IMG/VR virus record: IMGVR_UViG_3300010883_000025
Location: 1 to 63,260 of that record
Strand: one strand, 5' to 3'
DNA length: 63,260 nt
DNA from: a virus
Each line of letters starts with the position of its first letter. Position 1 is the first letter of the stretch. A program made the translations under genes and the position numbers. A model generated the notes under the pieces. It was not told where the DNA came from. It made no database searches and was given only the letters and a program-made list of their open reading frames with translations. Positions 1 to 63,260 of this stretch are shown one piece after another.

Positions 1-1
1 A

Positions 2-136
2 CTGATCGTTACTCCTACTATCTTCGCTCCCGAAGACTTCACTCCTCGCAAGGGCGTGATGACTCGATACGGCAAGAAGATGGTTCGTTCCGACTTCTAC
101 GGTACAGTAACATGCATGGGCATGGACGTCATCTAA
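2..136 (+). CDS. gp23: Major capsid protein, C-terminal end (partial, gp23-like)
   Basis: The window opens inside an open frame whose last 44 codons run to a TAA at 134-136. The visible peptide, with PRKGVMTRYGKKM followed by a Phe-Tyr-Gly stretch, resembles the C-terminus of T4-type major capsid proteins, whose last strand lies in the P-domain of the HK97 fold. Its place directly before a strong terminator and before decoration, neck and sheath genes is the usual T4-type order (23, then 13-14-15, 18, 19). The start and nearly all of the protein lie outside the window, so the call rests on 44 residues and on context. Confidence 0.6.
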   Translation: MIVTPTIFAPEDFTPRKGVMTRYGKKMVRSDFYGTVTCMGMDVI

Positions 137-163
137 TCTGATTAGACGAAGTCTTAAATATTT

Positions 164-197
164 GGGGGCGGTCCTTTCGAGGTCCGCCCCCTTTTTT
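164..197 (+). terminator. Rho-independent terminator after the capsid gene
   Basis: A GC-rich hairpin has arms GGGGGCGG and CCGCCCCC, an internal T-T mismatch, a CCT/AGG extension and a TTCG tetraloop. A run of six T follows. It lies 28 bases after the capsid stop codon and should end the abundant capsid transcript. Confidence 0.9.
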
Positions 198-220
198 ATG
201 TCAAACAGACAACTTACTTC

Positions 221-227
221 ATATTTA
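221..227 (+). promoter_or_regulatory. ATATTTA late-promoter-like motif
   Basis: ATATTTA, preceded by CTTC, stands between the capsid terminator and the decoration genes, 87 bases before the ATG at 315. The same ATA[T/G]TTA word recurs before other virion genes. The rest of the 137-314 gap shows no gene. Confidence 0.4.
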
Positions 228-314
228 GAGCTAGCACGGTGCATGCATAATGACTGACCCCACCGGTCGCATCGACGTCTGTGGACTAACCTTCCAACTT
301 AAAGGAGAAAAATT

Positions 315-746
315 ATGCCTTCAATTAAGGTGACCCCAACAAAGGGTCTATTTCAGAGGAGCGCTACTACGGCGATTCCTAACGGTACATTATCTGGACA
401 TAAGAGAGTCGTAACTGCCAAGACTGCTAGTTACACCATGACTCAAGCAGATTGTGGTACTGTTATAACAATAACTGGTGCTCGAACATTAACACTTCCA
501 GCTTTGGCGACCTCGGCAGGTTTTCATTGTTCAGCTGTTATGATTAGCGCCGCAAATGGCGTTGTCACAGGACCCTCAGGTAAAATACAAGCGTTTAGTG
601 TTAACGCTGGCGCCTCAGAATATGATCCTGGAGTCACAACCCTTACTTTGAGCGCCGGCGCAATTGGTGACAGGTTTGAGATTTATTGTACAGGAGACTG
701 GTGGGTCGTAACCGCTTTCGCAAATGCAGCCGTCGTCGCGACATAG
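315..746 (+). CDS. Putative head decoration/fibre protein, copy 1
   Basis: A 143-residue protein with a good Shine-Dalgarno (AAAGGAG) before the ATG. Residues 1-30 (MPSIKVTPTKGLFQR, then NGTLSG) and the C-terminal GDRFEIY region match the next gene, so the two are tandem paralogs. The middle is a Thr/Ala/Gly-rich beta pattern (YTMTQADCGTVITI, then TLTLPAL) common in beta-structured phage surface proteins. No signal peptide or membrane segment is seen. The place right after the capsid gene and its own late-type motif suggest a capsid surface or vertex protein. Function is inferred; it could also be a neck or tail fibre. Confidence 0.65.
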   Translation: MPSIKVTPTKGLFQRSATTAIPNGTLSGHKRVVTAKTASYTMTQADCGTVITITGARTLTLPALATSAGFHCSAVMISAANGVVTGPSGKIQAFSVNAGASEYDPGVTTLTLSAGAIGDRFEIYCTGDWWVVTAFANAAVVAT

Positions 747-756
747 GAGTTAGAAA

Positions 757-1203
757 ATGCCTTCAATTAAAGTAACCCCAACGAAGGGTCTATTCCAAAG
801 AGGTGGCACATCTGCTATCCCTAATGGAACACTCTCCGGTGAAAAGAGACCTGTTCTGAATAAGTCTTCGGCTTATACGTTAACAGTTGCAGATAGTGGA
901 AAGATTATTACACTTTCCAGTACAGCATTTATCTTGTCACTTCCCGGTGTCTCTGCTAGTAAGGGATGTCATTACAGTGTAGTATCCCTCTCGGACGAAG
1001 AATACTCGATCCAGGAAACGACTGCCACCGATACGAATGTACTAACACTAGTGGGTGTAAATAAGACCGGTAGTCAACGCGATGATGCCTTCACGAAAGC
1101 AGCATTAAGCGCTGGAGCGGTTGGTGATAGATTTGAGATCTATTCTACCGGTGGCTACTGGGTGATTAGATCATTTACAGAAGCTTCCATCACCGCGACA
1201 TAA
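757..1203 (+). CDS. Putative head decoration/fibre protein, copy 2
   Basis: A 148-residue paralog of the preceding protein, starting 10 bases after it with SD AGGAG. It keeps the MPSIKVTPTKGLFQR start and the YTLTVADSGKIITL and ILSLPGV beta-type motifs, and ends with GDRFEIY before a short aromatic tail. It has an insertion around residues 80-110 (SIQETTATD through QRDDAF) relative to copy 1. The pair is probably co-transcribed from the motif near 221 and ends at the hairpin at 1236. Two related surface proteins could occupy different capsid sites or offer two binding specificities; this is inference. Confidence 0.65.
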   Translation: MPSIKVTPTKGLFQRGGTSAIPNGTLSGEKRPVLNKSSAYTLTVADSGKIITLSSTAFILSLPGVSASKGCHYSVVSLSDEEYSIQETTATDTNVLTLVGVNKTGSQRDDAFTKAALSAGAVGDRFEIYSTGGYWVIRSFTEASITAT

Positions 1204-1205
1204 GC

Positions 1206-1234
1206 TTGACATTAAGTTAGCTTAAATATATACT
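1206..1234 (+). promoter_or_regulatory. Sigma70-type promoter running into a terminator
   Basis: TTGACA (1206-1211), a 17-base spacer and TATACT (1229-1234) form a near-consensus promoter. The expected start, about 1241, falls inside the 5' arm of the next hairpin, so a transcript from here would lack half of the terminator stem and could read on into the gene at 1321. Confidence 0.5.
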
Positions 1235-1235
1235 G

Positions 1236-1265
1236 AATGCCACCCTTCGGGGTGGCATTTTTTTT
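1236..1265 (+). terminator. Rho-independent terminator after decoration genes
   Basis: The hairpin has arms AATGCCACCC and GGGTGGCATT, a TTCG tetraloop and a T-run. It is a perfect 10-bp stem and ends the decoration-gene transcript. Confidence 0.92.
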
Positions 1266-1320
1266 ACTTTACTGCTTGAAATGTTATGTTATATTGTAAT
1301 TCCTGGAGGATATAACAACA

Positions 1321-1620
1321 ATGGCAACTACTACAAAAGCGACATCACTTAAGAGCGCTCCCACTAAAAATACGACAACAACACCAACAAGCACCAACAC
1401 AGCTAAATTAGAAGCTGAGGTCGCAACATTAACGGCACAGGTCGAAGCGTTAACAGCGCATGTGACTAATCTCAATGCCGCAGTCTCAGGTGGTGCAAAA
1501 GACACCGACGGCGACGGAATTCCAGATGTAGCCGGTGTGACAGTCCGACTTAACAATGTTGTAAATTTTTTAGCACGTAAGTTTGGCCAAGGTCCGATGG
1601 AACAAAATAACATTTACTAA
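1321..1620 (+). CDS. Small coiled-coil protein with Ca-binding-like loop
   Basis: A 99-residue protein with SD GGAGG. Residues 1-27 are Thr/Ser/Lys-rich and probably disordered. Residues about 28-58 (LEAEVATLTAQVEALTAHV) form a clear heptad coiled coil. Then comes DTDGDGIPD, the Asp-rich loop of thrombospondin type 3 and dockerin-type calcium sites, and a C-terminal helix with VNFLARKFG. No signal peptide or membrane segment is present. The gene sits between decoration and neck genes with a possible promoter (TTTACT, 16-base spacer, TATATT) in front. It may be a trimeric virion fibre or whisker component. The exact role is unknown. Confidence 0.6.
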   Translation: MATTTKATSLKSAPTKNTTTTPTSTNTAKLEAEVATLTAQVEALTAHVTNLNAAVSGGAKDTDGDGIPDVAGVTVRLNNVVNFLARKFGQGPMEQNNIY

Positions 1621-1674
1621 CCTAAACGGTTACTTTCCAGAAAAAGTTAAAGAAGACATTTGTCGCCCTGCATA

Positions 1675-1681
1675 ATAGTTA
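1675..1681 (+). promoter_or_regulatory. ATAGTTA late-promoter-like motif
   Basis: ATAGTTA lies 15 bases before the ATG of the gp13-like gene. It is one of the recurrent ATA[T/G]TTA words found just upstream of virion genes. The gap 1621-1696 holds nothing else recognisable. Confidence 0.35.
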
Positions 1682-1696
1682 TCAGTAGGGTGATTA

Positions 1697-2872
1697 ATGT
1701 CTTCTTTTGCTTATACTAAAAATCCAACTCCATTTAGCTTCTTTGATACTGATACAGAATTTCAGACAGAAGCAGATTCTATGATCTCATTTGTCAAGAG
1801 GAAACTTGGCGATGATATTCTTAGCGTTGAGTTGACAAAAAAACAAATGTGGGCTTGTTTCGAAGAATCTTTTCTAGAGTATGGTAGGATCATCAACGAG
1901 GCTGATGCCAAGTCACAGCTCTCTAATTTGCTGGGTTTCAGCACCGGAAGTAATAGAGCCGGCTTATTCCCTAAGCAGAACCTTGAATTCCTATTGAGGA
2001 TGGCTGAACCTTATTCTTCTGAAGCGGGAATCGGGGGTTCTTACAACGAGGTTTCTGGCTCCATTTCACTTGAGTATAAGCGCCAAGATTATAACATCTA
2101 TGATGAATTAAAAGATGGCGACGGAAACCTTATCGTTTCAAGCAGTAAGAACTCTCCAAGAGGTAAAATGCGGATTAAGGAAGTATTTCACTTCAGTCCG
2201 TCAGCGGCGTATAGATTTTTTGATACAACATCTGCCGTAAATTATCTTAATAATGAATTTAGCTTTGAGTCATTTACACCAGAAACCGTCTTTTACGTTC
2301 TACCTGTTTTTGAAGACATTTTAAGAGCCGGCCAGATGGATTTATCGAATAGGGTAAGAAAGTCAAATTATTCATATAGGATAATCGGGCAAAACATTAG
2401 AATTTATCCTATGCCTACTACATTAACGGGATCGAATAATTCACTCAAATTATGGATTAGAGTTGCGTTCCCACCAGATCCATACAATCCAGATATTCGG
2501 GATGACTCGATTTATGGCGTATCTAATCTTTCAAACGCTCCATACGGAAGAATGAATTATAAGCATACAAACTCTGTGGGTAGACAATGGGTACGTGAAT
2601 TTACTCTTGCTTTGTGTAAAGAGCTATTAGGTCAGGTACGCTCTAAATTTGCAACTGTTCCAATACCATCTGGTGATCTTAATCTAAATGGAACCGACCT
2701 GGTATCCCAAGGCCGCGAAGACCAGACAAGACTTAGAGACCAGCTTATAGAGCTATTAGACAGCCTAACGTACGGTAAACTATTAGAAGGACAAGCCACC
2801 AACGCAGAGAATATTATGAGGTCCCTTAAGGCCATGGCAATGCCCCTCGGCAAATCTATCATCGTTAAGTGA
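1697..2872 (+). CDS. gp13: Neck protein, gp13-like
   Basis: A 391-residue soluble protein. Residues about 28-60 (ISFVKRKLGDDILSVELT, then the helix QMWACFEESFLEYGR) match the opening of T4-type gp13 neck proteins, where a short 'long-chain LG-x-x-x-VEL' segment leads a helical bundle. The family forms the head-neck connector ring with gp14 and closes the packaged head. It is larger than T4 gp13 (309 aa). Its position before gp14- and gp15-like genes supports the call. The SD is TAGGGTGA. The similarity is by motif and order only, so it could be called simply a neck or head-completion protein. Confidence 0.6.
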   Translation: MSSFAYTKNPTPFSFFDTDTEFQTEADSMISFVKRKLGDDILSVELTKKQMWACFEESFLEYGRIINEADAKSQLSNLLGFSTGSNRAGLFPKQNLEFLLRMAEPYSSEAGIGGSYNEVSGSISLEYKRQDYNIYDELKDGDGNLIVSSSKNSPRGKMRIKEVFHFSPSAAYRFFDTTSAVNYLNNEFSFESFTPETVFYVLPVFEDILRAGQMDLSNRVRKSNYSYRIIGQNIRIYPMPTTLTGSNNSLKLWIRVAFPPDPYNPDIRDDSIYGVSNLSNAPYGRMNYKHTNSVGRQWVREFTLALCKELLGQVRSKFATVPIPSGDLNLNGTDLVSQGREDQTRLRDQLIELLDSLTYGKLLEGQATNAENIMRSLKAMAMPLGKSIIVK

Positions 2873-2883
2873 GAAACTAAAGT

Positions 2884-3558
2884 ATGGCTAGACTCTTTAT
2901 AACTCCCCGTGAACAAGATCTTATCTCTGATTTAACTAAAGAGATAATGAAAGATGTTGTGGGTCAAAAGATATATTACTATGCTATTCGGACTGATGTA
3001 ACGCATATTCATGATATTTATGAAGAAGCAGTCGATAAATATTTTGACCCTGCTTTAGAAATTGAAGCGCAAGTTTTATGGTCTCCTCAAACACAATCAA
3101 CAAATCGTTTCGGTTCTGAGCAACTTTATACAATAGAAGCATACCTCCACTATAAAGACTTAATAGACAAAGATATAGACATCCGTGAAGGAGATTATTT
3201 CTCTTATGGCGACACATTTTTTGAAATTACATCTCTGATATGGCAATCTAATATTTATGGAGAAATTGAATACATGACTGGAGTTAAGCTTCTTGGGAAG
3301 CAAGCCAGAAAAGGTCTTATTGATAAGCAGCCCATCGGTCCTACTGATGAAGGGTATTATCCTGGCGATCCTGATGCTATTCAAAGAACATTCATTCAAC
3401 AACGTGGGTTTGCAGAAAATGCTGAAGGTCCAACAGGCGACGTCCGCGCTTTGATAGAACAAGGAAAACTAGAACTTCCTCCCGAACCAGCTCCAGCTGA
3501 AGTATCCCCTGAGGGATCTCCAGGTGAAATAAGCTCATCTTTCTACGACGAGAGTTAA
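2884..3558 (+). CDS. gp14: Neck protein, gp14-like
   Basis: A 224-residue protein starting 11 bases after the gp13-like gene. Residues 40-70 (HIHDIYEEAVDKYFDPALEIEA) and 95-125 (IREGDYFSYGDTFFEIT) follow the gp14 pattern of T4-type phages: a 'D-x-Y-x-E' segment, then a strand with 'GDY' and 'YEI'. The family completes the neck between portal and tail terminator. The last 35 residues are Pro/Glu/Ser-rich and probably disordered. The next gene starts two bases after this stop, so the two are translationally linked. The assignment depends on order as well as motif. Confidence 0.6.
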   Translation: MARLFITPREQDLISDLTKEIMKDVVGQKIYYYAIRTDVTHIHDIYEEAVDKYFDPALEIEAQVLWSPQTQSTNRFGSEQLYTIEAYLHYKDLIDKDIDIREGDYFSYGDTFFEITSLIWQSNIYGEIEYMTGVKLLGKQARKGLIDKQPIGPTDEGYYPGDPDAIQRTFIQQRGFAENAEGPTGDVRALIEQGKLELPPEPAPAEVSPEGSPGEISSSFYDES

Positions 3559-3559
3559 A

Positions 3560-4888
3560 ATGGCAACTAGATATTCTTTAACAAAAGGGCAATACCAGAC
3601 GGTCGACAGCGGCTATGATAATGGAGATGAAGCTGATAACTTCACAATGCCCTCTTGTACGATAGAAGATGTTGATAGAGGTGTATTTAACCTTTTTGAT
3701 AAAGAACTTCCTCTTTTTTACAAGCGGAAAGATCAAGTAAAGAAGGTGCCTGTAATATTCGCAACTGGTGAGCGGTTCGCAATTCTGGCAAGAAATAAGC
3801 CACTACGAGATAAGTCAAATGCTTTGATTCTTCCGCTTATATCAGTGATAAGATCTAGTATTGATCAAGACTCAGCAAAGGGCGCCGGCCAATTTCAGGG
3901 CGGTCCGATTACAGTTAAAGTCAGGTTGGCAGAAGATGATTTAAGATATCAAAGGCTTCAGAATATTCATGGCTTTAAGAATTCTGATGAAAATGCTATT
4001 GATGCTTTTGGTACACAGAACGACGGCGACGCCGGAGGTACTACAAACGGAAGACTTGCAACTCGAAGACCAGCACCTGCAGTCTCTGTTTCAAGCCGCC
4101 GAGGAACAATTTTAACGCCAAACCTTCGAAAGAATTTGGTAGAAATGATTCAAATTCCTCCGATCAAACAATATACTGCAACTTATGAAATTACATTTTG
4201 GACACAATATACACAAGAAATGAATTCAATGCTCAACGTTTTAATGAGCGGGTATATAGAAAATAGAAGAAGAACTTTTGTCATCGAGACTGAGTCCGGA
4301 TATAGATTTTCTGCATTTGTTGATGCCGCTTTATCACCACAAAATAATTTTGATGACTTCACAGACGCAGAAAGATTGGTTAAATATAATTTCACAATGA
4401 GTGTCGCTGCTTATATTGTTGTAGCACAGGAACCAGGAATGCCCGTACCATTTAGAAAAACTGTCTCTTCACCTGATGTACAATTTGGTGTAAGTCAAAA
4501 TATTGGTGGAATGCCTGCTGGTCCACCACCAGCGGGCATTCCTTCTGGGAATCCGATGGACTGGATCTTCGCTGGTACGACCCCAGCTGACGAAGGTAAT
4601 CCACCAGCAGGTATAGGTGTTCCAAAGGGAGCAGGGGCGATCGGGGGGTTTCCAGGAACTCCTACAGTCGAAGTTGGAGGTCAATCCGCAGCTAATCTTT
4701 CCGGCCCAGCGAGATTAACGAGTCCGACGACTATAATTACAAATGTCAACCCATTTACAGGAAAGAAAGAGACCCTCGAAATCATAATTTCAAGTGCAGA
4801 TCCCAAAACGGGTGAAGCAGTTTTTAAGTTTAGTAAGACGTCCCCCAGTGGCATCGCTATTGATCTTGGTAAACTAACAAAAGATTGA
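3560..4888 (+). CDS. gp15: Tail terminator/sheath-completion protein, gp15-like
   Basis: A 442-residue protein. Residues about 60-100 (VKKVPVIFATGERFAIL, then LPLISVIRSSI) and 190-290 (PIKQYTATYEITFWTQYTQ, then FSAFVDAALSPQNNFDD) follow T4 gp15 closely: 'VPITYAS', 'PIKMIYELSIFTRY' and 'MSAAIDEA'. Gp15 caps the finished tube and sheath and joins tail to head. The C-terminal 150 residues are a Gly/Pro-rich extension absent from T4, probably flexible. The gene stands between the gp14-like and sheath genes, as in T4. Confidence 0.75.
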   Translation: MATRYSLTKGQYQTVDSGYDNGDEADNFTMPSCTIEDVDRGVFNLFDKELPLFYKRKDQVKKVPVIFATGERFAILARNKPLRDKSNALILPLISVIRSSIDQDSAKGAGQFQGGPITVKVRLAEDDLRYQRLQNIHGFKNSDENAIDAFGTQNDGDAGGTTNGRLATRRPAPAVSVSSRRGTILTPNLRKNLVEMIQIPPIKQYTATYEITFWTQYTQEMNSMLNVLMSGYIENRRRTFVIETESGYRFSAFVDAALSPQNNFDDFTDAERLVKYNFTMSVAAYIVVAQEPGMPVPFRKTVSSPDVQFGVSQNIGGMPAGPPPAGIPSGNPMDWIFAGTTPADEGNPPAGIGVPKGAGAIGGFPGTPTVEVGGQSAANLSGPARLTSPTTIITNVNPFTGKKETLEIIISSADPKTGEAVFKFSKTSPSGIAIDLGKLTKD

Positions 4889-4922
4889 TCAAGCTATATG
4901 AGACATTTAGGCATCGTACGAA

Positions 4923-4929
4923 ATAGTTA
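4923..4929 (+). promoter_or_regulatory. ATAGTTA late-promoter-like motif before the first sheath gene
   Basis: ATAGTTA lies 33 bases before the ATG at 4963, in the only gap of the neck-sheath run. SD CAGGAG follows it. Confidence 0.4.
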
Positions 4930-4962
4930 TTTGTGATATAGAAGATCCAGGAGAACCGACTC

Positions 4963-7900
4963 ATGGCAGAGCAAACATTTAGATCACCAGGTTTTTTTGA
5001 GCGCGAGATAGACGCGACCGCAAGAGAAACCTCAATCGTAGGCACTCCAGCAGGTGTTGTTGGAACCGCAGAAAAAGGTCCTGCATTCGTACCGGTAACG
5101 GTCGGAAGCATGACTGATTTTATAAACAAGTTTGGAGGCATAGACACCAATAGATTTGGTCCTTACGCTGTACAAGCGTTCCTGGCAAACAGGACCGCCT
5201 TAACCTATATGAGGGTTTTGGGGGCAGGTGCAAACGAGACAACAACAGACATCTCAAATACTGAGAATCTAGGTACCGTTGTGAACGCAGGGTTTAAATT
5301 AACTCCTGCTACTTCGCAATGGAACAAAGATACCTTACTTGGAACAGACACTGGGAAATATTCAGATAGTTGTGTTCAGTTTCTAGCAGCGAAACATTAC
5401 GTTTCAGGTGCTACAGACTATTCTCACCCAATGTTTATTGACAACCCCTCATTTAGCAGCAGCGGTGCAGATACCGTAAACCTGGTAAGAGGTGTAATCT
5501 TTACGGCTTCAGGAAGTCGTATGCAGATTCTTGACATTGGACAGGACTGGTCGAATACTTTAGATGCGAGGGCTGGATTCACCAATGGTGGAAACCTCTT
5601 CGCTTTAGCGGTATCTTCCTCCAGAGGCGGAGCGTATACAGCTCAATTCGCTGGTACAGATAAGCATGGAAAGGAGATAGCTGGTCAGGGTGTAAGAATC
5701 CTAACTGCTTCTTTGGATCCTTCAAATCTTAATTACATCGCTAACGTACTGAACACAGACCCACTTAAGTTCTACGAGCATCAACACCTTCTTTACCTCG
5801 ACTTCGCTGTTGAGTCAGAAATTGCTGGAGTCGATGAATCTGGTGGGGCATCAGCTGCATATCCGCTAGCACTACTTTCTGGTTCTGGTGATAACCTGAA
5901 CAATGCCCTTACGGGTGCTGAGAGAAAAGCATTAAGTGCCTTCGGCAGATTTGATACCAGATATACGACAGCACAGTCACCACAGGTATTCTCGCAGCCA
6001 TACGGTGGTGCTGAGTACCCTCTGTTTGGATTTGAATCACTTTCCGATGGTGAGTATGCAAATGATAATGTAAAGATCACCATAGCTAATCTGCGGGCTT
6101 CTACGGATGGGAACTATCCATACCCTGAATTTGAAGTTCAGGTTCGTAAGTTCTCAGATTCCGATCTCGATCCACAGGTCTTGGAGACTTATCCAGGTTG
6201 TAATCTCGATCCAGGATCAGAAAACTTTATAGCTAGAAAGATTGGTGATTATAAGGCTCGTTACAACTTCGATGCAGAAAGTGACGTTGAAAAGAGAATT
6301 ATTGTTACAGGACGATACGCTAACGTTTCCAACTACATACGTGTTGTAATGCACGAGTCAGTATATAATAGACTTGTACCAAGAGACGCATGTCCCTTTG
6401 GTTTCTCTGGAATGCCAGCCATTAAGACGTCAGACTCTTTGACAGATACTAGAGCTGGACTCAACTTCGGTGGTGTACAATACGGCGAAAATACTGTCAA
6501 TGGTAATAGAATGTGGGGTGGTGGCGGAACCGCTGCAGCCTCAGCTGGACCGCTCACTGGTTCGATCATTCCACCTCTACCATTCCGTTTCAAGATCACC
6601 CGCGGAAACGTAAAGAATAACTACGCTGGTATGGCTGGTGACCCAAGCTCAAGAGAGATTGTTGATCGCCGTCTTAACTGGGGTGTAAAGTGGTCACGTT
6701 GTCCAGAGACCGGTAGCATGTCAAGTGCAAACCTTAACGTTAACGCTTCTAGCATTGGTAACCCACTCATTAGGGCGTATGCTAAGATGAATGGTATTTC
6801 AAAGCTTGATACTGTCGTAACAGGTTCTGGAATGGATGCATTCAACGCTAATAAGTTCACACTAGCTAGGGTCGCTCTTGTAGGTACCGGTAGCGGTGGC
6901 GGAAATCTGTTAACATATGTTACAGGTACTGCACAAGAAGTGATGAAAGAAGCATGCTATATTAGAAATGGTGTACCAGACTCTCAAACATACGCTGTCA
7001 TGGATCCTGATAAGACAAACCAAGGTCGTGTTACCTTAGCAACTCTAATCCAGTCAAGTTCTGTTAAGTTTAACAGGTTTACTGCATACACAGCATTCAA
7101 CATTCCACTTTACGGTGGCTTCGACGGCGTTAATATTCTTAACAAAGAAATGTTTTATATGAATGATAGAGCTGCTTCTACGGATGCCACGTCTGGTGGA
7201 CAAACTGGACTTGCTTCCGATGAATTCAACCAAGGTACAATCGGACTTTCTCCGAAGAACTCTGGTGGTTCGTTAACGAATCAGTCAGGTCAAGGCCGGT
7301 TGAACAATATTATCCAAGCATATCGTAAAGCAGCTGAGATCATGACTGATCCAATGTCTACAAGAATTAATCTTTTAGCCATCCCTGGTATTCGTGACCC
7401 ATACGTCACAGACCATGCAGCACTTAAGACGAAAGAATACTCTATGGCGATGTATGTAATGGACATTCCTTCTTGGACTGAGAGCGAAACACGTCTCTTC
7501 GGTGGAGAAGATAGTTCTAAGATCGCAAGCGCATCCTATTCATTACCAGATGTTAGAGAAACTGCGGAGCAATTTGAGTCAAGAGTATTTGATAACAACT
7601 ACACATCCGTATATTTCCCAGATGTCTATATTACTGACTCCAACACTAATTCAAAGGTGAGGGTCCCCGCTTCTATCGCTGCAATGTCAGCATTAGGATA
7701 TAACGATAAGGTCGCGTACCCTTGGTTCGCTCCAGCTGGTTTCAACCGCGGCGGTCTTGGTATCGTAAGTAATACAGCGGTTAGACTAACTGCTGGTGAT
7801 AGAGATGATTTATATGATGCTAGAGTTAATCCCATCGCAAACTTCTCTGACGGAAGTTTCGTAATCTTCGGCCAGAAGACATGTCAACTAGCCAAGTCGG

Positions 7901-8220
7901 CGCTTGATAGAGTTAATGTCCGAAGAATGTTACTTGAAGTTAAAAGACAGGTGGTGGCGATTGCAGATAAGATCCTATTTGAGCCTAACAATGATGCTAC
8001 AAGAGCAAGATTTGTAAATCAAGTAACACCACTTCTCGCAACGATCCAATCCCAACAAGGTATTGAGTCATTCAAGGTTGTGATGGATGGATCAAACAAC
8101 ACATCAGAAGATGTTGAAAATAACAGACTAAATGGACGCATTGTCGTTGTACCTACTAGGGCGATAGAATTTATTGCTATAGATTTTATTATAACAAATA
8201 GCGGTGTAGATTTTGCGTAG
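4963..8220 (+). CDS. gp18: Tail sheath protein 1 (gp18-like, giant)
   Basis: A 1085-residue contractile sheath subunit. The N-terminus (FRSPGFFEREID, then GTPAGVVGTAEKGPAFVPV and FGPYAVQAFL) and the last 150 residues (QKTCQLAKSALDRVNVRRM, then FEPNN and a final FIITNSGVDFA) are typical of the T4 gp18/phage sheath family. The C-terminal domain interlocks with neighbouring subunits around the tube. The protein is about 1.6 times the length of T4 gp18 (659 aa), so the middle must hold extra outward-facing domains. A second full-length sheath gene follows immediately, and both termini are conserved between the two. Confidence 0.93.
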   Translation: MAEQTFRSPGFFEREIDATARETSIVGTPAGVVGTAEKGPAFVPVTVGSMTDFINKFGGIDTNRFGPYAVQAFLANRTALTYMRVLGAGANETTTDISNTENLGTVVNAGFKLTPATSQWNKDTLLGTDTGKYSDSCVQFLAAKHYVSGATDYSHPMFIDNPSFSSSGADTVNLVRGVIFTASGSRMQILDIGQDWSNTLDARAGFTNGGNLFALAVSSSRGGAYTAQFAGTDKHGKEIAGQGVRILTASLDPSNLNYIANVLNTDPLKFYEHQHLLYLDFAVESEIAGVDESGGASAAYPLALLSGSGDNLNNALTGAERKALSAFGRFDTRYTTAQSPQVFSQPYGGAEYPLFGFESLSDGEYANDNVKITIANLRASTDGNYPYPEFEVQVRKFSDSDLDPQVLETYPGCNLDPGSENFIARKIGDYKARYNFDAESDVEKRIIVTGRYANVSNYIRVVMHESVYNRLVPRDACPFGFSGMPAIKTSDSLTDTRAGLNFGGVQYGENTVNGNRMWGGGGTAAASAGPLTGSIIPPLPFRFKITRGNVKNNYAGMAGDPSSREIVDRRLNWGVKWSRCPETGSMSSANLNVNASSIGNPLIRAYAKMNGISKLDTVVTGSGMDAFNANKFTLARVALVGTGSGGGNLLTYVTGTAQEVMKEACYIRNGVPDSQTYAVMDPDKTNQGRVTLATLIQSSSVKFNRFTAYTAFNIPLYGGFDGVNILNKEMFYMNDRAASTDATSGGQTGLASDEFNQGTIGLSPKNSGGSLTNQSGQGRLNNIIQAYRKAAEIMTDPMSTRINLLAIPGIRDPYVTDHAALKTKEYSMAMYVMDIPSWTESETRLFGGEDSSKIASASYSLPDVRETAEQFESRVFDNNYTSVYFPDVYITDSNTNSKVRVPASIAAMSALGYNDKVAYPWFAPAGFNRGGLGIVSNTAVRLTAGDRDDLYDARVNPIANFSDGSFVIFGQKTCQLAKSALDRVNVRRMLLEVKRQVVAIADKILFEPNNDATRARFVNQVTPLLATIQSQQGIESFKVVMDGSNNTSEDVENNRLNGRIVVVPTRAIEFIAIDFIITNSGVDFA

Positions 8221-8221
8221 T

Positions 8222-8228
8222 ATAGTTA
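8222..8228 (+). promoter_or_regulatory. ATAGTTA late-promoter-like motif before the second sheath gene
   Basis: ATAGTTA lies 27 bases before the ATG at 8256, in the short gap between the two sheath genes. It could give the second sheath protein its own late transcript. Confidence 0.35.
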
Positions 8229-8255
8229 AAAGAAGAATACAGGAGATTATTTCAA

Positions 8256-11200
8256 ATGGCTGAACTTACATTTAAGAGCCCGGGTGTTTCTACCAAAGAA
8301 ATAGACCTTTCGGGTCCGACACAATCCGGCCCAAGCGGAGTACCAGCTGGGGTTATTGGAACAGCAGATCAAGGAAGAGCGTTTGTACCTATAACGATGG
8401 CTACATTCGCAGACTTTATTGCTGAATTTGGTAACACTGATGGTACAAAATTCGGTCCTATGGCAATGAGACAATGGTTATCATATGCACAGGCAGGAAC
8501 TTACCTTAGAGTTCTTGGTTGCGGTGATGGTAAGAAGCGCGCGTCAACAGGAGTTGTCACAAATGCTGGTTTTATTGCTGGTGAACAATTACCAAAGGGT
8601 AATGGAATTTTAGGTGGTAACGTATATGCTGGTACTAGAAGTGGTGCAAATCCAGGTCCGCTTGGTAGGGCGCACTTCTTGTCAGTTTGTATGAAGGGTA
8701 GCACATTACCAAATTCAGCGAATACATATTTGACTGAAGCTGGTTTGGAGGACAACCAACCTTTACTTCGTGGAGTGTTACTCGCTGCATCTGGTGTTAT
8801 GCCAGCATTAAGCGCATCTCGTAAAACAACACCAGGTACTCGCGGCTCCCAAGGCTACGGCGGTGGATTATTCTCTGGGAATAACACTCCACTCGGCTCG
8901 TTTGGCGCACAAAATATTGCTGCCGATACCATATTCGGGGCTGCAGCCACGAACAACGCTGGTTCAACTCTTGGTGCTGTCGATATCGCTGCTGGTAAGC
9001 AAGAGTTTGTCTTATTACTAAACGGTCATACTCATACTGATTCTTACCCAACGGTTATTACTGCCTCATTCGATCCTGGCGCTCCGAATTATCTTGGAAA
9101 CGTTCTTAATACTAATCCTCTTAATATTCAAAAAGCTGGACATTATCTATACACTCACTATCCAGTATATTCTAGCTTTGCTGTCCCAACCGGATCTGGA
9201 CTAATGAATTCGCAATATTGTCCAGCAGTTCCTGGAAATGCGGATTCAAACGGTGGTACCAATCCTAACGTAACTCAGGCGTCTATCGGCTCTAAAGTTG
9301 TTAGATATGAAGACATCGCTTTTCTTGTTACATCTTCATTAGGAAGAAACATAGGTAGTTCAACAATTCCAGACTTTGAAGGCTTTAGAGACAGATTTAG
9401 AACCGCTAAGGCACCGAAGATCATATCACAGGAATATGGCGGCGCGCCCAAAGACTTATTCCGTATCTGGTGTTTAGACGATGGCGCGATTGGAAACACT
9501 AGGGTTAAGATCTCAATTGACAATATTGTTAAGTCAACAAACGTCAATAACAAGTATTGCACTTTCGACCTAGCAGTTAGAGACTTTATGGACACAGATG
9601 ATCTTCCGATCATTATTGAAAAGTTTCCGAAGCTTTCGCTTAATCCGATTGATGAACGATATATCTCTCGCGTAATTGGTGATTACCATTTATATTATGA
9701 CTTTGATAAGAGAGTAGGATCCCAAAAACTTGTGGTTGAAGGTTCTTACCCCAACAAGTCGAACTACATTCGAGTAGAACCAACAGACTCGCTAGATAAG
9801 GGTGAAATACCTGCTGACGCTTTACCATGCGGTTTCCGCGGTATCGATCACTTGGTAACATCTGGGTCAAGTATCTTTAAGATGACTTCTGCTGATTATG
9901 CTGCGAACCTTGGTTCTTCTACATTCATCTCTTCAGATATTGTACAGCCACCAATCCCTTTCAGGTCAACAGTCGCCAGAGGAAAATCTCCACGTAAGAT
10001 TCTATCCTCACAGCTTTACTGGGGAATTCAGTTTGAAGAAAAGACAAACCGTACCCAGCCAAACAAGAGCACAGTGTTTGATGGGTCGATGACAAGTTGG
10101 GGTACATACTTCCCTGACTTTAGACAAGACCAACAAGCAGTTTCAGTTGGAGACAATCCGGGAGTTGCAGATAGCTCCGGTACTATTCTTGACTGCGATC
10201 GCTTCAATAACAATAAATTCTCTCTTGAAAATATTCAAGTTGTTGTAACAGCAGCTGACAAGGCAGACTCTAATCAGTGGGCCGCCGCGACATATCGCAG
10301 AACTGGCGCAGCTGAAAATATGACTGATATTGATGGTACTAACAAGACTACTGCATCTGGACTTACAAGATTATTAAGCGTTGAGAAAGACTTCGGTTTA
10401 TCATCTGTTAGAAAGTTCCTTAAGTTCACATGTATCGCACAAGGTGGATTCGATGGCCTCAATCTCTTTGACAGAAACAAGTTCAATATGACTTCGACTG
10501 CTTGCAAGAGAGAAATGGATGACGCTACTCAAGGTGAAACACAGGGTCCAACAGTTGCAGGATATAGAAAGGCATTGGACATCCTTGAACAACGTTCAGA
10601 TGTCAACATTCAGCTCCTTGCTATTCCTGGAATAAAGCACTCGTCGGTTACCGATTACGCAATGACAACGGTTGAAGATAGATTTGATGCGCTATATATT
10701 ATGGACATCGAGACATCGGATAATCTTGGAAATGTAGTAACAGGATCCAACTCTTTAGTTAGTGTAACACAGACTGTCTCTACATTCACAAGTAGAAATC
10801 TTGACTCTTCATTCGCTGCCGCATACTTCCCTGACGTAATAATGGAAGAAGTAGCCACCGGTCAGAATGTTGTTGCTCCAGCAAGTGTTGCAGTACTAGG
10901 AGCGTTCGGTCTGAATGATAAGGTTGCGTACCCTTGGTTCGCACCAGCTGGTTTCACACGAGGTGCTCTAAAGCATGTCAGGGAAACTAACGTTAGACTG
11001 AATAGAGGAAACCTTGACGCTCTTTATGATGCAGATATTAATCCAATCACCGCCTTCCCTCAATCTAAGGAAGTTGTAATATTCGGACAAAAAACTCTAC
11101 TCGCTGCCCAAAGCGCTCTTGATCGAGTCAATGTACGTCGTCTGCTAATCGATATTAGACGACAGGTAAGAGCGATTGGAGACACATTCCTCTTCGAGCC

Positions 11201-11432
11201 AAATAGAGAGGCAACGCTTGCGCGGTTCTCTTCAGCTGTAACTCCGATTCTTGGTAGAATTCAGCAACAGCAAGGTCTCGAGAGATTCAAGGTGCAGATT
11301 GATGCAACCACTACAACCCAGGCTGACATAGAAAATAATACCGTAAGAGGAAAAATATTCTTGCAGCCTGTCCGTTCGGTCGAATTTATATCACTAGATT
11401 TCGTGGTAACTAATGCCGGCATGGACATTTAA
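8256..11432 (+). CDS. gp18: Tail sheath protein 2 (gp18-like paralog, giant)
   Basis: A 1058-residue paralog of the preceding sheath protein. It shares the N-terminal pattern (FKSPGVSTKEIDL, then GVPAGVIGTADQGRAFVP), the KVAYPWFAPAGF block near residue 890 and the C-terminal ALDRVNVRRLLIDIRRQ and FVVTNAGMDI segments. The middle has diverged strongly. SD CAGGAG precedes the ATG. Intact conserved termini imply that both copies can enter a sheath lattice. Whether they alternate in the same ring, occupy different tail zones, or are used alternatively cannot be told from the sequence. Confidence 0.92.
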   Translation: MAELTFKSPGVSTKEIDLSGPTQSGPSGVPAGVIGTADQGRAFVPITMATFADFIAEFGNTDGTKFGPMAMRQWLSYAQAGTYLRVLGCGDGKKRASTGVVTNAGFIAGEQLPKGNGILGGNVYAGTRSGANPGPLGRAHFLSVCMKGSTLPNSANTYLTEAGLEDNQPLLRGVLLAASGVMPALSASRKTTPGTRGSQGYGGGLFSGNNTPLGSFGAQNIAADTIFGAAATNNAGSTLGAVDIAAGKQEFVLLLNGHTHTDSYPTVITASFDPGAPNYLGNVLNTNPLNIQKAGHYLYTHYPVYSSFAVPTGSGLMNSQYCPAVPGNADSNGGTNPNVTQASIGSKVVRYEDIAFLVTSSLGRNIGSSTIPDFEGFRDRFRTAKAPKIISQEYGGAPKDLFRIWCLDDGAIGNTRVKISIDNIVKSTNVNNKYCTFDLAVRDFMDTDDLPIIIEKFPKLSLNPIDERYISRVIGDYHLYYDFDKRVGSQKLVVEGSYPNKSNYIRVEPTDSLDKGEIPADALPCGFRGIDHLVTSGSSIFKMTSADYAANLGSSTFISSDIVQPPIPFRSTVARGKSPRKILSSQLYWGIQFEEKTNRTQPNKSTVFDGSMTSWGTYFPDFRQDQQAVSVGDNPGVADSSGTILDCDRFNNNKFSLENIQVVVTAADKADSNQWAAATYRRTGAAENMTDIDGTNKTTASGLTRLLSVEKDFGLSSVRKFLKFTCIAQGGFDGLNLFDRNKFNMTSTACKREMDDATQGETQGPTVAGYRKALDILEQRSDVNIQLLAIPGIKHSSVTDYAMTTVEDRFDALYIMDIETSDNLGNVVTGSNSLVSVTQTVSTFTSRNLDSSFAAAYFPDVIMEEVATGQNVVAPASVAVLGAFGLNDKVAYPWFAPAGFTRGALKHVRETNVRLNRGNLDALYDADINPITAFPQSKEVVIFGQKTLLAAQSALDRVNVRRLLIDIRRQVRAIGDTFLFEPNREATLARFSSAVTPILGRIQQQQGLERFKVQIDATTTTQADIENNTVRGKIFLQPVRSVEFISLDFVVTNAGMDI

Positions 11433-11444
11433 TTCAAAAGCTAT

Positions 11445-11451
11445 ATAGTTA
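11445..11451 (+). promoter_or_regulatory. ATAGTTA late-promoter-like motif before the tube gene
   Basis: ATAGTTA lies 23 bases before the tube ATG at 11475, followed by SD AAGGAG. This is a plausible late start for the abundant tube protein. Confidence 0.4.
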
Positions 11452-11474
11452 AATAAGAACAAGGAGCTATTCAG

Positions 11475-11963
11475 ATGCCAGAGACACTATCAGTTACCGA
11501 TATGTTGCCGAACAAGTTCGAGCCAAAAAGAAAATTTAGGTGGGTGTTCGCGATTGAAGGAATTGACGCATTTCTAATCAAGACGGCCGCTCGACCTACA
11601 ATGAACACCGCTGAGGTTGAAATTCCCTTCATCAACTCTACCCGCTTTATCGCTGGTAAAACAAAGTTCGACGCTTTGTCAGTTACACTTCACGATCCAA
11701 TTGCGCCTTCAGGTGCACAACAGGTTATGGAATGGGTACGTACCCACTATGAATCTGTTTCGGGCCGTGGTGGTTACGCTGACTTTTATAAGCGTGACTG
11801 TCAGCTTAAGCTGCTTGACCCTGTAGGTACTGTGGTCGAACTTTGGGATATGAAAGGGTGTTTCCTAACATCTGCTGCTTTCGGAGACCTGGATTACGGT
11901 TCAGAAGACCCTGCAGAGATTTCATTGTCGATTCGCTTTGATAACTGTGTACTTCAATACTGA
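11475..11963 (+). CDS. gp19: Tail tube protein, gp19-like
   Basis: A 162-residue protein matching T4 gp19 in length (163 aa) and pattern: an N-terminal strand (PKRKFRWVFAIEGIDAFLIKTAARP), the TKFDALSVTLHDPI strand, a VMEWVR helix and a C-terminal GSEDPAEISLSIRFDNC strand. Such subunits form hexameric rings of the inner tail tube through which DNA passes. A terminator follows directly, and a strong AAGGAG SD precedes the start, as expected for a high-copy virion protein. Only one tube gene is seen for two sheath genes. Confidence 0.9.
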   Translation: MPETLSVTDMLPNKFEPKRKFRWVFAIEGIDAFLIKTAARPTMNTAEVEIPFINSTRFIAGKTKFDALSVTLHDPIAPSGAQQVMEWVRTHYESVSGRGGYADFYKRDCQLKLLDPVGTVVELWDMKGCFLTSAAFGDLDYGSEDPAEISLSIRFDNCVLQY

Positions 11964-11984
11964 TTATCAAAACCCTTTTATCTT

Positions 11985-12015
11985 AAAAAGAGCATGTTTA
12001 TCATGCTCTTTTTTT
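11985..12015 (+). terminator. Rho-independent terminator after the tube gene
   Basis: The hairpin has arms AAAAAGAGCATG and CATGCTCTTTTT, loop TTTAT, and a T-rich tail. It separates the tube transcript from the gp26-like/tape measure unit. Confidence 0.9.
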
Positions 12016-12047
12016 GTTGGATTCGTTTTACACTGTACTGTGGTAGT

Positions 12048-12062
12048 TTAAGATAATCTTAA
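12048..12062. promoter_or_regulatory. Perfect inverted repeat over a possible -10 box
   Basis: TTAAGATAATCTTAA is a perfect 7-1-7 palindrome 25 bases before the gp26-like start. It contains GATAAT, a possible -10, with TTTACA 19 bases upstream (12027-12032). A second inverted repeat, CTTAAC-GTT-GTTAAG (12058-12072), overlaps it. It may be an operator or a transcript hairpin. Confidence 0.35.
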
Positions 12063-12086
12063 CGTTGTTAAGCAAGAGGTATATGT

Positions 12087-12950
12087 ATGTCAACTGAACA
12101 AGGCGGCGGCTCAGGCGGTCCAACAGAGAGAAGTGAAATATTTGGGTCAATGAAAGCCACGATGCCCAGTCGGAATGTTATGATGGAGGACTTCGGGTTT
12201 GAAATACCTGTAGAAACAGTCCCTCTACCTTCTGGTGGGAAGTGTTATGACTTGGAGCATCCGCTGCATGGTAAAAACACTGTAGAGATTAGAGCTATGA
12301 CTGCACGGGAAGAAGACATTCTTACGTCAAAGGCCTTAATTAAGAAGGGTACTGTTATTAGTCATCTTCTTAAGTCGTGTATGATCGATAAGCGTGTTAA
12401 CCCTGACACAATGCTAGCAGGAGACAGAAATGCTCTCATGGTTGCAATGCGTGTTACAGGTTATGGCGCAGCTTATAATGTCGAAGTAGATTGTCCTTCA
12501 TGCAGCGAACGCTCGAAGCATGCTTTCAATCTTGGTGAGCTACCAATTAAGCGTTTAGAGATTGACCCTATTGTAGCGGGCACTAACGTTTTTGAAGTGC
12601 AGCTTCCTGTAACGAAAGCTAAGTGTAGATACAAGCTTCTTACAGGCACCGATGAACAAGATATTATGACAACTTCTGAAAGAAGAAAGAAGCAAGGTCA
12701 AAGAAGCGAGAACCTTATTACTTCTCGTCTTCGTTCTTCAATCGTTTCTGTAAACGGTGTGGATGATAGAACGAAACTTGATATGTTCGCTTCGAGTCTT
12801 CCCGCAAGAGATTCATTATTCTTAAGAAAGCACATTGATAAGAACGAACCCGGAATTGAAATGAAGGCTTGGATGGATTGTCCCGCTTGCCTTGAACATT
12901 CGGAGGTGCGCCTTCCCTTAGGCGCCGCGTTTTTTTGGCCTGACGAATAG
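12087..12950 (+). CDS. gp26: Baseplate/tail-assembly protein of the T4 gp26 family (zero-frame product)
   Basis: A 287-residue protein of the T4 base plate protein family (PF12322 type). Residues 35-80 show the family's PLPSGGKCYDLEHPL, then VEIRAMTAREEDIL and a KGTVISHLLKSC helix. Cys pairs CPSC (about residue 140) and CPAC (about 270) look like a zinc site. The C-terminus AAFFWPDE is the usual family ending. In the last 29 bases a run of seven T overlaps the start of an open +1 frame that continues for 85 codons. The gene stands two genes before the tape measure, the position of tail-assembly chaperones that use programmed frameshifts. Confidence 0.8.
   Translation: MSTEQGGGSGGPTERSEIFGSMKATMPSRNVMMEDFGFEIPVETVPLPSGGKCYDLEHPLHGKNTVEIRAMTAREEDILTSKALIKKGTVISHLLKSCMIDKRVNPDTMLAGDRNALMVAMRVTGYGAAYNVEVDCPSCSERSKHAFNLGELPIKRLEIDPIVAGTNVFEVQLPVTKAKCRYKLLTGTDEQDIMTTSERRKKQGQRSENLITSRLRSSIVSVNGVDDRTKLDMFASSLPARDSLFLRKHIDKNEPGIEMKAWMDCPACLEHSEVRLPLGAAFFWPDE
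12930..12936 (+). other. Candidate programmed frameshift site (TTTTTTT)
   Basis: Seven T form Phe-Phe codons plus one base of the zero frame. The +1 frame is closed by TAG at 12919-12921 and open afterwards, and the zero frame stops at 12948-12950, so any shift must occur in 12922-12948. The T-run is the only slippery sequence there. A +1 or -2 slip keeps tRNA-Phe fully paired and joins 283 codons to 85 codons (about 368-369 aa). A -1 slip meets TGA almost at once. Confidence 0.6.
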
Positions 12951-12987
12951 CACGAAAGAGATATTCCTCGAGCAGATTTTCCTACTG

Positions 12988-13194
12988 ATGTATTACATGG
13001 GATTTTCTTATCTCGAGGGATATAACCTCGGTATTTGGATGCGTCATTGGTTCATCCGTCGACTTAATGATGAGATCAAAAAGTCTAATGGTAACCAACC
13101 ATCTCATGCCGCACACCAGAACTCTGCTGACTCCAGGGAAATGATGGGAAGATATCGTTCCCAAGTTCCTGCAAAATTACGTCGATTCACATAG
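12988..13194 (+). CDS. C-terminal extension of the gp26-like protein (+1 frame ORF)
   Basis: From its first ATG this frame encodes 68 residues, but it is open back to 12922. Read from the T-run it gives GLTNSTKEIFLEQIFLLMYY, then the aromatic helix LEGYNLGIWMRHWFIRRLNDEI and a polar tail. No convincing SD precedes the ATG at 12988, while nearly every neighbour has one, which favours synthesis by frameshifting from the gp26-like gene. The helix pattern resembles the small C-terminal domains that recruit tape measure proteins in other phages. If it is translated independently, it is a small helical protein of unknown function. Confidence 0.6.
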   Translation: MYYMGFSYLEGYNLGIWMRHWFIRRLNDEIKKSNGNQPSHAAHQNSADSREMMGRYRSQVPAKLRRFT

Positions 13195-13197
13195 TTA
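13191..13197 (+). promoter_or_regulatory. ATAGTTA late-promoter-like motif
   Basis: ATAGTTA overlaps the preceding stop codon and lies 17 bases before the ATG at 13215. Overlap with coding sequence lowers its weight. Confidence 0.25.
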
Positions 13198-13214
13198 TTG
13201 TAGAGGTGGTAAAA

Positions 13215-13463
13215 ATGGATCCAGTTAAACGACAGTTCTTAAAAGATTGTGTGAAGTATATTCGTGGTGAAATAAGCGAAATTAAGCTTAGCGGCCCGAA
13301 GAAGACAATAAAGTTGTTTTCAGAAGCTTTGAAGGAATCAAGAAATCTTTACGCTGCACTAAACAGTAGTAAGAAGATGCCTGATGTACTTCCGATTTTA
13401 GAATCTAAAAGAACCGCAACACTGCATCTACGAAGAGCCACCGGGTTTGTATGGCCTTTTTAA
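13215..13463 (+). CDS. Small basic protein before the tape measure gene
   Basis: An 82-residue protein with predicted pI well above neutral. The ATG at 13215 is preferred over an in-frame GTG at 13206 because the SD (AGAGGTGG, 13202-13209) lies at the right distance. It is mainly helical (RQFLKDCVKYIRGEISEIKL, then a FSEALKESRNLYAAL helix) and ends in RRATGFVWPF. No family is recognised. Its place between the gp26-like gene and the tape measure suggests a tail-assembly role, such as the chaperone-type small proteins of other tails. This is inference. Confidence 0.6.
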   Translation: MDPVKRQFLKDCVKYIRGEISEIKLSGPKKTIKLFSEALKESRNLYAALNSSKKMPDVLPILESKRTATLHLRRATGFVWPF

Positions 13464-13499
13464 TGGTTATTTTTTATGGTGCGTAGATTTCTCGTTACC

Positions 13500-13506
13500 A
13501 TATTTA
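13500..13506 (+). promoter_or_regulatory. ATATTTA late-promoter-like motif before the tape measure gene
   Basis: ATATTTA, preceded by TTACC and followed by TAGCATAG, lies 39 bases before the ATG at 13546. It is among the cleaner intergenic examples of the word. Confidence 0.4.
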
Positions 13507-13545
13507 TAGCATAGCGTTAGGGCTACAAACAGGGCGGTTTATTAG

Positions 13546-16500
13546 ATGGCAGGCGATTCAAAAGAAGCTGCAGATCAATTAGGCATACAACAACAGATTA
13601 ATAAGGTTCTGTCTGAACGCGCTGGGATTCTAGACGCACAAGCAAAACAATTATCTGGTCAGGTACAGCTAGCCGCTGAATTGTGCAAGGCTCTAGAATG
13701 TAAAGATCTAGACCAGGTTGCTGATAGACTTACTGAAATAAACTCTGGCTTGCAAGATGCCGCAAGTAATGCACAGAAATTCGCTGATAATGGTAGCGAA
13801 ATAAAAGACAGCATGGATGAAGCTGGTTCAGGTGCTGAAGGCGCCATGGGCAAAGTTTCAGATTTTGTCAATAAGCTAGATACAGCGAAGGTTGCAGCTG
13901 CAAGCGCAACTGTTGGTATAGTAAAAGGTATGAAGTCTGCGGGCGCATCAATCCAGATGGCCACTGCTTCACTCGGTACTATGGCAAAAGGCTTGATGAA
14001 TGTTGGTAAAGCCATCATTGCCGCACCATTCAGTATGCTTGGTGGGTTAGTCTCTATGGCCTCCGCCGGTGGTGGCGGTGTTAGCGCTTTAAGGCAAGAG
14101 ACAGAAAAGTTACGTGGTGAATTTGGAGACCTTGCAACCGGGGAAGGAAAAGCCGTCATGGACGGCTTTGCTGATTTAACTTCAGCAAGCGGCGCGCTAG
14201 CCCAAAGCGGTCTTAACGTTTCACAAGTGTTCGGCCGCGGAAGCGCCGGAATGGCTGCAGCTCTAGCAGCAGTAGCAGACATTGCGAAAGAAGCCGGCGG
14301 CGCATTCCACATGCTTAAGGACTCGATAGCTGGAAACGCCGGCCAGTTAGTTATGCTGAATAAGGGTCTTGGTATGTCTAATGCCGCTCTTGTTGAGATG
14401 ACCAGACAAGCCCAAAATTCCGGACAAGATGTCGGCGAAATGTTGACAGCCACCGCATCTATGGCGCTCAATATGGGCGATAAATTCGGCATTTCTGCGA
14501 AGACCATGGGTAAGAACATGGCAGCTCTTACTGAGAACTTTGCGAAGCTTGGTAAAATGAGTACCAAGGAGCTTGGTGCAACTGCTGCGTATATGGCAAA
14601 ACTGGGACTTGAAGCCACTGACCTTCTTGGTGTGGTTGATAAGTTTGACAACTTTGAAGACGCTGCTGGCTCTGTTTCTCACTTAAATCAAGCATTCGGA
14701 ATGCAGCTTGATGCCATGGAAATGATGAATGCCGAAAATCCAGCTGAGCGGATCGATATGATGCGTGAGGCTTTCGATGAAACGGGCAAATCTGTTGAGG
14801 ACATGACTCGTCAAGAGAAAGCACTCCTTGCAGAGCAAATGGGTTTATCTGTTTCAGCCATGGAAAATGCGTTAGCCGCAGAAAACCAGGGTGTATCTTA
14901 CGAAGATTTAGAAGCTGGTGCTGGTGAAGCAGAAGAACAGGCTCTTACTCAAGAAGAAGCTATGTCTAAACTGGCTGACTCAATTGAGAAAATGACGGAA
15001 GGCGGTGGAGCGGGTATCACTGGTTTCTTCGACGCTTTCACAAAGGGGTTTGCAAGAGGCCTTAAAGATTCAAAGGCATTTCAAGATGTGCTTAAGGCCA
15101 TCCGCGGAGCATTAAAGATTGTGTTCCAGTTTGGTAAGCAGGTTGGAAAAATGTTTGCTGACCTTATGGGTGACATGGGCGTATGGGACGGTATTAAAGA
15201 CTTATTCGATCCCAAGGATCTTCGTAACCTTATGGGTATTGATGCGAAGGGTGGTCTAACAGGAACCGGCCTCCTTGGTATTTTTAAGAAGTTCAAGGAT
15301 GCACTCTCCGGAAAAGGAAAGTATAGCCCCCAGCAAATGGCTCAAGATATGGGCAAGGAATTTTCAAAATTCTTTAGTGCAAAAGGCCCCGCATTTTCAA
15401 AGTTGAAAGGAGCATTCATCAAAGGCATCCAGATGATCGGCGCACTGATTGCTGGATTTCTACCATTCATAATTGGTAAATTAGGCGATATGATAAATGG
15501 TATGGCTGATGCTCTCAGGAACCCGAAAGGTCTTGGTGACGCAGCTTCAACAGGTATTGGGGGAGCGATAATTAACGCTCTAACGGGCATCGGCGATGCC
15601 CTTATGACTGCGCTGCCGGCCTTAATCGGCGCAATACTAAATCTACTATCTGCCGCCGCAATGAACCCAACAGTGTGGAAGGTCGCTGCCGGCTATTTTG
15701 CATTCATGGTTGGTAAGTCTCTATTAATGGGCGCTATCATGGCTGCTAAAGGTGCGCTCTTTAAGGTTGTCGTTGGCAAGTTATCAGGACTGATGTCAGG
15801 TGCTACCGACAAAGCTGCTAAATCTGCTGAGAAAGGCGGAGCGAGCGGTAAGAAGATGGGCAAGTCATTCTCACAAGGAATGTCTAGTATGGCCGATGGC
15901 TTGAAAACGTTTATTAGCAAAATTGCTGATATCAAACCAGGTCAGATTGTGAAAGCCATGGTCAATATGACATTGATGGCTCTTTCGTTTCTCCCAGCTA
16001 TGGCCGTTTTTGCTCTTGGGTTAGTAATGGTAGCTGCCATTCTGTCTCTTGTCAAGTTTAGTACGCTTATTAAAGGTCTTGCTGGAATTGCTTTAGGCGC
16101 CTTTGCTGTACAAATAGTCGTGAGCGCCGCAATGCTTATTCAGCCAGGGATGGTTATTCCAGCTATAATCGGCTTACTTGCTGGTGCCGCTTTGCTAGTT
16201 CTCGGTGGTACAGTATTTACTCTCGCGATGGGAATAATCGGCGCAGTTGTGGGGATGGTTGGCATCGGAACAATCGCCGCGGCCGGTGTAGGTCTCATTG
16301 CTCTTGGTATAGGAGCTGTTGCTGTTGCATTAGCGATTGTTCCATTCGCGGTACTCGGTGCCCTTGTCCCTCTTGCCGTGCTCGCTGCAGTCGGATTAGT
16401 CGCTGGCGCATATATGCTAGCAGTCGGAGGCGTCGCGTTTACCGAAGCAGTAGGTGAGATCGGAAAAGCAGTTCTAAGCGTTGGCGTAGGAACTATAATG

Positions 16501-19119
16501 GCTGCAGTCGGCGGATTGATTGCCCTTGGCATAGGAGCACTCGCCACAGCAGGTGCAGCGTTTGCATTTACCGTCGGTCTGCCATTTTTTGCAGTAGGAA
16601 TTCCTGGCGCTATTCTAGCTGGATTATTTTTGGTTCTTGGTGCCGTTCCTTTCATGGTTGGTGTAGCACTATTTTCTGAGATTATCTCAGGGATGTCGAT
16701 GGGCAAAATAGCTAAGGCCATGCTTGCGCTTGTTATTCTAACAGCAGCGACTGTTGGGGTAGCTTGGTTGATGACAGTTGGTCTCGGCTCTTTCGTTGGT
16801 GGTACAGTTGGCGCCGTTATTGGCGCTCTCTTTATGTATACAATGGCCACTCTTTTCATGCCACAGCTCAAAGCGGCGATGGAAGCAGCTCCTGATGATA
16901 TGAAATCAGCAGTGGGTAATATGATAGGATTGGCAATCTTAATGTTACCAGCTGTGGCGACTGCCTGGATTATGGGAGCAGGCGCCGCCGCATTTGCTAC
17001 TGGTACCGTCGGCGCAGTGACTGCGACTATGTTCTTTTGGGCCCTTGCTCTTCTGGCTTTACCAGCCATAAATGCTGCATCCACAGTCTTCCCTAAAGAT
17101 ATGATGAAAGCCGCAACAGATATGGGGTTCCTCGCAATAATGCTCGGCTTTGCTACTCTTGCTGCAATAGCCTTTAGCTACGGTGCTATAGCCTTTGTGA
17201 TCGGCGCCCTCGGCGCGGTGACATCTGTTTTATTCTTTAAGGCTCTATCAAAGTTCTTTATCCCGGCCTTTAATGACTTTATGAGTCAAGTAGACGTAGG
17301 AACAATCCTAACTGGTGCCAAAGTAATGGGAGCGCTAGCATTAGTGATGGTCGCCGCGGCGCTCATGGCTGTCCTGTCATTGGTGATGATAATCTTCGCA
17401 AACCCAATTGTTCTTTGGTTAGCAGGTAAAGGATTAAAAGGAACAGCGAAGTTTCTTGATGCTTTGATCGAGCACTTAGGTCCGTCTATCGCACGCCTAT
17501 CAAAAATGAAGGTTGGTGACCCAGCACAGCTCGGAGCGTTAGTTGAAGCTATATCAAAAATACTTCAAGCACTTGGAGACAATGTAGATATTGTTATTAA
17601 GATTGCAATGATTCAAGCTTTTTCAAATGCATCTGGTAGTGAAGGAGACATACTAAAAGACGCTGAATCTTTCATGACAGCAATGTTTACTGGAATGACC
17701 GGGCTTCTCAATACTCTTAAGCAGATGGTCTCCAGCATGAAGCCTGAAGACATTGAAAAGATGGAAGCTATTGGTGGTCTGCTTGGGGCTATCGGAACGT
17801 TAATGACAGCACTCCAGCCACCTCCAGCGCTGATGGAAGCAATGGCAGATTTGTCTAAGGGTGGAATGTTCAAGAAAGCAAACCCGAAAGGCGCCGCCGA
17901 TATGATGAAATCGTACGGCGCAACTATGTCAATGATCCTCGAATCAGTCAAAGCCAATATTCCACCGATGATTGCAGAAATATTAAAAATCGATATTGGA
18001 GACAACCCCGAACTGGCTGAAGCAAAAGCGAAGGTCGTCGGCGCCGCGATGCAGGGCGCTGGTAAGCTTGTGGAAGCGATTGGCGGAATAGCAAAATTGT
18101 TTATGGATCAAAACCAGAGTGAGCAGTCCGGATTTTTCAACAAATCAGGTCCAACAATGGCTGACACTCTTCGTGCCATGAAACCAGTGTTTGCCTATAT
18201 CTTCGATGCGATAAAAGGCGCTCTTCCTGGAATTATTACAGCAGTCATTGAGGCAGTACCTGGTGACATCGACGCCAAGTCTGCTGAAGCTAAAATTGCA
18301 ATTGTGGCTGGAGCCATGGAGGCTGTGGCAAACTTCGCCGAGGCAATTGGTACAGTTTCAGAATTAATGCCGCCTGCAGGTGGAAGCTTCTTCAAGAAGG
18401 GTAAAACCATGAGTGAGCGTCTTGGCGAAATGATGCAGATCATCAGAGCAGTCGTTAATGCTGCTAGGGCCCACATCGGTCCACTCGTAAAGTCGGTTCT
18501 AGATATCCCGATTGAGGGAGATCCTAAGGCATCATTAGCCAAGCTTGAAGTTATTGGTAAAGCGATGGCGGTCGTTGGCGACTTTGCAAACGTTGTCGGC
18601 ACCCTGTCTGGGCTCGGGGCTCCTGAAGATATCTCTGGGATGATGGGTGGCTGGATATCGGAGATCCAAACTGCCCTTGGCGGCGGTGACGCGAACATGG
18701 GGACGCTATTCTCTGCTTTAGGCACTTTCCAATATGAAGAGTCATCTCTAGAAAAATTAAACGGCGCGATTGAGACAGTACAAAAGATGGCTGATTTTGC
18801 CAGTGCAGTTAGTACCCTATCAAATGTGGCAGCATCGTTGTCAGAAGGCGGCGGACTCGGAGCCGGTGTCGCCGCGATGGTAACAGAAGTGAATGCAGCG
18901 CTTGTCGCCCTTAATGGTCTGGGAGCGGAAGGGATCGATGCCAATGTTGCATTGGAGAACTTTGCAGGTGCCATCGGAACCGGCGGCGGAGAGTTCACAA
19001 TATCAAACGAACCGGTTAATATTACTATTAACATGAACGTTACAATGGATGCTAACAAGGTCGGGAAGGTTCTTGTTGATAAGTCGGTTATGACATCACC
19101 ACTAGCGCAAGCTGAGTAA
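13546..19119 (+). CDS. Tail tape measure protein
   Basis: A 1857-residue protein that sets tail length and is ejected with the DNA. Residues 1-130 are coiled-coil-like (QQQINKVLSERAGILDAQAK). Residues 140-520 are Ala/Gly/Met-rich helices typical of tape measures. Residues about 801-1298 form a long chain of hydrophobic segments able to enter the host membrane. Residues about 1456-1690 hold three related units of about 84 residues, each with Pro-hinge helices followed by a K-x-x-V-x-x-A-M helix. It is about three times T4 gp29 (590 aa). At roughly 0.15 nm per residue, a tail approaching 280 nm is implied. Long antisense frames here are shadows of the Ala/Gly-rich codons. Confidence 0.88.
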   Translation: MAGDSKEAADQLGIQQQINKVLSERAGILDAQAKQLSGQVQLAAELCKALECKDLDQVADRLTEINSGLQDAASNAQKFADNGSEIKDSMDEAGSGAEGAMGKVSDFVNKLDTAKVAAASATVGIVKGMKSAGASIQMATASLGTMAKGLMNVGKAIIAAPFSMLGGLVSMASAGGGGVSALRQETEKLRGEFGDLATGEGKAVMDGFADLTSASGALAQSGLNVSQVFGRGSAGMAAALAAVADIAKEAGGAFHMLKDSIAGNAGQLVMLNKGLGMSNAALVEMTRQAQNSGQDVGEMLTATASMALNMGDKFGISAKTMGKNMAALTENFAKLGKMSTKELGATAAYMAKLGLEATDLLGVVDKFDNFEDAAGSVSHLNQAFGMQLDAMEMMNAENPAERIDMMREAFDETGKSVEDMTRQEKALLAEQMGLSVSAMENALAAENQGVSYEDLEAGAGEAEEQALTQEEAMSKLADSIEKMTEGGGAGITGFFDAFTKGFARGLKDSKAFQDVLKAIRGALKIVFQFGKQVGKMFADLMGDMGVWDGIKDLFDPKDLRNLMGIDAKGGLTGTGLLGIFKKFKDALSGKGKYSPQQMAQDMGKEFSKFFSAKGPAFSKLKGAFIKGIQMIGALIAGFLPFIIGKLGDMINGMADALRNPKGLGDAASTGIGGAIINALTGIGDALMTALPALIGAILNLLSAAAMNPTVWKVAAGYFAFMVGKSLLMGAIMAAKGALFKVVVGKLSGLMSGATDKAAKSAEKGGASGKKMGKSFSQGMSSMADGLKTFISKIADIKPGQIVKAMVNMTLMALSFLPAMAVFALGLVMVAAILSLVKFSTLIKGLAGIALGAFAVQIVVSAAMLIQPGMVIPAIIGLLAGAALLVLGGTVFTLAMGIIGAVVGMVGIGTIAAAGVGLIALGIGAVAVALAIVPFAVLGALVPLAVLAAVGLVAGAYMLAVGGVAFTEAVGEIGKAVLSVGVGTIMAAVGGLIALGIGALATAGAAFAFTVGLPFFAVGIPGAILAGLFLVLGAVPFMVGVALFSEIISGMSMGKIAKAMLALVILTAATVGVAWLMTVGLGSFVGGTVGAVIGALFMYTMATLFMPQLKAAMEAAPDDMKSAVGNMIGLAILMLPAVATAWIMGAGAAAFATGTVGAVTATMFFWALALLALPAINAASTVFPKDMMKAATDMGFLAIMLGFATLAAIAFSYGAIAFVIGALGAVTSVLFFKALSKFFIPAFNDFMSQVDVGTILTGAKVMGALALVMVAAALMAVLSLVMIIFANPIVLWLAGKGLKGTAKFLDALIEHLGPSIARLSKMKVGDPAQLGALVEAISKILQALGDNVDIVIKIAMIQAFSNASGSEGDILKDAESFMTAMFTGMTGLLNTLKQMVSSMKPEDIEKMEAIGGLLGAIGTLMTALQPPPALMEAMADLSKGGMFKKANPKGAADMMKSYGATMSMILESVKANIPPMIAEILKIDIGDNPELAEAKAKVVGAAMQGAGKLVEAIGGIAKLFMDQNQSEQSGFFNKSGPTMADTLRAMKPVFAYIFDAIKGALPGIITAVIEAVPGDIDAKSAEAKIAIVAGAMEAVANFAEAIGTVSELMPPAGGSFFKKGKTMSERLGEMMQIIRAVVNAARAHIGPLVKSVLDIPIEGDPKASLAKLEVIGKAMAVVGDFANVVGTLSGLGAPEDISGMMGGWISEIQTALGGGDANMGTLFSALGTFQYEESSLEKLNGAIETVQKMADFASAVSTLSNVAASLSEGGGLGAGVAAMVTEVNAALVALNGLGAEGIDANVALENFAGAIGTGGGEFTISNEPVNITINMNVTMDANKVGKVLVDKSVMTSPLAQAE
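17911..18618. repeat. Three-fold coding repeat in the tape measure C-terminal part
   Basis: Units at about 17911-18102, 18165-18369 and 18418-18618 encode related blocks: a first helix, then a Pro-containing hinge (IPPMIAEIL, LPGIITAVI, IGPLVKSVL), an acidic loop with 'DP/DN/DI', and a helix AKVVGAAMQGAGKLVEAIG or its equivalents. Short linkers with FF-K-x-G-x-TM separate them. Divergence is high, so the duplication is old. Confidence 0.7.
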
Positions 19120-19130
19120 GGAATATCTAG

Positions 19131-19376
19131 ATGAGCGATGAAACGAAAATTAAGGATGAAGAAAAGATAGAGGTTGATTCTCAAGAATTAGCTGACGATG
19201 CTGAAAAAGTAGAACAGCAGCAGTGGGATGAAATGAATGAGCTGGTATTTACTGAGTGGCAAAATGCGATGACAAAAGAAGTAACTGATCTAGCTAATCA
19301 CCTTCATGTCATGGCTAAAGACCCAACTTTCATCAGTAAAATTTCTAAAAAGATAGTTAAAAGCATCGAGGACTAG
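19131..19376 (+). CDS. Small acidic helical protein
   Basis: An 81-residue, strongly acidic protein (DETKIKDEEKIEVDSQELAD at the start) followed by amphipathic helices around EWQNAMTKEVTDLANHLHVM and KISKKIVKSI. It begins 11 bases after the tape measure stop with a weak SD (AAGGAATAT) and ends six bases before the next tail gene, so it belongs to the tail operon. No family is recognised. A tail-assembly chaperone or minor tail component is possible from context only. Confidence 0.6.
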   Translation: MSDETKIKDEEKIEVDSQELADDAEKVEQQQWDEMNELVFTEWQNAMTKEVTDLANHLHVMAKDPTFISKISKKIVKSIED

Positions 19377-19382
19377 TTTCAT

Positions 19383-22300
19383 ATGAGCACTGATGGTATA
19401 AATGGCGAGACTTATACACCTGAGGGTACTGGACCGAATGGTGAAACAAAGATTGGTGATGATCTTAAGTTAGAAGCTCGCGAAACGCTAGCAAGCTATT
19501 TAAGTTCTCTTACAACAGATGCGATAACCCACAATGCTTTCCCCATTGATCCAGCATCGCCACTAAATGAATTTTCTCTGGTTAATGCCGACGGCTCGCC
19601 AGCAGACTTCACAACAGGTGGAAATGATAGTACTGAAGGCTTTACTGATACAATGCCACCTGGTGAAACAGCTTCAGCTGCAGCAGTACCAATTTTTGAA
19701 ACGCTTAGTAACTCAGGCAAATTTAATCCACAACTCGGTGAATTCTTAAATAAGAATGCCCAAGAAGACGGTCATAATTTATTACGTGATGTTGCTTCTA
19801 CTTATGAGAATGATGAACCCGGCATCGGTTCAACGTCAGGACAAGCTGCATTTCCTAACCCTTCTGGTGCAACACCAATGCAGCAGAAAGTCTCTGCAAT
19901 TCTTTCTGCAAACAATAAGTTTGACCCAATGCCAACCAGCTCACCTTACATCGAGGGTAACGAGTTCTCATCTCCAGGTATTCCTGTAGAGCAAGGTCGC
20001 TTTGGTGTCTATGATCCTGACGCTAGTAGAACAAGCATAAAAGATATGCAGAAAATCGCATATTCACAGCTACTGAGACAAACTGGTCATAATATGGGTA
20101 CCGGACAATCTCCAACATCAGCCGGTGCTCGTGCTGGTGCATTGATTCCAAGTAACGTACAGATTGGTAAGAAAAAAGTCAGTACAAATAAGTTAAGGGC
20201 ATCCAATGCTTATCACGCCCCCGACCGGCCCGCACTCCCTGATGCTCACCTTGAATATGATGATATTGATGGTTCACCACTTACTCCTCGTAGAAGTGTT
20301 GGTGTCTTAAACAACCCATATGAGCCATTCGCCTCAGCAGAACCTGGAGCGATGGCATCTCAAATTGCAACTGCTGCCCGTGCATTCGCTGAAATCCTGG
20401 CAGGCGCCACAGTTTTTGCAGCTATTATGACGATAATTCAAGTCGCTGCCGCTACCACAACAATAGAAACAAAGCCTGCACAAATGAGAAAGGGTCAGTA
20501 CCGTACCGGGAACTCTGTAGCAAAAATGCTTGCGCGAATGGGAATTCCGCAAACAAGCCAACCGATGTGGCGATGCGTTTGTTTCGGCATTCTAGCGTTC
20601 TTTAAGATAGCACCTTCATCTGTACCACCTGTACCCGCGGGTAGTCCAGACCCGTCAGCAGGACCGATTCAAGTTTGGTGGCTAGCCGTCCTTGCAGGAT
20701 CTGGCGGTGATGTTTTATCGCTATTCGCATCCGCACAAAAAAGTCATGGTTATTATGCCACAATTTTAAGAACCGTAAGAAGGGATCTTAAGCAATTACT
20801 TAATGACCTCTCGCCTTCTGATCCTCCTAGTATGTTCAATACCATAATGCATCTTAACGATTACGCTTCTTGGAGATTCTTCTGTACACTTGCTGTAATG
20901 GGCGACAGATTTTTAGATGCAAAGACAAGACGCTTCGCAATAGTCGATTCTATCGACAATATGCCAAATAATGGTCAAACAAGACAGGCAAAAAGTAGAG
21001 CCTTTGGCGGTTCGAATAAGTTGGCTTGGCGTCATAGATCTAGTCCTTCTTTGATATTACTCCCAAAGAAATATGCTAATGCCTATACGTTGTATGGCTT
21101 TCAGTCTAACTACGCTCAAGCAAATATGGTGGCGATAGGAGACAAGACAAATTCAAACGGGCAATATTTCAATACCACAGGACCTGGCCCTAATACACCA
21201 ATGCGAAGAAAAGTTGTTGCTCATGACGGACATAGACTCCCGCAAGAGTATGTAACAGAAATAGAGAATGAATTAGATGCAGAGTACATGCCGTTTTATT
21301 TTCATGACCTTCGTACTAATGAAGTCATATCTTTCCCTGCATTCATCGAGGACGTAAAAGACTCGTACTCGGTAAGTTATGCTGAGTCTGCTGGTTATGG
21401 CAGAATAGATCCTGTTAAAATATACCAAAACACATCACGATCTGTTTCTGTTTCGTGGACCATGGTCGCGACATCTAAAGAAGACTTTGATTCTTTGTGG
21501 TGGAGTATTAATAAGATGGTTTCGATGTGCTATCCTCAATTTTCTATGGGGAAACCAGTCCAAGCCGGAACAAAGAAATTCGTCATGCCATTCTCGCAGA
21601 TCCCAACTGCATCTCCAGTTATTCGTCTTCGTGTAGGTGATGTTATTCGTAGTAATTACAGCCGCTTTAATCTTGCAAGAATTTTTGGTATGTCCGAAGC
21701 CATTCCCGCAGCTTCTGCGTATGGCACACCATCAGGAACGACAATAGACGAAGGTAGCGAGACCCAGGCCACATGGAATGGAGCTCCGTTTGACCTGACA
21801 TATCAAGAGGAAGCCCAAGCAGCAGCAGAAATGGGCGCTGCTGCCGCGGAAGCGGAGGCGCATGCAATATGTTATGATATTGCAATGCATATTTTGTTTC
21901 AACCATCATCATTAGATGATGCCACCGCTGGCTATCTACCTGGCGATACTGCGCTGAACCTTGGTATAGCGATGCTAAAGGATAATGCCGAAGGCTACAC
22001 AACATACGATATGGATTTTGATAAGACTCACCCGACTGGTGGAGCTTACACTGTAGGTAGCTGGTTAGCCCAGTTCCCACCTCCAACAGCCACCAGCGGA
22101 ATTTTAATTGAAGATCATGCTTTTTTATCCAGAACGTATACTGACGCAAAAGTAGTAATTCTAGCAAGAAGAGTGTCAGATGAATTTGGTAATTTTGTCG
22201 ACGGTTCTCCAAATGGTAGTGGAGACGAGCCGCTGAATACGGAGACAGACGTTAATGACGACCTTAGAGAAGCCGGCCAGTACGCCGAATATCTTGTAAC

Positions 22301-22904
22301 ACTGGCTAACCAGGACGATCCAGCAGACCCATACGGTCCCGTCAGTGCCAAAGGCCATACTCATGCCTATATCGTAACATCAGCTGATCTTTATCCAATC
22401 TTACCTGAAATGCCCGAGCCAACAAACCCACCAGTTAATGTTACTCTTGAAGAGCAAGTATTTGATATTTATGACTTCTTTCGTCCTGATAAAAATGCAG
22501 TTGTAAGATCTTTTGAGTCAGCTGGAGGACGTGGTCTTGCAGGTGTTATCACAAGCTTTGACATGGATTGGAAAGATGCACAATGGGATATGAGTGGTGT
22601 AAGTAGAAGGGCTCCACAAATGGTTAAGTGCAGCATTTCCTTTAGCCCGATACATGATATCGTACCTGGTCTTGACAACAACGGCGCAATGCGCGCGTAC
22701 AACTACCCTGTTGGCAAAATTAACAGTGGTCTTGCAGAAGACTTCTACAGTCCAGGCGCCGGAAGAAGCGTTCCTGGTGGCCGAATGAGTCCCCACCGCG
22801 GTTCTTATGTTGACTCCGATGCAAACATAGATACAGTGGAAGGGTTTGCAGATTCAGTTTCAGAAGGTTACGGTGCCCCGGGTGGCGGCGGCGGAACGCC
22901 ATAA
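19383..22904 (+). CDS. Baseplate hub/tube-initiator-like structural protein
   Basis: A 1173-residue protein. Residues 1-320 are polar and probably extended. Residues about 330-470 contain hydrophobic helices (ILAGATVFAAIMTIIQVAAA, WWLAVLAGSGGDVLSLF). Residues about 620-800 carry a block with FPAFIEDVKDSYSVSYAES, GYGRIDPVKIYQ and VSVSWTMVATSKEDFD, a pattern seen in tail-hub and tube-cap proteins of myoviruses. Residues 1040-1120 (GRGLAGVITSFDMDW, then FSPIHDIVPGLD) are also typical of such hub proteins. It lies between tape measure and LysM-like genes. The T4 counterpart may be gp48 or gp54, which seed the tube, but this is inferred. Confidence 0.7.
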   Translation: MSTDGINGETYTPEGTGPNGETKIGDDLKLEARETLASYLSSLTTDAITHNAFPIDPASPLNEFSLVNADGSPADFTTGGNDSTEGFTDTMPPGETASAAAVPIFETLSNSGKFNPQLGEFLNKNAQEDGHNLLRDVASTYENDEPGIGSTSGQAAFPNPSGATPMQQKVSAILSANNKFDPMPTSSPYIEGNEFSSPGIPVEQGRFGVYDPDASRTSIKDMQKIAYSQLLRQTGHNMGTGQSPTSAGARAGALIPSNVQIGKKKVSTNKLRASNAYHAPDRPALPDAHLEYDDIDGSPLTPRRSVGVLNNPYEPFASAEPGAMASQIATAARAFAEILAGATVFAAIMTIIQVAAATTTIETKPAQMRKGQYRTGNSVAKMLARMGIPQTSQPMWRCVCFGILAFFKIAPSSVPPVPAGSPDPSAGPIQVWWLAVLAGSGGDVLSLFASAQKSHGYYATILRTVRRDLKQLLNDLSPSDPPSMFNTIMHLNDYASWRFFCTLAVMGDRFLDAKTRRFAIVDSIDNMPNNGQTRQAKSRAFGGSNKLAWRHRSSPSLILLPKKYANAYTLYGFQSNYAQANMVAIGDKTNSNGQYFNTTGPGPNTPMRRKVVAHDGHRLPQEYVTEIENELDAEYMPFYFHDLRTNEVISFPAFIEDVKDSYSVSYAESAGYGRIDPVKIYQNTSRSVSVSWTMVATSKEDFDSLWWSINKMVSMCYPQFSMGKPVQAGTKKFVMPFSQIPTASPVIRLRVGDVIRSNYSRFNLARIFGMSEAIPAASAYGTPSGTTIDEGSETQATWNGAPFDLTYQEEAQAAAEMGAAAAEAEAHAICYDIAMHILFQPSSLDDATAGYLPGDTALNLGIAMLKDNAEGYTTYDMDFDKTHPTGGAYTVGSWLAQFPPPTATSGILIEDHAFLSRTYTDAKVVILARRVSDEFGNFVDGSPNGSGDEPLNTETDVNDDLREAGQYAEYLVTLANQDDPADPYGPVSAKGHTHAYIVTSADLYPILPEMPEPTNPPVNVTLEEQVFDIYDFFRPDKNAVVRSFESAGGRGLAGVITSFDMDWKDAQWDMSGVSRRAPQMVKCSISFSPIHDIVPGLDNNGAMRAYNYPVGKINSGLAEDFYSPGAGRSVPGGRMSPHRGSYVDSDANIDTVEGFADSVSEGYGAPGGGGGTP

Positions 22905-22921
22905 TATAGGATGTTAATTAG

Positions 22922-23218
22922 ATGCCGATAAACAGATATCAAAGAGCCCCGAAATTAAAAAACGGAAAATTTTATGGAACATGGGATTCCTGCTTTATGA
23001 TTGCTTCAGCCGTTGCAGCTGGTAGAATCGAATGGAAAGGACGTGTCACAACAGAATCAGAACGGTTAGACATCATCGCTGGAGAGATATATGGAGATGG
23101 CACTTTATGGTGGGTAATTGCCGGCGCCAGTGGTATCGGCTGGGGTTTACAGGTTCCTCCTGGCATTTATCTTAAAATTCCTACTGACATAGGTCAGATT
23201 ATGGCTTTATTGGGATGA
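22922..23218 (+). CDS. LysM/tail-protein-X-like baseplate protein
   Basis: A 98-residue protein. Residues 43-95 (ESERLDIIAGEIYGDGTLWW, then VIAGASGI and VPPGIYLKIP) match the LysM-like fold shared by phage tail protein X and the gp53 family: 'D-x-I-A-x-x-x-Y-G-D-x-x-L-W-W-x-I' and 'x-P-P-G-x-x-L-x-I-P'. In contractile tails it bridges the hub and wedge or tube-cap proteins, and may touch peptidoglycan. The gene is 17 bases after the hub-like gene and three before the next, which fits the hub operon. Residues 1-40 are an additional aromatic segment. Confidence 0.82.
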   Translation: MPINRYQRAPKLKNGKFYGTWDSCFMIASAVAAGRIEWKGRVTTESERLDIIAGEIYGDGTLWWVIAGASGIGWGLQVPPGIYLKIPTDIGQIMALLG

Positions 23219-23221
23219 TAT

Positions 23222-26200
23222 ATGGCTGTTTACGACGATAAATTAGCGGACATTGTTGACAAATTAGGAAGATACTGGTCTATCGTGTCAAAAGAAGACT
23301 TCATGGCTCTCCTTGCCTTTGGCGATGATGACGCTGTTGATTCATTTGGGACAGTTAATTTAGATCCCACACCTGAGATGCATAAGGTCATAAGAGCATT
23401 CACTAACTCTACTGAGGGTGGTGTGACCATGATGCAGTCAATGCAAGCGCTAGTAGATATTATGAGTGGTGCTACAGCAGCAGAAGTCTCCGACATGGTC
23501 GCCATGGCAAAAACGCTGTATAGAATAGTTGGTGAGCCAGAAGCTTTTGAGACGCTTGACATGCCCACGGGTGTAGGAAGTGCAACCTGGCCTTCTTTTG
23601 TTGGTTCAGAGTATTCTGCAAAAAACTGTATGAAAATTGATGAGGATGGAGAAGGACAGATCAATGGAGTTTTCGCATCTCCAACGAAATTTACCCCGAA
23701 TGTCTGTGCTCTCCAGGTTTTTAACACTAAATTAACTCCTGCCAAAAGAGATACTGGTGCCGTTGCTCTTTTCATGAATTGTATACCAACCCTAGAGCTG
23801 TCTAGATGTCAACCGTATCTTGATATAACGGTGATATCTCAAAAGAGCGGTGTCTCTAAAGACGATGGTCGAATTCAGACAATGGGCATGATGCAATTTC
23901 TTTTAGGTTCATCTGCCCCAGCAGAAAGTTCTGCAGATTACTATATGGCCACCGCTTTAGATGGCGAATCTCTTCACGACTTTGAGCAAACTCAACAAAC
24001 TGTAGAAGCTCAAGCTGCAGCACTCCCGGCGTCTGATCCAAACTCTATTGATCCAGATCATGAAGCCCCGGAAGTTGCTACTGCGGGTATGGAGATGTTT
24101 CTAGCTCCACAGACAATGGTTCCAGTAATCGGGACCGGGGCAAGCGCTAGGATGGAGAGGTATGAGGACTATGAAGCGTTTAGTCCGCCACCTGGGGGAG
24201 ATCCGGATGACTTTCCATCAGTCGGTGGTCGTAGAGGTGCAGGAATAATAGATCCATTCAGACCAATGATGACTATCGAGGATTTTAGTGTTTCAGTTAC
24301 ACCCTCAAAAGGAATGATGTCTCATGAGACAGCCGAACTATCTCTAATAATGCACGATCGTTCAAGATTGTCTGAGATATCTGAATTTGTGAAACCCGAT
24401 CTTTATGGATCAACTGAATTACTGATAACATACGGTTGGTCTCATCCAGATCCGTCAGGTGGTACCGACTCAGATGGTAATGTTCAGGGAAATTTCTTTG
24501 GCGCGCTATTAAACCTTTGTAAAGTAAAGAAAAAATATATGGTTGTCAATAGCTCTTTTTCTTTTGACGAGGTGGGCCAGGTTAAGATTAAGCTAAAGCT
24601 TTCTATGAAGGGCTCAGGTAATATTGATACAGCAACCTTGAGTCAGGGTGAAGGTATCGATGATATCATGCAGACCCTAAAAGACCTACAAGGTGCCATC
24701 CAAGTTATAAAAGAGCAAATACAAGCAGATGCCGAAGCTACAGGCGATGCTTCATCTGCAAAAGATATGTTTGGAAGCTCTTTTATGACCGCGGCGTCTG
24801 ACACGAGTAAGGCTCTTACTGTAGATAAAGAAACAGCGGACGCAATCAAGAAGTTCATCTCTGAGAAAAGAAATTCTACGAATCCCGCAGAGGAGGAGTT
24901 AGCTGGTACCCTAACAGACATGTTCGGTAGTAATGGCACTGGCGGCGTCGTCGCTGAAGCGCAGGCAACTATCGCTGATGCCGTCGCTGGAAAGATACAG
25001 CACCTTCAATCCATGCGTCAAAGTAATAAAGACCCTTTTGCACGTACAGTACGAGGCGCAAATGGAAGTACACAATTCGTCAATGCCAAGTATAACAGTC
25101 CAAAATTCGTTTCATTCGGCGCGATGATGATGTATATGATAGGTAAACCTCTTGCTGCAACTAGAAGATTCGACGAGATACAATTCATTTTTTATCCAGT
25201 AAATGATAAAGCAAGTTATCTATCAGGTCTAACAATCGCAGATATTCCGATAAAGATTGAAGATTTCAAAAAGAAATTTGAAGAAGTTACAAAGACAACA
25301 GTGAATATGCCTTTAGGTCGTTTTTTAGGTTTCATGACTAAAGAATTTATTCAGAATCAAGCATCGTACGTATACGGTCTAACTTCTCTCTTCGAGACCG
25401 ATGAAGAGGGTGAAACACAGATGAAAGAAGAATTTAAAGAGGATGCCACGAAATTAAACGATGAGAAGAAAAAGCGTCTAGAGGATGCATACGGTCCAGA
25501 CGCAGACATAGAATTTAAAATGCCACGTATTAAAATGGAGATGCAAGCTGTGCCATGTAAGCCTGGAACTCACCCGAATGGTAAGAAGGGCACTATTTTA
25601 AGAATTCATATGTACGACACTGTATGCACACCATACACTTCGTTAATGAAGATGCTTGGCGCAGCAAGAAGCGACTCCATTGGATTACTTTCATCAGCTG
25701 CCGGCGGTGTTCCTGGAGAAGTTGAGGCCGGCCCAAACCCAGATGGCGGATGGGATGTCTCCCACCGCGCCAATTTTTTCGAAGGTTTAATGAATGCTAT
25801 TGACGCTGGATTAATAGAGTGTGTCCCTCAAACAGCAATGGATGGCATGGACGGCAATGATCCATCTGGAGTTGATATAGAAGAATTTGTCGAAACACAA
25901 TTTCGTGTAAAGGGTGGTTTTCCAGCGCTAAAAGACTATATGATGAAAAGCATGCCATCGATTATTTACGGTAGCTCAAACTCAGCTGTCTTGTCAGCAG
26001 ATCTTTCTTCGATGAATGATCCTAAGCTGGCATCAATAAATATGTTACGTGCCGGTGGTTCAGGTGGCGACGGCCCACAAGGCTCCAGAGATTCAGGTTT
26101 GCCACTTCAGACGTCTCCTGTATCACTTGGATTGACAACGTATGGCTGTCCATTAATTTCGTATGGTCAGCAATTCTTTATTGACTTCGGCACTGGAACC

Positions 26201-26359
26201 ACAATAGATAACGTGTTTGTTGTTACAGGAATTGACCATTCATTGTCACAAGGCAAATTTGAGACGAAATTAAAGATGACACAAACGGACGCATTTGGTA
26301 AGTACATCAGTATGTTTGGTAGCGTAAAATCTGCCCTTACTGCCATGTCTGACGGTTAA
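23222..26359 (+). CDS. Baseplate hub protein (gp27/gpD-like)
   Basis: A 1045-residue protein. Residues about 340-470 (DPFRPMMTIEDFSVSVTPSK, LSLIMHDRSRLSEISEFVKP, then LLITYGWSHP) form the first beta-barrel of phage tail hub proteins. Residues about 480-560 are a coiled coil. Residues 640-780 continue the hub core. The end (VFVVTGIDHSLSQGKFETKL, then MTQTDAFGKY) is the usual closing strand pair of gpD/gp27-type hubs. Such proteins form the trimeric centre of the baseplate under the tube and hold the spike. The length is about 2.5 times T4 gp27 (391 aa), so extra domains are present. No lysozyme domain is evident. Confidence 0.75.
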   Translation: MAVYDDKLADIVDKLGRYWSIVSKEDFMALLAFGDDDAVDSFGTVNLDPTPEMHKVIRAFTNSTEGGVTMMQSMQALVDIMSGATAAEVSDMVAMAKTLYRIVGEPEAFETLDMPTGVGSATWPSFVGSEYSAKNCMKIDEDGEGQINGVFASPTKFTPNVCALQVFNTKLTPAKRDTGAVALFMNCIPTLELSRCQPYLDITVISQKSGVSKDDGRIQTMGMMQFLLGSSAPAESSADYYMATALDGESLHDFEQTQQTVEAQAAALPASDPNSIDPDHEAPEVATAGMEMFLAPQTMVPVIGTGASARMERYEDYEAFSPPPGGDPDDFPSVGGRRGAGIIDPFRPMMTIEDFSVSVTPSKGMMSHETAELSLIMHDRSRLSEISEFVKPDLYGSTELLITYGWSHPDPSGGTDSDGNVQGNFFGALLNLCKVKKKYMVVNSSFSFDEVGQVKIKLKLSMKGSGNIDTATLSQGEGIDDIMQTLKDLQGAIQVIKEQIQADAEATGDASSAKDMFGSSFMTAASDTSKALTVDKETADAIKKFISEKRNSTNPAEEELAGTLTDMFGSNGTGGVVAEAQATIADAVAGKIQHLQSMRQSNKDPFARTVRGANGSTQFVNAKYNSPKFVSFGAMMMYMIGKPLAATRRFDEIQFIFYPVNDKASYLSGLTIADIPIKIEDFKKKFEEVTKTTVNMPLGRFLGFMTKEFIQNQASYVYGLTSLFETDEEGETQMKEEFKEDATKLNDEKKKRLEDAYGPDADIEFKMPRIKMEMQAVPCKPGTHPNGKKGTILRIHMYDTVCTPYTSLMKMLGAARSDSIGLLSSAAGGVPGEVEAGPNPDGGWDVSHRANFFEGLMNAIDAGLIECVPQTAMDGMDGNDPSGVDIEEFVETQFRVKGGFPALKDYMMKSMPSIIYGSSNSAVLSADLSSMNDPKLASINMLRAGGSGGDGPQGSRDSGLPLQTSPVSLGLTTYGCPLISYGQQFFIDFGTGTTIDNVFVVTGIDHSLSQGKFETKLKMTQTDAFGKYISMFGSVKSALTAMSDG

Positions 26360-26361
26360 GC

Positions 26362-26390
26362 TTGAACATACCCTTATTTTTTGTTAAATT
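26362..26390 (+). promoter_or_regulatory. Sigma70-type promoter for a possibly leaderless polymerase transcript
   Basis: TTGAAC (26362-26367), 17 bases, TAAATT (26385-26390). The expected start, about 26397, coincides with the ATG at 26396-26398, and no SD precedes that ATG. This marks the switch from the virion module to the replication module. Confidence 0.65.
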
Positions 26391-26395
26391 GACCT

Positions 26396-27598
26396 ATGCC
26401 AATTTTATTGCATAAGAAATATATCGGCACTGAAAATCATATGATTATAAGCGGTGACCTGATTAGATGGACTCATGAAATTTCTAATGGTTCATATTTC
26501 GTCATTGGTTGCCCAGGTAGACCAGACTCCCTTGAGCCGCTCTTAAGCTTATACGGTATTGACATTCCAGACTTTGTACCTGAAAGATTCAGAAAAAGTT
26601 TTTCTAATATTAGCACTTCTGGTGCTACAATACCATGGCGTTATATCTTACCACCAAAAGTGTTTAAGACAAACTTTAAGAAATATGTTGAAGAGCTCTC
26701 TAAGATTGAAAAGCTATTTTTAGAAAGTAAGTACCCAAAGTTCTTTATTAATTCAAATGAACTGTTTGGTAATCTCTGTAAGTCAAAGATTGATACAACA
26801 CTTCTTAAAAAGCTTCTTAAACACAATGATTCGCACGTCTTAAGAAATATGTTATCAGGGTCTGTTAAGTCATTTTTAGATGTTCCATTCTACGATAGGG
26901 TATCTACAAAGACAGGTCGTCTCACAATAAAAAAGGGCCCACAAGTTCTCACTCTTAAAAGAGAATTTAGATCTGTATTTGAGCCTGCAAAGCCAGCATC
27001 ATCATTATACGAAATTGACTTCATATCGCTCGAGCCTCGAGTTGCTCTGAATATCGCGAATGTTCATGCCGCCAGTGATGTTTATCTTTCGTTCATAGAG
27101 TCAAGTAACATAAAGGTCTGTAGGGATACTGCAAAATTAGCGGTTTTATGCTCTCTATATGGTGCGGGAAAACACCGGCTAGAGCAATTACTTCGAAAAG
27201 ACACCTCAGACGTTAGTGCAACATATTTGCTTAGAGAAGTCTCAAAATATTTTGATCTTCCAGAACTTAAGCAAACCCTACGTCAACAAGCAACGTCTGG
27301 AATGATACAGAATTATTTTGGAAGACCAATAGATATCGAGGAAGGTGGTAGAGAAAGTATTCTTGTGAATAATTACCTACAATCGACAGCGGCTGACGTT
27401 GCGATCGCTGGCTTCAATGAATTTACTAAGATTTTTGCTGGAAAGTGTAAAGCCTTGTTTGTAATTCATGATGCCCTTATAATTGATGTCCCTCCCGAGT
27501 ATTTAGAAGAAATTACAAGATATGTAAATATAGGGTATAACGTCCCACACCTTGGAAATTTTCCACTTAAGATAAAAGAGTTTAGCAACCATGAATGA
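26396..27598 (+). CDS. Short family A DNA polymerase (polymerase domain only)
   Basis: A 400-residue protein with DNA polymerase I palm and fingers. Residues 171-185 hold TKTGRL, the TxTGRLSS segment. Motif A is EIDFISLEPR with Asp208. Motif B is RDTAKLAVLCSLYG (Arg243, Lys247, Tyr255). QSTAAD is at 329-334, and motif C is VIHDAL with His358 and Asp359. Both catalytic Asp are kept. In motif C the usual Glu is Ala, and the Phe of motif B is Leu. There is no 3'-5' or 5'-3' exonuclease domain; separate exonuclease genes lie at 28145 and 32499. The first 160 residues are not recognisable. The window also encodes a family C polymerase, so this enzyme may fill gaps, act in repair or be specialised. 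Confidence 0.85.
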   Translation: MPILLHKKYIGTENHMIISGDLIRWTHEISNGSYFVIGCPGRPDSLEPLLSLYGIDIPDFVPERFRKSFSNISTSGATIPWRYILPPKVFKTNFKKYVEELSKIEKLFLESKYPKFFINSNELFGNLCKSKIDTTLLKKLLKHNDSHVLRNMLSGSVKSFLDVPFYDRVSTKTGRLTIKKGPQVLTLKREFRSVFEPAKPASSLYEIDFISLEPRVALNIANVHAASDVYLSFIESSNIKVCRDTAKLAVLCSLYGAGKHRLEQLLRKDTSDVSATYLLREVSKYFDLPELKQTLRQQATSGMIQNYFGRPIDIEEGGRESILVNNYLQSTAADVAIAGFNEFTKIFAGKCKALFVIHDALIIDVPPEYLEEITRYVNIGYNVPHLGNFPLKIKEFSNHE

Positions 27599-28085
27599 GC
27601 AAAAAGTTAGAAAATATATTCGTATAATTCTTGAAGAAGAAGAAAAGAAAAAGAAGTCCAAAGGTGGTAAAGATATAAAGCCTGGTGAGATAGGATTATC
27701 TGTCGGCCGAGGTGGCTTTACTAAAGCTGTCGCAGATGCCGGCGCTCTGGCAAAGAAAAATCCAGGTCAACTTATGAAAAACCTTGGAGTTAAAGGTGGC
27801 GGTAATGGCTTGGAAGGTGTGTTAGCAGTCTGGAAGCAAGCTGTTAAACAAGACACGATGGCTAAAGCGTATGGTGGGGTCGGCATCGTTACAAAGGGCA
27901 CTCGCAAAGGCTTATCAATTGGTCTTGGCGGCCTTAACGCCAGAAATGGTGCAAAATTTCTCCATCATACGCTAAAGGGTGCCATGTCCGCCGGCCTTTT
28001 ATCTTCTGACGTTCCGCTACAAATACAAGTTATAGGCAGTGATGTAATTGTCCACACTGGCTCGAAAAAAGGAGACTGGGAATAA
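27591..28085 (+). CDS. Basic Gly-rich protein with capsid-targeting-like N-terminus
   Basis: A 164-residue protein whose start overlaps the polymerase stop by eight bases. Residues 1-18 (MNEQKVRKYIRIILEEEE) form a short amphipathic helix ending in the L-x-E type cleavage motif of T4 prohead protease. The gene at 28996 begins almost identically (IREYIRLLLEEE). The rest is Lys/Gly-rich (KKKKSKGGKDIKPGEIGLSV at 19-38) with a folded C-terminal part containing LQIQVIGSDVIVHTGSKKGD. It is not a known family. A DNA-associated protein packaged in the head is a reasonable hypothesis, although the gene sits among replication genes. Confidence 0.6.
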   Translation: MNEQKVRKYIRIILEEEEKKKKSKGGKDIKPGEIGLSVGRGGFTKAVADAGALAKKNPGQLMKNLGVKGGGNGLEGVLAVWKQAVKQDTMAKAYGGVGIVTKGTRKGLSIGLGGLNARNGAKFLHHTLKGAMSAGLLSSDVPLQIQVIGSDVIVHTGSKKGDWE

Positions 28086-28089
28086 CCTC

Positions 28090-28117
28090 TGTACATAGCT
28101 CTGTCCCATTCTATTAT
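28090..28117 (+). promoter_or_regulatory. Possible sigma70-type promoter before the exonuclease gene
   Basis: TGTACA (28090-28095), 16 bases, TATTAT (28112-28117), 27 bases before the ATG at 28145. Match to consensus is moderate. Confidence 0.4.
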
Positions 28118-28144
28118 TGATATATCATATTTTTGGGAGAAAAA

Positions 28145-28984
28145 ATGAAGCACTTGGAACTCGACGGGAAAGTATCACTGAATAAGCTGGTGGATTTAGA
28201 CCCCCCAGACAGAGCGCCAGCCGATGGCGATATCGTCGCTGCAGTTGTGGATGTTGAAACCACTGGCTTGAACCATCTAAGAGATGAAGTAATTCAAATT
28301 GCAATACGACCTTTCTTTGTTAACGCTACAACTGGTGAAGTTTCTGGCTTGAAGAAAACAATCGTCGCTATGCAGCAGCCATCATCTCCACTACCCAAAA
28401 TTATTACTGACATTACTGGTTTCACTGATGATGATCTTGAGGGACATACAATAGATTGGTCTCGTATCTCGCAGATCTTGGGTCGTTGCCAATTCATCAT
28501 TGCTCATAATGCTGCTTTCGATAGAAAGTGGATAGATACCGCGCTTCGCAAGAACAACTGTCCAGTTCCTGAGAACGCCATCTGGGGATGCTCTATGTCT
28601 CAAGTTGATTGGACACCTGTCGTAAGATGTTCTAAGGCTCTTGAGGTTATCTGTGCCTGGCATGGATTTTATTACGATTCACATAACGCGGTTGCAGATG
28701 TGAATGCAACACTACATATCCTTAGAAAAAATGAGTATATGAAAGAGCTCTTTGAAAATGCGCAAGCTTCAGACTATCATGTATTTGCATCAAATTCGTT
28801 AAGGGAAGAAAACACTATTTTAAAGCAGGGTCGCTATCGTTGGAACCCAGAATTAACGTGTTGGTGGAAAGCAACGAACAATCAAAAGGAAGCTGAACGA
28901 GAGTGTTTATGGCTAAAAGAAAATCTTTCTAAGGTTGAACCACAATATTTTGAGATAGAAGCGTCACATCGCTTTTCTGAGTAA
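28145..28984 (+). CDS. DEDDh 3'-5' exonuclease (DnaQ-like)
   Basis: A 279-residue protein. The ATG at 28145 fits the SD GGGAGA; an upstream TTG in frame would place the SD inside the gene. Exo I is VVDVETTGL (Asp36, Glu38). Exo II is FIIAHNAAFDRKW. Exo III is HNAVADVNATLHIL with the His-x4-Asp of the DEDDh subgroup. These are the proofreading or RNase T-type active-site residues. The C-terminal 70 residues (YRWNPELTCWWKAT) form a small separate domain, as in some phage DnaQ-like exonucleases. It probably proofreads for one or both phage polymerases, neither of which shows its own exonuclease motifs. Confidence 0.9.
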   Translation: MKHLELDGKVSLNKLVDLDPPDRAPADGDIVAAVVDVETTGLNHLRDEVIQIAIRPFFVNATTGEVSGLKKTIVAMQQPSSPLPKIITDITGFTDDDLEGHTIDWSRISQILGRCQFIIAHNAAFDRKWIDTALRKNNCPVPENAIWGCSMSQVDWTPVVRCSKALEVICAWHGFYYDSHNAVADVNATLHILRKNEYMKELFENAQASDYHVFASNSLREENTILKQGRYRWNPELTCWWKATNNQKEAERECLWLKENLSKVEPQYFEIEASHRFSE

Positions 28985-28995
28985 TAATTAAAAGT

Positions 28996-29238
28996 ATGCA
29001 TCCGATTAGAGAATACATACGACTATTACTTGAAGAAGAAATCTTGGGCGAACCAGATGAAAGCGCTGAAGATGAACGTGAAGGTGGCGATGAGAGCTAT
29101 CCCGATGAGCAATCAGCTGGCGGAGTTCCTGGACCTATGTTACCTCTTGGAGACGGATCAGCAGAAGCAAGAAAAAAGAGAAGGAAAGATGCTGAAGAAG
29201 CCAATGCCTCCGCTTTCGGTGGCGCAAAAGAGTTATAG
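28996..29238 (+). CDS. Small acidic protein with capsid-targeting-like N-terminus
   Basis: An 80-residue protein. Residues 1-15 (MHPIREYIRLLLEEE) match the start of the protein at 27591 and end in L-x-E, the T4-type prohead protease motif. The rest is disordered and acidic (DESAEDEREGGDESYPDEQ), with a basic patch (ARKKRRKD) near residue 65. SD is weak. If the leader is removed in the prohead, a 65-residue unstructured peptide would remain, similar in character to T4 internal peptides. It precedes the Fe-S operon by 14 bases. Function is unknown. Confidence 0.5.
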   Translation: MHPIREYIRLLLEEEILGEPDESAEDEREGGDESYPDEQSAGGVPGPMLPLGDGSAEARKKRRKDAEEANASAFGGAKEL

Positions 29239-29252
29239 CTTATGAGGAAACA

Positions 29253-29639
29253 ATGAGATATTCAGATAAAGTAGTGGATCACTTCCAAAATCCACAGAAT
29301 GTGGGTAGCATGGATCGAAATGATCCGGGTGTAGGTACAGGCATGGTTGGGGCCCCAGCATGCGGCGATGTGATGAAACTCCAGCTTAAGATTAATGATG
29401 ATGGTATCATCGAGGATGCTAAGTTCAAGACATTTGGTTGTGGTTCAGCAATCGCATCAAGTTCACTAATCACCACGATGGTGAAAGGTAGAACGATCGA
29501 GTCAGCACAAGAGATATCAAATGCAGATATCGCAATGTATCTTTCGCTACCACCTGTAAAGATTCATTGTTCTGTATTGGCCGAAGATGCAATACAAGCT
29601 GCTATAAAAGACTACAGGCGCAAGCATGACAAGAGATGA
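29253..29639 (+). CDS. iscU: IscU-type Fe-S cluster scaffold protein
   Basis: A 128-residue protein that aligns with bacterial IscU without gaps over its catalytic region. Cys37 (APACGD, with Asp39), Cys63 (TFGCGSAIASSS) and Cys106 (KIHCSVL, with His105) are the three ligand cysteines, and LPPVK at 99-103 is the HscA chaperone recognition motif. It should accept sulfur from a host IscS and iron, build a [2Fe-2S] cluster, and pass it on with host Hsc chaperones. SD GAGGAAA precedes the ATG. The next gene overlaps by 14 bases. All residues needed for function are present, so this is not a decayed copy. Confidence 0.95.
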   Translation: MRYSDKVVDHFQNPQNVGSMDRNDPGVGTGMVGAPACGDVMKLQLKINDDGIIEDAKFKTFGCGSAIASSSLITTMVKGRTIESAQEISNADIAMYLSLPPVKIHCSVLAEDAIQAAIKDYRRKHDKR

Positions 29640-29892
29640 TGTTCAAAAAGTCATTGACGAAGATATAAACCCAGGACTAGCTACACATGGAGGCTTTATC
29701 TCAATTCATAATTTTGATGAAGAGTATAAAACTCTAAAAGTGACGATGGGTGGAGGATGTCACGGTTGCGCATCATCAAAGATATCGATGGTTCTGGCAG
29801 TGGAAAGACATCTTAGAGAAGTATTTCCGAAAATTGGTGAAATTGAAGATGTAACTGATCACTTGACTGGCGAAAACCCATATTACAAATAG
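29626..29892 (+). CDS. nfuA: Nfu/NifU C-terminal-type Fe-S carrier
   Basis: An 88-residue protein consisting of the Nfu domain alone: an N-terminal helix (VQKVIDEDINPGLATHGG), then the cluster-binding loop MGGGCHGCASSKISM with Cys45 and Cys48, and a C-terminal helix. Nfu dimers bridge one [4Fe-4S] cluster through these CxxC pairs and deliver it to target enzymes. It overlaps the iscU stop codon and is followed 10 bases later by the IscA gene, so the three are made together. It lacks the A-type domain found at the N-terminus of E. coli NfuA; here that part is a separate protein (next gene). Confidence 0.93.
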   Translation: MTRDDVQKVIDEDINPGLATHGGFISIHNFDEEYKTLKVTMGGGCHGCASSKISMVLAVERHLREVFPKIGEIEDVTDHLTGENPYYK

Positions 29893-29902
29893 GAGAAACA
29901 AA

Positions 29903-30229
29903 ATGGCAATAACAATGACACAACCTGCACAAGACAAGATAAAGTTGCTCCTTAAACAGCGTCAGACCCCAGATTACTATCTCAGAATAGGCCTGCAGGG
30001 CGGAGGATGTTCTGGCTTTATGTACAAGTACGAATTTGCTGATCATCCTGATGAGAAAGATAAAACATTCGAATTTGGTGATGTTAAGATCTGCATAGAC
30101 ATCAAGTCATACCTGTTCTTAAATGGTATGGAGATTGATTACGAAGAAGACTTGCTTAAGTCAGGTCTTGTATTTAATACCCCAAACGCTAAGCGGACGT
30201 GTGGCTGCGGTGAATCGGTAACTTTTTAG
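29903..30229 (+). CDS. iscA: A-type Fe-S carrier (IscA/ErpA family)
   Basis: A 108-residue protein of the HesB/IscA family. The three conserved cysteines are Cys36 (GGGCSGFMY) and Cys100 and Cys102 (KRTCGCGESV at the C-terminus). A-type carriers take clusters from IscU and help form [4Fe-4S] clusters with Nfu on client proteins. SD TAGGAGAAA gives a good start. Together with iscU and nfuA it forms a three-gene cassette covering scaffold and both carrier types, but without a cysteine desulfurase, ferredoxin or chaperone, which the host must supply. Confidence 0.93.
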   Translation: MAITMTQPAQDKIKLLLKQRQTPDYYLRIGLQGGGCSGFMYKYEFADHPDEKDKTFEFGDVKICIDIKSYLFLNGMEIDYEEDLLKSGLVFNTPNAKRTCGCGESVTF

Positions 30230-30290
30230 AAAAAAGCATATTCGACACCCAACACAGACCTAAAAAGATTACGAAAATAAAAACAATTAA

Positions 30291-30319
30291 TTGAAAAACT
30301 ACAGATTAACTATTATACT
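30291..30319 (+). promoter_or_regulatory. Sigma70-type promoter for the SSB gene
   Basis: TTGAAA (30291-30296), 17 bases, TATACT (30314-30319). The expected start is about 30326, where the palindromic leader begins. Confidence 0.75.
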
Positions 30320-30325
30320 ACTAAT

Positions 30326-30377
30326 GTCCTTAAGGACACAAGACAATTTGAACATTGCATATTAAACATTAAACATT
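30326..30377 (+). promoter_or_regulatory. Possible autoregulatory leader of the SSB mRNA
   Basis: The mRNA should begin with the palindrome GTCCTTAAGGAC (30326-30337), able to form a 5' hairpin. An unstructured A/T-rich stretch with ACATT repeats (ACATTGC, AAACATT, AAACATT) follows, up to SD TGGAG. T4 gene 32 mRNA is repressed by gp32 binding an A/U-rich leader beyond a 5' pseudoknot, and this layout is similar. No pseudoknot was demonstrated here. Confidence 0.35.
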
Positions 30378-30389
30378 TGGAGAAATATA

Positions 30390-31187
30390 ATGGCAATTAA
30401 TTTTGATGCGCTTCGTAAGAAGCTTGGACAACTATCAGGCAACGGCGGTCGACGCAACTCAATGTGGCGACCACAAGAGGGTGAAGAGAGTGTAGTTAGG
30501 CTCATGGCGTTCGCTACGAACGATGACGGCCTTCCCTTCGCTGAACGATGGTTCTATTACAATATCGGAAATAACCCGGGTCTTCTAGCACCCTATCAGT
30601 TTGGTAATCCCGACCCGATTCAGGAACTTATTACTAAGCTTCGTGATGAAGGAACAAAGGAGTCCTATGAGCTTTGTAAGAAGCTTTATCCTAAGGCCCG
30701 TTATTACGCCCCAGTAATCGTTCGAGGTGAGGAAGATAAGGGCGTTCGAGTATGGGCTTTTGGTAAGACGGTTTATCAATCTCTTCTCAATGTCATGCTT
30801 GATGAAGATTATGGCGATATCACGGATCCTACCGATGGTCGTGATATTAAGGTAATTTGTACAAAGGCCCCAGGACGTATGTGGGCAACAACTGAGGTCC
30901 GCCCACGAGGAAAGCAGTCTGCACTATCATCTGATAATAAGCTGGCTGCTACATGGGTAGAAGCGATTCCTTCTATTGATGATATGTACGAGGCTAAATC
31001 TTATGAAGCCTTGACCAAGATCGTGAATGACTGGCTTGAGGGTGATGACGCCACCAGCGACGACGGGGAAACAACTCGCGGATTCAACGGTAACGCTACA
31101 ACTACTCCAACGCCTAAGAAGAATATCGACTCTAAGTTTAAGAGTCTCGATGATGCATTCGCAGACCTTGAAGACGACAGCTTTTAG
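30390..31187 (+). CDS. gp32: Single-stranded DNA-binding protein, gp32-like
   Basis: A 265-residue protein. The N-terminus (MAINFDALRKKLGQL) corresponds to the basic cooperativity segment of T4-type gp32, the core includes WRPQEGEESVVRLM, RWFYYNIG and RYYAPVIVRGEE, and the end is the acidic tail FADLEDDSF that recruits replication partners. It is shorter than T4 gp32 (301 aa), and the His/Cys zinc ligands of T4 are not seen, so the core probably folds without zinc. It coats single strands in replication and recombination and should load RecA and helicase. Own promoter and terminator make it a single-gene unit, as expected for a highly expressed protein. Confidence 0.85.
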   Translation: MAINFDALRKKLGQLSGNGGRRNSMWRPQEGEESVVRLMAFATNDDGLPFAERWFYYNIGNNPGLLAPYQFGNPDPIQELITKLRDEGTKESYELCKKLYPKARYYAPVIVRGEEDKGVRVWAFGKTVYQSLLNVMLDEDYGDITDPTDGRDIKVICTKAPGRMWATTEVRPRGKQSALSSDNKLAATWVEAIPSIDDMYEAKSYEALTKIVNDWLEGDDATSDDGETTRGFNGNATTTPTPKKNIDSKFKSLDDAFADLEDDSF

Positions 31188-31213
31188 TTAGTCTCTACAG
31201 GCCTTTAATTCCA

Positions 31214-31244
31214 AGGGGAGGAAGCTTAGCTTCCTCCCCTTTTT
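31214..31244 (+). terminator. Rho-independent terminator after the SSB gene
   Basis: The hairpin has arms AAGGGGAGGAAG and CTTCCTCCCCTT, loop CTTAG, and five T. It is followed at once by the recA promoter. Confidence 0.93.
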
Positions 31245-31246
31245 AC

Positions 31247-31275
31247 TTGAACACTCTTAGGTACGATCCTATAAT
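31247..31275 (+). promoter_or_regulatory. Sigma70-type promoter for recA
   Basis: TTGAAC (31247-31252), 17 bases, TATAAT (31270-31275). It probably drives recA, the FEN-like gene and the helicase, and perhaps further genes, since no terminator is seen before 41.7 kb. Confidence 0.85.
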
Positions 31276-31296
31276 CTTTTACGGGGTAAACATAAC

Positions 31297-32499
31297 ATGG
31301 CAAAGAAAAAAAGTATTAAATCCAGCGTTGGACCAGATTTCACTTCTGATTTAATTAAGTCTCTTAACAAAGAGCATGGAACACGAGTAGCGTATAATCT
31401 TTCAACAGACGAATCTCCAACACACGTTAATAGATGGATTAGCACTGGTTCGGAGCAATTAGATTATATCATTTCTAATCGTCGAGATGGTGGTCTTCCT
31501 GAAGGAAGGATCATAGAGATTTTTGGTCCACCGTCTATTGGAAAATCGCATATCGCAATTCAGATAGCAAGATCGACCCAAGAGCTCGGTGGGATAGTCG
31601 TTTATATCGACACTGAAAACGCTACATCAGTAGGGAACCTCGGCTTGCTGGGTGTAGACATCACAAAGCGATTTGTATATGTCGACACGCATTGTACGGA
31701 GGAAGTTCTTGGTATTGCGGAGTCGACAATATTAAAGGCTAAGGCGATGAATAAAGATGTCCCAGTCACAATCATTTGGGATTCCGTAGCCGCATCATCT
31801 CCAAAAGCTGAGCTTGATGGAACGTACGAACAAAATTCAATCGGTCTACAAGCCAGAGCTATCTCTAAGGGGATGCGAAAGATTACAGGGGTTATCGCAA
31901 ACCAGAATGTACTCTTTATCTGCTTGAACCAAATTCGCACAAAGATTGGCGTTATGTATGGCGACCCCACAACGACCCCCGGCGGTAAAGCTATTCCCTT
32001 CCATTCATCTGTAAGAATTAAACTTGGCGCCGGTCAACATATCACAAACAAGAATAAGGAAGTCATTGGTATTCATGTTCGTGCAAAGACTATCAAGAAT
32101 AAAGTTGCCCCACCCTTCCGAGAATGTAATTTCGAGATCCATTTTGGGAAAGGGATCGTTGAGCATGAACAGGTATTCGATGAGCTGCGAAAGCACGGTC
32201 CCGCAATAGTTGATGGAAAAGAAATTCATGTAAAGGGAACAAGCGCGTGGAAAAATCTGATAGTTACAGACACCAAAACAGGCGAAGTTTTAATAGAGAA
32301 GAAATTCTATAAAGCAGATTTTGGCGAAGTGTGGGATGATGAGCAATTTAAGCCTTTTATCGACTCACTTCTTGAGTCGGCTATGATACGTAAAATGAAT
32401 GATGATGAGCATGCAACGCTTGATACAGAGTCTTATGAAGAAGTAAGAGCTGTAGCTATGGAAATCAATCTTGACGATCTACCGGATTTGAATGACTAA
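31297..32499 (+). CDS. recA: RecA-family recombinase
   Basis: A 400-residue strand-exchange ATPase. Walker A is GPPSIGKSH, Walker B is VTIIWDSVAA, and the L2 and DNA-binding region includes NQIRTKIGVMYGDPTTTPGG, which is closer to bacterial RecA than to T4 UvsX. The C-terminus is acidic (MEINLDDLPDLND), as in RecA, where it restrains DNA binding. It forms filaments on gp32-coated single strands for repair and recombination-dependent replication. The last base of its stop codon is the first base of the next ATG, so translation is coupled. Confidence 0.93.
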   Translation: MAKKKSIKSSVGPDFTSDLIKSLNKEHGTRVAYNLSTDESPTHVNRWISTGSEQLDYIISNRRDGGLPEGRIIEIFGPPSIGKSHIAIQIARSTQELGGIVVYIDTENATSVGNLGLLGVDITKRFVYVDTHCTEEVLGIAESTILKAKAMNKDVPVTIIWDSVAASSPKAELDGTYEQNSIGLQARAISKGMRKITGVIANQNVLFICLNQIRTKIGVMYGDPTTTPGGKAIPFHSSVRIKLGAGQHITNKNKEVIGIHVRAKTIKNKVAPPFRECNFEIHFGKGIVEHEQVFDELRKHGPAIVDGKEIHVKGTSAWKNLIVTDTKTGEVLIEKKFYKADFGEVWDDEQFKPFIDSLLESAMIRKMNDDEHATLDTESYEEVRAVAMEINLDDLPDLND

Positions 32500-33449
32500 T
32501 GAATAATAAACCAATTCTATTAATAGACGGCTTAAACTGCTTCTATAGGCATTTTGTCGCTAATCCTTCAATGGGAGAAAATGGTGATCCAATTGGCGGA
32601 ATTATCGGTTTTATGAAAGGTATTCAACTCTTGATAGAGAGGTATGCACCACATGAAGCAATAGTGGTTTGGGAAGGTGGTGGCTCTCCTCGTCGTAGAT
32701 CAATCGACCCAACGTATAAAGGCGGCCGCCGTCCAGAAAAGCTTAACAGGTTTTATTCTGGTGACCTACCAGATACTGTCTCGAACAGAAACGATCAAAT
32801 CCTAAACTTAGTTAGCCTTTTGAGAAAAACAGCGATTCCACAAATATACATTTCTGATTGTGAAGCTGATGATGTTATTGCTAGATTAGCGAACGTTGGC
32901 CTTAAAGATAAAAAGTGCATCATAATTTCTACTGATAAAGATTTCTATCAACTAATAGACGAAAGAATCAGTGTGTGGTCACCAGGAAGCAAAAAAGAGT
33001 GGACTGTTGATAAAGTTCTGCAGGAATTTGGGATACACCCTACAAACTTTTGTTTAGCGCGTTGTTTTGTTGGTGATGGCTCAGACGGACTAAAAGGTGT
33101 CCCTGGAGCTGGGTTTAGAAGTCTAGCAAAGAGGTTCACTAGTTTCAGTAATAAAGAATCTCTAACCGTTTCAGATATACTTACAGAATGTGAGGATCTC
33201 CGGAAACAAAAGCGCTTGAAGCTCTATGATAGCATCATCGATAATGAAGAGATCGTTAATAAAAATTGGAAGCTTATGTATTTGGGACACGGAAACATAT
33301 CAGGCACGCAGGCCAAGAAAGTGGACGAACTGCTAGAAATTTCTGATTCAAAAAGAGATAAGCTTGGATTTATTCGTTCCTTACGAAGCTTGGGAATAAA
33401 AAACTTTGATTATGATAAATTGTTCATGAGTTTACGGACACTGGGGTAG
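32499..33449 (+). CDS. 5'-3' exonuclease / flap endonuclease (FEN family)
   Basis: A 316-residue nuclease of the T4 RNase H/Pol I 5'-nuclease type. Acidic metal sites are visible in ILLIDGLNCFYRH, ISDCEADDVIARLA and IISTDKDFYQLID, and the helix-hairpin-helix-like GDGSDGLKGVPGAGFRSL binds DNA. It removes RNA primers and flaps from lagging-strand fragments. In T4-type phages the FEN is a separate gene, as here, which fits the family A polymerase in this window lacking a 5'-nuclease domain. It overlaps recA by one base and precedes the helicase by six. Confidence 0.9.
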   Translation: MNNKPILLIDGLNCFYRHFVANPSMGENGDPIGGIIGFMKGIQLLIERYAPHEAIVVWEGGGSPRRRSIDPTYKGGRRPEKLNRFYSGDLPDTVSNRNDQILNLVSLLRKTAIPQIYISDCEADDVIARLANVGLKDKKCIIISTDKDFYQLIDERISVWSPGSKKEWTVDKVLQEFGIHPTNFCLARCFVGDGSDGLKGVPGAGFRSLAKRFTSFSNKESLTVSDILTECEDLRKQKRLKLYDSIIDNEEIVNKNWKLMYLGHGNISGTQAKKVDELLEISDSKRDKLGFIRSLRSLGIKNFDYDKLFMSLRTLG

Positions 33450-33455
33450 AAAATA

Positions 33456-34868
33456 ATGAGCGCAGTCGCTAACAGCCATAATATTTTGGAGCAAATACCA
33501 GGCGGTCAATTCCGTCAGTATAACAAGTCTTTTCAAGAAAAGATTTTGCAGGGCCTTTTAACAGACCAACAGTGGGCAACACAGATGGTTGAAGTTATGC
33601 GTCCTGATTTTTTTGAACTTAGATATCTTGAGTATCTTTGTGATAAATACTTCAAATATTTCGTACAGTATAGATGCTTCCCAACTCAGGCGCTATTGAT
33701 TAGTATTATAAAGGACGGTCTAAATGAGGATGGCGATGTACTGTTACGAGATCAGATAGTAAGTTATTTGATAAGAGCAAAAGAGAACCCTCACCCCGGT
33801 GACATAAAGTATGTAAAAGAAAAGTCTTTAGACTTTTGTAAAAGACAAGCTTTCAAGGAGGCTTTAGAAAAATCAGTAGAACTAATTTCCACTGATAACT
33901 TTGAGTCAGTAATCACATTAATGAAGAATGCCGTCTCTATCGGTTTAGCCAATACTGCGGGCCATGATTTTTTCGAAGACATGGAGTCTAGATTTATTGT
34001 GGCCAACCGTTGTGTATGTCCTACTGGGATTCCTCAATTGGATGCAAAGGATATTTTGGCCGGCGGCCTTGGCCGCGGTGAGATCGGAGTTATAACAGCG
34101 AATACAGGCGTAGGAAAATCACATTTCTTGGTTCAAATGGGCGCAAATGCAATGCGCCATGGCAAGAATGTTCTTCACTATACTTTCGAATTAACTGAGC
34201 AGGCAGTCGGTATTAGATATGACTCTAATCTTTGTGGAATTTCTTCATCAGATGTTATAGAGAATAAAGAGACGGTCAAGAAGTACTACGAAGAGCATAA
34301 TAGCGATCTTGGAAGGTTAATCATTAAAGAGTATCCAACTGGGTATCCTTCAGTTACAACTATAAGAAACCATATCGAGAAGTTAGCGCTAAGAGGATTC
34401 AAGCCGAGCGTTTTAGTAATAGATTACGCAGACATTATGCGCTCAACAAGATCTTATGACTCTTTACGTCATGAGCTTAAGCTAATCTACGAAGAGTTAA
34501 GAAACCTTGCAATGGAAATTAGAATTCCTATTTGGACCGCGTCACAAGCGAATAGGGATTCCGCAAATTCTGATATTGTTGGGCTTGAGAACATGGCAGA
34601 AGCGTATGGGAAGGCGATGGTTGCAGATCTAGTGGTATCTATATCTCGAAAAGCGACAGAAAAAGCCACAGGTGCCGGTCGCCTTTTCATTGCAAAAAAT
34701 CGAGCTGGCAAGGATGGAATTGTTTTTCCTATTCACATTGACACCGCACGCTCTACTATTAATGTACTCGATGAAGATATGTCAACATTATCTGAAGCTA
34801 TTAAAGATGATCAGGCAGAAGCAAAGGCTTTAATTAAGAAGAAGTGGGCTGAAATCAAGCGTGTCTAA
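33456..34868 (+). CDS. dnaB: Replicative DNA helicase (DnaB/gp41-like)
   Basis: A 470-residue RecA-fold hexameric helicase. The N-terminal 170 residues are the helical domain (FQEKILQGLLTDQQWATQM). Walker A is ITANTGVGKSH, Walker B is VLVIDYADIM, and IWTASQANRDS is the H3/sensor region of DnaB. It unwinds duplex DNA 5' to 3' on the lagging strand and normally recruits a primase. No primase gene is seen in the window. The sequence is near to T4-type and bacterial DnaB alike. Spacing and orientation put it in one operon with recA. Confidence 0.92.
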   Translation: MSAVANSHNILEQIPGGQFRQYNKSFQEKILQGLLTDQQWATQMVEVMRPDFFELRYLEYLCDKYFKYFVQYRCFPTQALLISIIKDGLNEDGDVLLRDQIVSYLIRAKENPHPGDIKYVKEKSLDFCKRQAFKEALEKSVELISTDNFESVITLMKNAVSIGLANTAGHDFFEDMESRFIVANRCVCPTGIPQLDAKDILAGGLGRGEIGVITANTGVGKSHFLVQMGANAMRHGKNVLHYTFELTEQAVGIRYDSNLCGISSSDVIENKETVKKYYEEHNSDLGRLIIKEYPTGYPSVTTIRNHIEKLALRGFKPSVLVIDYADIMRSTRSYDSLRHELKLIYEELRNLAMEIRIPIWTASQANRDSANSDIVGLENMAEAYGKAMVADLVVSISRKATEKATGAGRLFIAKNRAGKDGIVFPIHIDTARSTINVLDEDMSTLSEAIKDDQAEAKALIKKKWAEIKRV

Positions 34869-34888
34869 AATAAGAACCAGAGGGAAAA

Positions 34889-37399
34889 ATGAATTTTGAT
34901 TATCAGGAAGCGTATACCACATCTTTAGAATATTTTTCTGGCGATGAATTAGCGGCCAATGTAGTCACTACGAAATATCTTTTAACAGATAGCGAAGGAA
35001 ACTATCTGGAAAAGTCTCCTCGTGATATGCACATAAGGATCGCGACAGAGCTTCATCGCATAGAAAGTACTTATCCAAACCCGCTGTCCTACGATCAAAT
35101 TTTTGAATTAATCGATGGGTTTAAGTATGTAATTCCACAAGGCTCTCCAATGTCTGGTATTGGTAATACTCACCGAATACAGTCTTTGTCTAATTGTTTT
35201 GTTATACCTGCCCCGGAAGATAGCTACGGCGGAATTCTAAAAACAGACCAGGAACTAGTTCAAATTGCAAAGCGCCGCGGCGGTGTTGGTTTTGACCTTA
35301 GCACAATTCGACCCAAGGGTCTTACAACAGCCAACGCAGCAAGAACGACAGACGGCATTGAAGTTTTCATGGACAGGTTTTCTAATTCCTGTCGTGAAGT
35401 CGCCCAAGGCGGTCGCCGTGGAGCGCTAATGCTGACTATTTCTATACACCATCCTCAGATAAGAGACTTTATAAAAATCAAACAGGATTTGTCTAGGGTA
35501 ACTGGCGCGAATATTTCTATTCGTGTTTCTGACGAATTCATGAACGCTGTTAAGAATGATTCAAATGTTGAATTACGATGGCCTATTAATTCTTCCCAGC
35601 CCATGATAAGTGAGCATACATCAGCGCGCTCTATTTGGCATGAAATAATCGAAGGAGCCCACAGCGCCGCAGAACCTGGCGTATTATTTTGGGATACTGC
35701 AAAAAGCATGACACCTTCTGACATTTATACTGATGAAGGTTTTGGTTCTGTTTCAACAAACCCTTGCGGTGAAATTATTCTTTCGCCGTATGATAGCTGT
35801 CGCCTCATGCTTTTGAACCTTACAAGCTTTATCGACAACCCATGGACAAAAAAAGCAGCGTTTAATTTTGAGAAGTATTCAGATGTAGTGTGCAAGGCGC
35901 AGCGTCTTATGGATGACATGATCGATCTAGAGATTGAGCAAGTAGATAAGATTATTGAAAAGATCAACAAGGATCCTGAGTCTCATGAAGTAAAGCAAAT
36001 AGAGCTTAACCTATGGGAGAATATAAGATCTCAAGCTGTTCTTGGTAGAAGAACGGGACTAGGAATAACAGGTTTAGGCGATGCTCTTGCTATGGTAGGT
36101 ATAAGGTATGGCTCTAGTAAAAGCATCAAATTAACAGAAGAAATATACAAGCAGCTGTCTCTAAATGCTTATCGTTCTTCTATCATAATGGCGAAAGAAC
36201 GCGGAGCGTTTGGGGTCCATAATGCAAAGAAAGAAAAAGACCACCCATTCTTAACAAGAATTTGGGAAGCTAATCCTGAACTAGAAGATATGAATAAGAA
36301 GTATGGACGCCGTAATATAGCTTTGACTACTACTGCTCCAGCTGGTTCGGTATCTGTTCTAACTCAAACGACTTCAGGAATTGAGCCAGCGTTTATGCTT
36401 CACTATACACGCAGAAAGAAATTAACAGGCCAAGACACTGACGGTCGTGTCGATTTTATAGATGACTCTGGTGACAAGTGGCAAGAATACCAGGTTTATC
36501 ACCACGGATTTAAGAAGTGGCTGGACTCAACCTCATCAGACTGTGAATGGGATAAGGACGACTTAGCTGCTGCTGTTTCACATAGTCCGTATGCTGATGC
36601 AACTGCTAATGAGATTGATTGGGTGTCAAAAGTAAAGATGCAGGCAGCTGCTCAAAAATGGGTTTGTCATGCTATTTCTAATACAACAAATCTTCCTCAA
36701 GATGCAGACGTAGAAACTGTTAAGCAAGTGTATATGAAAGGATGGGAGCTTGGTTGTAAGGGTGTAACTGTCTATAGAGACGGAAGCCGTACAGGCGTTC
36801 TGGTATCAACAAACAACAAAAGCCAAGATCCCAGACAGTCCGCGGAAATTACTACAAGGTCTGCTCCAAAAAGACCAGAAGAAATGACATGTGATATTCA
36901 TCAAGCAAACATTAAGGGCGAGGCATGGACAATTTTAATTGGTCTAATGGCTGGTAAGCCCTACGAAGTTATCGGAGGACTATCTGAATATGTAGAGATT
37001 CCTCGAAAATATCAGACTGGTAAGATTCGTCGCCGATCAAGAAAGTCTGTTAATTCCAAATATGATTTGATTGTAGGTACAAATGGCGATGAATTTATTA
37101 TTAAAGATATTGTAAGAGTATTTGACAATCCAAACCACTCTGCATTTACTCGGACTATATCTCTTGCACTCCGTCACGGTGTTCCAGTACAGTACATGGT
37201 GGAACAATTGCAAAAAGATAAAGATGCCGACCTATTTAGTTTTGCTAAGGTAACAGCTCGGTGTCTGAAAAAGTATATCGCAGATGGTACGAAGGCAAGT
37301 AACGGAGTATTTGATACAGCTTGTTGCGATAGCCCAAACATAATATATCAAGAGGGTTGCGCAACTTGTAATAATTGCGGTATGGCAAAATGTGGATAA
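34889..37399 (+). CDS. nrdJ: Class II (adenosylcobalamin-dependent) ribonucleotide reductase
   Basis: An 836-residue enzyme reducing ribonucleotides for phage DNA synthesis. SLSNCFV holds the first active-site Cys, NPCGEIILSPYDSCRL the NPCGE radical/substrate loop and second Cys. The C-terminal CCDSPNIIYQEGCATCNNC supplies the thiols that re-reduce the active site. The segment from about residue 640 (KPYEVIGGLSEYVEIP) is the usual C-terminal domain of NrdJ. No small subunit gene (nrdB) is present, which fits the B12 class. Activity therefore needs cobalamin from the host or medium and works with or without oxygen. SD AGAGGG precedes the ATG. Confidence 0.9.
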   Translation: MNFDYQEAYTTSLEYFSGDELAANVVTTKYLLTDSEGNYLEKSPRDMHIRIATELHRIESTYPNPLSYDQIFELIDGFKYVIPQGSPMSGIGNTHRIQSLSNCFVIPAPEDSYGGILKTDQELVQIAKRRGGVGFDLSTIRPKGLTTANAARTTDGIEVFMDRFSNSCREVAQGGRRGALMLTISIHHPQIRDFIKIKQDLSRVTGANISIRVSDEFMNAVKNDSNVELRWPINSSQPMISEHTSARSIWHEIIEGAHSAAEPGVLFWDTAKSMTPSDIYTDEGFGSVSTNPCGEIILSPYDSCRLMLLNLTSFIDNPWTKKAAFNFEKYSDVVCKAQRLMDDMIDLEIEQVDKIIEKINKDPESHEVKQIELNLWENIRSQAVLGRRTGLGITGLGDALAMVGIRYGSSKSIKLTEEIYKQLSLNAYRSSIIMAKERGAFGVHNAKKEKDHPFLTRIWEANPELEDMNKKYGRRNIALTTTAPAGSVSVLTQTTSGIEPAFMLHYTRRKKLTGQDTDGRVDFIDDSGDKWQEYQVYHHGFKKWLDSTSSDCEWDKDDLAAAVSHSPYADATANEIDWVSKVKMQAAAQKWVCHAISNTTNLPQDADVETVKQVYMKGWELGCKGVTVYRDGSRTGVLVSTNNKSQDPRQSAEITTRSAPKRPEEMTCDIHQANIKGEAWTILIGLMAGKPYEVIGGLSEYVEIPRKYQTGKIRRRSRKSVNSKYDLIVGTNGDEFIIKDIVRVFDNPNHSAFTRTISLALRHGVPVQYMVEQLQKDKDADLFSFAKVTARCLKKYIADGTKASNGVFDTACCDSPNIIYQEGCATCNNCGMAKCG

Positions 37400-37423
37400 A
37401 TCAAAAAATTTACGGGAGTAAAA

Positions 37424-38026
37424 ATGCATTGGACGTCTGAGATAGATCCGAAGATAAAAGAATTAGAGCTGAGAAAGCAACCAGTCATAATAAGGGTAAA
37501 TAAGTTTGACGAGGAGTCAGCTAAGAAGTTCTCACTTGAGATCGCTGCTGCTCATAACACTGGTCAAAAAATAATACCAGTTATAATCGATTCTTACGGT
37601 GGACAAGTCTATAGTTTAATGAGCATGATTAGTGCAATCAAGCATGCAGAGATTCCTGTAGCGACAATCGTAGAAGGAAAAGCTATGTCTTGTGGCGCAA
37701 TTCTTTTTTCGTTTGGGGCACAAGGGTATAGATTCATGGACCCTGATGCAACACTTATGATTCATGATGTGTCTAGTATGGATTTTGGGAAAGTTGAAGA
37801 ATTAAAAGCCAGCGCTTCCGAGGCAGACAGACTAAACAGCAAAGTTTATTCGATGATGGCGCAAAATTGCGCAAAGAAAGATGATTACTTTCTTAAAATT
37901 GTTGATAAGAAAAAGCATGCTGACTGGTTCTTAGACGCTGCTGAGTCAAAGAAGCACGGTCTTGCAAATCAATTAAGGGTTCCAAAAATAGCTATAAAAG
38001 TAACTGTTGATATTGATTTTGAATAG
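37424..38026 (+). CDS. clpP: ClpP-like serine protease
   Basis: A 200-residue protein with the ClpP/crotonase fold. IIPVIIDSYGGQVYS is the oxyanion-type 'DSYGG' region, EGKAMSCGAILFSFGAQGYRF holds the nucleophile Ser in the place of ClpP's 'ASMGA', and TLMIHDVS holds the catalytic His. The Cys next to that Ser is unusual. ClpP needs an unfoldase partner; none is seen here, so it may use host ClpX/ClpA, act alone, or serve phage protein maturation. T4-type heads normally use gp21, so a role as prohead protease is less likely but not excluded. Confidence 0.8.
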   Translation: MHWTSEIDPKIKELELRKQPVIIRVNKFDEESAKKFSLEIAAAHNTGQKIIPVIIDSYGGQVYSLMSMISAIKHAEIPVATIVEGKAMSCGAILFSFGAQGYRFMDPDATLMIHDVSSMDFGKVEELKASASEADRLNSKVYSMMAQNCAKKDDYFLKIVDKKKHADWFLDAAESKKHGLANQLRVPKIAIKVTVDIDFE

Positions 38027-38034
38027 GTAAGCCA

Positions 38035-38949
38035 ATGGCTATTGATAAAGTATTCTATAATAAAAGTTCTGCTGATTCTCTTGGATGGACTCCTGAATGG
38101 TTCGGTGTAAAGTACCATGACGAGAAACTTGTAAGCGCAATTAGAAAATGGCAAAAAGATAATGCCATAACAGCTGATGGACTATGCGGTCCATCAACAT
38201 ATCGACGTATTTGGACATCACGAGATTCAAAGATAAGCGATTACATTCATACATGTCCAAAAGAAAAAGACCAAAGCTATATTATCTGCAATGGAAAAAC
38301 ACAAACTATCGATTGGCCAAATGTAGTATTATGGGACGAGGAAAGTGGCTACAAATCAAAGCCTGGGACCTATTACGACTATTCAGGCAAAAAAGATCGC
38401 GATGTAAAAATGTTTGTCAACCATTGGGATGTTTGTCTTAGCTCTGAGTCTTGTGCAAAGGTCTTAAATAACCGAGGGATATCTGTCCATTTTTTAATCG
38501 ATAATGACGGAACAATTTATCAGATGTTAGATACTCAACATGGGGCCTGGCACGCTGGATCAGTGAACAGTTGCTCAATCGGTGTGGAGATCACGAATGC
38601 TTATTATCCCAAATATCAGTCATGGTATGTTAAAAATGGTTTCGGTGAGCGGCCCCTTATTGAAGACGCTTGGGTTCGTGGCAATAAATTGGATCCCTTT
38701 TTAGGATTTTATTCTATTCAACTTGAGGCCCTTAAGACTCTTTGGTCTGCGATTCATAAGCGATACAACATTCCGCTTCAAGCACCAGAGTCGGGGAATG
38801 ATGAATTTATGACAAGCAGCGAGTACGAGCCAGATGTTTATAAGAAAAAGTACAATGGGTTTGTTAGCCATTATCATCAGAGCAAGCAAAAGATTGACTG
38901 CGCAAATTTAGACATTGTTAAAATGCTTAAAGAGCTGAAGGGGGGTTAG
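38035..38949 (+). CDS. Endolysin: N-acetylmuramoyl-L-alanine amidase with PG-binding domain
   Basis: A 304-residue lytic enzyme. Residues about 30-60 (LVSAIRKWQKDNAITADGLC) are a peptidoglycan-binding type 1 domain. Residues about 120-285 are an Amidase_2 domain with zinc-ligand candidates in MFVNHWDV (His), and VSHYHQSKQKIDC (His and Cys). GTIYQMLDTQHGAWHAGSVN is the usual substrate groove segment. It cuts the bond between MurNAc and L-Ala. There is no signal peptide, so it needs a holin; a two-TM holin candidate lies far away at 58962. It is placed between protease and glutamine synthetase genes. Confidence 0.88.
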   Translation: MAIDKVFYNKSSADSLGWTPEWFGVKYHDEKLVSAIRKWQKDNAITADGLCGPSTYRRIWTSRDSKISDYIHTCPKEKDQSYIICNGKTQTIDWPNVVLWDEESGYKSKPGTYYDYSGKKDRDVKMFVNHWDVCLSSESCAKVLNNRGISVHFLIDNDGTIYQMLDTQHGAWHAGSVNSCSIGVEITNAYYPKYQSWYVKNGFGERPLIEDAWVRGNKLDPFLGFYSIQLEALKTLWSAIHKRYNIPLQAPESGNDEFMTSSEYEPDVYKKKYNGFVSHYHQSKQKIDCANLDIVKMLKELKGG

Positions 38950-39960
38950 GTGTTAGTTCATTTAGATTACATTTGGGTGGATGGGTTTGAGCATCCATCA
39001 ATAAGGTCAAAAACAAAAGCAAGGGTTCTAACACCTGATGAAAATGGAGAAGTTCAATTGGACATTCCTGAATGGAATTTCGACGGTTCTTCAACGGGTC
39101 AAGCCGATACAGGGGAGTCTGAAAGGATACTGAAGCCAAAATCGATGTACCAAATTGCAGACAACCATTATGTCACCTTGTGCGAAGTATGTATGCCAGA
39201 TGCCGATCGTACCCCTCACCACTCAAATTATCGCGCTAAATTAAGAGAAGCAGTGGAAGAAACAGAGTCCACCAAAGAAATGTGGGTTGGGTTTGAACAA
39301 GAATATTTCTTTACGTCTGGTGGGAAGAATGTATTTTGGCCAGACAATGGAGAACCGGTTAAGGATTCTCGCTACTACTGTTCTTCTGGTGGTAGCGTAA
39401 AATACAGGAAATTGGTACGTGAGCATGCTTCTTTTTGTAACCAGGTAGGAGTAAGAGTTGTAGGGTATAATGCAGAAGTTGCACCTGGACAATGGGAATA
39501 CCAATGTTTTGGAGAAGATCCTGTCTCTGCATCTGATTCGCTATGGGTTAGTCGATATGTCTTAGAGCTTATGACAGAGGATGTTGAGCTTGGTATCGAC
39601 TGGAACCCAAAGCCACATCCTGGGTGGAATGGCTCTGGATGCCATGCTAACTTTTCTACAAAAAAAATGAGAGAAGAGGGTGGCGAAGAAGAGTTCCACC
39701 GGATTATTTCAAATATGGAGGCTCGTCATAATGAATCGATCTCCGAGTATGGGGAAGATAATGGCTTACGTCTAACAGGCGGATTCGAGACAGCTTCACT
39801 TAACCATTTTACTTATGGCATCGCGTCTCGAGATACATCTGTAAGAATACCAAACACAGTTATAGAAAATGACTGGAAAGGGTATCTCGAAGACCGCCGA
39901 CCATCATCAGGTTGTGACCCTTATCGTGTCGCATTACAGCTCTGCAAATTTGTTAAGTAG
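38950..39960 (+). CDS. glnII: Glutamine synthetase, type II (eukaryotic-like GSII)
   Basis: A 336-residue full-length GSII, joining ammonia to glutamate with ATP. Signature segments are all present: WNFDGSSTGQA, VGFEQEYFF, GYNAEVAPGQWEYQ, GSGCHANFST, GIASRDTSVRIP and LEDRRPSSGCDPY, covering the ammonium, metal and ATP sites. GTG at 38950 is the start, with SD AAGGGGGG and the upstream stop at 38947-38949. GSII occurs in eukaryotes and some bacteria such as rhizobia and actinomycetes, so transfer from a host is likely. In infection it could raise glutamine for nucleotide synthesis. The Tyr adenylylated in GSI is not part of GSII, so this copy would escape that control. Confidence 0.93.
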   Translation: MLVHLDYIWVDGFEHPSIRSKTKARVLTPDENGEVQLDIPEWNFDGSSTGQADTGESERILKPKSMYQIADNHYVTLCEVCMPDADRTPHHSNYRAKLREAVEETESTKEMWVGFEQEYFFTSGGKNVFWPDNGEPVKDSRYYCSSGGSVKYRKLVREHASFCNQVGVRVVGYNAEVAPGQWEYQCFGEDPVSASDSLWVSRYVLELMTEDVELGIDWNPKPHPGWNGSGCHANFSTKKMREEGGEEEFHRIISNMEARHNESISEYGEDNGLRLTGGFETASLNHFTYGIASRDTSVRIPNTVIENDWKGYLEDRRPSSGCDPYRVALQLCKFVK

Positions 39961-39968
39961 TAATTACT

Positions 39969-40400
39969 ATGATGCAACTTATTTCAACACATATCTGTAA
40001 AGGTCAGAACATCGGCGTTCACGGTAACCTATTCGGTGGGGTGATGCTTGCATGGTTAGATGAAGCCGGTGCTGCATTTACCGCCCAAGTATGTGGCTCA
40101 CCACGAATGGTAACGAAGTGCATCTCTGAAGTGGTATTTGACAAGCCTGTACGACCAGGACAAATCATTAAGATCTATGCAGATGTACACAGGATTGGGT
40201 CAACATCAATAACTGTAAATATGCAAGCAAGGCGCCACAGCGTCGTTAACGGTTCTCAGCGTTTGGTTTGTTCAGTTGAGATGACATTCGTTAGAATAGA
40301 TGGTGACGGCGAACCGGTACCTATTCTTAATATAAAGACAGAATACAAAGATAAGAAAACGAAAAATGAAGAAGAAGTCAGAAAAGACATGGAGTATTAG
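39969..40400 (+). CDS. Hotdog-fold acyl-CoA thioesterase (YciA-like)
   Basis: A 143-residue protein with the acyl-CoA hydrolase pattern: HGNLFGGVMLAWLDEAGAAF holds the Asp of the active site on the hotdog helix, then RMVTKCISEVVFDKPVRPGQ and GSTSITVNMQARRH. Members hydrolyse fatty acyl-CoA, freeing CoA. The C-terminus (KDKKTKNEEEVRKDMEY) is a charged tail. Two ATGs in tandem (39969 and 39972) are possible starts and no clear SD is seen. A thioesterase is unusual for a phage; it might alter membrane lipids or the acyl-CoA pool. It lies between glnII and thyX without gaps. Confidence 0.8.
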   Translation: MMQLISTHICKGQNIGVHGNLFGGVMLAWLDEAGAAFTAQVCGSPRMVTKCISEVVFDKPVRPGQIIKIYADVHRIGSTSITVNMQARRHSVVNGSQRLVCSVEMTFVRIDGDGEPVPILNIKTEYKDKKTKNEEEVRKDMEY

Positions 40401-41108
40401 GTGAAAAGAATTGAGGTTTATAATGACGGTATTGGTGCCGTTGAGTACGTCGCATCCATGGGATCCGATCTAACAGTTGTAAACAGCGCTAGAGTCTCAT
40501 TTGGAAAGACTAAGGAAGAACTAGATGGAAAAGATAAAAAGCTTATTCGCTATCTTATTAATCATAGGCACACATCTACACTAGAGCATAATGTCATTAC
40601 ATTTCGTTTTATTGTACCCTTATTTGTACGTAGCCAGCACCATCGTCATAGAACATGGTCTTATAACGAAATCTCTCGTCGATACACCGACGTTGATATC
40701 CGTTTTTACGAGCCCAAGGAATTTAGAACCCAGCACAAGTCGAATCGACAGGCATCAAATATCGAAAAGAAGATTGATCCAGTCATCATTCCAGACCTCT
40801 CTGATACAGATATGGGACTCACTGCATCTCATTGTGTCGAACAACACCATAAGCTCTCTATGGGACTGTATAACAACCTGATGAAAGCAGGTGTATGTCG
40901 AGAACAAGCTCGAGGTGTGTTACCTCAAAATCTTTATTCAGAATATTATGGGACTGTAAATCTTAATAATTTACTTAAGTTTATAGGGTTACGTATGCAC
41001 GAGGGTGCGCAGTGGGAAATCCAGCAAATAGCCAGTGCGTGTCTTGAAATCGCAGAAGAAATCTGGCCTGAGACTATTACTGCTTATCGAGAAAATCGTA
41101 AGCTTTGA
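40401..41108 (+). CDS. thyX: Flavin-dependent thymidylate synthase
   Basis: A 235-residue ThyX. The signature RHR-x7-S is RHRTWSYNEIS, and LIRYLINHRHTSTLEHNVIT and GVCREQARGVLP are the other family blocks that bind FAD and dUMP. It makes dTMP from dUMP using methylene-tetrahydrofolate and NADPH, and leaves tetrahydrofolate. The start is GTG at 40401, directly after the thioesterase stop. The window also holds a ThyA-fold gene (47396). Because ThyX already covers dTMP synthesis, that second enzyme is free to have another role. Confidence 0.95.
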   Translation: MKRIEVYNDGIGAVEYVASMGSDLTVVNSARVSFGKTKEELDGKDKKLIRYLINHRHTSTLEHNVITFRFIVPLFVRSQHHRHRTWSYNEISRRYTDVDIRFYEPKEFRTQHKSNRQASNIEKKIDPVIIPDLSDTDMGLTASHCVEQHHKLSMGLYNNLMKAGVCREQARGVLPQNLYSEYYGTVNLNNLLKFIGLRMHEGAQWEIQQIASACLEIAEEIWPETITAYRENRKL

Positions 41109-41155
41109 GTATACTTAAGAAAGAGTTTGTTGGTCAATATTTTTTTGGAGTTAGT

Positions 41156-41425
41156 ATGGGTGATTCCCCAAATTGTGAGGCGTTTCAGAAGCGCGTCCAG
41201 AAATTACGTTCTCTAAGAGAGCAGCTTTGCGATAAAACTTCTGAGTGGACTTCTGCTTTTGAGGTAAGAGATTTTGTTATCGACGAACTACGAGAGATGC
41301 ACCTTAAATTAAGTGACAATGATTCTGGCGTCACACCAGAGTGGTGCAAAGAAAGGGTAAAACGTATTTTAGATCATATGTGCGCGCTACCAGACGACAC
41401 CACAACTGGAAAAGAAAATGCCTGA
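41156..41425 (+). CDS. Small helical protein of unknown function
   Basis: An 89-residue protein. The ATG at 41156 is chosen because TTGGAG (41145-41150) is a good SD; an upstream in-frame TTG would put that SD inside the gene. The sequence is helical and charged (AFQKRVQKLRSLREQLCDKT, then FEVRDFVIDELREMHLKL) and contains two Cys far apart. No family is recognised. It overlaps the next gene by eight bases and lies in the thyX operon. Confidence 0.6.
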   Translation: MGDSPNCEAFQKRVQKLRSLREQLCDKTSEWTSAFEVRDFVIDELREMHLKLSDNDSGVTPEWCKERVKRILDHMCALPDDTTTGKENA

Positions 41426-41741
41426 AGAGAATAACGGGTGGAGTGAATATTCACGTTTGGTTCTGAAAGAGCTAGAGACGCTAGCAACAAGCATACAGTC
41501 ACTAAACTCTGAGATCCAAGAGCTAAAACAAGAGATAGCCAGAATGAGAGTGAAGGAAGACCGCGTTGATGAACTTCGGGCATGGAAAGATAAAGTTGAT
41601 GAAGTTGCCTCACCCTCCCAAATGCTCGTTAAGTTTAATGAAGTAGATGACTTAAAGCAGTTTAAGACCAAAGCCATAACAATATTTGCAGTAGTTCAGT
41701 TCAGTATGGCATTCTTTGCTTGGGCAATGAAATTCATGTAA
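41418..41741 (+). CDS. Coiled-coil protein with C-terminal membrane anchor (XhlA-like)
   Basis: A 107-residue protein. Residues about 15-60 are a coiled coil (LETLATSIQSLNSEIQELKQ) and the last 22 residues (KAITIFAVVQFSMAFFAWAM) form one membrane segment, with a short Lys-Phe-Met end. This architecture matches the XhlA/haemolysin-type proteins that accompany holins and endolysins in several phages; it lies about 2.5 kb after the endolysin gene. A lysis accessory role is inferred. It is not preceded by a signal peptide, so the coil probably faces the cytoplasm. Confidence 0.6.
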   Translation: MPEENNGWSEYSRLVLKELETLATSIQSLNSEIQELKQEIARMRVKEDRVDELRAWKDKVDEVASPSQMLVKFNEVDDLKQFKTKAITIFAVVQFSMAFFAWAMKFM

Positions 41742-41755
41742 AAAATATGGGAAAC

Positions 41756-41770
41756 TGTTATCATATAACA
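41756..41770. promoter_or_regulatory. Inverted repeat in the gap after the XhlA-like gene
   Basis: TGTTAT-CAT-ATAACA is a perfect 6-3-6 inverted repeat about 60 bases before the promoter at 41819. It lacks a T-run, so it is more likely an operator or transcript hairpin than a terminator. Confidence 0.3.
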
Positions 41771-41818
41771 TGGTAACGTGGATCCTTCTTGAGTCTCCAA
41801 ACGATTATCATAATTTTC

Positions 41819-41848
41819 TTGTACAGCTTGGACAAGAGCTGATATAAT
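41819..41848 (+). promoter_or_regulatory. Sigma70-type promoter
   Basis: TTGTAC (41819-41824), 18 bases, TATAAT (41843-41848), 25 bases before the ATG at 41874. It should drive the small-gene group up to 43.67 kb. Confidence 0.65.
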
Positions 41849-41873
41849 ATATCTTAGTCAAAAGGAGACAAAC

Positions 41874-42170
41874 ATGGAATCAACTTCTACATACACAATG
41901 GATGACACGACGATCGGTCACGTCGCCCAGTTACTTCAGCTTGCTATCTTAACTGGCACTGATATCATCGATCATTTTCGAAGCGCGCACTTTGCGGTCA
42001 GTGATGAGGGTATTATTTCTCTTCATCCAGAATACGCTGAAAACTTTGACAGTAACCTTCAGAAAATGTTAGCTACAGCCGCTGAGCAAGTCAATTCTAC
42101 TGATGACGAACTTTCTGATTCCGTATCTTCAGGCAAAGACTTTGCTATCACAGGCGCATCTTTTGAGTGA
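41874..42170 (+). CDS. Hypothetical protein
   Basis: A 98-residue acidic protein with strong SD (AAAAGGAGA) and its own promoter. The first 60 residues are helical (IGHVAQLLQLAILTGTDIID) and the last 30 are Ser/Asp-rich. No family is recognised. It is the first gene after a consensus promoter, so it is probably expressed early and well. Its stop overlaps the start region of the next gene. Confidence 0.6.
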   Translation: MESTSTYTMDDTTIGHVAQLLQLAILTGTDIIDHFRSAHFAVSDEGIISLHPEYAENFDSNLQKMLATAAEQVNSTDDELSDSVSSGKDFAITGASFE

Positions 42171-42537
42171 TAAGCTGCAAGAAATGTTTGCTTTGCGTGA
42201 AGAATTTATGCAAAAGATAAACAGCGTCATACCAGATGCCTATCCAGCATGGCCGGTAGATTTAAGCAAGAAGAAGAACCAAAGGGCTATTCGTGAATTT
42301 GCTTTTCGAGGTATGGAAGAGCTTTTTGAAGCGTTACTTCATTTGAAGAACTGGAAAGACCACAGGGAAGAAACGTACGGTGTACCTGAGTTTGATAGAG
42401 AAGAATTTTTAGAAGAAATGATTGATGCGTTCAATTATTTTCTTGCAATAATTGTACTTTCTGGTGTCGACCACAAAGAATTTTTTAATGCGTATGTAAG
42501 GAAACATGGGATTATCACTGATCGTTTGAATGCATAG
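42163..42537 (+). CDS. All-alpha NTP pyrophosphatase (dUTPase/dCTPase-like, MazG superfamily)
   Basis: Helical enzyme with the two metal-binding ExxE/ExxD motifs of dimeric dUTPases and T4 gp56: MEELFEALLHLKNWKDH, and FLEEMIDAFNYFLAI. It should hydrolyse a dNTP to dNMP and PPi. dUTP would protect against uracil; dCTP would keep unmodified cytosine out of DNA, as gp56 does in T4. The presence of a dCMP-hydroxymethylase-like gene makes dCTP attractive. The start is uncertain: TTG at 42163 gives a natural N-terminus (SDKLQEMFALREEFM); ATG at 42184 or 42103 are alternatives. Confidence 0.7.
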   Translation: MSDKLQEMFALREEFMQKINSVIPDAYPAWPVDLSKKKNQRAIREFAFRGMEELFEALLHLKNWKDHREETYGVPEFDREEFLEEMIDAFNYFLAIIVLSGVDHKEFFNAYVRKHGIITDRLNA

Positions 42538-42548
42538 TTAGATTTACT

Positions 42549-43142
42549 ATGCAAGCGCCCTCAAGAGTCATACGCAGAAAAATCCGGTTTCTACAATCTG
42601 AACTTCAGATGCTACAACATTATCATCTTCAAATAACTGAATTATTCGAAGACTATAAGTCCGAGTATTCACAAGACGTAGAATTTTTTATATCAAAAGC
42701 AAAAGAGGCGTTTGGGGATAAAGATATTCCTGAAGAATCAAATGAAGCCTCAGGATATAAATTCGAGGTTACGAAAGACGATGAGCAGTTTAGGGAGCAA
42801 AACAAAGAATGGTTTGCCGATGATAAATCAGAAAGTAATAAAAAGTCTGATGCTCCCGAATGGGCTAGAAAGCTGTTCAAGAAGATTGCGCTTATGACAC
42901 ATCCAGACAGAGTAAATGATGATGACCTACGAGTGACTCTTCAAAAGAGTTTTCTTCGTGCAAGCAAGGCTTTAGAAGATGGTAAGCTAGATGACCTCAT
43001 AGGCGTTGCTGTTGAGCTGAATTTAGATAGTGGTTTAGCTGATGAGTCATTGATTCCATTGCTCAACACAAAAATTAAATCATGTCGTGATGAAATTCAA
43101 GTAATAGAAGAACAGACGAGTGGCAATGGGGCGAGTCTTTAG
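42549..43142 (+). CDS. J-domain (DnaJ-like) protein
   Basis: A 197-residue protein. Residues about 104-150 (WARKLFKKIALMTHPDRVND, then SFLRASKALEDGKLDDLIGV) contain the HPD tripeptide between two helices that defines J-domains, which activate Hsp70 ATPase. The N-terminus is a helical coil (FLQSELQMLQHYHLQITELF) and the C-terminus a charged helix. It could recruit host DnaK (or HscA) to phage processes; similar HPD proteins are frequent in large phages but mostly untested. SD is weak. Confidence 0.75.
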   Translation: MQAPSRVIRRKIRFLQSELQMLQHYHLQITELFEDYKSEYSQDVEFFISKAKEAFGDKDIPEESNEASGYKFEVTKDDEQFREQNKEWFADDKSESNKKSDAPEWARKLFKKIALMTHPDRVNDDDLRVTLQKSFLRASKALEDGKLDDLIGVAVELNLDSGLADESLIPLLNTKIKSCRDEIQVIEEQTSGNGASL

Positions 43143-43144
43143 GC

Positions 43145-43252
43145 GTGCCTGATCTACGAGCTAAGCTATTATACACGCTTCTCTCTGACCGCGGCTTTCC
43201 ACTTTCGAAAGAACAAGCTTCTCAATTTATGACATCACGCGAATCTTCGTAA
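43145..43252 (+). CDS. Possible very small protein (35 aa)
   Basis: A GTG-initiated frame (MPDLRAKLLYTLLSDRGFPL and 15 more residues) fills the gap between two genes and its TAA overlaps the next ATG (TAATG). Tight packing suggests it is translated, but it is short and its SD is poor. Function is unknown. Confidence 0.4.
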   Translation: MPDLRAKLLYTLLSDRGFPLSKEQASQFMTSRESS

Positions 43253-43440
43253 TGCTACCTGGTAACATAGGTGTTATGATGGATGAACATGTAGGCATAG
43301 GAGATGATATGTCCAGCTATATACTTCATCCTGGCGATTCAGGTTTAGTAATATCAGTTGAGCAGGAAATTGTTTCGCTTTTGATAGCAGGACATATAGT
43401 CTACGTAGGACGAGAGTCAGTTGAGACATTAGAGGATTAG
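43252..43440 (+). CDS. Hypothetical small protein
   Basis: A 62-residue acidic protein (GNIGVMMDEHVGIGDDMSSY, then beta-type SGLVISVEQEIVSLLIAGHI). The ATG overlaps the preceding stop and the next gene begins one base after its stop, so it belongs to a chain of coupled small genes. The pattern of strands suggests a small beta fold. No family is recognised, and an internal ATG (43279 or 43282) could be the true start. Confidence 0.5.
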   Translation: MLPGNIGVMMDEHVGIGDDMSSYILHPGDSGLVISVEQEIVSLLIAGHIVYVGRESVETLED

Positions 43441-43441
43441 C

Positions 43442-43669
43442 ATGTCACCAGAAATTGCAAAAATAATTCAAGAAACGGTCCGTCAGGCGGGTGATGAGCT
43501 TAAAGGGAAACTACCCCCATCACCTCGCCATCCTAAGGGAAGAAATTCATACGCCCATCTTTACGAACGAATTAAATCCAGAATGGGTAGATCGTATAAA
43601 GACTGTGAAGACTATGAGGCTCCTCAAATCTTAGACCTGATAGAATATTATGTCAAAAATCCTTGCTAA
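43442..43669 (+). CDS. Hypothetical small basic protein
   Basis: A 75-residue protein with SD GAGG. It has a helical N-terminus (EIAKIIQETVRQAGDELKG), a Pro/His-rich linker (PPSPRHPKGRNSYAHLY) and a helical end with EAPQILDLIEYYV. It is the last gene before the polymerase promoter. It could be a small nucleic-acid-binding or accessory protein, but nothing in the sequence proves this. Confidence 0.55.
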   Translation: MSPEIAKIIQETVRQAGDELKGKLPPSPRHPKGRNSYAHLYERIKSRMGRSYKDCEDYEAPQILDLIEYYVKNPC

Positions 43670-43673
43670 ATAG

Positions 43674-43702
43674 TTGAAAATTACCCCTGACTGTTGTATA
43701 AT
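43674..43702 (+). promoter_or_regulatory. Sigma70-type promoter for the DnaE-like polymerase
   Basis: TTGAAA (43674-43679), 17 bases, TATAAT (43697-43702), 25 bases before the ATG at 43728. This is a full consensus -10 with a near-consensus -35. Confidence 0.85.
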
Positions 43703-43727
43703 CAATTAATCACACCAGGAGTTCTAT

Positions 43728-46700
43728 ATGCGCAAGTCACCACTTACTGCCCCGAGTAAGTTTATTTCCCTTCATTCACATGACGGGTTTTCTACTTTCG
43801 ATGGTCTTGGTTATCCACAAGAACATATCGATTTTGTAATTGAGAATGGAATGGACGGCTGGTGCCTCACAAATCATGGTCACATGAATTCTTTTGGTCA
43901 TGCTTTCTTACATGCAGAGAAGATTCAGAAGCGCGGTGGTAATTTTAAGTTTGTGCCAGGTTGCGAGATGTACGTCCACCCTGATCTTGATGCATGGAAG
44001 CTTGATATGGAAATTCGTCAGGCTGCGAAGAAGGGTGATAAGGAAGCTCTTCACGTTCTTCGAGCCCAACGTGAAGCAATTGCAACACCCCTAACCGCGG
44101 TTGTTGATGGTGATGATGAGATTCTTGACATCGGAAAGGAAGAAGCAGGTCTGACAATCGAGAATGAAGAAGAGACAAAGTCTTCTAAATTCTACGACCC
44201 CATCAAGCGCCGCCACCACCTTGTCGTTCTTCCAAAGACCAGCGAAGGTCTCCAACGCTTATTTCATCTTGTCAGTCGAGGTTATAGAGAGGGGTTCTAT
44301 CGCTTTCCTCGTATTGACTATAAGATGTTAAGGGAAGCCGCTGAAGGAGGTCATCTGATGGTCTCTACAGCATGTATTGGCGGCCCAATCGCTTATGAGG
44401 TATTTCGACATGCGCAGAATGTTGAGTTTGATAATTTGAGTCATAAGCTTATGAATGATCCTTCTTTTAACGAGAAGGTCATGACCGGCGTCGGTAACGC
44501 TTATCAAGGTCTGGTAGACGCTGTAGGAATTGATGATGTTTGTCTTGAGATACAATTCAATAAACTTCCAGCGCAGCACCTTGTCAACCGCGCGATTATC
44601 GAATTTGCGAATAGCAACGGTCTAAATGACAAGTTAGTTGTAACTACCGATTCTCACTATGCTCGTCCTGAACACTGGAGAGAGCGTGAGCTATACAAAA
44701 AGCTTGGTTGGTTGAACTATCGAGATATGGATCCCTCAAAGCTTCCGCAATCAAGAGAAGAGCTTAAGTGTGAATTATATCCCAAGAATGCTCAACAGCT
44801 TTGGGATACGTACCTTGAAAGTACTGAGGGCATGCCATTCTACGATGATGAAGTTGTAAAAGCAGCGATGGAGTTACCTCATCAAATTGTCCATGAAAAG
44901 ATCTCTGCGATTGTTCCTGATCGTTCGATGAAGCTACCGTCGTACGTTGTTCCAGAGGGTATGACAGATGATAAGGCTTTGCTTGAAGCTTGTAAGAAGG
45001 GATTAGTTTACCGCGGTCTAACAGACGACCCAAAGTATATTGAGCGGATAAAGCATGAGTTAAAGATTATTAAGGATAAGAACTTCTCTCGGTACTTCTT
45101 AACGATGGAAGCGATCATTGAGATTGCTAAGAAAGCAATGCTTGTCGGTCCTGGCCGCGGCTCTGCCGCCGGAAGTCTAGTTGCTTACGTCCTCAGGTTG
45201 ACCGATGTCGATCCATTCGAGTACGACCTTATGTTCGGTCGTTTTCTAAATCCATCTCGTGAAGGCGCGCCAGATATCGATACTGATGTAGGCGACCGAG
45301 ATCTGCTTATTAACATGATGAAAGATAAGTGGGGCGATGAGAATATCATTCCAATCTCTAACTACAACACATTCAAGCTTAAGTCTCTTGTTAAAGATAT
45401 TTCTCGCTTCTATGGGATCCCATTCAACGAAGTGAATAAGGCGCTGGCACCAGTAGAGAATGATGTAAAGCGTGCAGTATTTAAGCAAGGGACCGATAAG
45501 AACTTGTTTGTGTTATTGTACGAAGATGCGATAAAGCATTCAAAGACGTTCAGGTCATTTATTGAGGCCCATCCAGAAGTAGCCGCGCCGATTCAAGTTC
45601 TGTTCAAACAAAACAAGGCTCTTGGTCGTCATGCTGGGGGTTGTATCGTCGCAGAGGATATAGCTGAAAGGATGCCGCTTATTAAAGCTCGTGGTGAACT
45701 CCAGACCCCATGGGCTGAAGGTATGAACTATAAGCATCTTGAAACATTTGGATGGATTAAGTTTGACCTTCTTGGTCTTGAAACCCTTCGTGTCATCCAG
45801 CGAACTATTGAACTAATCCTCCAGCGAAAAGAAGGTATTGAAAATCCAACATTCGAGCAAGTATACGAGTGGTTTAACTCCAACATGGATCCTAAGGTTC
45901 TTGATATGGACGACCAGCATGTGTATAATCATGTGTACGCTTCAGGTCGGTGGGCCGGTATCTTTCAGTTAGCTGGTAAGGGAGCACAAAATCTCTTTAA
46001 GAAAGCGAAGCCAAAGAGTATTATTGATATTGCTACACTGACCTCTATCTATCGTCCTGGGCCTCTGACAGCAAAAGTTGATAAGTTATATATCAACGCA
46101 AAGAACAACCCAACAACGATTGATTACGGGCACCCATTGATTAAGGAAGTGCTAGAAGAAACTTATGGCTTGATCGTCTTCCAGGAGCAGATCATGAAGC
46201 TTTGTTCCGTAGTCGCCGGTTTCCCTGAGGAGGAAACTGATACTGTTCGACGAAGTATTATGAAGCGTAAAGCATCAGAAGCCGCAGAATCGTTAGCTAA
46301 AGCCCGAGCTATTAAGGATCAGTTTGTTGCTGGCTCTGTTAAGAATGGTGTTGACCGCCAGCTTGCGGATGACTTATACGAAAAGATTCTATTCTTTGCG
46401 GGCTATGGTTTCAATAAGTCTCATGCAGTTTGTTATGCTATCGATTCGTACTATTGCGCATGGCTTCTTACATACTTTGAAGAAGAATGGCTCTGTGCTT
46501 ATCTTGAAGCTATGTCAGGTAATGATAAGAAGCGTGCCAAGGCTTTCGCTGAGGTGAAGGCTCTCGGTTATAGAGTTATGCCCCTTGATATTAATTACGC
46601 TACAAAAAGCTGGACTATTCTTGAAGGTAAAAAGTTTATGCCATCTCTTCTATCATGCAAAGGAATTGGTACCGCAGCTATTGATGAGCTCGTTACAAAT

Positions 46701-47348
46701 CGACCATATAAAAGCGTTGATGACTTGTTGTGGACAGACGAAGGGAAATGGCGACATTCAAAGTTCAATAAGCGTGCAATGGAAGCGTTGATTAACATTA
46801 GGGCATTTGAGTCTATGAATTTGGTTGGTAAAGATAGGACATTCGAAAGTTATAAGCACATGCACGAAGTTATTATTGGTAGACAAAATGACATTAAGAA
46901 GTGGACAAAGCGTGATCCAGAACGAGGTCAGAACAACTTCAAGGAAGCCCTACTTGAGACAGAGGGGACTGGTCACTGGTCACGTCGTGAGATGGTGGAG
47001 AATAGTGTAAAGCACTTTGGGTCCTTTAACGCATCCACCTTGATTAGCGAAACCGTGCAAGAGAGACTAGCATCAAAAGAGATCATGTGTATTGATGAGA
47101 TTGATGAACAAGGTCATGATGTATATTGGTTCTTGGTGTCTGACGTAAAAGAGAAGCTTACAAAAAATAAGAAGCCCTACTTGCTCGTTACAGCGGCTGG
47201 CTTAGACGGTAAGAACTTTAGAATGTTTTGCTGGGGATGGGATGGTCAAACAGAGCTACCTCTCTACAGCTTGTGCGTAGCAGAAATCAAGAAAAATGAT
47301 TTCGGATACCAAACTTCTATGAGTAAAGTTAAGCTTCTTCGTATATGA
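43728..47348 (+). CDS. dnaE: Family C DNA polymerase (DNA polymerase III alpha, DnaE-like)
   Basis: A 1206-residue replicative polymerase. The N-terminal PHP domain keeps metal ligands in SLHSHDGFSTFDG, LTNHGHMNS, PGCEMYV and TDSHY, so it may be an active phosphoesterase. The palm has GPGRGSAAGSLVAY and PDIDTDVGD (two catalytic Asp) and FDLLGLETLR (third Asp). Fingers include IYRPGPL, VFQEQIMKL and YGFNKSHAVCYA. The C-terminal part has helix-hairpin-helix and OB-like regions. A complete DnaE is unusual in a T4-type phage, where family B enzymes are the rule. With its own promoter it is probably the main replicase; no beta clamp gene is seen in the window. Confidence 0.95.
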   Translation: MRKSPLTAPSKFISLHSHDGFSTFDGLGYPQEHIDFVIENGMDGWCLTNHGHMNSFGHAFLHAEKIQKRGGNFKFVPGCEMYVHPDLDAWKLDMEIRQAAKKGDKEALHVLRAQREAIATPLTAVVDGDDEILDIGKEEAGLTIENEEETKSSKFYDPIKRRHHLVVLPKTSEGLQRLFHLVSRGYREGFYRFPRIDYKMLREAAEGGHLMVSTACIGGPIAYEVFRHAQNVEFDNLSHKLMNDPSFNEKVMTGVGNAYQGLVDAVGIDDVCLEIQFNKLPAQHLVNRAIIEFANSNGLNDKLVVTTDSHYARPEHWRERELYKKLGWLNYRDMDPSKLPQSREELKCELYPKNAQQLWDTYLESTEGMPFYDDEVVKAAMELPHQIVHEKISAIVPDRSMKLPSYVVPEGMTDDKALLEACKKGLVYRGLTDDPKYIERIKHELKIIKDKNFSRYFLTMEAIIEIAKKAMLVGPGRGSAAGSLVAYVLRLTDVDPFEYDLMFGRFLNPSREGAPDIDTDVGDRDLLINMMKDKWGDENIIPISNYNTFKLKSLVKDISRFYGIPFNEVNKALAPVENDVKRAVFKQGTDKNLFVLLYEDAIKHSKTFRSFIEAHPEVAAPIQVLFKQNKALGRHAGGCIVAEDIAERMPLIKARGELQTPWAEGMNYKHLETFGWIKFDLLGLETLRVIQRTIELILQRKEGIENPTFEQVYEWFNSNMDPKVLDMDDQHVYNHVYASGRWAGIFQLAGKGAQNLFKKAKPKSIIDIATLTSIYRPGPLTAKVDKLYINAKNNPTTIDYGHPLIKEVLEETYGLIVFQEQIMKLCSVVAGFPEEETDTVRRSIMKRKASEAAESLAKARAIKDQFVAGSVKNGVDRQLADDLYEKILFFAGYGFNKSHAVCYAIDSYYCAWLLTYFEEEWLCAYLEAMSGNDKKRAKAFAEVKALGYRVMPLDINYATKSWTILEGKKFMPSLLSCKGIGTAAIDELVTNRPYKSVDDLLWTDEGKWRHSKFNKRAMEALINIRAFESMNLVGKDRTFESYKHMHEVIIGRQNDIKKWTKRDPERGQNNFKEALLETEGTGHWSRREMVENSVKHFGSFNASTLISETVQERLASKEIMCIDEIDEQGHDVYWFLVSDVKEKLTKNKKPYLLVTAAGLDGKNFRMFCWGWDGQTELPLYSLCVAEIKKNDFGYQTSMSKVKLLRI

Positions 47349-47395
47349 TTAGCTTGGTATAAAAAGTCTACACTTATTAACAAATGGAGTAAAAA

Positions 47396-48427
47396 TTGCA
47401 TATTGGCACCTATCAATCATTTACGCATTGCTACCTTTCCTTGGTAAGACATGTTTACGAAAGCCCTCAGTTCGAAGCCTCACCTCGCGGTCAGAAGGTT
47501 AAAGAAATTATCGGTGCATCTTTCACTATACTGAATCCTCGTGATCGAATTCCGTATGTCGCCGGCCGAAAGTTTAGTATAACGTATATGGTGGCTGAGC
47601 TGCTTTGGTATCTTTCTGCAAATGACAAGACTGAATGGATTTCAAAATACTCTAGTTTCTGGAAAGACATTTCTGACGATGGTATAACAGCTAACTCTGC
47701 ATACGGAGCAAGATTATTTAAGCCGCATTCTAAGATAGCGCAAGGTCGCTTGGACCAATGGGCCTATGTCGTAGATGAATTAAAAAAGGATCCTGATTCG
47801 CGTAGAGCAATCATGCATATCCGTGTTCCAGATGACAGCGTAGATGCCAAGCTTGATGTGCCCTGTACATTAGCACTTCAGTTCTTTATTAGAGACGGTA
47901 AGCTACATCAGGTTGTAAACATGAGAAGCTCTGATGTAATTTTTGGAATTGCTTATGACATTCCAGCATTCACAGTATTTCAGGAGATATTAGCAAATGA
48001 GCTTGGTGTAGAGCTTGGTACATACACTCATACGAGTAATTCTTTACATATCTATGAGCGTCATTTTGACATGGCTGAAAAGATACTAAAGACTTCAAAT
48101 GTCAATAAGTCGAAGTTCGAACTTTGGAAAAAGAATGGTGCAATGCCACCTATTTTATGCTCTTCTAGAAATGAGATGAGCTATTGGGTGAATAGACTCT
48201 CTGAATGTGAGGAAGATATATCGCAAGAAACATCACCCGCTGGAGTGTTACGCTCATTTCATAGACAATTCGCTTTTCCAACACCTTTTTCTGCGATATG
48301 GCATGACTGGGGTCTTGTACTAGTTGCAAATCAACTTCGGAAGTTAGGCAAGAAGAATGACGCAGCTAAAGCAATGGAAAATTTAAAGTTTAGTGGTTAT
48401 GGATTTAACGCGAGGAGAAGTAAATGA
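47396..48427 (+). CDS. gp42: dCMP hydroxymethylase-like enzyme (ThyA fold, T4 gp42-like)
   Basis: A 343-residue thymidylate-synthase-fold enzyme. Cys157 (DVPCTLALQF) is the nucleophile, Arg136-Arg137 (PDSRRAIM) and VVNMRSSDVIFG bind phosphate, NSLHIYERHF binds sugar. In thymidylate synthases the residue after the 'G-x-P-F' loop is Asn and recognises uracil; here it is Asp188 (GIAYDIP), the residue that makes T4 gp42 specific for dCMP. VVNMRSSDVIFG is almost identical to the T4 gp42 segment. So the likely product is 5-hydroxymethyl-dCMP, for modified DNA. TTG at 47396 is the start with SD TGGAG. A dUMP-specific enzyme is the alternative but is less likely with ThyX present. Confidence 0.8.
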   Translation: MHIGTYQSFTHCYLSLVRHVYESPQFEASPRGQKVKEIIGASFTILNPRDRIPYVAGRKFSITYMVAELLWYLSANDKTEWISKYSSFWKDISDDGITANSAYGARLFKPHSKIAQGRLDQWAYVVDELKKDPDSRRAIMHIRVPDDSVDAKLDVPCTLALQFFIRDGKLHQVVNMRSSDVIFGIAYDIPAFTVFQEILANELGVELGTYTHTSNSLHIYERHFDMAEKILKTSNVNKSKFELWKKNGAMPPILCSSRNEMSYWVNRLSECEEDISQETSPAGVLRSFHRQFAFPTPFSAIWHDWGLVLVANQLRKLGKKNDAAKAMENLKFSGYGFNARRSK

Positions 48428-49536
48428 GCGAATATGATTATCTGATTGTCGGTGCCGGTATTTTTGGTGCAACATTTGCACGAGAAATGACAGATGCTGG
48501 AAAAAAATGTCTTGTTATTGACCGAAGAGAGCACATCGGCGGTAACGTTTATTCTGAAAAACGTAGTGGTGTTGATGTTCATGTTTATGGTGCACACATC
48601 TTTCACACAAACAATGATCGTATTTGGGATTACGTAAATCGATTTGCGAAGTTCAATAACTACGTTAATAAGCCGAAGGTTCGATATAACGAGAGAATTT
48701 TTTCTTTTCCAATTAATCTAATGACGCTTCACCAACTTTGGGGTGTAATGACTCCAGCTGAGGCAGAAGCAAAACTAGCAGAAGTCCGTATCCCATGTGA
48801 GAATCCTGATAATCTTGAAGACTGGATTTTGTCACAAGTAGGCCGAGAGGTTTATGAGACGTTCATCAAGGGTTATACAATGAAGCAGTGGCAAAGGGAT
48901 CCCAAAGAATTACCGGCTTCCATTATTAAAAGACTTCCAATACGAATGGTCTTCGAGGAGAATTATTTCTTCGATAAGTATCAAGGTATTCCAATCGATG
49001 GCTATACCTCAATGGTTACCAATATGCTAGAAGGCGTTAAGGTCGAAACAGGAATTGATTACTTCGACAATAAAGATCACTGGAACAGTATGGCAGATAA
49101 GGTGGTCTTCTCCGGAAAGATCGATGAGTATTTCGGGTTTCAACATGGCGAACTAGAATATCGTACTTTAAGATTTGAGCATGAAGAACTTGAGGGCGAT
49201 TTCCAGGGAAACGCTGTAGTGAACTATACACACCCTGATGTACCGTTTACTCGTATCGTTGAGCACAAGCACTTTTTACCTGATACGGCATCTAAGATAC
49301 CAAATACTATTGTAACGAGAGAGTATTCTGATGAGTATACACGTGGTAAGACGCCATATTATCCCATCAATAATGACCGTAATAATTCGATGTATAAAAA
49401 ATATGCAATGATGGCCCGTGATCAATCAGACGTAATTTTTGGTGGAAGGCTAGCTGAGTACAAGTATTATGATATGCATCAAGTAATTGGTTCTGCTCTT
49501 GTAAAAGCTAAACGTGAGCTTGAAAATAACGTATAA
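48424..49536 (+). CDS. glf: UDP-galactopyranose mutase
   Basis: A 370-residue FAD enzyme. The N-terminus (YDYL, then IVGAGIFGATFAREM and GGNVYSEKRSGV) is the FAD-binding Rossmann motif; KGYTMKQWQRDPKELPASII, FNNYVNK and RTLRFEHEEL are family blocks lining the UDP-sugar site. It interconverts UDP-galactopyranose and UDP-galactofuranose; related enzymes can handle UDP-arabinopyranose. It overlaps the hydroxymethylase-like gene by four bases and is followed by a glycosyltransferase, so it probably makes a furanose donor for a phage glycan or DNA sugar. It contains the next promoter in its last codons. Confidence 0.92.
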   Translation: MSEYDYLIVGAGIFGATFAREMTDAGKKCLVIDRREHIGGNVYSEKRSGVDVHVYGAHIFHTNNDRIWDYVNRFAKFNNYVNKPKVRYNERIFSFPINLMTLHQLWGVMTPAEAEAKLAEVRIPCENPDNLEDWILSQVGREVYETFIKGYTMKQWQRDPKELPASIIKRLPIRMVFEENYFFDKYQGIPIDGYTSMVTNMLEGVKVETGIDYFDNKDHWNSMADKVVFSGKIDEYFGFQHGELEYRTLRFEHEELEGDFQGNAVVNYTHPDVPFTRIVEHKHFLPDTASKIPNTIVTREYSDEYTRGKTPYYPINNDRNNSMYKKYAMMARDQSDVIFGGRLAEYKYYDMHQVIGSALVKAKRELENNV

Positions 49537-49548
49537 ATTAGTTATAAT
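49520..49548 (+). promoter_or_regulatory. Sigma70-type promoter inside the end of glf
   Basis: TTGAAA (49520-49525), 17 bases, TATAAT (49543-49548), beginning inside the glf coding end and 25 bases before the ATG at 49574. It should boost the glycosyltransferase and the genes after it. Confidence 0.75.
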
Positions 49549-49573
49549 CAATAGTAACTAACATGGAGAAATA

Positions 49574-50629
49574 ATGAGAGTACTTTATAGTTTTTGGGGG
49601 TTCATCACTCCTCTTGAAAAGAATAGCATCGTCAATACCCCTGATGGAGAGCGTGGAAACCGCGTAGACTGGGTTAACGAATTGTTGTCTCGTGGTCATA
49701 CCCCAATCCAGCTTCAGCAAATGCGCGATGATGAGCAATATCCAGGCGTAGAATATGATGATAAAGAATACCCAGAAGGTGATATTCTATATGTCGAATG
49801 GCGCTGGCCTACGTATAAGAATTCTGGCGTTAATCCTGATGAGCCAGACTATAACCGTCAATGCGCCGTCCTTGACTACTATCATGAACAAGGCATTCCT
49901 ATTATTATTGTTGATGGGGATCTTAAAATGACTCCTGAGGAAGAGCTCCGCTGGCCCAATGCGATTCTTGCAGATGCATGCGTAGCCCCCCAGCACCAGA
50001 CCCGAAAGCGAATTACAATTCCTTGGTGTAATTATATGAAGCGCTATTTTGATCCGGTAGAGTACTCGTACAACTATACTTACGTTGGAAATAATTACGA
50101 ACGTGAAGACCCATTCGCGAAGTATTATACGGCACCCAGTGCAGGTCTTAGATACGCTGGTATCCAGACTATGATTTATGGAAACTGGCTAAGCAAGTCA
50201 CCCGAAAGAATTGACCCAGCGACCCTATTGACTCAAACGCCGCATGTCGCGTTTGGACCCCGTTTGGCGTACAAAGATATTTTTGGTGTATTAAACTCTT
50301 CGATTGCTGTAACGCATATCACAAAGCCATCATACACACCTTACGGTAACATCACTGGAAGATTTTTTGAAGCTATCAAAAGTAATGTACCTGCACTAGT
50401 ACCGATAGAATTCCAGCATGCGGTTCCCGTTGGTTTGGCTGATAAGTCACTCCTTGTTGAAAGCACTGACGATGTTATTGAAAAAGTTAAGTGGCTTGCA
50501 ACTCTTAATGCCACTGAACGGAAGGCGCTTGTAGATGCGCAGGAGGAGGCTCTAAGGACTGTAATCGATCCCCGGCCTGAGTATAGGGCTGATCTATTGG
50601 AACACATTCTGGGGGATTATCAAGCATGA
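49574..50629 (+). CDS. GT-B glycosyltransferase
   Basis: A 351-residue protein with two-domain GT-B character. The N-terminus (RVLYSFWGFI, then NTPDGERGNRVDWV and LLSRGH) is the acceptor-side Rossmann fold; the second half (FGVLNSSIAVTHITKPSYTP, then GNITGRFFEAIKSNVPALVP) is the donor-side nucleotide-sugar site with its conserved Glu. There is no signal peptide or membrane segment, so it works in the cytoplasm, as expected for a DNA glycosyltransferase or for intracellular glycan precursors. Linkage to glf and to the hydroxymethylase-like gene suggests transfer of a furanose sugar to hydroxymethylcytosine. Donor and acceptor are inferred. Confidence 0.75.
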   Translation: MRVLYSFWGFITPLEKNSIVNTPDGERGNRVDWVNELLSRGHTPIQLQQMRDDEQYPGVEYDDKEYPEGDILYVEWRWPTYKNSGVNPDEPDYNRQCAVLDYYHEQGIPIIIVDGDLKMTPEEELRWPNAILADACVAPQHQTRKRITIPWCNYMKRYFDPVEYSYNYTYVGNNYEREDPFAKYYTAPSAGLRYAGIQTMIYGNWLSKSPERIDPATLLTQTPHVAFGPRLAYKDIFGVLNSSIAVTHITKPSYTPYGNITGRFFEAIKSNVPALVPIEFQHAVPVGLADKSLLVESTDDVIEKVKWLATLNATERKALVDAQEEALRTVIDPRPEYRADLLEHILGDYQA

Positions 50630-51150
50630 TGATTGCGTTTATAGGACCTGACATGACAGGCAAGTCAAATATTGCAGCTGAATTATCCAAGCAAACAGGC
50701 ATTCCTGTTTTCAAAAACACTGGTGAATGGAAGACTCAGCTTGATAGCCCAGATTATTTTCTCAACCTGCTACGCTATGGTGGCCCATTTTTAATGGACT
50801 TTATGAGACAAACGAACGCTAGCGTTATTCTTGACAGATTTTATCCATGTGAGCTCATCTATTCGCAGGCTTTTGATAGAGAAACTGATATGAATGCTAT
50901 TAGCTGGATGGACACGAACTTCGCAGAGGCTGGTGGAAAATTTATTATCTGCTTAAGAAAAGATTACTCGGGATTGGTGGATGATCAATATCCTGACCAA
51001 TTACCAACGTCTATGTTAAAAAGACTAGACTCTTTATACCGTGCATTTCAGGACACTACAGAATGTGAATGTCTTGTTCTAGAAACAGATGATATGAATT
51101 TGAACAATCAGCTAGAAAAGATTAAAATATTTCTAAAGATTAATGATTAA
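50626..51150 (+). CDS. P-loop deoxynucleotide kinase (dTMP kinase-like)
   Basis: A 174-residue kinase. The P-loop is FIGPDMTGKSN, DRFYPCELIYSQ is the DRx motif of thymidylate-kinase-type enzymes, and KFIICLRKDY is the strand before a short lid. It should phosphorylate a dNMP to dNDP. In T4 the gp1 kinase phosphorylates hydroxymethyl-dCMP, dTMP and dGMP; here the gene sits in the modification cluster, so hydroxymethyl-dCMP or a glycosylated derivative are candidate substrates. It overlaps the glycosyltransferase by four bases. Specificity cannot be read from the sequence. Confidence 0.75.
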   Translation: MMIAFIGPDMTGKSNIAAELSKQTGIPVFKNTGEWKTQLDSPDYFLNLLRYGGPFLMDFMRQTNASVILDRFYPCELIYSQAFDRETDMNAISWMDTNFAEAGGKFIICLRKDYSGLVDDQYPDQLPTSMLKRLDSLYRAFQDTTECECLVLETDDMNLNNQLEKIKIFLKIND

Positions 51151-51166
51151 AAAAAGGAGAAATTGT

Positions 51167-52171
51167 ATGCAACCGCGTAAAGCTTTGGTAACTGGATGTT
51201 GTGGGTTTATTGGAAGTCATGTATCCCGACAGCTCATTGAGGCTGGATGGTATGTAGAGGGAGTTGATGATCTCTCGAATGGGGATCTTTCTACGCTTGA
51301 AGATCTTCAACATCGTACTGTGACAGAGGGAATGCTGCACTTATATGATGAGCAAGCCGACAATCCTACTTCCGGAGAATTGTTGGTTGTAACAGCTGAC
51401 TTTGCGTCCGCAGCTATTTTGTCGAGGGTAGCAACCGGTAGTTACGATGTGATTTTCCATCTTGCGGCAAACCCAAGGGTTGAATACTCTGTTAAATACC
51501 CAGCCTTGACGACACATACAAATGTGCAAAAGACCATTGAATTAATGTCTGCTGCCATCAATAAAATTGATAGGTTTGTCTTCGCGTCTTCATCTGCCTG
51601 CTACGGTGAGGTAACAAGCCTTCCAACAACTGAAGAAGAATCGAAAGACCCGACTTCCCCATACGGGCTTCAAAAGTTGGTTGTTGAACAATTCGCTGAG
51701 ATGTATAATCGTCTCTATGACATGGACTTTGTAGCGTTAAGGTTCTTCAACGTATACGGACCTGGCCAGCTTGGCGATTCTCCTTACTCGACTGCTGTCG
51801 CTGCGTGGTGCACTCGTATCAAGAATGGTGACCCGCTACGGAGCGATGGAGACGGTGAACAAACAAGGGACATGGTATATGTCAAGGACGTTGCATCTGC
51901 AATGATAACAGCAGCTGAGCACTCTAAATCTTTAGGGTTCCAAGTGTATAATGTTGCAACTGGCGAATCTGTGTCTAATAACCAGATCTTAGAGACATTG
52001 AAAGAGCATTTTCCCGATCTAAGTGTTACCCACGCTCCAGAGAGGGCAGGAGATGTAAAGCATACCTTGGGTGATATAAATAAAATTAGCGAGGACCTTA
52101 ATTGGTTTCCAAAAAAGCAATTTTGGGATGGATTAAGAACAACGCTTCAATGGTGGGAGTTGGTTGATTAA
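51167..52171 (+). CDS. NAD-dependent sugar-nucleotide epimerase/dehydratase (extended SDR)
   Basis: A 334-residue Rossmann enzyme. VTGCCGFIGSHVSRQLIEAG binds NAD, FASSSACYGE holds the catalytic Ser/Thr region, and SPYGLQKLVVEQ holds the Tyr-x3-Lys pair. ALRFFNVYGPGQ and GDGEQTRDMVYVKDV are typical of UDP-glucose/UDP-galactose 4-epimerases. ATG at 51167 is chosen because the AAAGGAGA SD (51153-51160) fits it; an upstream in-frame ATG at 51143 would include the SD. It could supply UDP-galactose to the mutase, or the pentose equivalent. It overlaps the cupin gene by one base. Confidence 0.88.
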   Translation: MQPRKALVTGCCGFIGSHVSRQLIEAGWYVEGVDDLSNGDLSTLEDLQHRTVTEGMLHLYDEQADNPTSGELLVVTADFASAAILSRVATGSYDVIFHLAANPRVEYSVKYPALTTHTNVQKTIELMSAAINKIDRFVFASSSACYGEVTSLPTTEEESKDPTSPYGLQKLVVEQFAEMYNRLYDMDFVALRFFNVYGPGQLGDSPYSTAVAAWCTRIKNGDPLRSDGDGEQTRDMVYVKDVASAMITAAEHSKSLGFQVYNVATGESVSNNQILETLKEHFPDLSVTHAPERAGDVKHTLGDINKISEDLNWFPKKQFWDGLRTTLQWWELVD

Positions 52172-52611
52172 TGAATAGATGCATTTGGACAGGCAAATCA
52201 GAAGCAACGGAAAAACCGTGGGGCTATGAGGTTGAATGGAATGGTATCTTTCATGGTAAAGAAATCCATCTTCGTGCTAACCATCGAACAAGCCTTAAAT
52301 TCCATAAAGGAAAGGAAGAGGTCTTGTATATTCAGAACGGTGAAATCAATGCTGAAATAGCTGATGAACGTCATTTCGATGACCCGGGTCAGTATCCGTC
52401 AAGGGTAATTAGTCTTACTAAAGGTGAAATTATGAATGTTCAAGCTGGTTGTGCATATAGACTGACTGCAATTCGCGATAGTGTGATATTTGAAATATCT
52501 TCTGGTTTTTCTTCTGACCCCCCTATTCGTCTAGAGGACGATTATGGCAGAAGGGTAGACACCAGTGACCAATATACCTACACCCATCAGAAAAAAGAAA
52601 ATGATAATTAA
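52171..52611 (+). CDS. Cupin-fold sugar enzyme (mannose-6-P-isomerase-like)
   Basis: A 146-residue single-domain cupin. EKPWGYEVEWN is the 'KPWG' opening of mannose-6-phosphate isomerase-type cupins; TSLKFHKGKEEVLYIQNGEI is motif 1 with the metal-binding His/Glu, and GCAYRLTAIRDSVIFEISSG is motif 2. Small proteins of this type isomerise or epimerise sugars. Its ATG overlaps the epimerase stop (TAATG), so both act in one pathway, perhaps providing the sugar for the mutase and glycosyltransferase. Exact substrate is unknown. Confidence 0.75.
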   Translation: MNRCIWTGKSEATEKPWGYEVEWNGIFHGKEIHLRANHRTSLKFHKGKEEVLYIQNGEINAEIADERHFDDPGQYPSRVISLTKGEIMNVQAGCAYRLTAIRDSVIFEISSGFSSDPPIRLEDDYGRRVDTSDQYTYTHQKKENDN

Positions 52612-52631
52612 AATTCTATCCTGGGAAAATT

Positions 52632-53486
52632 ATGAGTTCAATGGACCCCAACGCGGTTAACGTAGTCATTTATCACGCCGACTGTACCGACGGGTTTGGT
52701 GCTGCTTATTCAGCATGGAAACAGCTTGGAAATCGAGCAGAGTATTATGCGTGTAAACACGGCACCCCGCCGCCAGATGTAAAAGGGAAGAATGTCGTTA
52801 TTTTAGACTTCTCCTATGATAAAACAACAACAAAAAGAATGATAAAGAAAGCAAAAAATCTCTTAATCATCGATCACCACAAATCAGCGATGGTTGAGCT
52901 TCATGATATATCAAATACACATTTCGATATGACTAAAAGTGGAGCAATACTTTCATGGGAGTATTTCCATCCAGGAAAAGAGCCCCCAAAGTTTATTAAG
53001 TACATTCAAGATAGAGATCTTTGGAAGTGGGAGCTTGAATACTCTAAGGAGTTTAGCGCTGCATTTGATATGGTCCCCTTTGAGTTTGAAGAATTTGAGA
53101 AGTTTGAAGATGATTCAGTCTTTGATGATGCGTGCAAACGGGGTTCTTATATCTTAGCGTATAGTAAGACTGTTGTCAAGAAGGTTTGTGAAAAAGCGCA
53201 ACCTCGTGTAATGAGTGGTAAAGAAGTCTTAGTAGTAAACGCTTCTCACTGGATGTCAGAGATTGGTGCTCGATTGGCCCCTGATTGTGATTTTGCAGTA
53301 ATTTGGTTTTGGGATCATGAAGCAAAGATAACGAAGGTTAGCTTACGCGCTTTTCATGAAAGCGTGGACGTATCGGAGATATCCAAGAAATTTGGTGGCG
53401 GTGGCCACAAGAAAGCAGCAGGATTTACTTTACCTAAGGAGAAACACATTGAAGAACTTTTTGACACAATCGACCCCGAGGTATGA
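52632..53486 (+). CDS. DHH/DHHA1 family phosphoesterase
   Basis: A 284-residue protein. HADCTDGFGAAYSAW, VILDFSY, LIIDHHKSA (the DHH motif) and YIQDRDLWKW are the metal-binding blocks; the C-terminal GGGGHKKAAGFTLP is the DHHA1 substrate-binding domain. Relatives degrade short oligonucleotides (NrnA type) or cyclic di-nucleotides. In a phage it could recycle nanoRNA or cut host signalling nucleotides such as c-di-AMP or other cyclic oligonucleotides. The assignment to a substrate is open. The MT-A70 gene begins inside its last 38 bases. Confidence 0.88.
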   Translation: MSSMDPNAVNVVIYHADCTDGFGAAYSAWKQLGNRAEYYACKHGTPPPDVKGKNVVILDFSYDKTTTKRMIKKAKNLLIIDHHKSAMVELHDISNTHFDMTKSGAILSWEYFHPGKEPPKFIKYIQDRDLWKWELEYSKEFSAAFDMVPFEFEEFEKFEDDSVFDDACKRGSYILAYSKTVVKKVCEKAQPRVMSGKEVLVVNASHWMSEIGARLAPDCDFAVIWFWDHEAKITKVSLRAFHESVDVSEISKKFGGGGHKKAAGFTLPKEKHIEELFDTIDPEV

Positions 53487-54042
53487 CGTTGTCTACCTTG
53501 ATCCACCATGGGATTATAAAGGCCAGTTACAGCATTCCAAGCCTGGAGCTGGTGACTCAGGTGGTGCTAGCAAGCATTATGGTACACTCAAGCTAAAGCA
53601 GCTTAAGCAATTCCCGATGCAGCAACTCTTGAATGAAGATGCTCTTGTTTTTATGTGGGTAACGAATCCTCATCTTGACCAAGGTCTTGACCTACTAAAA
53701 AGTTGGGGCCTAAAATATTCTACTGTTGCGTTTGTCTGGAATAAGATGCGCGTTAATCCCGGCTTTTACACAATGTCACAGTGCGAGTTATGCATCGTTG
53801 GTAAAAACGGAAAGATCCCACGTCCTCGAGGGGCAAGAAATGTACGACAATACTTGGAGCACATGAGGGAACAACACAGCAAGAAGCCTGATGAAGTCCG
53901 CTCTAGAATTGAACAAATGTTTCCAGATCAAAGTAAGGTTGAGCTCTTTGCAAGACACAAAAATCCAGGATGGTCCACTTGGGGTGATGAGGTTGATAGC
54001 TGCGAAGATCTTAAGAGGTACTTAAATGAGCTCGGATGGTAG
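53449..54042 (+). CDS. MT-A70-type adenine methyltransferase
   Basis: A 197-residue SAM-dependent methyltransferase. RYDVVYLDPPWDYKG contains the catalytic DPPW of the N6-adenine family, ALVFMWVTNPHLDQG and AFVWNKMRVNPGFYTMSQCE are the following strands, and KVELFARHKNPGWSTWGDE is the typical MT-A70 end. The start is TTG at 53449, with SD AAGGAG at 53436-53441, inside the DHH gene. It probably methylates phage DNA (m6A) and could protect it from restriction, or it may act on RNA. No partner endonuclease is seen. Confidence 0.88.
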   Translation: MKNFLTQSTPRYDVVYLDPPWDYKGQLQHSKPGAGDSGGASKHYGTLKLKQLKQFPMQQLLNEDALVFMWVTNPHLDQGLDLLKSWGLKYSTVAFVWNKMRVNPGFYTMSQCELCIVGKNGKIPRPRGARNVRQYLEHMREQHSKKPDEVRSRIEQMFPDQSKVELFARHKNPGWSTWGDEVDSCEDLKRYLNELGW

Positions 54043-54445
54043 ACCAGCGTGGGATGAGATCTGGATGGGCTTTGCTCATTCCATTTCTCGTAGATCTTAT
54101 GACCCTCGATACCGCGTAGGTGCTGTTATAGTTTCCGATAGGAACACGCAGGTCCTTGCCGTCGGTTACAACGGTAATTATTCTGGTGGTCCAAATGAAG
54201 TTGAATCGACCGAGCCAGGAAATTCAGGAATGATTCATGCAGAGATTAACGCTTTGCTAAAATGCGACTATAATATCCGCGGAAGAAAAATCATGTATGT
54301 AACCTTAAGCCCATGCAAGATGTGTGCCAAAGCAATGATCAATGGCGGAATAGAGGAAGTGGTTTATGATGAAGAATATAGGGATATGTCCGGTGTCAAC
54401 CTACTTAAGTCCGCTGGAGTCGCAGTCAGGCGCTATACAACTTAG
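54026..54445 (+). CDS. dCMP deaminase
   Basis: A 139-residue zinc enzyme of the cytidine/deoxycytidylate deaminase fold. HAEINALL provides His and the catalytic Glu; TLSPCKMCAKAMINGG provides the two Cys zinc ligands. It makes dUMP from dCMP, feeding ThyX. It overlaps the MT-A70 gene by 17 bases. In T4 the counterpart (cd) balances dTMP and hydroxymethyl-dCMP supply, and the same balance would apply here between ThyX and the dCMP-hydroxymethylase-like enzyme. Confidence 0.92.
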   Translation: MSSDGRPAWDEIWMGFAHSISRRSYDPRYRVGAVIVSDRNTQVLAVGYNGNYSGGPNEVESTEPGNSGMIHAEINALLKCDYNIRGRKIMYVTLSPCKMCAKAMINGGIEEVVYDEEYRDMSGVNLLKSAGVAVRRYTT

Positions 54446-54464
54446 CACCAACTATCTTTCCTCC

Positions 54465-54471
54465 ATATTTA
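54465..54471 (+). promoter_or_regulatory. ATATTTA late-promoter-like motif
   Basis: ATATTTA preceded by CTCC lies 34 bases before the ATG at 54506, at the border between the metabolic cluster and the internal-protein-like region. Confidence 0.4.
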
Positions 54472-54505
54472 CTTGTAAGCGCGATATTAATTGGAGTTCC
54501 GAACC

Positions 54506-56518
54506 ATGAGTGGAATAGTACATAACCTTTCAAAGCAATGCTCTAGATTGTTTATTAAGACACAGGTTGATTTATTTGCAGAACATTTCTTGGCAGCTGG
54601 TGAGTTAGAGACCCTCCTTACAGAGGCACTTGACGATAAAGATAAACAAGAATTTGGTGCTGCTCTTGATCAAGCAATGTCCATTATGGAGCAAATTGGT
54701 TCATCAACACCTGACACCCCTGAGTGGGCTGCGATTGTTGACGCTCTAAATAGTCAATCTATCCAGAACACCGACGCGATGTATGACGAGGATGCTGACC
54801 CCAAGCAGAGGGCTGATTTTGTTGCAGAGACAACAAAGAAAGTACAAGACCTGATGGGTGAGGCAGCAGCATTAATTCAGTGTATCGAAACTATAAAGGG
54901 CGAGATTGGAAAATCTAAGATTGAAGATGGATCCAAGACTATTGGTGATTTAGCGAATGCCGCCGCAGAAGGTGGCGATGATGCACCAGATTTCCCCACA
55001 CCAGATGACCTTAAGAAGTCTGTTGAAAAAACTTACGTCGTACCAGAATGGTTTAATAAAGCCTGGCAGACAGGGTCAAAAGATGCAGAGTCTGAGAGCG
55101 GTGGATTCTTTAAGAAGGTTATGGGCTTCATAGGAAAGCTATTTGGTGGCGATGATTCTGGAAATATTGTGTCTGATGATGTTGTTTTAGCAGCCATCAT
55201 GTCATCACCCTTTGAAGAGTTTGCAGCAATAAATCTTCAAAAACTCCAGACCGAGCTTATTGGTGCAACTGAAAGTATAGGTACCGAAACTACCGAGGCC
55301 TCAGCCGGTGCAGCACAGGCAGCCTCTGGAAAAGAAGCTGCTGCTTCCGGTAAAGCAGATATGAAGGCTGCAGCACAAGGTGCACAGGTACTTCAAAAGA
55401 ATCCTGATGTCGCAAAAGACGCATTAGGCGCTGTTAAGAGTGTTCTAGAACCATCCGACGCCGCTGCCGTCGAAGCTGGCATAGGTGGTAAGCTAGACTC
55501 TCTATCACCACGCCAGCAACAAATCGTTGCCTTAATTCTCCAGTTGTTCGGTGCAGGACCAGATGCCGCGACTCCTGACCAGGTTGCAGATGTTGCTGAT
55601 CAAGCCGATGACGCAGCTGATGAGGAAATTGCAAAGAGCTTTAAGAATCTAGATGCATTGGCAGATCTTGGAACTAAGCATTTAGGCGACGGTGGTGATG
55701 AGCTTGTAAAAAATATGCTTAGTGATGAAGAGGCTAGTAAGATTTTTGCTGCCCACTATGCACCGTCAGGCACCGCACTACACGAAAACAGTTTAGCATC
55801 TCTCTTGTTTGAACAGGAAGAAGAAGGTATTTCATGGGACGACGTTGTCAATGCATTCGTAACAGTCGGTAAAGTAACCGGTCTTACTCCCGATGAAGCT
55901 GCAGTCACCGCCTGGGCAACTGATGTAAATGACCAAGAACTACTTGACAAAAAGATTGCTATGGGTGGTGATGAAGAAGCCGCCGATGGGGAAGAAGGTG
56001 CTCCTGCGTCTGAAGAAGAAGCTGAGGAAGAACAAGAGACAGCGCAGGCAGAGCTCGAAGCCGCCGCTCAAGAAGCTGCTGCTGAGGAACAACCTCCAGC
56101 CGTAGCTGTTGCAGCAGCTTTAGATACCTGGATGGCTGGTCTATCTAAATCTTCGCAATCATCACTCACTGCAAAGAACCGTATTGGTGGTCTTAAGGAT
56201 TTAGTGAATACTGCATTAGAAGATGCAGCCAAGGCTATTGAGGGTGAAGTTCAAGCAGCTGTTGAGATATGGCGCGGTGAACATGAAGAAACACTTATGA
56301 AAAGCAAGCGCTTCGCACAAAAGAATTTCGATTCCTTATCTGAGCTCATCCCACAGATTGCAGCTCAGATGTTAAAGGTAACAGCAGAGAGTAATATCCG
56401 GTTAACCCGTGGTATGGTTCATAAATCAGTACATCATTATTTAGACAGAACGTTTAAGCGTGATGGAATGCTGATAGAATCGAAAAGATGGGAAGTACTA
56501 GCAGGGATACGGAGATAA
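54506..56518 (+). CDS. Large acidic Ala/Glu-rich protein, possible internal head or scaffold protein
   Basis: A 670-residue protein. The ATG at 54506 fits SD TTGGAG; an upstream TTG at 54491 would include it. It is mostly helical and acidic, with low-complexity stretches (ASAGAAQAASGKEAAASGKA, then EEEAEEEQETAQAELEAAAQ). At residue about 427 the segment ENSLASLLFEQEEEG contains an L-x-E protease-type motif like the N-termini of neighbouring proteins. The C-terminus (ESKRWEVLAGIRR) resembles that of the protein at 59648 (LERWRKLAGLLEG). No family is recognised. Acidic helical composition suits a prohead core or internal protein. Confidence 0.65.
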   Translation: MSGIVHNLSKQCSRLFIKTQVDLFAEHFLAAGELETLLTEALDDKDKQEFGAALDQAMSIMEQIGSSTPDTPEWAAIVDALNSQSIQNTDAMYDEDADPKQRADFVAETTKKVQDLMGEAAALIQCIETIKGEIGKSKIEDGSKTIGDLANAAAEGGDDAPDFPTPDDLKKSVEKTYVVPEWFNKAWQTGSKDAESESGGFFKKVMGFIGKLFGGDDSGNIVSDDVVLAAIMSSPFEEFAAINLQKLQTELIGATESIGTETTEASAGAAQAASGKEAAASGKADMKAAAQGAQVLQKNPDVAKDALGAVKSVLEPSDAAAVEAGIGGKLDSLSPRQQQIVALILQLFGAGPDAATPDQVADVADQADDAADEEIAKSFKNLDALADLGTKHLGDGGDELVKNMLSDEEASKIFAAHYAPSGTALHENSLASLLFEQEEEGISWDDVVNAFVTVGKVTGLTPDEAAVTAWATDVNDQELLDKKIAMGGDEEAADGEEGAPASEEEAEEEQETAQAELEAAAQEAAAEEQPPAVAVAAALDTWMAGLSKSSQSSLTAKNRIGGLKDLVNTALEDAAKAIEGEVQAAVEIWRGEHEETLMKSKRFAQKNFDSLSELIPQIAAQMLKVTAESNIRLTRGMVHKSVHHYLDRTFKRDGMLIESKRWEVLAGIRR

Positions 56519-56522
56519 TATA

Positions 56523-56981
56523 ATGGCAGATGCAGCGTTCTTATTAGACGTACTAAGATTAGAGTATAACACTCGGCTCAACGAAGTTATGGGTGAGTCT
56601 GATGCTTTCGATGATCGTGGTAATCTAATCCTCTCACCAGACTTAAAAGTCCGTCATAAAAAGTCTGGATATGAATATACAATAGCTCATGTGAAAGGGG
56701 ACAAACCCGGACAAATACAAATCGTTTTACGTGATCCAGAAGAGCCAAGGTTCACGGCACCAGCTGAGGGTGAAGAAGTCTTAGGTGGTCCGGATGATTC
56801 AACTGCGCTAAATGAAGAAGAGGCTGATTATCGTATTCCAGACTTGCTAGACCCGTCTGAACCGGTTGATGTTGATGCGCAGGTTCAAGCCATCGAACAG
56901 CTTCCCGAAGAAGAACCTCAGGATGAGGTTGTCTTTGTAATCGATCAAGAAGAATTTGAAAAAGAATATGAGGTGGACTAA
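56523..56981 (+). CDS. Acidic hypothetical protein
   Basis: A 152-residue protein four bases after the preceding gene. The first 85 residues look folded, with a KSGYEYTIAHVKGDKPG and QIQIVLRDPEEPRF beta pattern reminiscent of small SH3-like barrels; the remaining part is very acidic (EEADYRIPDLLDPSEPVDVD, EQLPEEEPQDEVVFVIDQ). It is coupled to both neighbours and could be a companion of the large acidic protein. No function is recognised. Confidence 0.6.
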   Translation: MADAAFLLDVLRLEYNTRLNEVMGESDAFDDRGNLILSPDLKVRHKKSGYEYTIAHVKGDKPGQIQIVLRDPEEPRFTAPAEGEEVLGGPDDSTALNEEEADYRIPDLLDPSEPVDVDAQVQAIEQLPEEEPQDEVVFVIDQEEFEKEYEVD

Positions 56982-56983
56982 AC

Positions 56984-57703
56984 ATGCCGATTAATGAAAA
57001 AGAAATATTGAAAGCGATAAACGAGACGCTTTACAAAGATTCAGAAAAACCACAAAAAGATTTATCTGAATCGTATGTCGTTCAAGCAAAAAAATACGAT
57101 ATAAACACCGACATGCTAAGCGAGAAAGCTATCGCCGCGAATGTGGAAAACCTGCATGCGTATGTTGAAGCGCTAAATGACGTATCTGCTAAACTTGATT
57201 CTGTTGATAGATCTGAGTCAAATACAAAAGACTCTTCATTCAGAGGTATTAAGCAAGAGGAAACATACAACCTAAACGGTTCTTTCTTGTCTGCGTATTA
57301 TTTCGATAATATCGCTGATCCTACATCTAAAATTACAATGGACAGTCTAACATTCATGAGACTTACTCGTGATTTTGGAACATTTGAAGATTGGCAAAAA
57401 GACTTTATAGCTTGTGGTATGGCTTCTCGTAATGGCTGGGTATGTACGGTATATAATGGTTTCTTAAATCGTTATATGAACATATTCGTTGATGGAAACG
57501 AAATGGGAATACCAATGAGCTCTGTGCCAATTATCGTTTTGTCTGTTCAAGATAGAGCATATTTCAGAGACTACCTTAATGATCGCAGGAAGTATATTTT
57601 TGCTATGATGAAAGAGCTTAATTGGGACCTTATAGACTTAAGAGTAAAAAGAGCTGATAAGCTTGCGAAGCTATTCGCAGCCGGCCTGGGGAGTGAACGA
57701 TGA
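56984..57703 (+). CDS. Hypothetical protein
   Basis: A 239-residue soluble protein. Residues 1-90 are charged helices; residues about 95-200 form an aromatic-rich folded part (TYNLNGSFLSAYYFDNIADP, RDFGTFEDWQKDFIACGM, GWVCTVYNGFLNRYMNIFVD). The end is a basic helix (LIDLRVKRADKLAKLFAAGL). It begins two bases after the preceding stop and overlaps the next gene by four bases. No family is recognised; genomic place suggests a virion or assembly protein. Confidence 0.6.
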   Translation: MPINEKEILKAINETLYKDSEKPQKDLSESYVVQAKKYDINTDMLSEKAIAANVENLHAYVEALNDVSAKLDSVDRSESNTKDSSFRGIKQEETYNLNGSFLSAYYFDNIADPTSKITMDSLTFMRLTRDFGTFEDWQKDFIACGMASRNGWVCTVYNGFLNRYMNIFVDGNEMGIPMSSVPIIVLSVQDRAYFRDYLNDRRKYIFAMMKELNWDLIDLRVKRADKLAKLFAAGLGSER

Positions 57704-58374
57704 AAAGAAACGAATTAAAAGAGTATTTCTCTCGAGCCTATAAGGGCCTACTTGTAGAGCAGGACGATCCTTTTGCTACTGACGATGAGGGTGGCGACGA
57801 AGAAGAACCGGCTGATGAAGGTGGAGATGAAGAGGGCGGAGACGACCCATTCGCCGAAGAGGGTGGTGATGACGAAGAGGGCGGTGATGAAGAAGCTGGG
57901 GATGATGAAGAAGCTGAACCAGAAGAAGCTGAACCAGAAGAAGCTGAACCAAAAGCAGAAGAAGAAGATGAAGTCCGGTATGGCAAATCTCTAGATGATC
58001 AGCTTCAAGCTATTTTTATAGACATCGAATCCGACTCCATCAAAAGCGCCAAGGTTCAAGAAGAAACGTACTCTTTAAAGAGGGTGCTCCTTAGAGAGAG
58101 CGAAGATATTACAATCGATGTGGATAGGTTTGCAGCTGAAACAGCAAGGTTAATCTTAAATTTTGATGCATTCTTTAATATAGAAGAATTAATCATGACG
58201 AAAGCCAGAAGCTTTTTACTTGATAAACATGGTGAAGAAATCGCAGATGAAGTTGCAGAACTTCTTGCTACTCGTCATGACATAAAGAAGAAAGAAGACG
58301 TAGCTGCGAAACAAGAAGATTGGGATGAACAAGTTCCTATTGCTGTCGGTGCTACTTCTGGTGGCGGTCCGTGA
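57700..58374 (+). CDS. Acidic repeat protein with capsid-targeting-like N-terminus
   Basis: A 224-residue protein. Residues 1-20 (KRNELKEYFSRAYKGLLVEQ) resemble the leaders of other proteins in the window and end in L-V-E, the T4-type prohead protease motif. Residues 21-90 are extremely acidic (DEGGDEEEPADEGGDEEGGD), including three perfect EEAEP units. Residues 95-224 are a helical domain (QLQAIFIDIESDSIKSAKVQ, FDAFFNIEELIMTKARSF). Composition recalls T4 prohead core proteins gp67/gp68 and internal peptides. A role inside the head is inferred. Confidence 0.6.
   Translation: MKRNELKEYFSRAYKGLLVEQDDPFATDDEGGDEEEPADEGGDEEGGDDPFAEEGGDDEEGGDEEAGDDEEAEPEEAEPEEAEPKAEEEDEVRYGKSLDDQLQAIFIDIESDSIKSAKVQEETYSLKRVLLRESEDITIDVDRFAAETARLILNFDAFFNIEELIMTKARSFLLDKHGEEIADEVAELLATRHDIKKKEDVAAKQEDWDEQVPIAVGATSGGGP
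57907..57951. repeat. Three tandem 15-bp coding repeats
   Basis: Three perfect copies of GAAGAAGCTGAACCA encode (Glu-Glu-Ala-Glu-Pro)x3. Identity at the DNA level points to recent slippage expansion. Confidence 0.9.
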
Positions 58375-58658
58375 GTGATTGGGTTCAGAAGAAATCAGTA
58401 CACTTTAACTTGCTTACAGAGACTCATGCAGAGTTTCGTGTATTGGCTTTTCGAAAGAAATTGTCTATGCAAGAGATTGTCGATGGTTTAATTTCTAGAC
58501 TCGTTAACGGTGACCCATCTTTGGTTAAAATAGTGGATAAAATAGCAGATGAAAAATTAAACAAAGAATTAAGAAAGGTAATAGGTACAGACGCAGAAAG
58601 TGTTTTTGACGCAATCGAGATGTACGACGCAATAAAGGATTCTTCTAAGGAGCAATGA
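58371..58658 (+). CDS. Ribbon-helix-helix-type DNA-binding protein
   Basis: A 95-residue protein starting with GTG at 58371, overlapping the preceding stop. Residues about 8-50 (KKSVHFNLLTETHAEFRVLA, then FRKKLSMQEIVDGLISRLVN) fit the ribbon-helix-helix fold: a beta strand with alternating residues, then two helices with the 'S-x-Q-E' turn. Such dimers bind DNA operators. The remaining part is a charged helical tail. It may be a late regulator or a DNA-associated protein in the head. It is followed one base later by a coiled-coil gene. Confidence 0.7.
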   Translation: MSDWVQKKSVHFNLLTETHAEFRVLAFRKKLSMQEIVDGLISRLVNGDPSLVKIVDKIADEKLNKELRKVIGTDAESVFDAIEMYDAIKDSSKEQ

Positions 58659-58659
58659 T

Positions 58660-58926
58660 ATGTCATGGTGGCCATGGTCAGCAAATAAAAGAGACAAAGA
58701 GTTAGAAGAAGCCAACGCAAGGATCCAGCAACTTGAAAGAGATTATCGCTCCTTGACACTAACACTTCAGAATTTGCAAAGCGCTATTATCGCAATATCA
58801 AGAAATAATGATGTTGTTGCAAACGATGTTAGGAATATTCAAGAGATGGTACACAGCTTCTTACATGAGGTCGACCCATCTCAACTTATGTATGGCTTAA
58901 CTGGCCAGACTAGTGATGATAATTAA
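58660..58926 (+). CDS. Small coiled-coil protein
   Basis: An 88-residue protein with SD AAGGAG. It begins with an aromatic cap (MSWWPWSANK), followed by a long coiled coil (KELEEANARIQQLERDYRSL, then LTLQNLQSAIIAISRNNDVV). No membrane segment or signal peptide. The Trp-rich N-terminus could insert into a membrane surface. It precedes the holin candidate. No family is recognised. Confidence 0.6.
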   Translation: MSWWPWSANKRDKELEEANARIQQLERDYRSLTLTLQNLQSAIIAISRNNDVVANDVRNIQEMVHSFLHEVDPSQLMYGLTGQTSDDN

Positions 58927-58934
58927 CTTCTATA

Positions 58935-58941
58935 ATATTTA
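58935..58941 (+). promoter_or_regulatory. ATATTTA late-promoter-like motif before the holin candidate
   Basis: ATATTTA in TATAATATTTAGTG, 20 bases before the ATG at 58962. A late promoter here would suit a lysis gene. Confidence 0.4.
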
Positions 58942-58961
58942 GTGTTATAATGGAGGCTATG

Positions 58962-59201
58962 ATGGGTGATGACAAAATCGGTATACTGGAAGCAAAAGCT
59001 GCTATTGAAGGCGAAAAGCTTGGCATTATAGATAGAATAGTTGGAAGAATTATCTCAAGAAAGTTCTTTGTGTTTTTGACAGCTACAGGTCTTTTAGCAT
59101 GGGCCAGTCTTGATAGCGAAACGTGGGGAATGATTGCAGTTGTATACATCGGCGGTCAGTCTGTTATTGACGCCGCCATCGCGTGGAGACACGGTAGATA
59201 A
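58962..59201 (+). CDS. Two-TM membrane protein, holin candidate
   Basis: A 79-residue protein. Three nearby ATGs exist (58950, 58959, 58962); the GGAGG SD at 58952-58956 fits 58962 best. After a polar amphipathic N-terminus (EAKAAIEGEKLGIIDRIVGR) there are two membrane segments (FFVFLTATGLLAWASL and WGMIAVVYIGGQSVIDAAIA) with a short polar turn, and a basic end (WRHGR). Size and topology are those of class II holins. Overlap with the next gene, a TM plus coiled-coil protein, supports a lysis pair, although the endolysin lies 20 kb away. Confidence 0.6.
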   Translation: MGDDKIGILEAKAAIEGEKLGIIDRIVGRIISRKFFVFLTATGLLAWASLDSETWGMIAVVYIGGQSVIDAAIAWRHGR

Positions 59202-59602
59202 TGTTAACATGGTTAGCCCTTAAAGCATGGACAGCTACCGTATGGAAGTCCTTTGCTGTATTTTGTAAAGAGCGGTGGGAACTTTTAATAGGCATTCTAG
59301 TAGGGGCATTGGGCATTTTTGCCTTAACAAACAGCTCTCGAGATGCTGCGAAAGCTTTAGAAGAGAAAAATAAGCTTATTGATATTTTAGCAGCCAGCGA
59401 ACAAGAAGCCACCGAAAAAGAACGCGCTGCACTAAAGAAAAATTTAGAAACTTTCTTTAAGTCTAACGAGGCTGCAGAGCTTGAGTTTACGAAAAAAATT
59501 GCGTCTCTTGATGAAGAAAGAAAGAAACGTATAAAAGAAATTTTAACATCAGAGTCACCAGAGGAAGAGATTGCTCGGCGACTTAAGGAATATTTGGGTT
59601 AG
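59201..59602 (+). CDS. Membrane-anchored coiled-coil protein, spanin-like (Rz type) candidate
   Basis: A 133-residue protein whose ATG overlaps the holin-candidate stop (TAATG). Residues about 26-44 (WELLIGILVGALGIFALT) form one membrane segment; residues 50-130 are a continuous charged coiled coil (AKALEEKNKLIDILAASEQE, then KKRIKEILTSESPEEEIARR). An N-terminal anchor and a long coil is the layout of inner-membrane spanins, which link to an outer-membrane partner and fuse the membranes at lysis. No lipoprotein partner is embedded in it. Function is inferred from architecture and neighbour. Confidence 0.55.
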   Translation: MLTWLALKAWTATVWKSFAVFCKERWELLIGILVGALGIFALTNSSRDAAKALEEKNKLIDILAASEQEATEKERAALKKNLETFFKSNEAAELEFTKKIASLDEERKKRIKEILTSESPEEEIARRLKEYLG

Positions 59603-59607
59603 ACCGA

Positions 59608-59614
59608 ATATTTA
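59608..59614 (+). promoter_or_regulatory. ATATTTA late-promoter-like motif
   Basis: ATATTTA lies 33 bases before the ATG at 59648, in the gap after the spanin-like gene. Confidence 0.35.
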
Positions 59615-59647
59615 ATGAAGTACATATCGACCGCTTAGGGGATACAA

Positions 59648-60634
59648 ATGAAAAGAAATAGAACTCTTAAAGAAGTTTTCGGCATCGCAGCTACTACAAA
59701 CAAGTCAGTAAGATTGGGCGGAAACCAGCTCCGAAGTGTAATCTTAAATGAAATTCGGACAGTCTTGAAAGAAGATGCTAGTCCAGCAGATGTCGATGTA
59801 AAGCGTTTTCCGCTTCCTCTTTCATCTGTTGCAAGTGATGTAGAGAAAGCACAAGAGTTAACCAAGTCTGGAGCAGATGACGTTGACAAAGGCGCTGCTG
59901 ATGATGTTATTGGCGTAGGTGGCGCTTCTTTTTCAGTTTCTGATTTGAAGCCTTCACAGTCAAGCATGAATATTGAGAAGGCGTTAAGCATGGCCCTCGG
60001 CATGATCCGAGATGATCAAGCAGGCGGAGACCTTGGTGCATTTATATCAAGTGATAATCATATCATGGATGGTCACCACCGGTGGGTTGCAACAGCGATG
60101 GTCGATCCATCTGCGCAGATTGGTGGTTACGCAGTAGAGTTTCCAGCAGAGCAATTGATACCCGTCCTTAATGCTTTAACAGTCGGTCGCTTCGGTGTCA
60201 CCTCAGGTAAGCCAGCGACTGGCGGCTTTGACCAATTCGAAGAGGGTCCTATCCGCAAGCAGCTGGAAGCGTATCTTCAAAGCGGCGCATACCAGATGGA
60301 TCCCGAAACAGTTCAGACAACAATCGAAAAGTTCACTGACGAAGTGGGTGAAGCAGCTGTGGACGCCGCGGTTACAAAGTTTGTAGATAATCTCGGTTCA
60401 GTCAAGTTTGACCTACCTTCCAGCGCACCAAGCCGCGAGGACATGCCTGTTATTGATGAGCCAGATGTTCCTGCCGCCATTGCTGCTCTATCAGCTGGCG
60501 AGGTTGATGTAAATGAACCTTACGGCTGGGAAGAAGGTGATGAAAAAGAACCTGTCGCTCAAGAGTCCTCACCTACTGATGGTGTTCTAGTTCTTGAACG
60601 CTGGCGTAAGCTTGCAGGTTTACTAGAGGGCTAA
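59648..60634 (+). CDS. ParB-like-motif protein with capsid-targeting-like N-terminus
   Basis: A 328-residue protein. The N-terminal 40 residues are basic (KRNRTLKEVFGIAATTNKSV) and include LRSVILNEIRTVLKED, with two L-x-E motifs of the T4 prohead protease kind. Residues about 137-147 (IMDGHHRWVATAM) contain DGHHRW, the ParB-type nucleotide-binding motif found in ParB N-terminal domains and related phage nucleases. The C-terminus ends in LERWRKLAGLLEG, close to the end of the protein at 54506. If packaged, it would enter the host with the DNA. Enzymatic activity (CTPase or nuclease) is a guess from the motif. Confidence 0.65.
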   Translation: MKRNRTLKEVFGIAATTNKSVRLGGNQLRSVILNEIRTVLKEDASPADVDVKRFPLPLSSVASDVEKAQELTKSGADDVDKGAADDVIGVGGASFSVSDLKPSQSSMNIEKALSMALGMIRDDQAGGDLGAFISSDNHIMDGHHRWVATAMVDPSAQIGGYAVEFPAEQLIPVLNALTVGRFGVTSGKPATGGFDQFEEGPIRKQLEAYLQSGAYQMDPETVQTTIEKFTDEVGEAAVDAAVTKFVDNLGSVKFDLPSSAPSREDMPVIDEPDVPAAIAALSAGEVDVNEPYGWEEGDEKEPVAQESSPTDGVLVLERWRKLAGLLEG

Positions 60635-60651
60635 TCCTCATACAATTTCGT

Positions 60652-61101
60652 ATGAAGGTTTTTAGTACAATACTCACTGCGTGGATCTGCGTATTCTTAA
60701 TATTACACCCAGCTATTTCATACGCTGGAGACCCTGTTCCAATAAAGGAAGGCGATCCTGCACCGTTTGATGGAGTCATACTTACATCTCCCGATGCAGC
60801 TATTCTTTTAGCCACTTTAGAGCAACAGACCCAGCGTTGTCAAGCGAGTATTGATTTAGCTGTTTTAACAGCAATATCTGCGAAGCAATTGGAATTAGAT
60901 ACGTGCAATTCTAATTTTACTATAAGGACAGATCTTTATAACACGCAGCTCACCGGATATCGTGATTATAGCATTTATTTAGAAGAAAGACTTACAAGAC
61001 CAAAGCTGTCATCAGAGTGGGCGTTGGTTATAGGTATTGTTGCTGGTGTTGGAATCACCATCGGCGCGGGCGTTGCAATGAATCAAGCTGCAGGTCAATA
61101 G
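60652..61101 (+). CDS. Exported protein with signal peptide and C-terminal membrane segment
   Basis: A 149-residue protein. Residues 1-26 are a signal peptide (MKVFSTILTAWICVFLILHP, cleavage probably after SYA). The mature part has EGDPAPFDGVILTSPDAA, two Cys, a helical stretch (AKQLELDTCNSNFTIRTDLY) and a C-terminal membrane segment (WALVIGIVAGVGITIGAGVA). The 'G-x-x-APF-x-G' opening is seen in small exported proteins of phages and bacteria. It could be a spanin-like or superinfection-related membrane protein; the sequence does not decide. No SD is obvious. Confidence 0.6.
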   Translation: MKVFSTILTAWICVFLILHPAISYAGDPVPIKEGDPAPFDGVILTSPDAAILLATLEQQTQRCQASIDLAVLTAISAKQLELDTCNSNFTIRTDLYNTQLTGYRDYSIYLEERLTRPKLSSEWALVIGIVAGVGITIGAGVAMNQAAGQ

Positions 61102-61121
61102 AAAAACTACTGATCTTCTTC

Positions 61122-61128
61122 ATATTTA
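61122..61128 (+). promoter_or_regulatory. ATATTTA late-promoter-like motif
   Basis: ATATTTA preceded by CTTC, the same context as at 221, lies 18 bases before the ATG at 61147. Confidence 0.4.
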
Positions 61129-61146
61129 GTAGGTGAGGTGGTAACA

Positions 61147-62178
61147 ATGATTAACAAGAATTTTGGAAACTTAAGAGCTCAAGCAAGAAAGTTGCTTTTT
61201 GAGCAGGCTTCCGGATATCCAGCGTTCAGTGGTTCAAGCTGGGCTGATGGTGAGCGGGCGGGTACCCAATTTGTGGATGACGGGCCAGAAGAAGAAGATC
61301 CAATGGATATGCCAATAAGTCCAGCGCCACAAATGGCGACTCAATTAAGCGAAGATGAGCCGCCAATTGACGACCCTAAATACTCTCCCGTAAATACTCA
61401 GGATCTTGCTCGCGCTCTTTATGCGCTGGCGCACAAATTACCTAATGATGCTAAGATAGCTGGTAAGACTTACGAAAAATTCAAAAAGTTTGTCGACGAT
61501 CATGAGGTTCTCAGCGTACAGGTTAATGATCAAGGTGGAATGAATGAACCTGAAGAGGTTCAGGAAGCTCGTGAACATATTAGAAACCAATTACTAGTAC
61601 AGCTAATGGGCGAAGGTAGCTGGGATGAGTTTGAGCTTCTTACTCATCCTGACGATGAGGAAGAGGAAGACTACCGTGGCCCATCCGAGGATGATCTTGA
61701 AGCTGTAAAGAGAGGCGATCCTACCGCCGGTGAGGTTACTCTAGCGCAGGTCGCTCAAGAAATGGGACTAAGCACAAGCGGAGTTAAAAAATTGGAGGCG
61801 GATGCACTCAAGCATTTCCGACTGATATATGATGATTTCCCCGACGACATGGATAAAATAAGCGATTTTGCATTACAGTTCTTTGCAAATGCTTTATTAG
61901 AATTAGATGCTATTAACGAACAAGATGCAGATGAATTAAAAAATGCCGGAGCTGCAGCTAAAGCTTGGCCTCCGTTGAGATATTTTATATGGGACGGATT
62001 CCTGACGAATGTCTATAATAAGATGGTTCGAGATGCTAAGAAGCAGGGTCTGGATCCAGCTAAAGAATTAAAAGAGCTTACTCCGGGACTCTACGCTCGA
62101 GCAAAGACATATTTCGATGGATTACCTCATAGTAAGTTAATGCAAGGTGTCGTCGCCGCAATGAACGTAGAACACTAA
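61147..62178 (+). CDS. Putative internal protein with sigma-region-4-like helix-turn-helix
   Basis: A 343-residue protein. ATG 61147 is preferred to GTG 61138, which lies in the SD region (AGGTGAGGTGG). Residues 1-22 (NLRAQARKLLFEQ) match the capsid-targeting-like leaders and end in L-F-E. Residues 25-80 are acidic and disordered. Residues about 195-227 (EVTLAQVAQEMGLSTSGVKK, then LEADALKHFR) follow the sigma70 region 4 pattern (T-x-x-x-[IV]-A, GLS-x-x-x-V, A-L-x-x-[LF]-R), which binds the -35 element and the beta flap. The remaining part is helical. If packaged, it could redirect host RNA polymerase on entry; alternatively it is an unusual late sigma-like factor. Confidence 0.65.
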   Translation: MINKNFGNLRAQARKLLFEQASGYPAFSGSSWADGERAGTQFVDDGPEEEDPMDMPISPAPQMATQLSEDEPPIDDPKYSPVNTQDLARALYALAHKLPNDAKIAGKTYEKFKKFVDDHEVLSVQVNDQGGMNEPEEVQEAREHIRNQLLVQLMGEGSWDEFELLTHPDDEEEEDYRGPSEDDLEAVKRGDPTAGEVTLAQVAQEMGLSTSGVKKLEADALKHFRLIYDDFPDDMDKISDFALQFFANALLELDAINEQDADELKNAGAAAKAWPPLRYFIWDGFLTNVYNKMVRDAKKQGLDPAKELKELTPGLYARAKTYFDGLPHSKLMQGVVAAMNVEH

Positions 62179-62193
62179 TTTAGAGAGTGGATA

Positions 62194-62592
62194 ATGATGC
62201 TTCGGTCTGTTATGAAGAATTACTTAAATGAGGAAAAGACATCTGGCTCTGAGCAAGGTGTTTTCGGTCTGATCAGAGAATCCTCTGCAGAAGTGCCAAT
62301 AGCGGTAGATAAAAGCACATGGGGAACGCTACAGCAGCCAGAGCGTCTTATAAAGAAATTTTCATTTGAAGATGTTGAGACTCGTAACTGGTTTATTAAG
62401 GAGCTGATTGAAGATGAGGCTCAATCTGGTCATCATGGAAATATTCTTATTGGGGGTATGGAGATCACGATTGAGGTTTGGACGCATGATGTAAATGCTG
62501 TAACTGAACTTGATCTTGAGTACGCTGCCCGTTGCGACGATATCTTTAATGATGTTGGCTTGCTTGGAGGATGCGGATATGGCTACCGATAA
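62194..62592 (+). CDS. Pterin-carbinolamine-dehydratase-like protein with capsid-targeting-like N-terminus
   Basis: A 132-residue protein (ATG at 62194 or 62197). Residues 1-15 (MMLRSVMKNYLNEE) resemble the other leaders and end in L-N-E. Residues about 50-120 follow the PCD/DCoH fold: LIKKFSFEDVETRNWFIKEL, then EAQSGHHGNILIGG with the paired His, IEVWTHDVNAVTELDLEYAA with the THD and final Asp. The usual Pro after the two His is Gly, so catalysis is uncertain. Relatives also act as structural or transcription cofactors. Its last 14 bases overlap the next gene. Confidence 0.65.
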   Translation: MMLRSVMKNYLNEEKTSGSEQGVFGLIRESSAEVPIAVDKSTWGTLQQPERLIKKFSFEDVETRNWFIKELIEDEAQSGHHGNILIGGMEITIEVWTHDVNAVTELDLEYAARCDDIFNDVGLLGGCGYGYR

Positions 62593-63046
62593 CGAGTCGA
62601 ATATGAAGGTTATTAATGAAGTGTATGAGCAAATGCTTACTTCTGATAATTTAATAATGTCAAATGAGTTAGAGGAAAGAATAAGACCTATGATCCCTGA
62701 TGGTCTCCTTGCTAGCAGCACTGCTGATAGCCATGAGCTTTATATATCTAGCTCAGATGATGCTATGTCAATAGCTAATATATCTGGGTCATTACACACG
62801 ATAAGTCAGTCTAGTATTAACGAAATGGCAGTGTCCTTTGAGATAACAAACATAACTCAAGAGATACTCAAGAAAATATATTTTGCCATGGCTTGTAGCA
62901 AAAAGGTTAACCTTAAGTTAATCGGAATGGGTGGTTTTGCATGTGAGAATGCCAGAATTAAGAAATGGGATCTTACAAAAGTCGCTCCCCACCAACTTTT
63001 ACTTAGCTTAACATTCGGAGGAAACGATGTCAGCGTCACATTTTGA
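62579..63046 (+). CDS. Hypothetical protein
   Basis: A 155-residue protein. ATG 62579 is chosen for its GGAGG SD (62566-62570); upstream in-frame starts lie deep in the preceding gene. The first half is acidic and helical (MKVINEVYEQMLTSDNLIMS), the second has alternating strands (INEMAVSFEITNI, KKVNLKLIGMGGFACENARI and a final FGGNDVSVTF). No family is recognised. It overlaps both neighbours, so it is part of the same putative internal-protein operon. Confidence 0.6.
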   Translation: MATDNESNMKVINEVYEQMLTSDNLIMSNELEERIRPMIPDGLLASSTADSHELYISSSDDAMSIANISGSLHTISQSSINEMAVSFEITNITQEILKKIYFAMACSKKVNLKLIGMGGFACENARIKKWDLTKVAPHQLLLSLTFGGNDVSVTF

Positions 63047-63212
63047 TAAATTTATGAAAGATATTGAGCAGAAACAAGCTCGTGAAAAGAAAGCAATGGA
63101 GACCGTAAACAAAGATGAAGAAAATCATCTTCAGCGTCTACGGGTCCAGAGATACACAGAGCGCTGGCAAAATTCTATACGCTGGACCCCACGAGGCAAA
63201 AATGATAATTGA
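63027..63212 (+). CDS. Small basic protein
   Basis: A 61-residue, highly charged protein (FDKFMKDIEQKQAREKKAME, then RLRVQRYTERWQNSIRWTPR), rich in Lys, Arg and Gln, with a good SD (GGAGG). It overlaps the preceding gene by 20 bases and the next by 11. It is probably helical and may bind DNA or RNA. No family is recognised. Confidence 0.55.
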   Translation: MSASHFDKFMKDIEQKQAREKKAMETVNKDEENHLQRLRVQRYTERWQNSIRWTPRGKNDN

Positions 63213-63260
63213 TTTTATGAAAGTAGCGAATGACATCGCTGCGAAGATCCTCCAAGAAGA
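63202..63260 (+). CDS. Start of a further protein with capsid-targeting-like N-terminus (partial)
   Basis: The frame starts at ATG 63202 (or 63217) and is cut off by the window end after 19 codons (MIIDFMKVANDIAAKILQE). KVANDIAAKILQE again gives a basic, hydrophobic helix ending in L-Q-E, as in at least six other genes here. Only the leader is visible, so nothing can be said about the mature protein. Confidence 0.5.
   Translation, partial: MIIDFMKVANDIAAKILQE

Follow-up and report, generated by a model that had tools for sequence, protein, structure and literature searches.

We propose that the virus represented by a 63,260-nucleotide IMG/VR record (the whole of which is here called the window) replaces cytosine in its virion DNA with 5-hydroxymethylcytosine (hmC) bearing a furanose sugar. 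This is our preferred account of a gene cluster in which every gene named in a preliminary description of the DNA was found, and we give it a probability of about 0.6. Its parts differ in firmness. Judged from sequence, hmC in the viral DNA is very probable and its glycosylation is probable; that the sugar is a furanose is favoured by a smaller measure, and galactofuranose as the specific sugar is a tentative choice falling a little short of even, ranking as the likeliest sugar with arabinofuranose second. We regard the cluster as a new form of T4-type cytosine glycosylation, and infer that its UDP-galactopyranose mutase (Glf) serves DNA rather than another target.

A predicted dCMP hydroxymethylase and candidate nucleotide-pool partners

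The enzyme encoded at 47396..48427 (343 amino acids, TTG start; this and all other features are on the plus strand) belongs to the general Pfam family of thymidylate synthases (Thymidylat_synt, 1.4e-38), and its closest match among solved structures by sequence is the CMP hydroxymethylase MilA (E 2.4e-48). Both facts would suit a virus with unmodified DNA whose enzyme is a CMP hydroxymethylase or a thymidylate synthase of the ordinary kind, but the residues argue for a T4 gp42-like enzyme. All 12 of the T4 residues compared are kept (E60, S94, Y96, R123, R124, D145, C148, S169, D171, D179, H216 and Y218 correspond to E68, S101, Y103, R136, R137, D154, C157, S178, D180, D188, H218 and Y220), including the catalytic Cys and Glu (C157, E68), the phosphate-binding Arg pair (R136, R137) and the water-positioning set (S101, Y103 and D154, equivalent to T4 Ser94, Tyr96 and Asp145). 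The base-reading position is D188 (T4 D179), which is Asn in thymidylate synthases, and Asp154 stands where those enzymes have Leu. Published structures link Asp179 to cytosine and the Ser/Arg pair to the deoxy substrate. The preliminary description had drawn its case for a cytosine hydroxymethylase from Asp188 and from a segment close to that of T4 gp42, and both observations hold, with VVNMRSSDVIFG and the T4 segment VVNMRSNDVVFG identical at 10 of 12 positions. Identity as the thymidylate synthase ThyA is contradicted by Asp188 together with a TIGR03284 score of 96.1 bits, under the equivalog cut-off of 108.35, and identity as a CMP hydroxymethylase of the MilA/BcmA kind by Arg136 and Ser178 in place of Lys133 and Ala176. 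Moreover, the flavin-dependent thymidylate synthase ThyX is encoded separately (40401..41108; TIGR02170, 165 bits against a cut-off of 87.9), as expected from the earlier suggestion of a distinct dTMP source. A dCMP hydroxymethylase, predicted to be specific for cytosine and for deoxy- rather than ribo-CMP, is thus strongly supported, and the thymidylate synthase or CMP enzyme is highly improbable. The full T4 residue set is also kept in the hydroxymethylase homologues linked to the glycosyltransferase described below, the most distant one excepted.

Several neighbouring genes could manage the nucleotide pool. A MazG-like all-alpha NTP pyrophosphohydrolase (42103..42537; phrog_12184, 1.1e-15; PF01503 at 2.4e-4, barely over the cut-off) carries a metal motif, EExxE...EExxD, that is invariant in 11 relatives; its profile found no match in the PDB, and it is a candidate dCTPase in the role of T4 gp56. 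The start previously given for the cluster, 42163, falls inside this open reading frame. A dCMP deaminase lies at 54026..54445 (phrog_174, 1.2e-47), and a DnaE-type DNA polymerase III alpha subunit (43728..47348; tblastn to phage DnaE-like polymerases, 27%, 4e-80) is directly upstream of the hydroxymethylase, a polymerase of this type adjoining the cluster in relatives too. The P-loop nucleotide kinase at 50626..51150 (phrog_761 thymidylate kinase, 1e-6) is present in every complete relative within the conserved family. Its profile matches YorR best in the PDB (2axp, 2.8e-8) and also deoxynucleoside kinases, T4 gp1 not being among the matches, and it is probably the hydroxymethyl-dCMP kinase.

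The mutase, the glycosyltransferase and putative sugar-supply genes

The product of 48424..49536 exceeds the cut-offs for UDP-galactopyranose mutase (TIGR00031, 373.8 bits against 303.75; Pfam GLF, 260 against 26.3) and aligns with the mutase 1i8t at E 2.9e-126, which supports a predicted interconversion of UDP-Galp and UDP-Galf. The start of this gene overlaps the hydroxymethylase stop codon (ATGA). In the window's clade the two genes are translationally coupled, Glf sitting between the hydroxymethylase and the glycosyltransferase. Overlaps occur at 4 junctions across the run of hydroxymethylase, Glf, glycosyltransferase, kinase, SDR and cupin genes.

The GT-B glycosyltransferase (GT; 49574..50629) appears to be a remote relative of the T4 DNA beta-glucosyltransferase (BGT). 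Its AF2 model (pLDDT 85) has T4 BGT as best VIA structural match (Z 21.9, other GT-B enzymes lying about 1 Z unit lower), and T4 BGT is also the best match of its sequence profile (E 2.3e-5). D116, R177, R263 and E266 correspond to the catalytic Asp and the UDP-binding residues of T4 BGT (D100, R195, R269 and E272), the D100-D116 pairing coming from a remote alignment. The Pfam T4-Gluco-transf model (PF09198) does not match, and PF13524 does so only below its cut-off. Taken with its genomic linkage, given below, the protein looks like the DNA glycosyltransferase that the preliminary description had suggested. It has no strongly hydrophobic segment. No matches were found by tblastn against 50,697 phage records, and no relatives by a pattern-based genome scan, which weak relatives could escape, of 84,980 bacterial and archaeal species. 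A Glf-linked gene of Aeromonas phage 25 was compared as a possible relative of the window GT, with a negative outcome; that gene is related to one beside a hydroxymethylase in another locus, L022.

Sugar supply probably involves the SDR encoded at 51143..52171, a nucleotide-sugar 4-epimerase-type enzyme (Pfam Epimerase, 6.9e-51) with a YGLQK motif, whose PDB relatives are mostly 4-epimerases and whose GalE score of 166 bits is under the equivalog cut-off; by sequence it would furnish UDP-Gal or UDP-Ara to Glf. The small protein that follows (52171..52611) is modelled as a cupin fold (AF2 pLDDT 90). It matches no Pfam or NCBIfam model, its top VIA matches include CapF within one broad tie, and its role in sugar supply is putative.

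Together, these enzymes suggest the following route. The MazG-like enzyme and the deaminase would drain dCTP and dCMP, and dCMP would be hydroxymethylated by the 47396 enzyme, the step with strong support from residues. The 50626 kinase and host kinases might then raise hydroxymethyl-dCMP to the triphosphate for incorporation by the DnaE polymerase. In parallel, the SDR would 4-epimerise a host UDP-sugar, in the simplest case UDP-Glc to UDP-Gal, and Glf would contract the ring to give UDP-Galf; here the enzyme classes are supported and the substrates presumed. Finally, the BGT-like GT would move the furanose onto the hydroxymethyl group in DNA, an acceptor that we infer from the fold of the GT, its catalytic residues and its strict linkage to the hydroxymethylase. 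Such a decoration would be expected to shield the DNA from host nucleases.

Recurrence in uncultured relatives and cultured phages

Among the 34 IMG/VR loci with this GT family, the hydroxymethylase lies no more than 4.3 kb from the GT in 33, and the remaining locus is truncated; gene order varies and the linkage is kept. Since many IMG/VR contigs carry this set of genes, in several orders, a chance grouping is excluded. The sugar genes around the core are variable: Glf and an epimerase, UDP-xylose synthase and an epimerase, all three, or a eukaryote-type mutase that adjoins the most distant GT and hydroxymethylase, with the result that two unrelated mutase types stand beside members of the window's GT family and a hydroxymethylase. 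UDP-xylose synthase replaces Glf in some loci and accompanies it in others: locus L083 has a UDP-glucuronate decarboxylase (9e-96 to human UXS1) along with Glf, SDR, GT and hydroxymethylase, and L017 has a UDP-glucuronate decarboxylase with the same SDR family as the window. We consider it evenly balanced whether the following holds as a whole: that a fixed core of dCMP hydroxymethylase, BGT-like transferase and kinase, with swappable sugar-nucleotide modules setting the hmC sugar (galactofuranose, arabinofuranose or other), forms an exchangeable cassette in an uncultured family of DnaE-polymerase phages, and that furanosyl DNA had a separate origin in such phages as ATCCB.

The link between Glf and the hydroxymethylase is not a general law. 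L103, L104, L106 and L107 have Glf with no convincing hydroxymethylase (the thymidylate synthase-like matches in the L103 record are weak and partial), and outside the window's family Glf occurs within 8 kb in 1 of 64 hydroxymethylase loci (L131). Close relatives with Glf fall in a single clade and are therefore non-independent observations.

The tie between the mutase and the modification genes, drawn in the preliminary description, is supported by phages unrelated to one another in which a mutase again accompanies genes for a hydroxymethylase and a glycosyltransferase. Lactobacillus phage ATCCB (MK504445) encodes, one after another, a hydroxymethylase of the D type, a glucosyltransferase of family PF09198 and Glf, annotated only as thymidylate synthase, beta-glucosyltransferase and mutase, and so pairs a dCMP hydroxymethylase, a T4-type GT and Glf independently of the window. 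Its Glf belongs to another clade, no SDR or cupin is annotated adjacent, and its GT gave no BLASTP alignment to the window GT, which is thus tied to BGT through profile and fold only. Agrobacterium phage Atu_ph04 likewise combines Glf, a D-type thymidylate synthase-fold enzyme, a dNMP kinase and a GT in a single genome, and its DNA resists nine restriction enzymes (PMC6630229); its genes, however, are scattered and its hydroxymethylase-like enzyme has Phe at the catalytic Glu site.

Competing readings and known hmC systems

Could the sugar be a pyranose, such as galactose or arabinopyranose made by the SDR alone, with Glf serving something else? Close relatives with 57-61% identical GTs share the kinase, SDR and cupin and have no Glf nearby or in the records searched whole, so a furanose donor is not a strict requirement of the GT family. 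Against this stand the coupled position of Glf in the window clade, the two mutase types and the repetition of the trio in ATCCB, and we consider a pyranose unlikely. Distinctly less probable is that hmC occurs in the DNA while Glf, GT, SDR and cupin act on a surface glycan, making or altering it so as to mask receptors or exclude superinfecting phages. Cell-surface galactofuranose is the role of most Glf enzymes, and the authors of the Atu_ph04 study assigned its Glf to the cell wall (PMC6630229). Some phage Glf genes do sit in glycan-type clusters with no adjoining hydroxymethylase, so that Glf by itself is non-diagnostic; the GT, however, resembles T4 BGT, lacks a strongly hydrophobic segment, accompanies a hydroxymethylase wherever the locus is complete, and had no relative in the scan of bacteria.

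Within the furanose account itself, the SDR may be a UDP-xylose 4-epimerase and Glf may convert UDP-arabinopyranose to UDP-arabinofuranose. L083 and L017 offer gene combinations of this kind and RB69 offers a precedent, arabinosyl-hmC (PMC6024577), but neither the window nor its Glf-bearing relatives have a clear decarboxylase of their own, so UDP-xylose would need a host source. We judge this variant somewhat unlikely and prefer galactofuranose on hmC.

In the literature searched, the cytosine sugars of phages are glucose, arabinose and one unidentified pentose, and a mutase-made furanose on DNA is not described. If our reading is true, it would be a chemically distinct, acid-labile DNA decoration that may escape type IV nucleases and glycosylases tuned to glucose; phage Glf genes, commonly taken as cell-wall genes, would gain a new role, and the locus would be a source of new transferases that attach furanoses to DNA. 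The question is directly testable in cultured phages that have this gene trio, with ATCCB and Atu_ph04 as surrogates.

The window resembles T4 (gp42, gp56, gp1, alpha-GT and beta-GT) in the dCMP hydroxymethylase active site, the candidate dCTPase and dNMP kinase and the BGT-like GT near the hydroxymethylase. T4 differs in using host UDP-glucose (PMC6024577) and in a pathway with no mutase, epimerase or cupin, while the window GT falls outside the Pfam BGT model and the window has a DnaE polymerase and obtains dTMP through ThyX. RB69 likewise combines hmC with sugar-nucleotide genes of the phage's own and a transferase of the GT-B class. Where the window has an SDR and Glf, RB69 has ORF53_52c as its candidate sugar gene, and no mutase is mentioned (PMC6024577). 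Shewanella phage Thanatos, which has pentosyl-cytosine, shares the hydroxymethylase, dCTPase, dCMP deaminase and phage sugar genes; there a UDP-xylose pyrophosphorylase activates the sugar, and neither a mutase nor an epimerase is named (PMC12838424).

Hydroxymethylase operon and predicted cytosine specificity

We propose that this phage carries DNA with furanosyl-5-hydroxymethylcytosine (hmC). The window is a viral entry of IMG/VR, 63,260 bases long. The genes of cytosine hypermodification listed in the preliminary description are all present: the hydroxymethylase (47396-48427), UDP-galactopyranose mutase (Glf, 48424-49536), GT-B glycosyltransferase (GT, 49574-50629), kinase (50626-51150), 4-epimerase-type SDR (51143-52171) and cupin (52171-52611) form a head-to-tail array in which 4 of the 5 junctions overlap (for instance by ATGA at hydroxymethylase/Glf and GT/kinase), as expected for a single translationally coupled operon. 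Up to 8 kb away, further genes encode ThyX, a MazG-like pyrophosphohydrolase and dCMP deaminase. This operon structure, along with the enzyme classes and active-site residues, is established at the level of sequence; from the same genes we infer the substrates of the kinase, pyrophosphohydrolase and SDR.

The hydroxymethylase had also been described as T4 gp42-like with a cytosine-type Asp, which is borne out by alignment with T4 gp42, the enzymes of ATCCB and phage G, MilA and one true thymidylate synthase (TS). Every T4 residue checked is kept (Glu60, Ser94, Tyr96, Arg123, Arg124, Asp145, Cys148, Ser169, Asp171, Asp179, His216 and Tyr218, T4 numbering), including Asp179, which recognises cytosine in the T4 enzyme, and Ser94, Tyr96 and Asp145, which catalyse hydroxymethylation (PMC6400193). 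The ribose preference of MilA comes from Lys133 and Ala176 and is reversed by an Arg/Ser pair (PMC5175136); the window enzyme has Arg136 and Ser178 at these positions, so its residues indicate deoxy-CMP as the substrate, despite MilA being the closest PDB sequence (2.4e-48). The cytosine Asp is found in 29 of 29 distinct homologues surveyed, and the full T4 set in all but two, from viral loci L021 (Arg124 to Gln) and L084 (Glu60 to Asp, Ser94 to Gly, Asp145 to Asn). The phage DNA would probably contain hmC.

Two other genes lie nearby. A glutamine-synthetase-like gene with a GTG start (38950-39960), between genes read as an amidase and a thioesterase, is retained in several relatives (L002-L006, L010). 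An MT-A70 family adenine methyltransferase (53356-54042, 1.3e-25), between a DHH/DHHA1 phosphoesterase and dCMP deaminase, occurs in the window clade only and is possibly a second DNA modification.

The glycosyltransferase and its linkage to hydroxymethylases

Protein-family scans of the GT were nearly silent (PF13524 only, below cut-off), and a 12-sequence GT profile searched against all PDB sequences found T4 DNA beta-glucosyltransferase (BGT) as the sole plausible relative (2.3e-5). The AlphaFold model (pLDDT 85) also aligns best with BGT (Z 21.9 over 305 residues), the best unrelated GT-B enzyme reaching Z 20.8 and T4 alpha-GT Z 19.6; Foldseek alone ranks several GT-B enzymes above BGT, so the predicted fold is supportive of this kinship, not exclusive to it. 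The profile alignment pairs R177, R263 and E266 with R195, R269 and E272, the UDP-binding residues of BGT, and D116 with its catalytic Asp100; all four GT residues are invariant across 27 distinct family members. By its PDB title, 1nzd is a BGT D100A mutant structure. The acceptor of the GT would presumably be hmC.

A GT profile scan matched 34 viral loci, and in all but L068, whose contig stops short of the expected position, a hydroxymethylase lies within 4.3 kb of the GT. Gene order varies (hydroxymethylase-Glf-GT-kinase-SDR, GT-kinase-hydroxymethylase-SDR, kinase-GT-hydroxymethylase-SDR, or UXS-Glf-kinase-GT-SDR-hydroxymethylase, UXS being UDP-xylose synthase), so the linkage survives rearrangement. 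Two more distant relatives, in L137 and L141, likewise adjoin hydroxymethylases, and no GT relative was found in bacterial or archaeal genomes (one genome per species, 84,980 species). As judged from these contigs, the GT-hydroxymethylase linkage is strict. In L141, a CxxxCxxC radical-SAM-like gene (5826-6710) sits between kinase and GT with the hydroxymethylase adjoining, a hint of further base modification.

Exchange of sugar genes and the likely sugar

In gene content, sugar modules are exchanged around this core. The window clade (close relatives with Glf beside hydroxymethylase and GT) has Glf, SDR and cupin; L019, L020, L067 and L069-L073 lack Glf and carry just the SDR and cupin; in L017 and L075 the epimerase is accompanied by a UDP-xylose-synthase-type SDR; and L083 combines Glf and the epimerase with a UDP-glucuronate decarboxylase (9e-96 to human UXS1). 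The phage contig L084 encodes a eukaryote-type UDP-galactopyranose mutase (7979-9262, 1.2e-20 to 4dsg) alongside kinase, GT and hydroxymethylase. In a Glf tree, the L083 enzyme lies outside the window-clade enzymes. The simplest reading is repeated recruitment of a mutase to supply this transferase. At the sugar-module position of L018 (6813-8392) and L080 (7724-9474) stand Gfo/Idh/MocA or DAO-type oxidoreductases and short SDRs, making other sugars likely there.

No separate decarboxylase was found in the window or in fully searched Glf-bearing relatives, where matches were the known SDRs and, in one relative's record (G007), other SDRs; the shortest route would therefore run from host UDP-Glc through UDP-Gal to UDP-Galf. 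For L083, arabinofuranose is the better guess. The DNA of this phage would probably carry a furanose, galactofuranose being the likeliest candidate, and this decoration may be protective.

In the searchable literature, from which subscription papers are largely absent, we found no paper joining UDP-galactopyranose mutase, phage and hydroxymethylcytosine and no description of furanosyl DNA, and we claim novelty for that literature only. Arabinosyl-hydroxy-cytosine, going by a citation in PMC13216743, is the subject of a 2025 paper outside it.

UDP-galactopyranose mutase in unrelated phages

In Lactobacillus phage ATCCB, consecutive genes encode a D-type hydroxymethylase, an enzyme matching the Pfam T4-Gluco-transf family (9e-22) and Glf. 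Seven Rhizobiaceae-type phages (L041, L044, L045, L047-L050) combine Glf with a TS-fold enzyme that has the cytosine Asp and an unusual active site (Phe at catalytic Glu60, Asn at Asp171); the DNA of one of them, Atu_ph04, withstood nine restriction enzymes (PMC6630229). Only two Glf records gave no match, a Streptococcus prophage (Glf at the prophage end) and an unverified contig. In L103 (IMGVR_UViG_3300017917_002969), Glf lies in a phage glycan-like cluster (glycosyltransferase-like genes, two SDRs) with no adjacent hydroxymethylase, so phage Glf is not always linked to DNA.

The hydroxymethylase of Aeromonas phage 25 is T4-type and keeps every residue, and the Glf of this phage adjoins a gene resembling a hydroxymethylase neighbour in L022. 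Straboviridae generally bear hmC, so this case alone is weak evidence. The two neighbours, L028:8469-9545 beside the Aeromonas phage 25 Glf and L022:10658-11755 directly after the hydroxymethylase, share 28% identity (2e-44), match no Pfam family and are candidate DNA glycosyltransferases.
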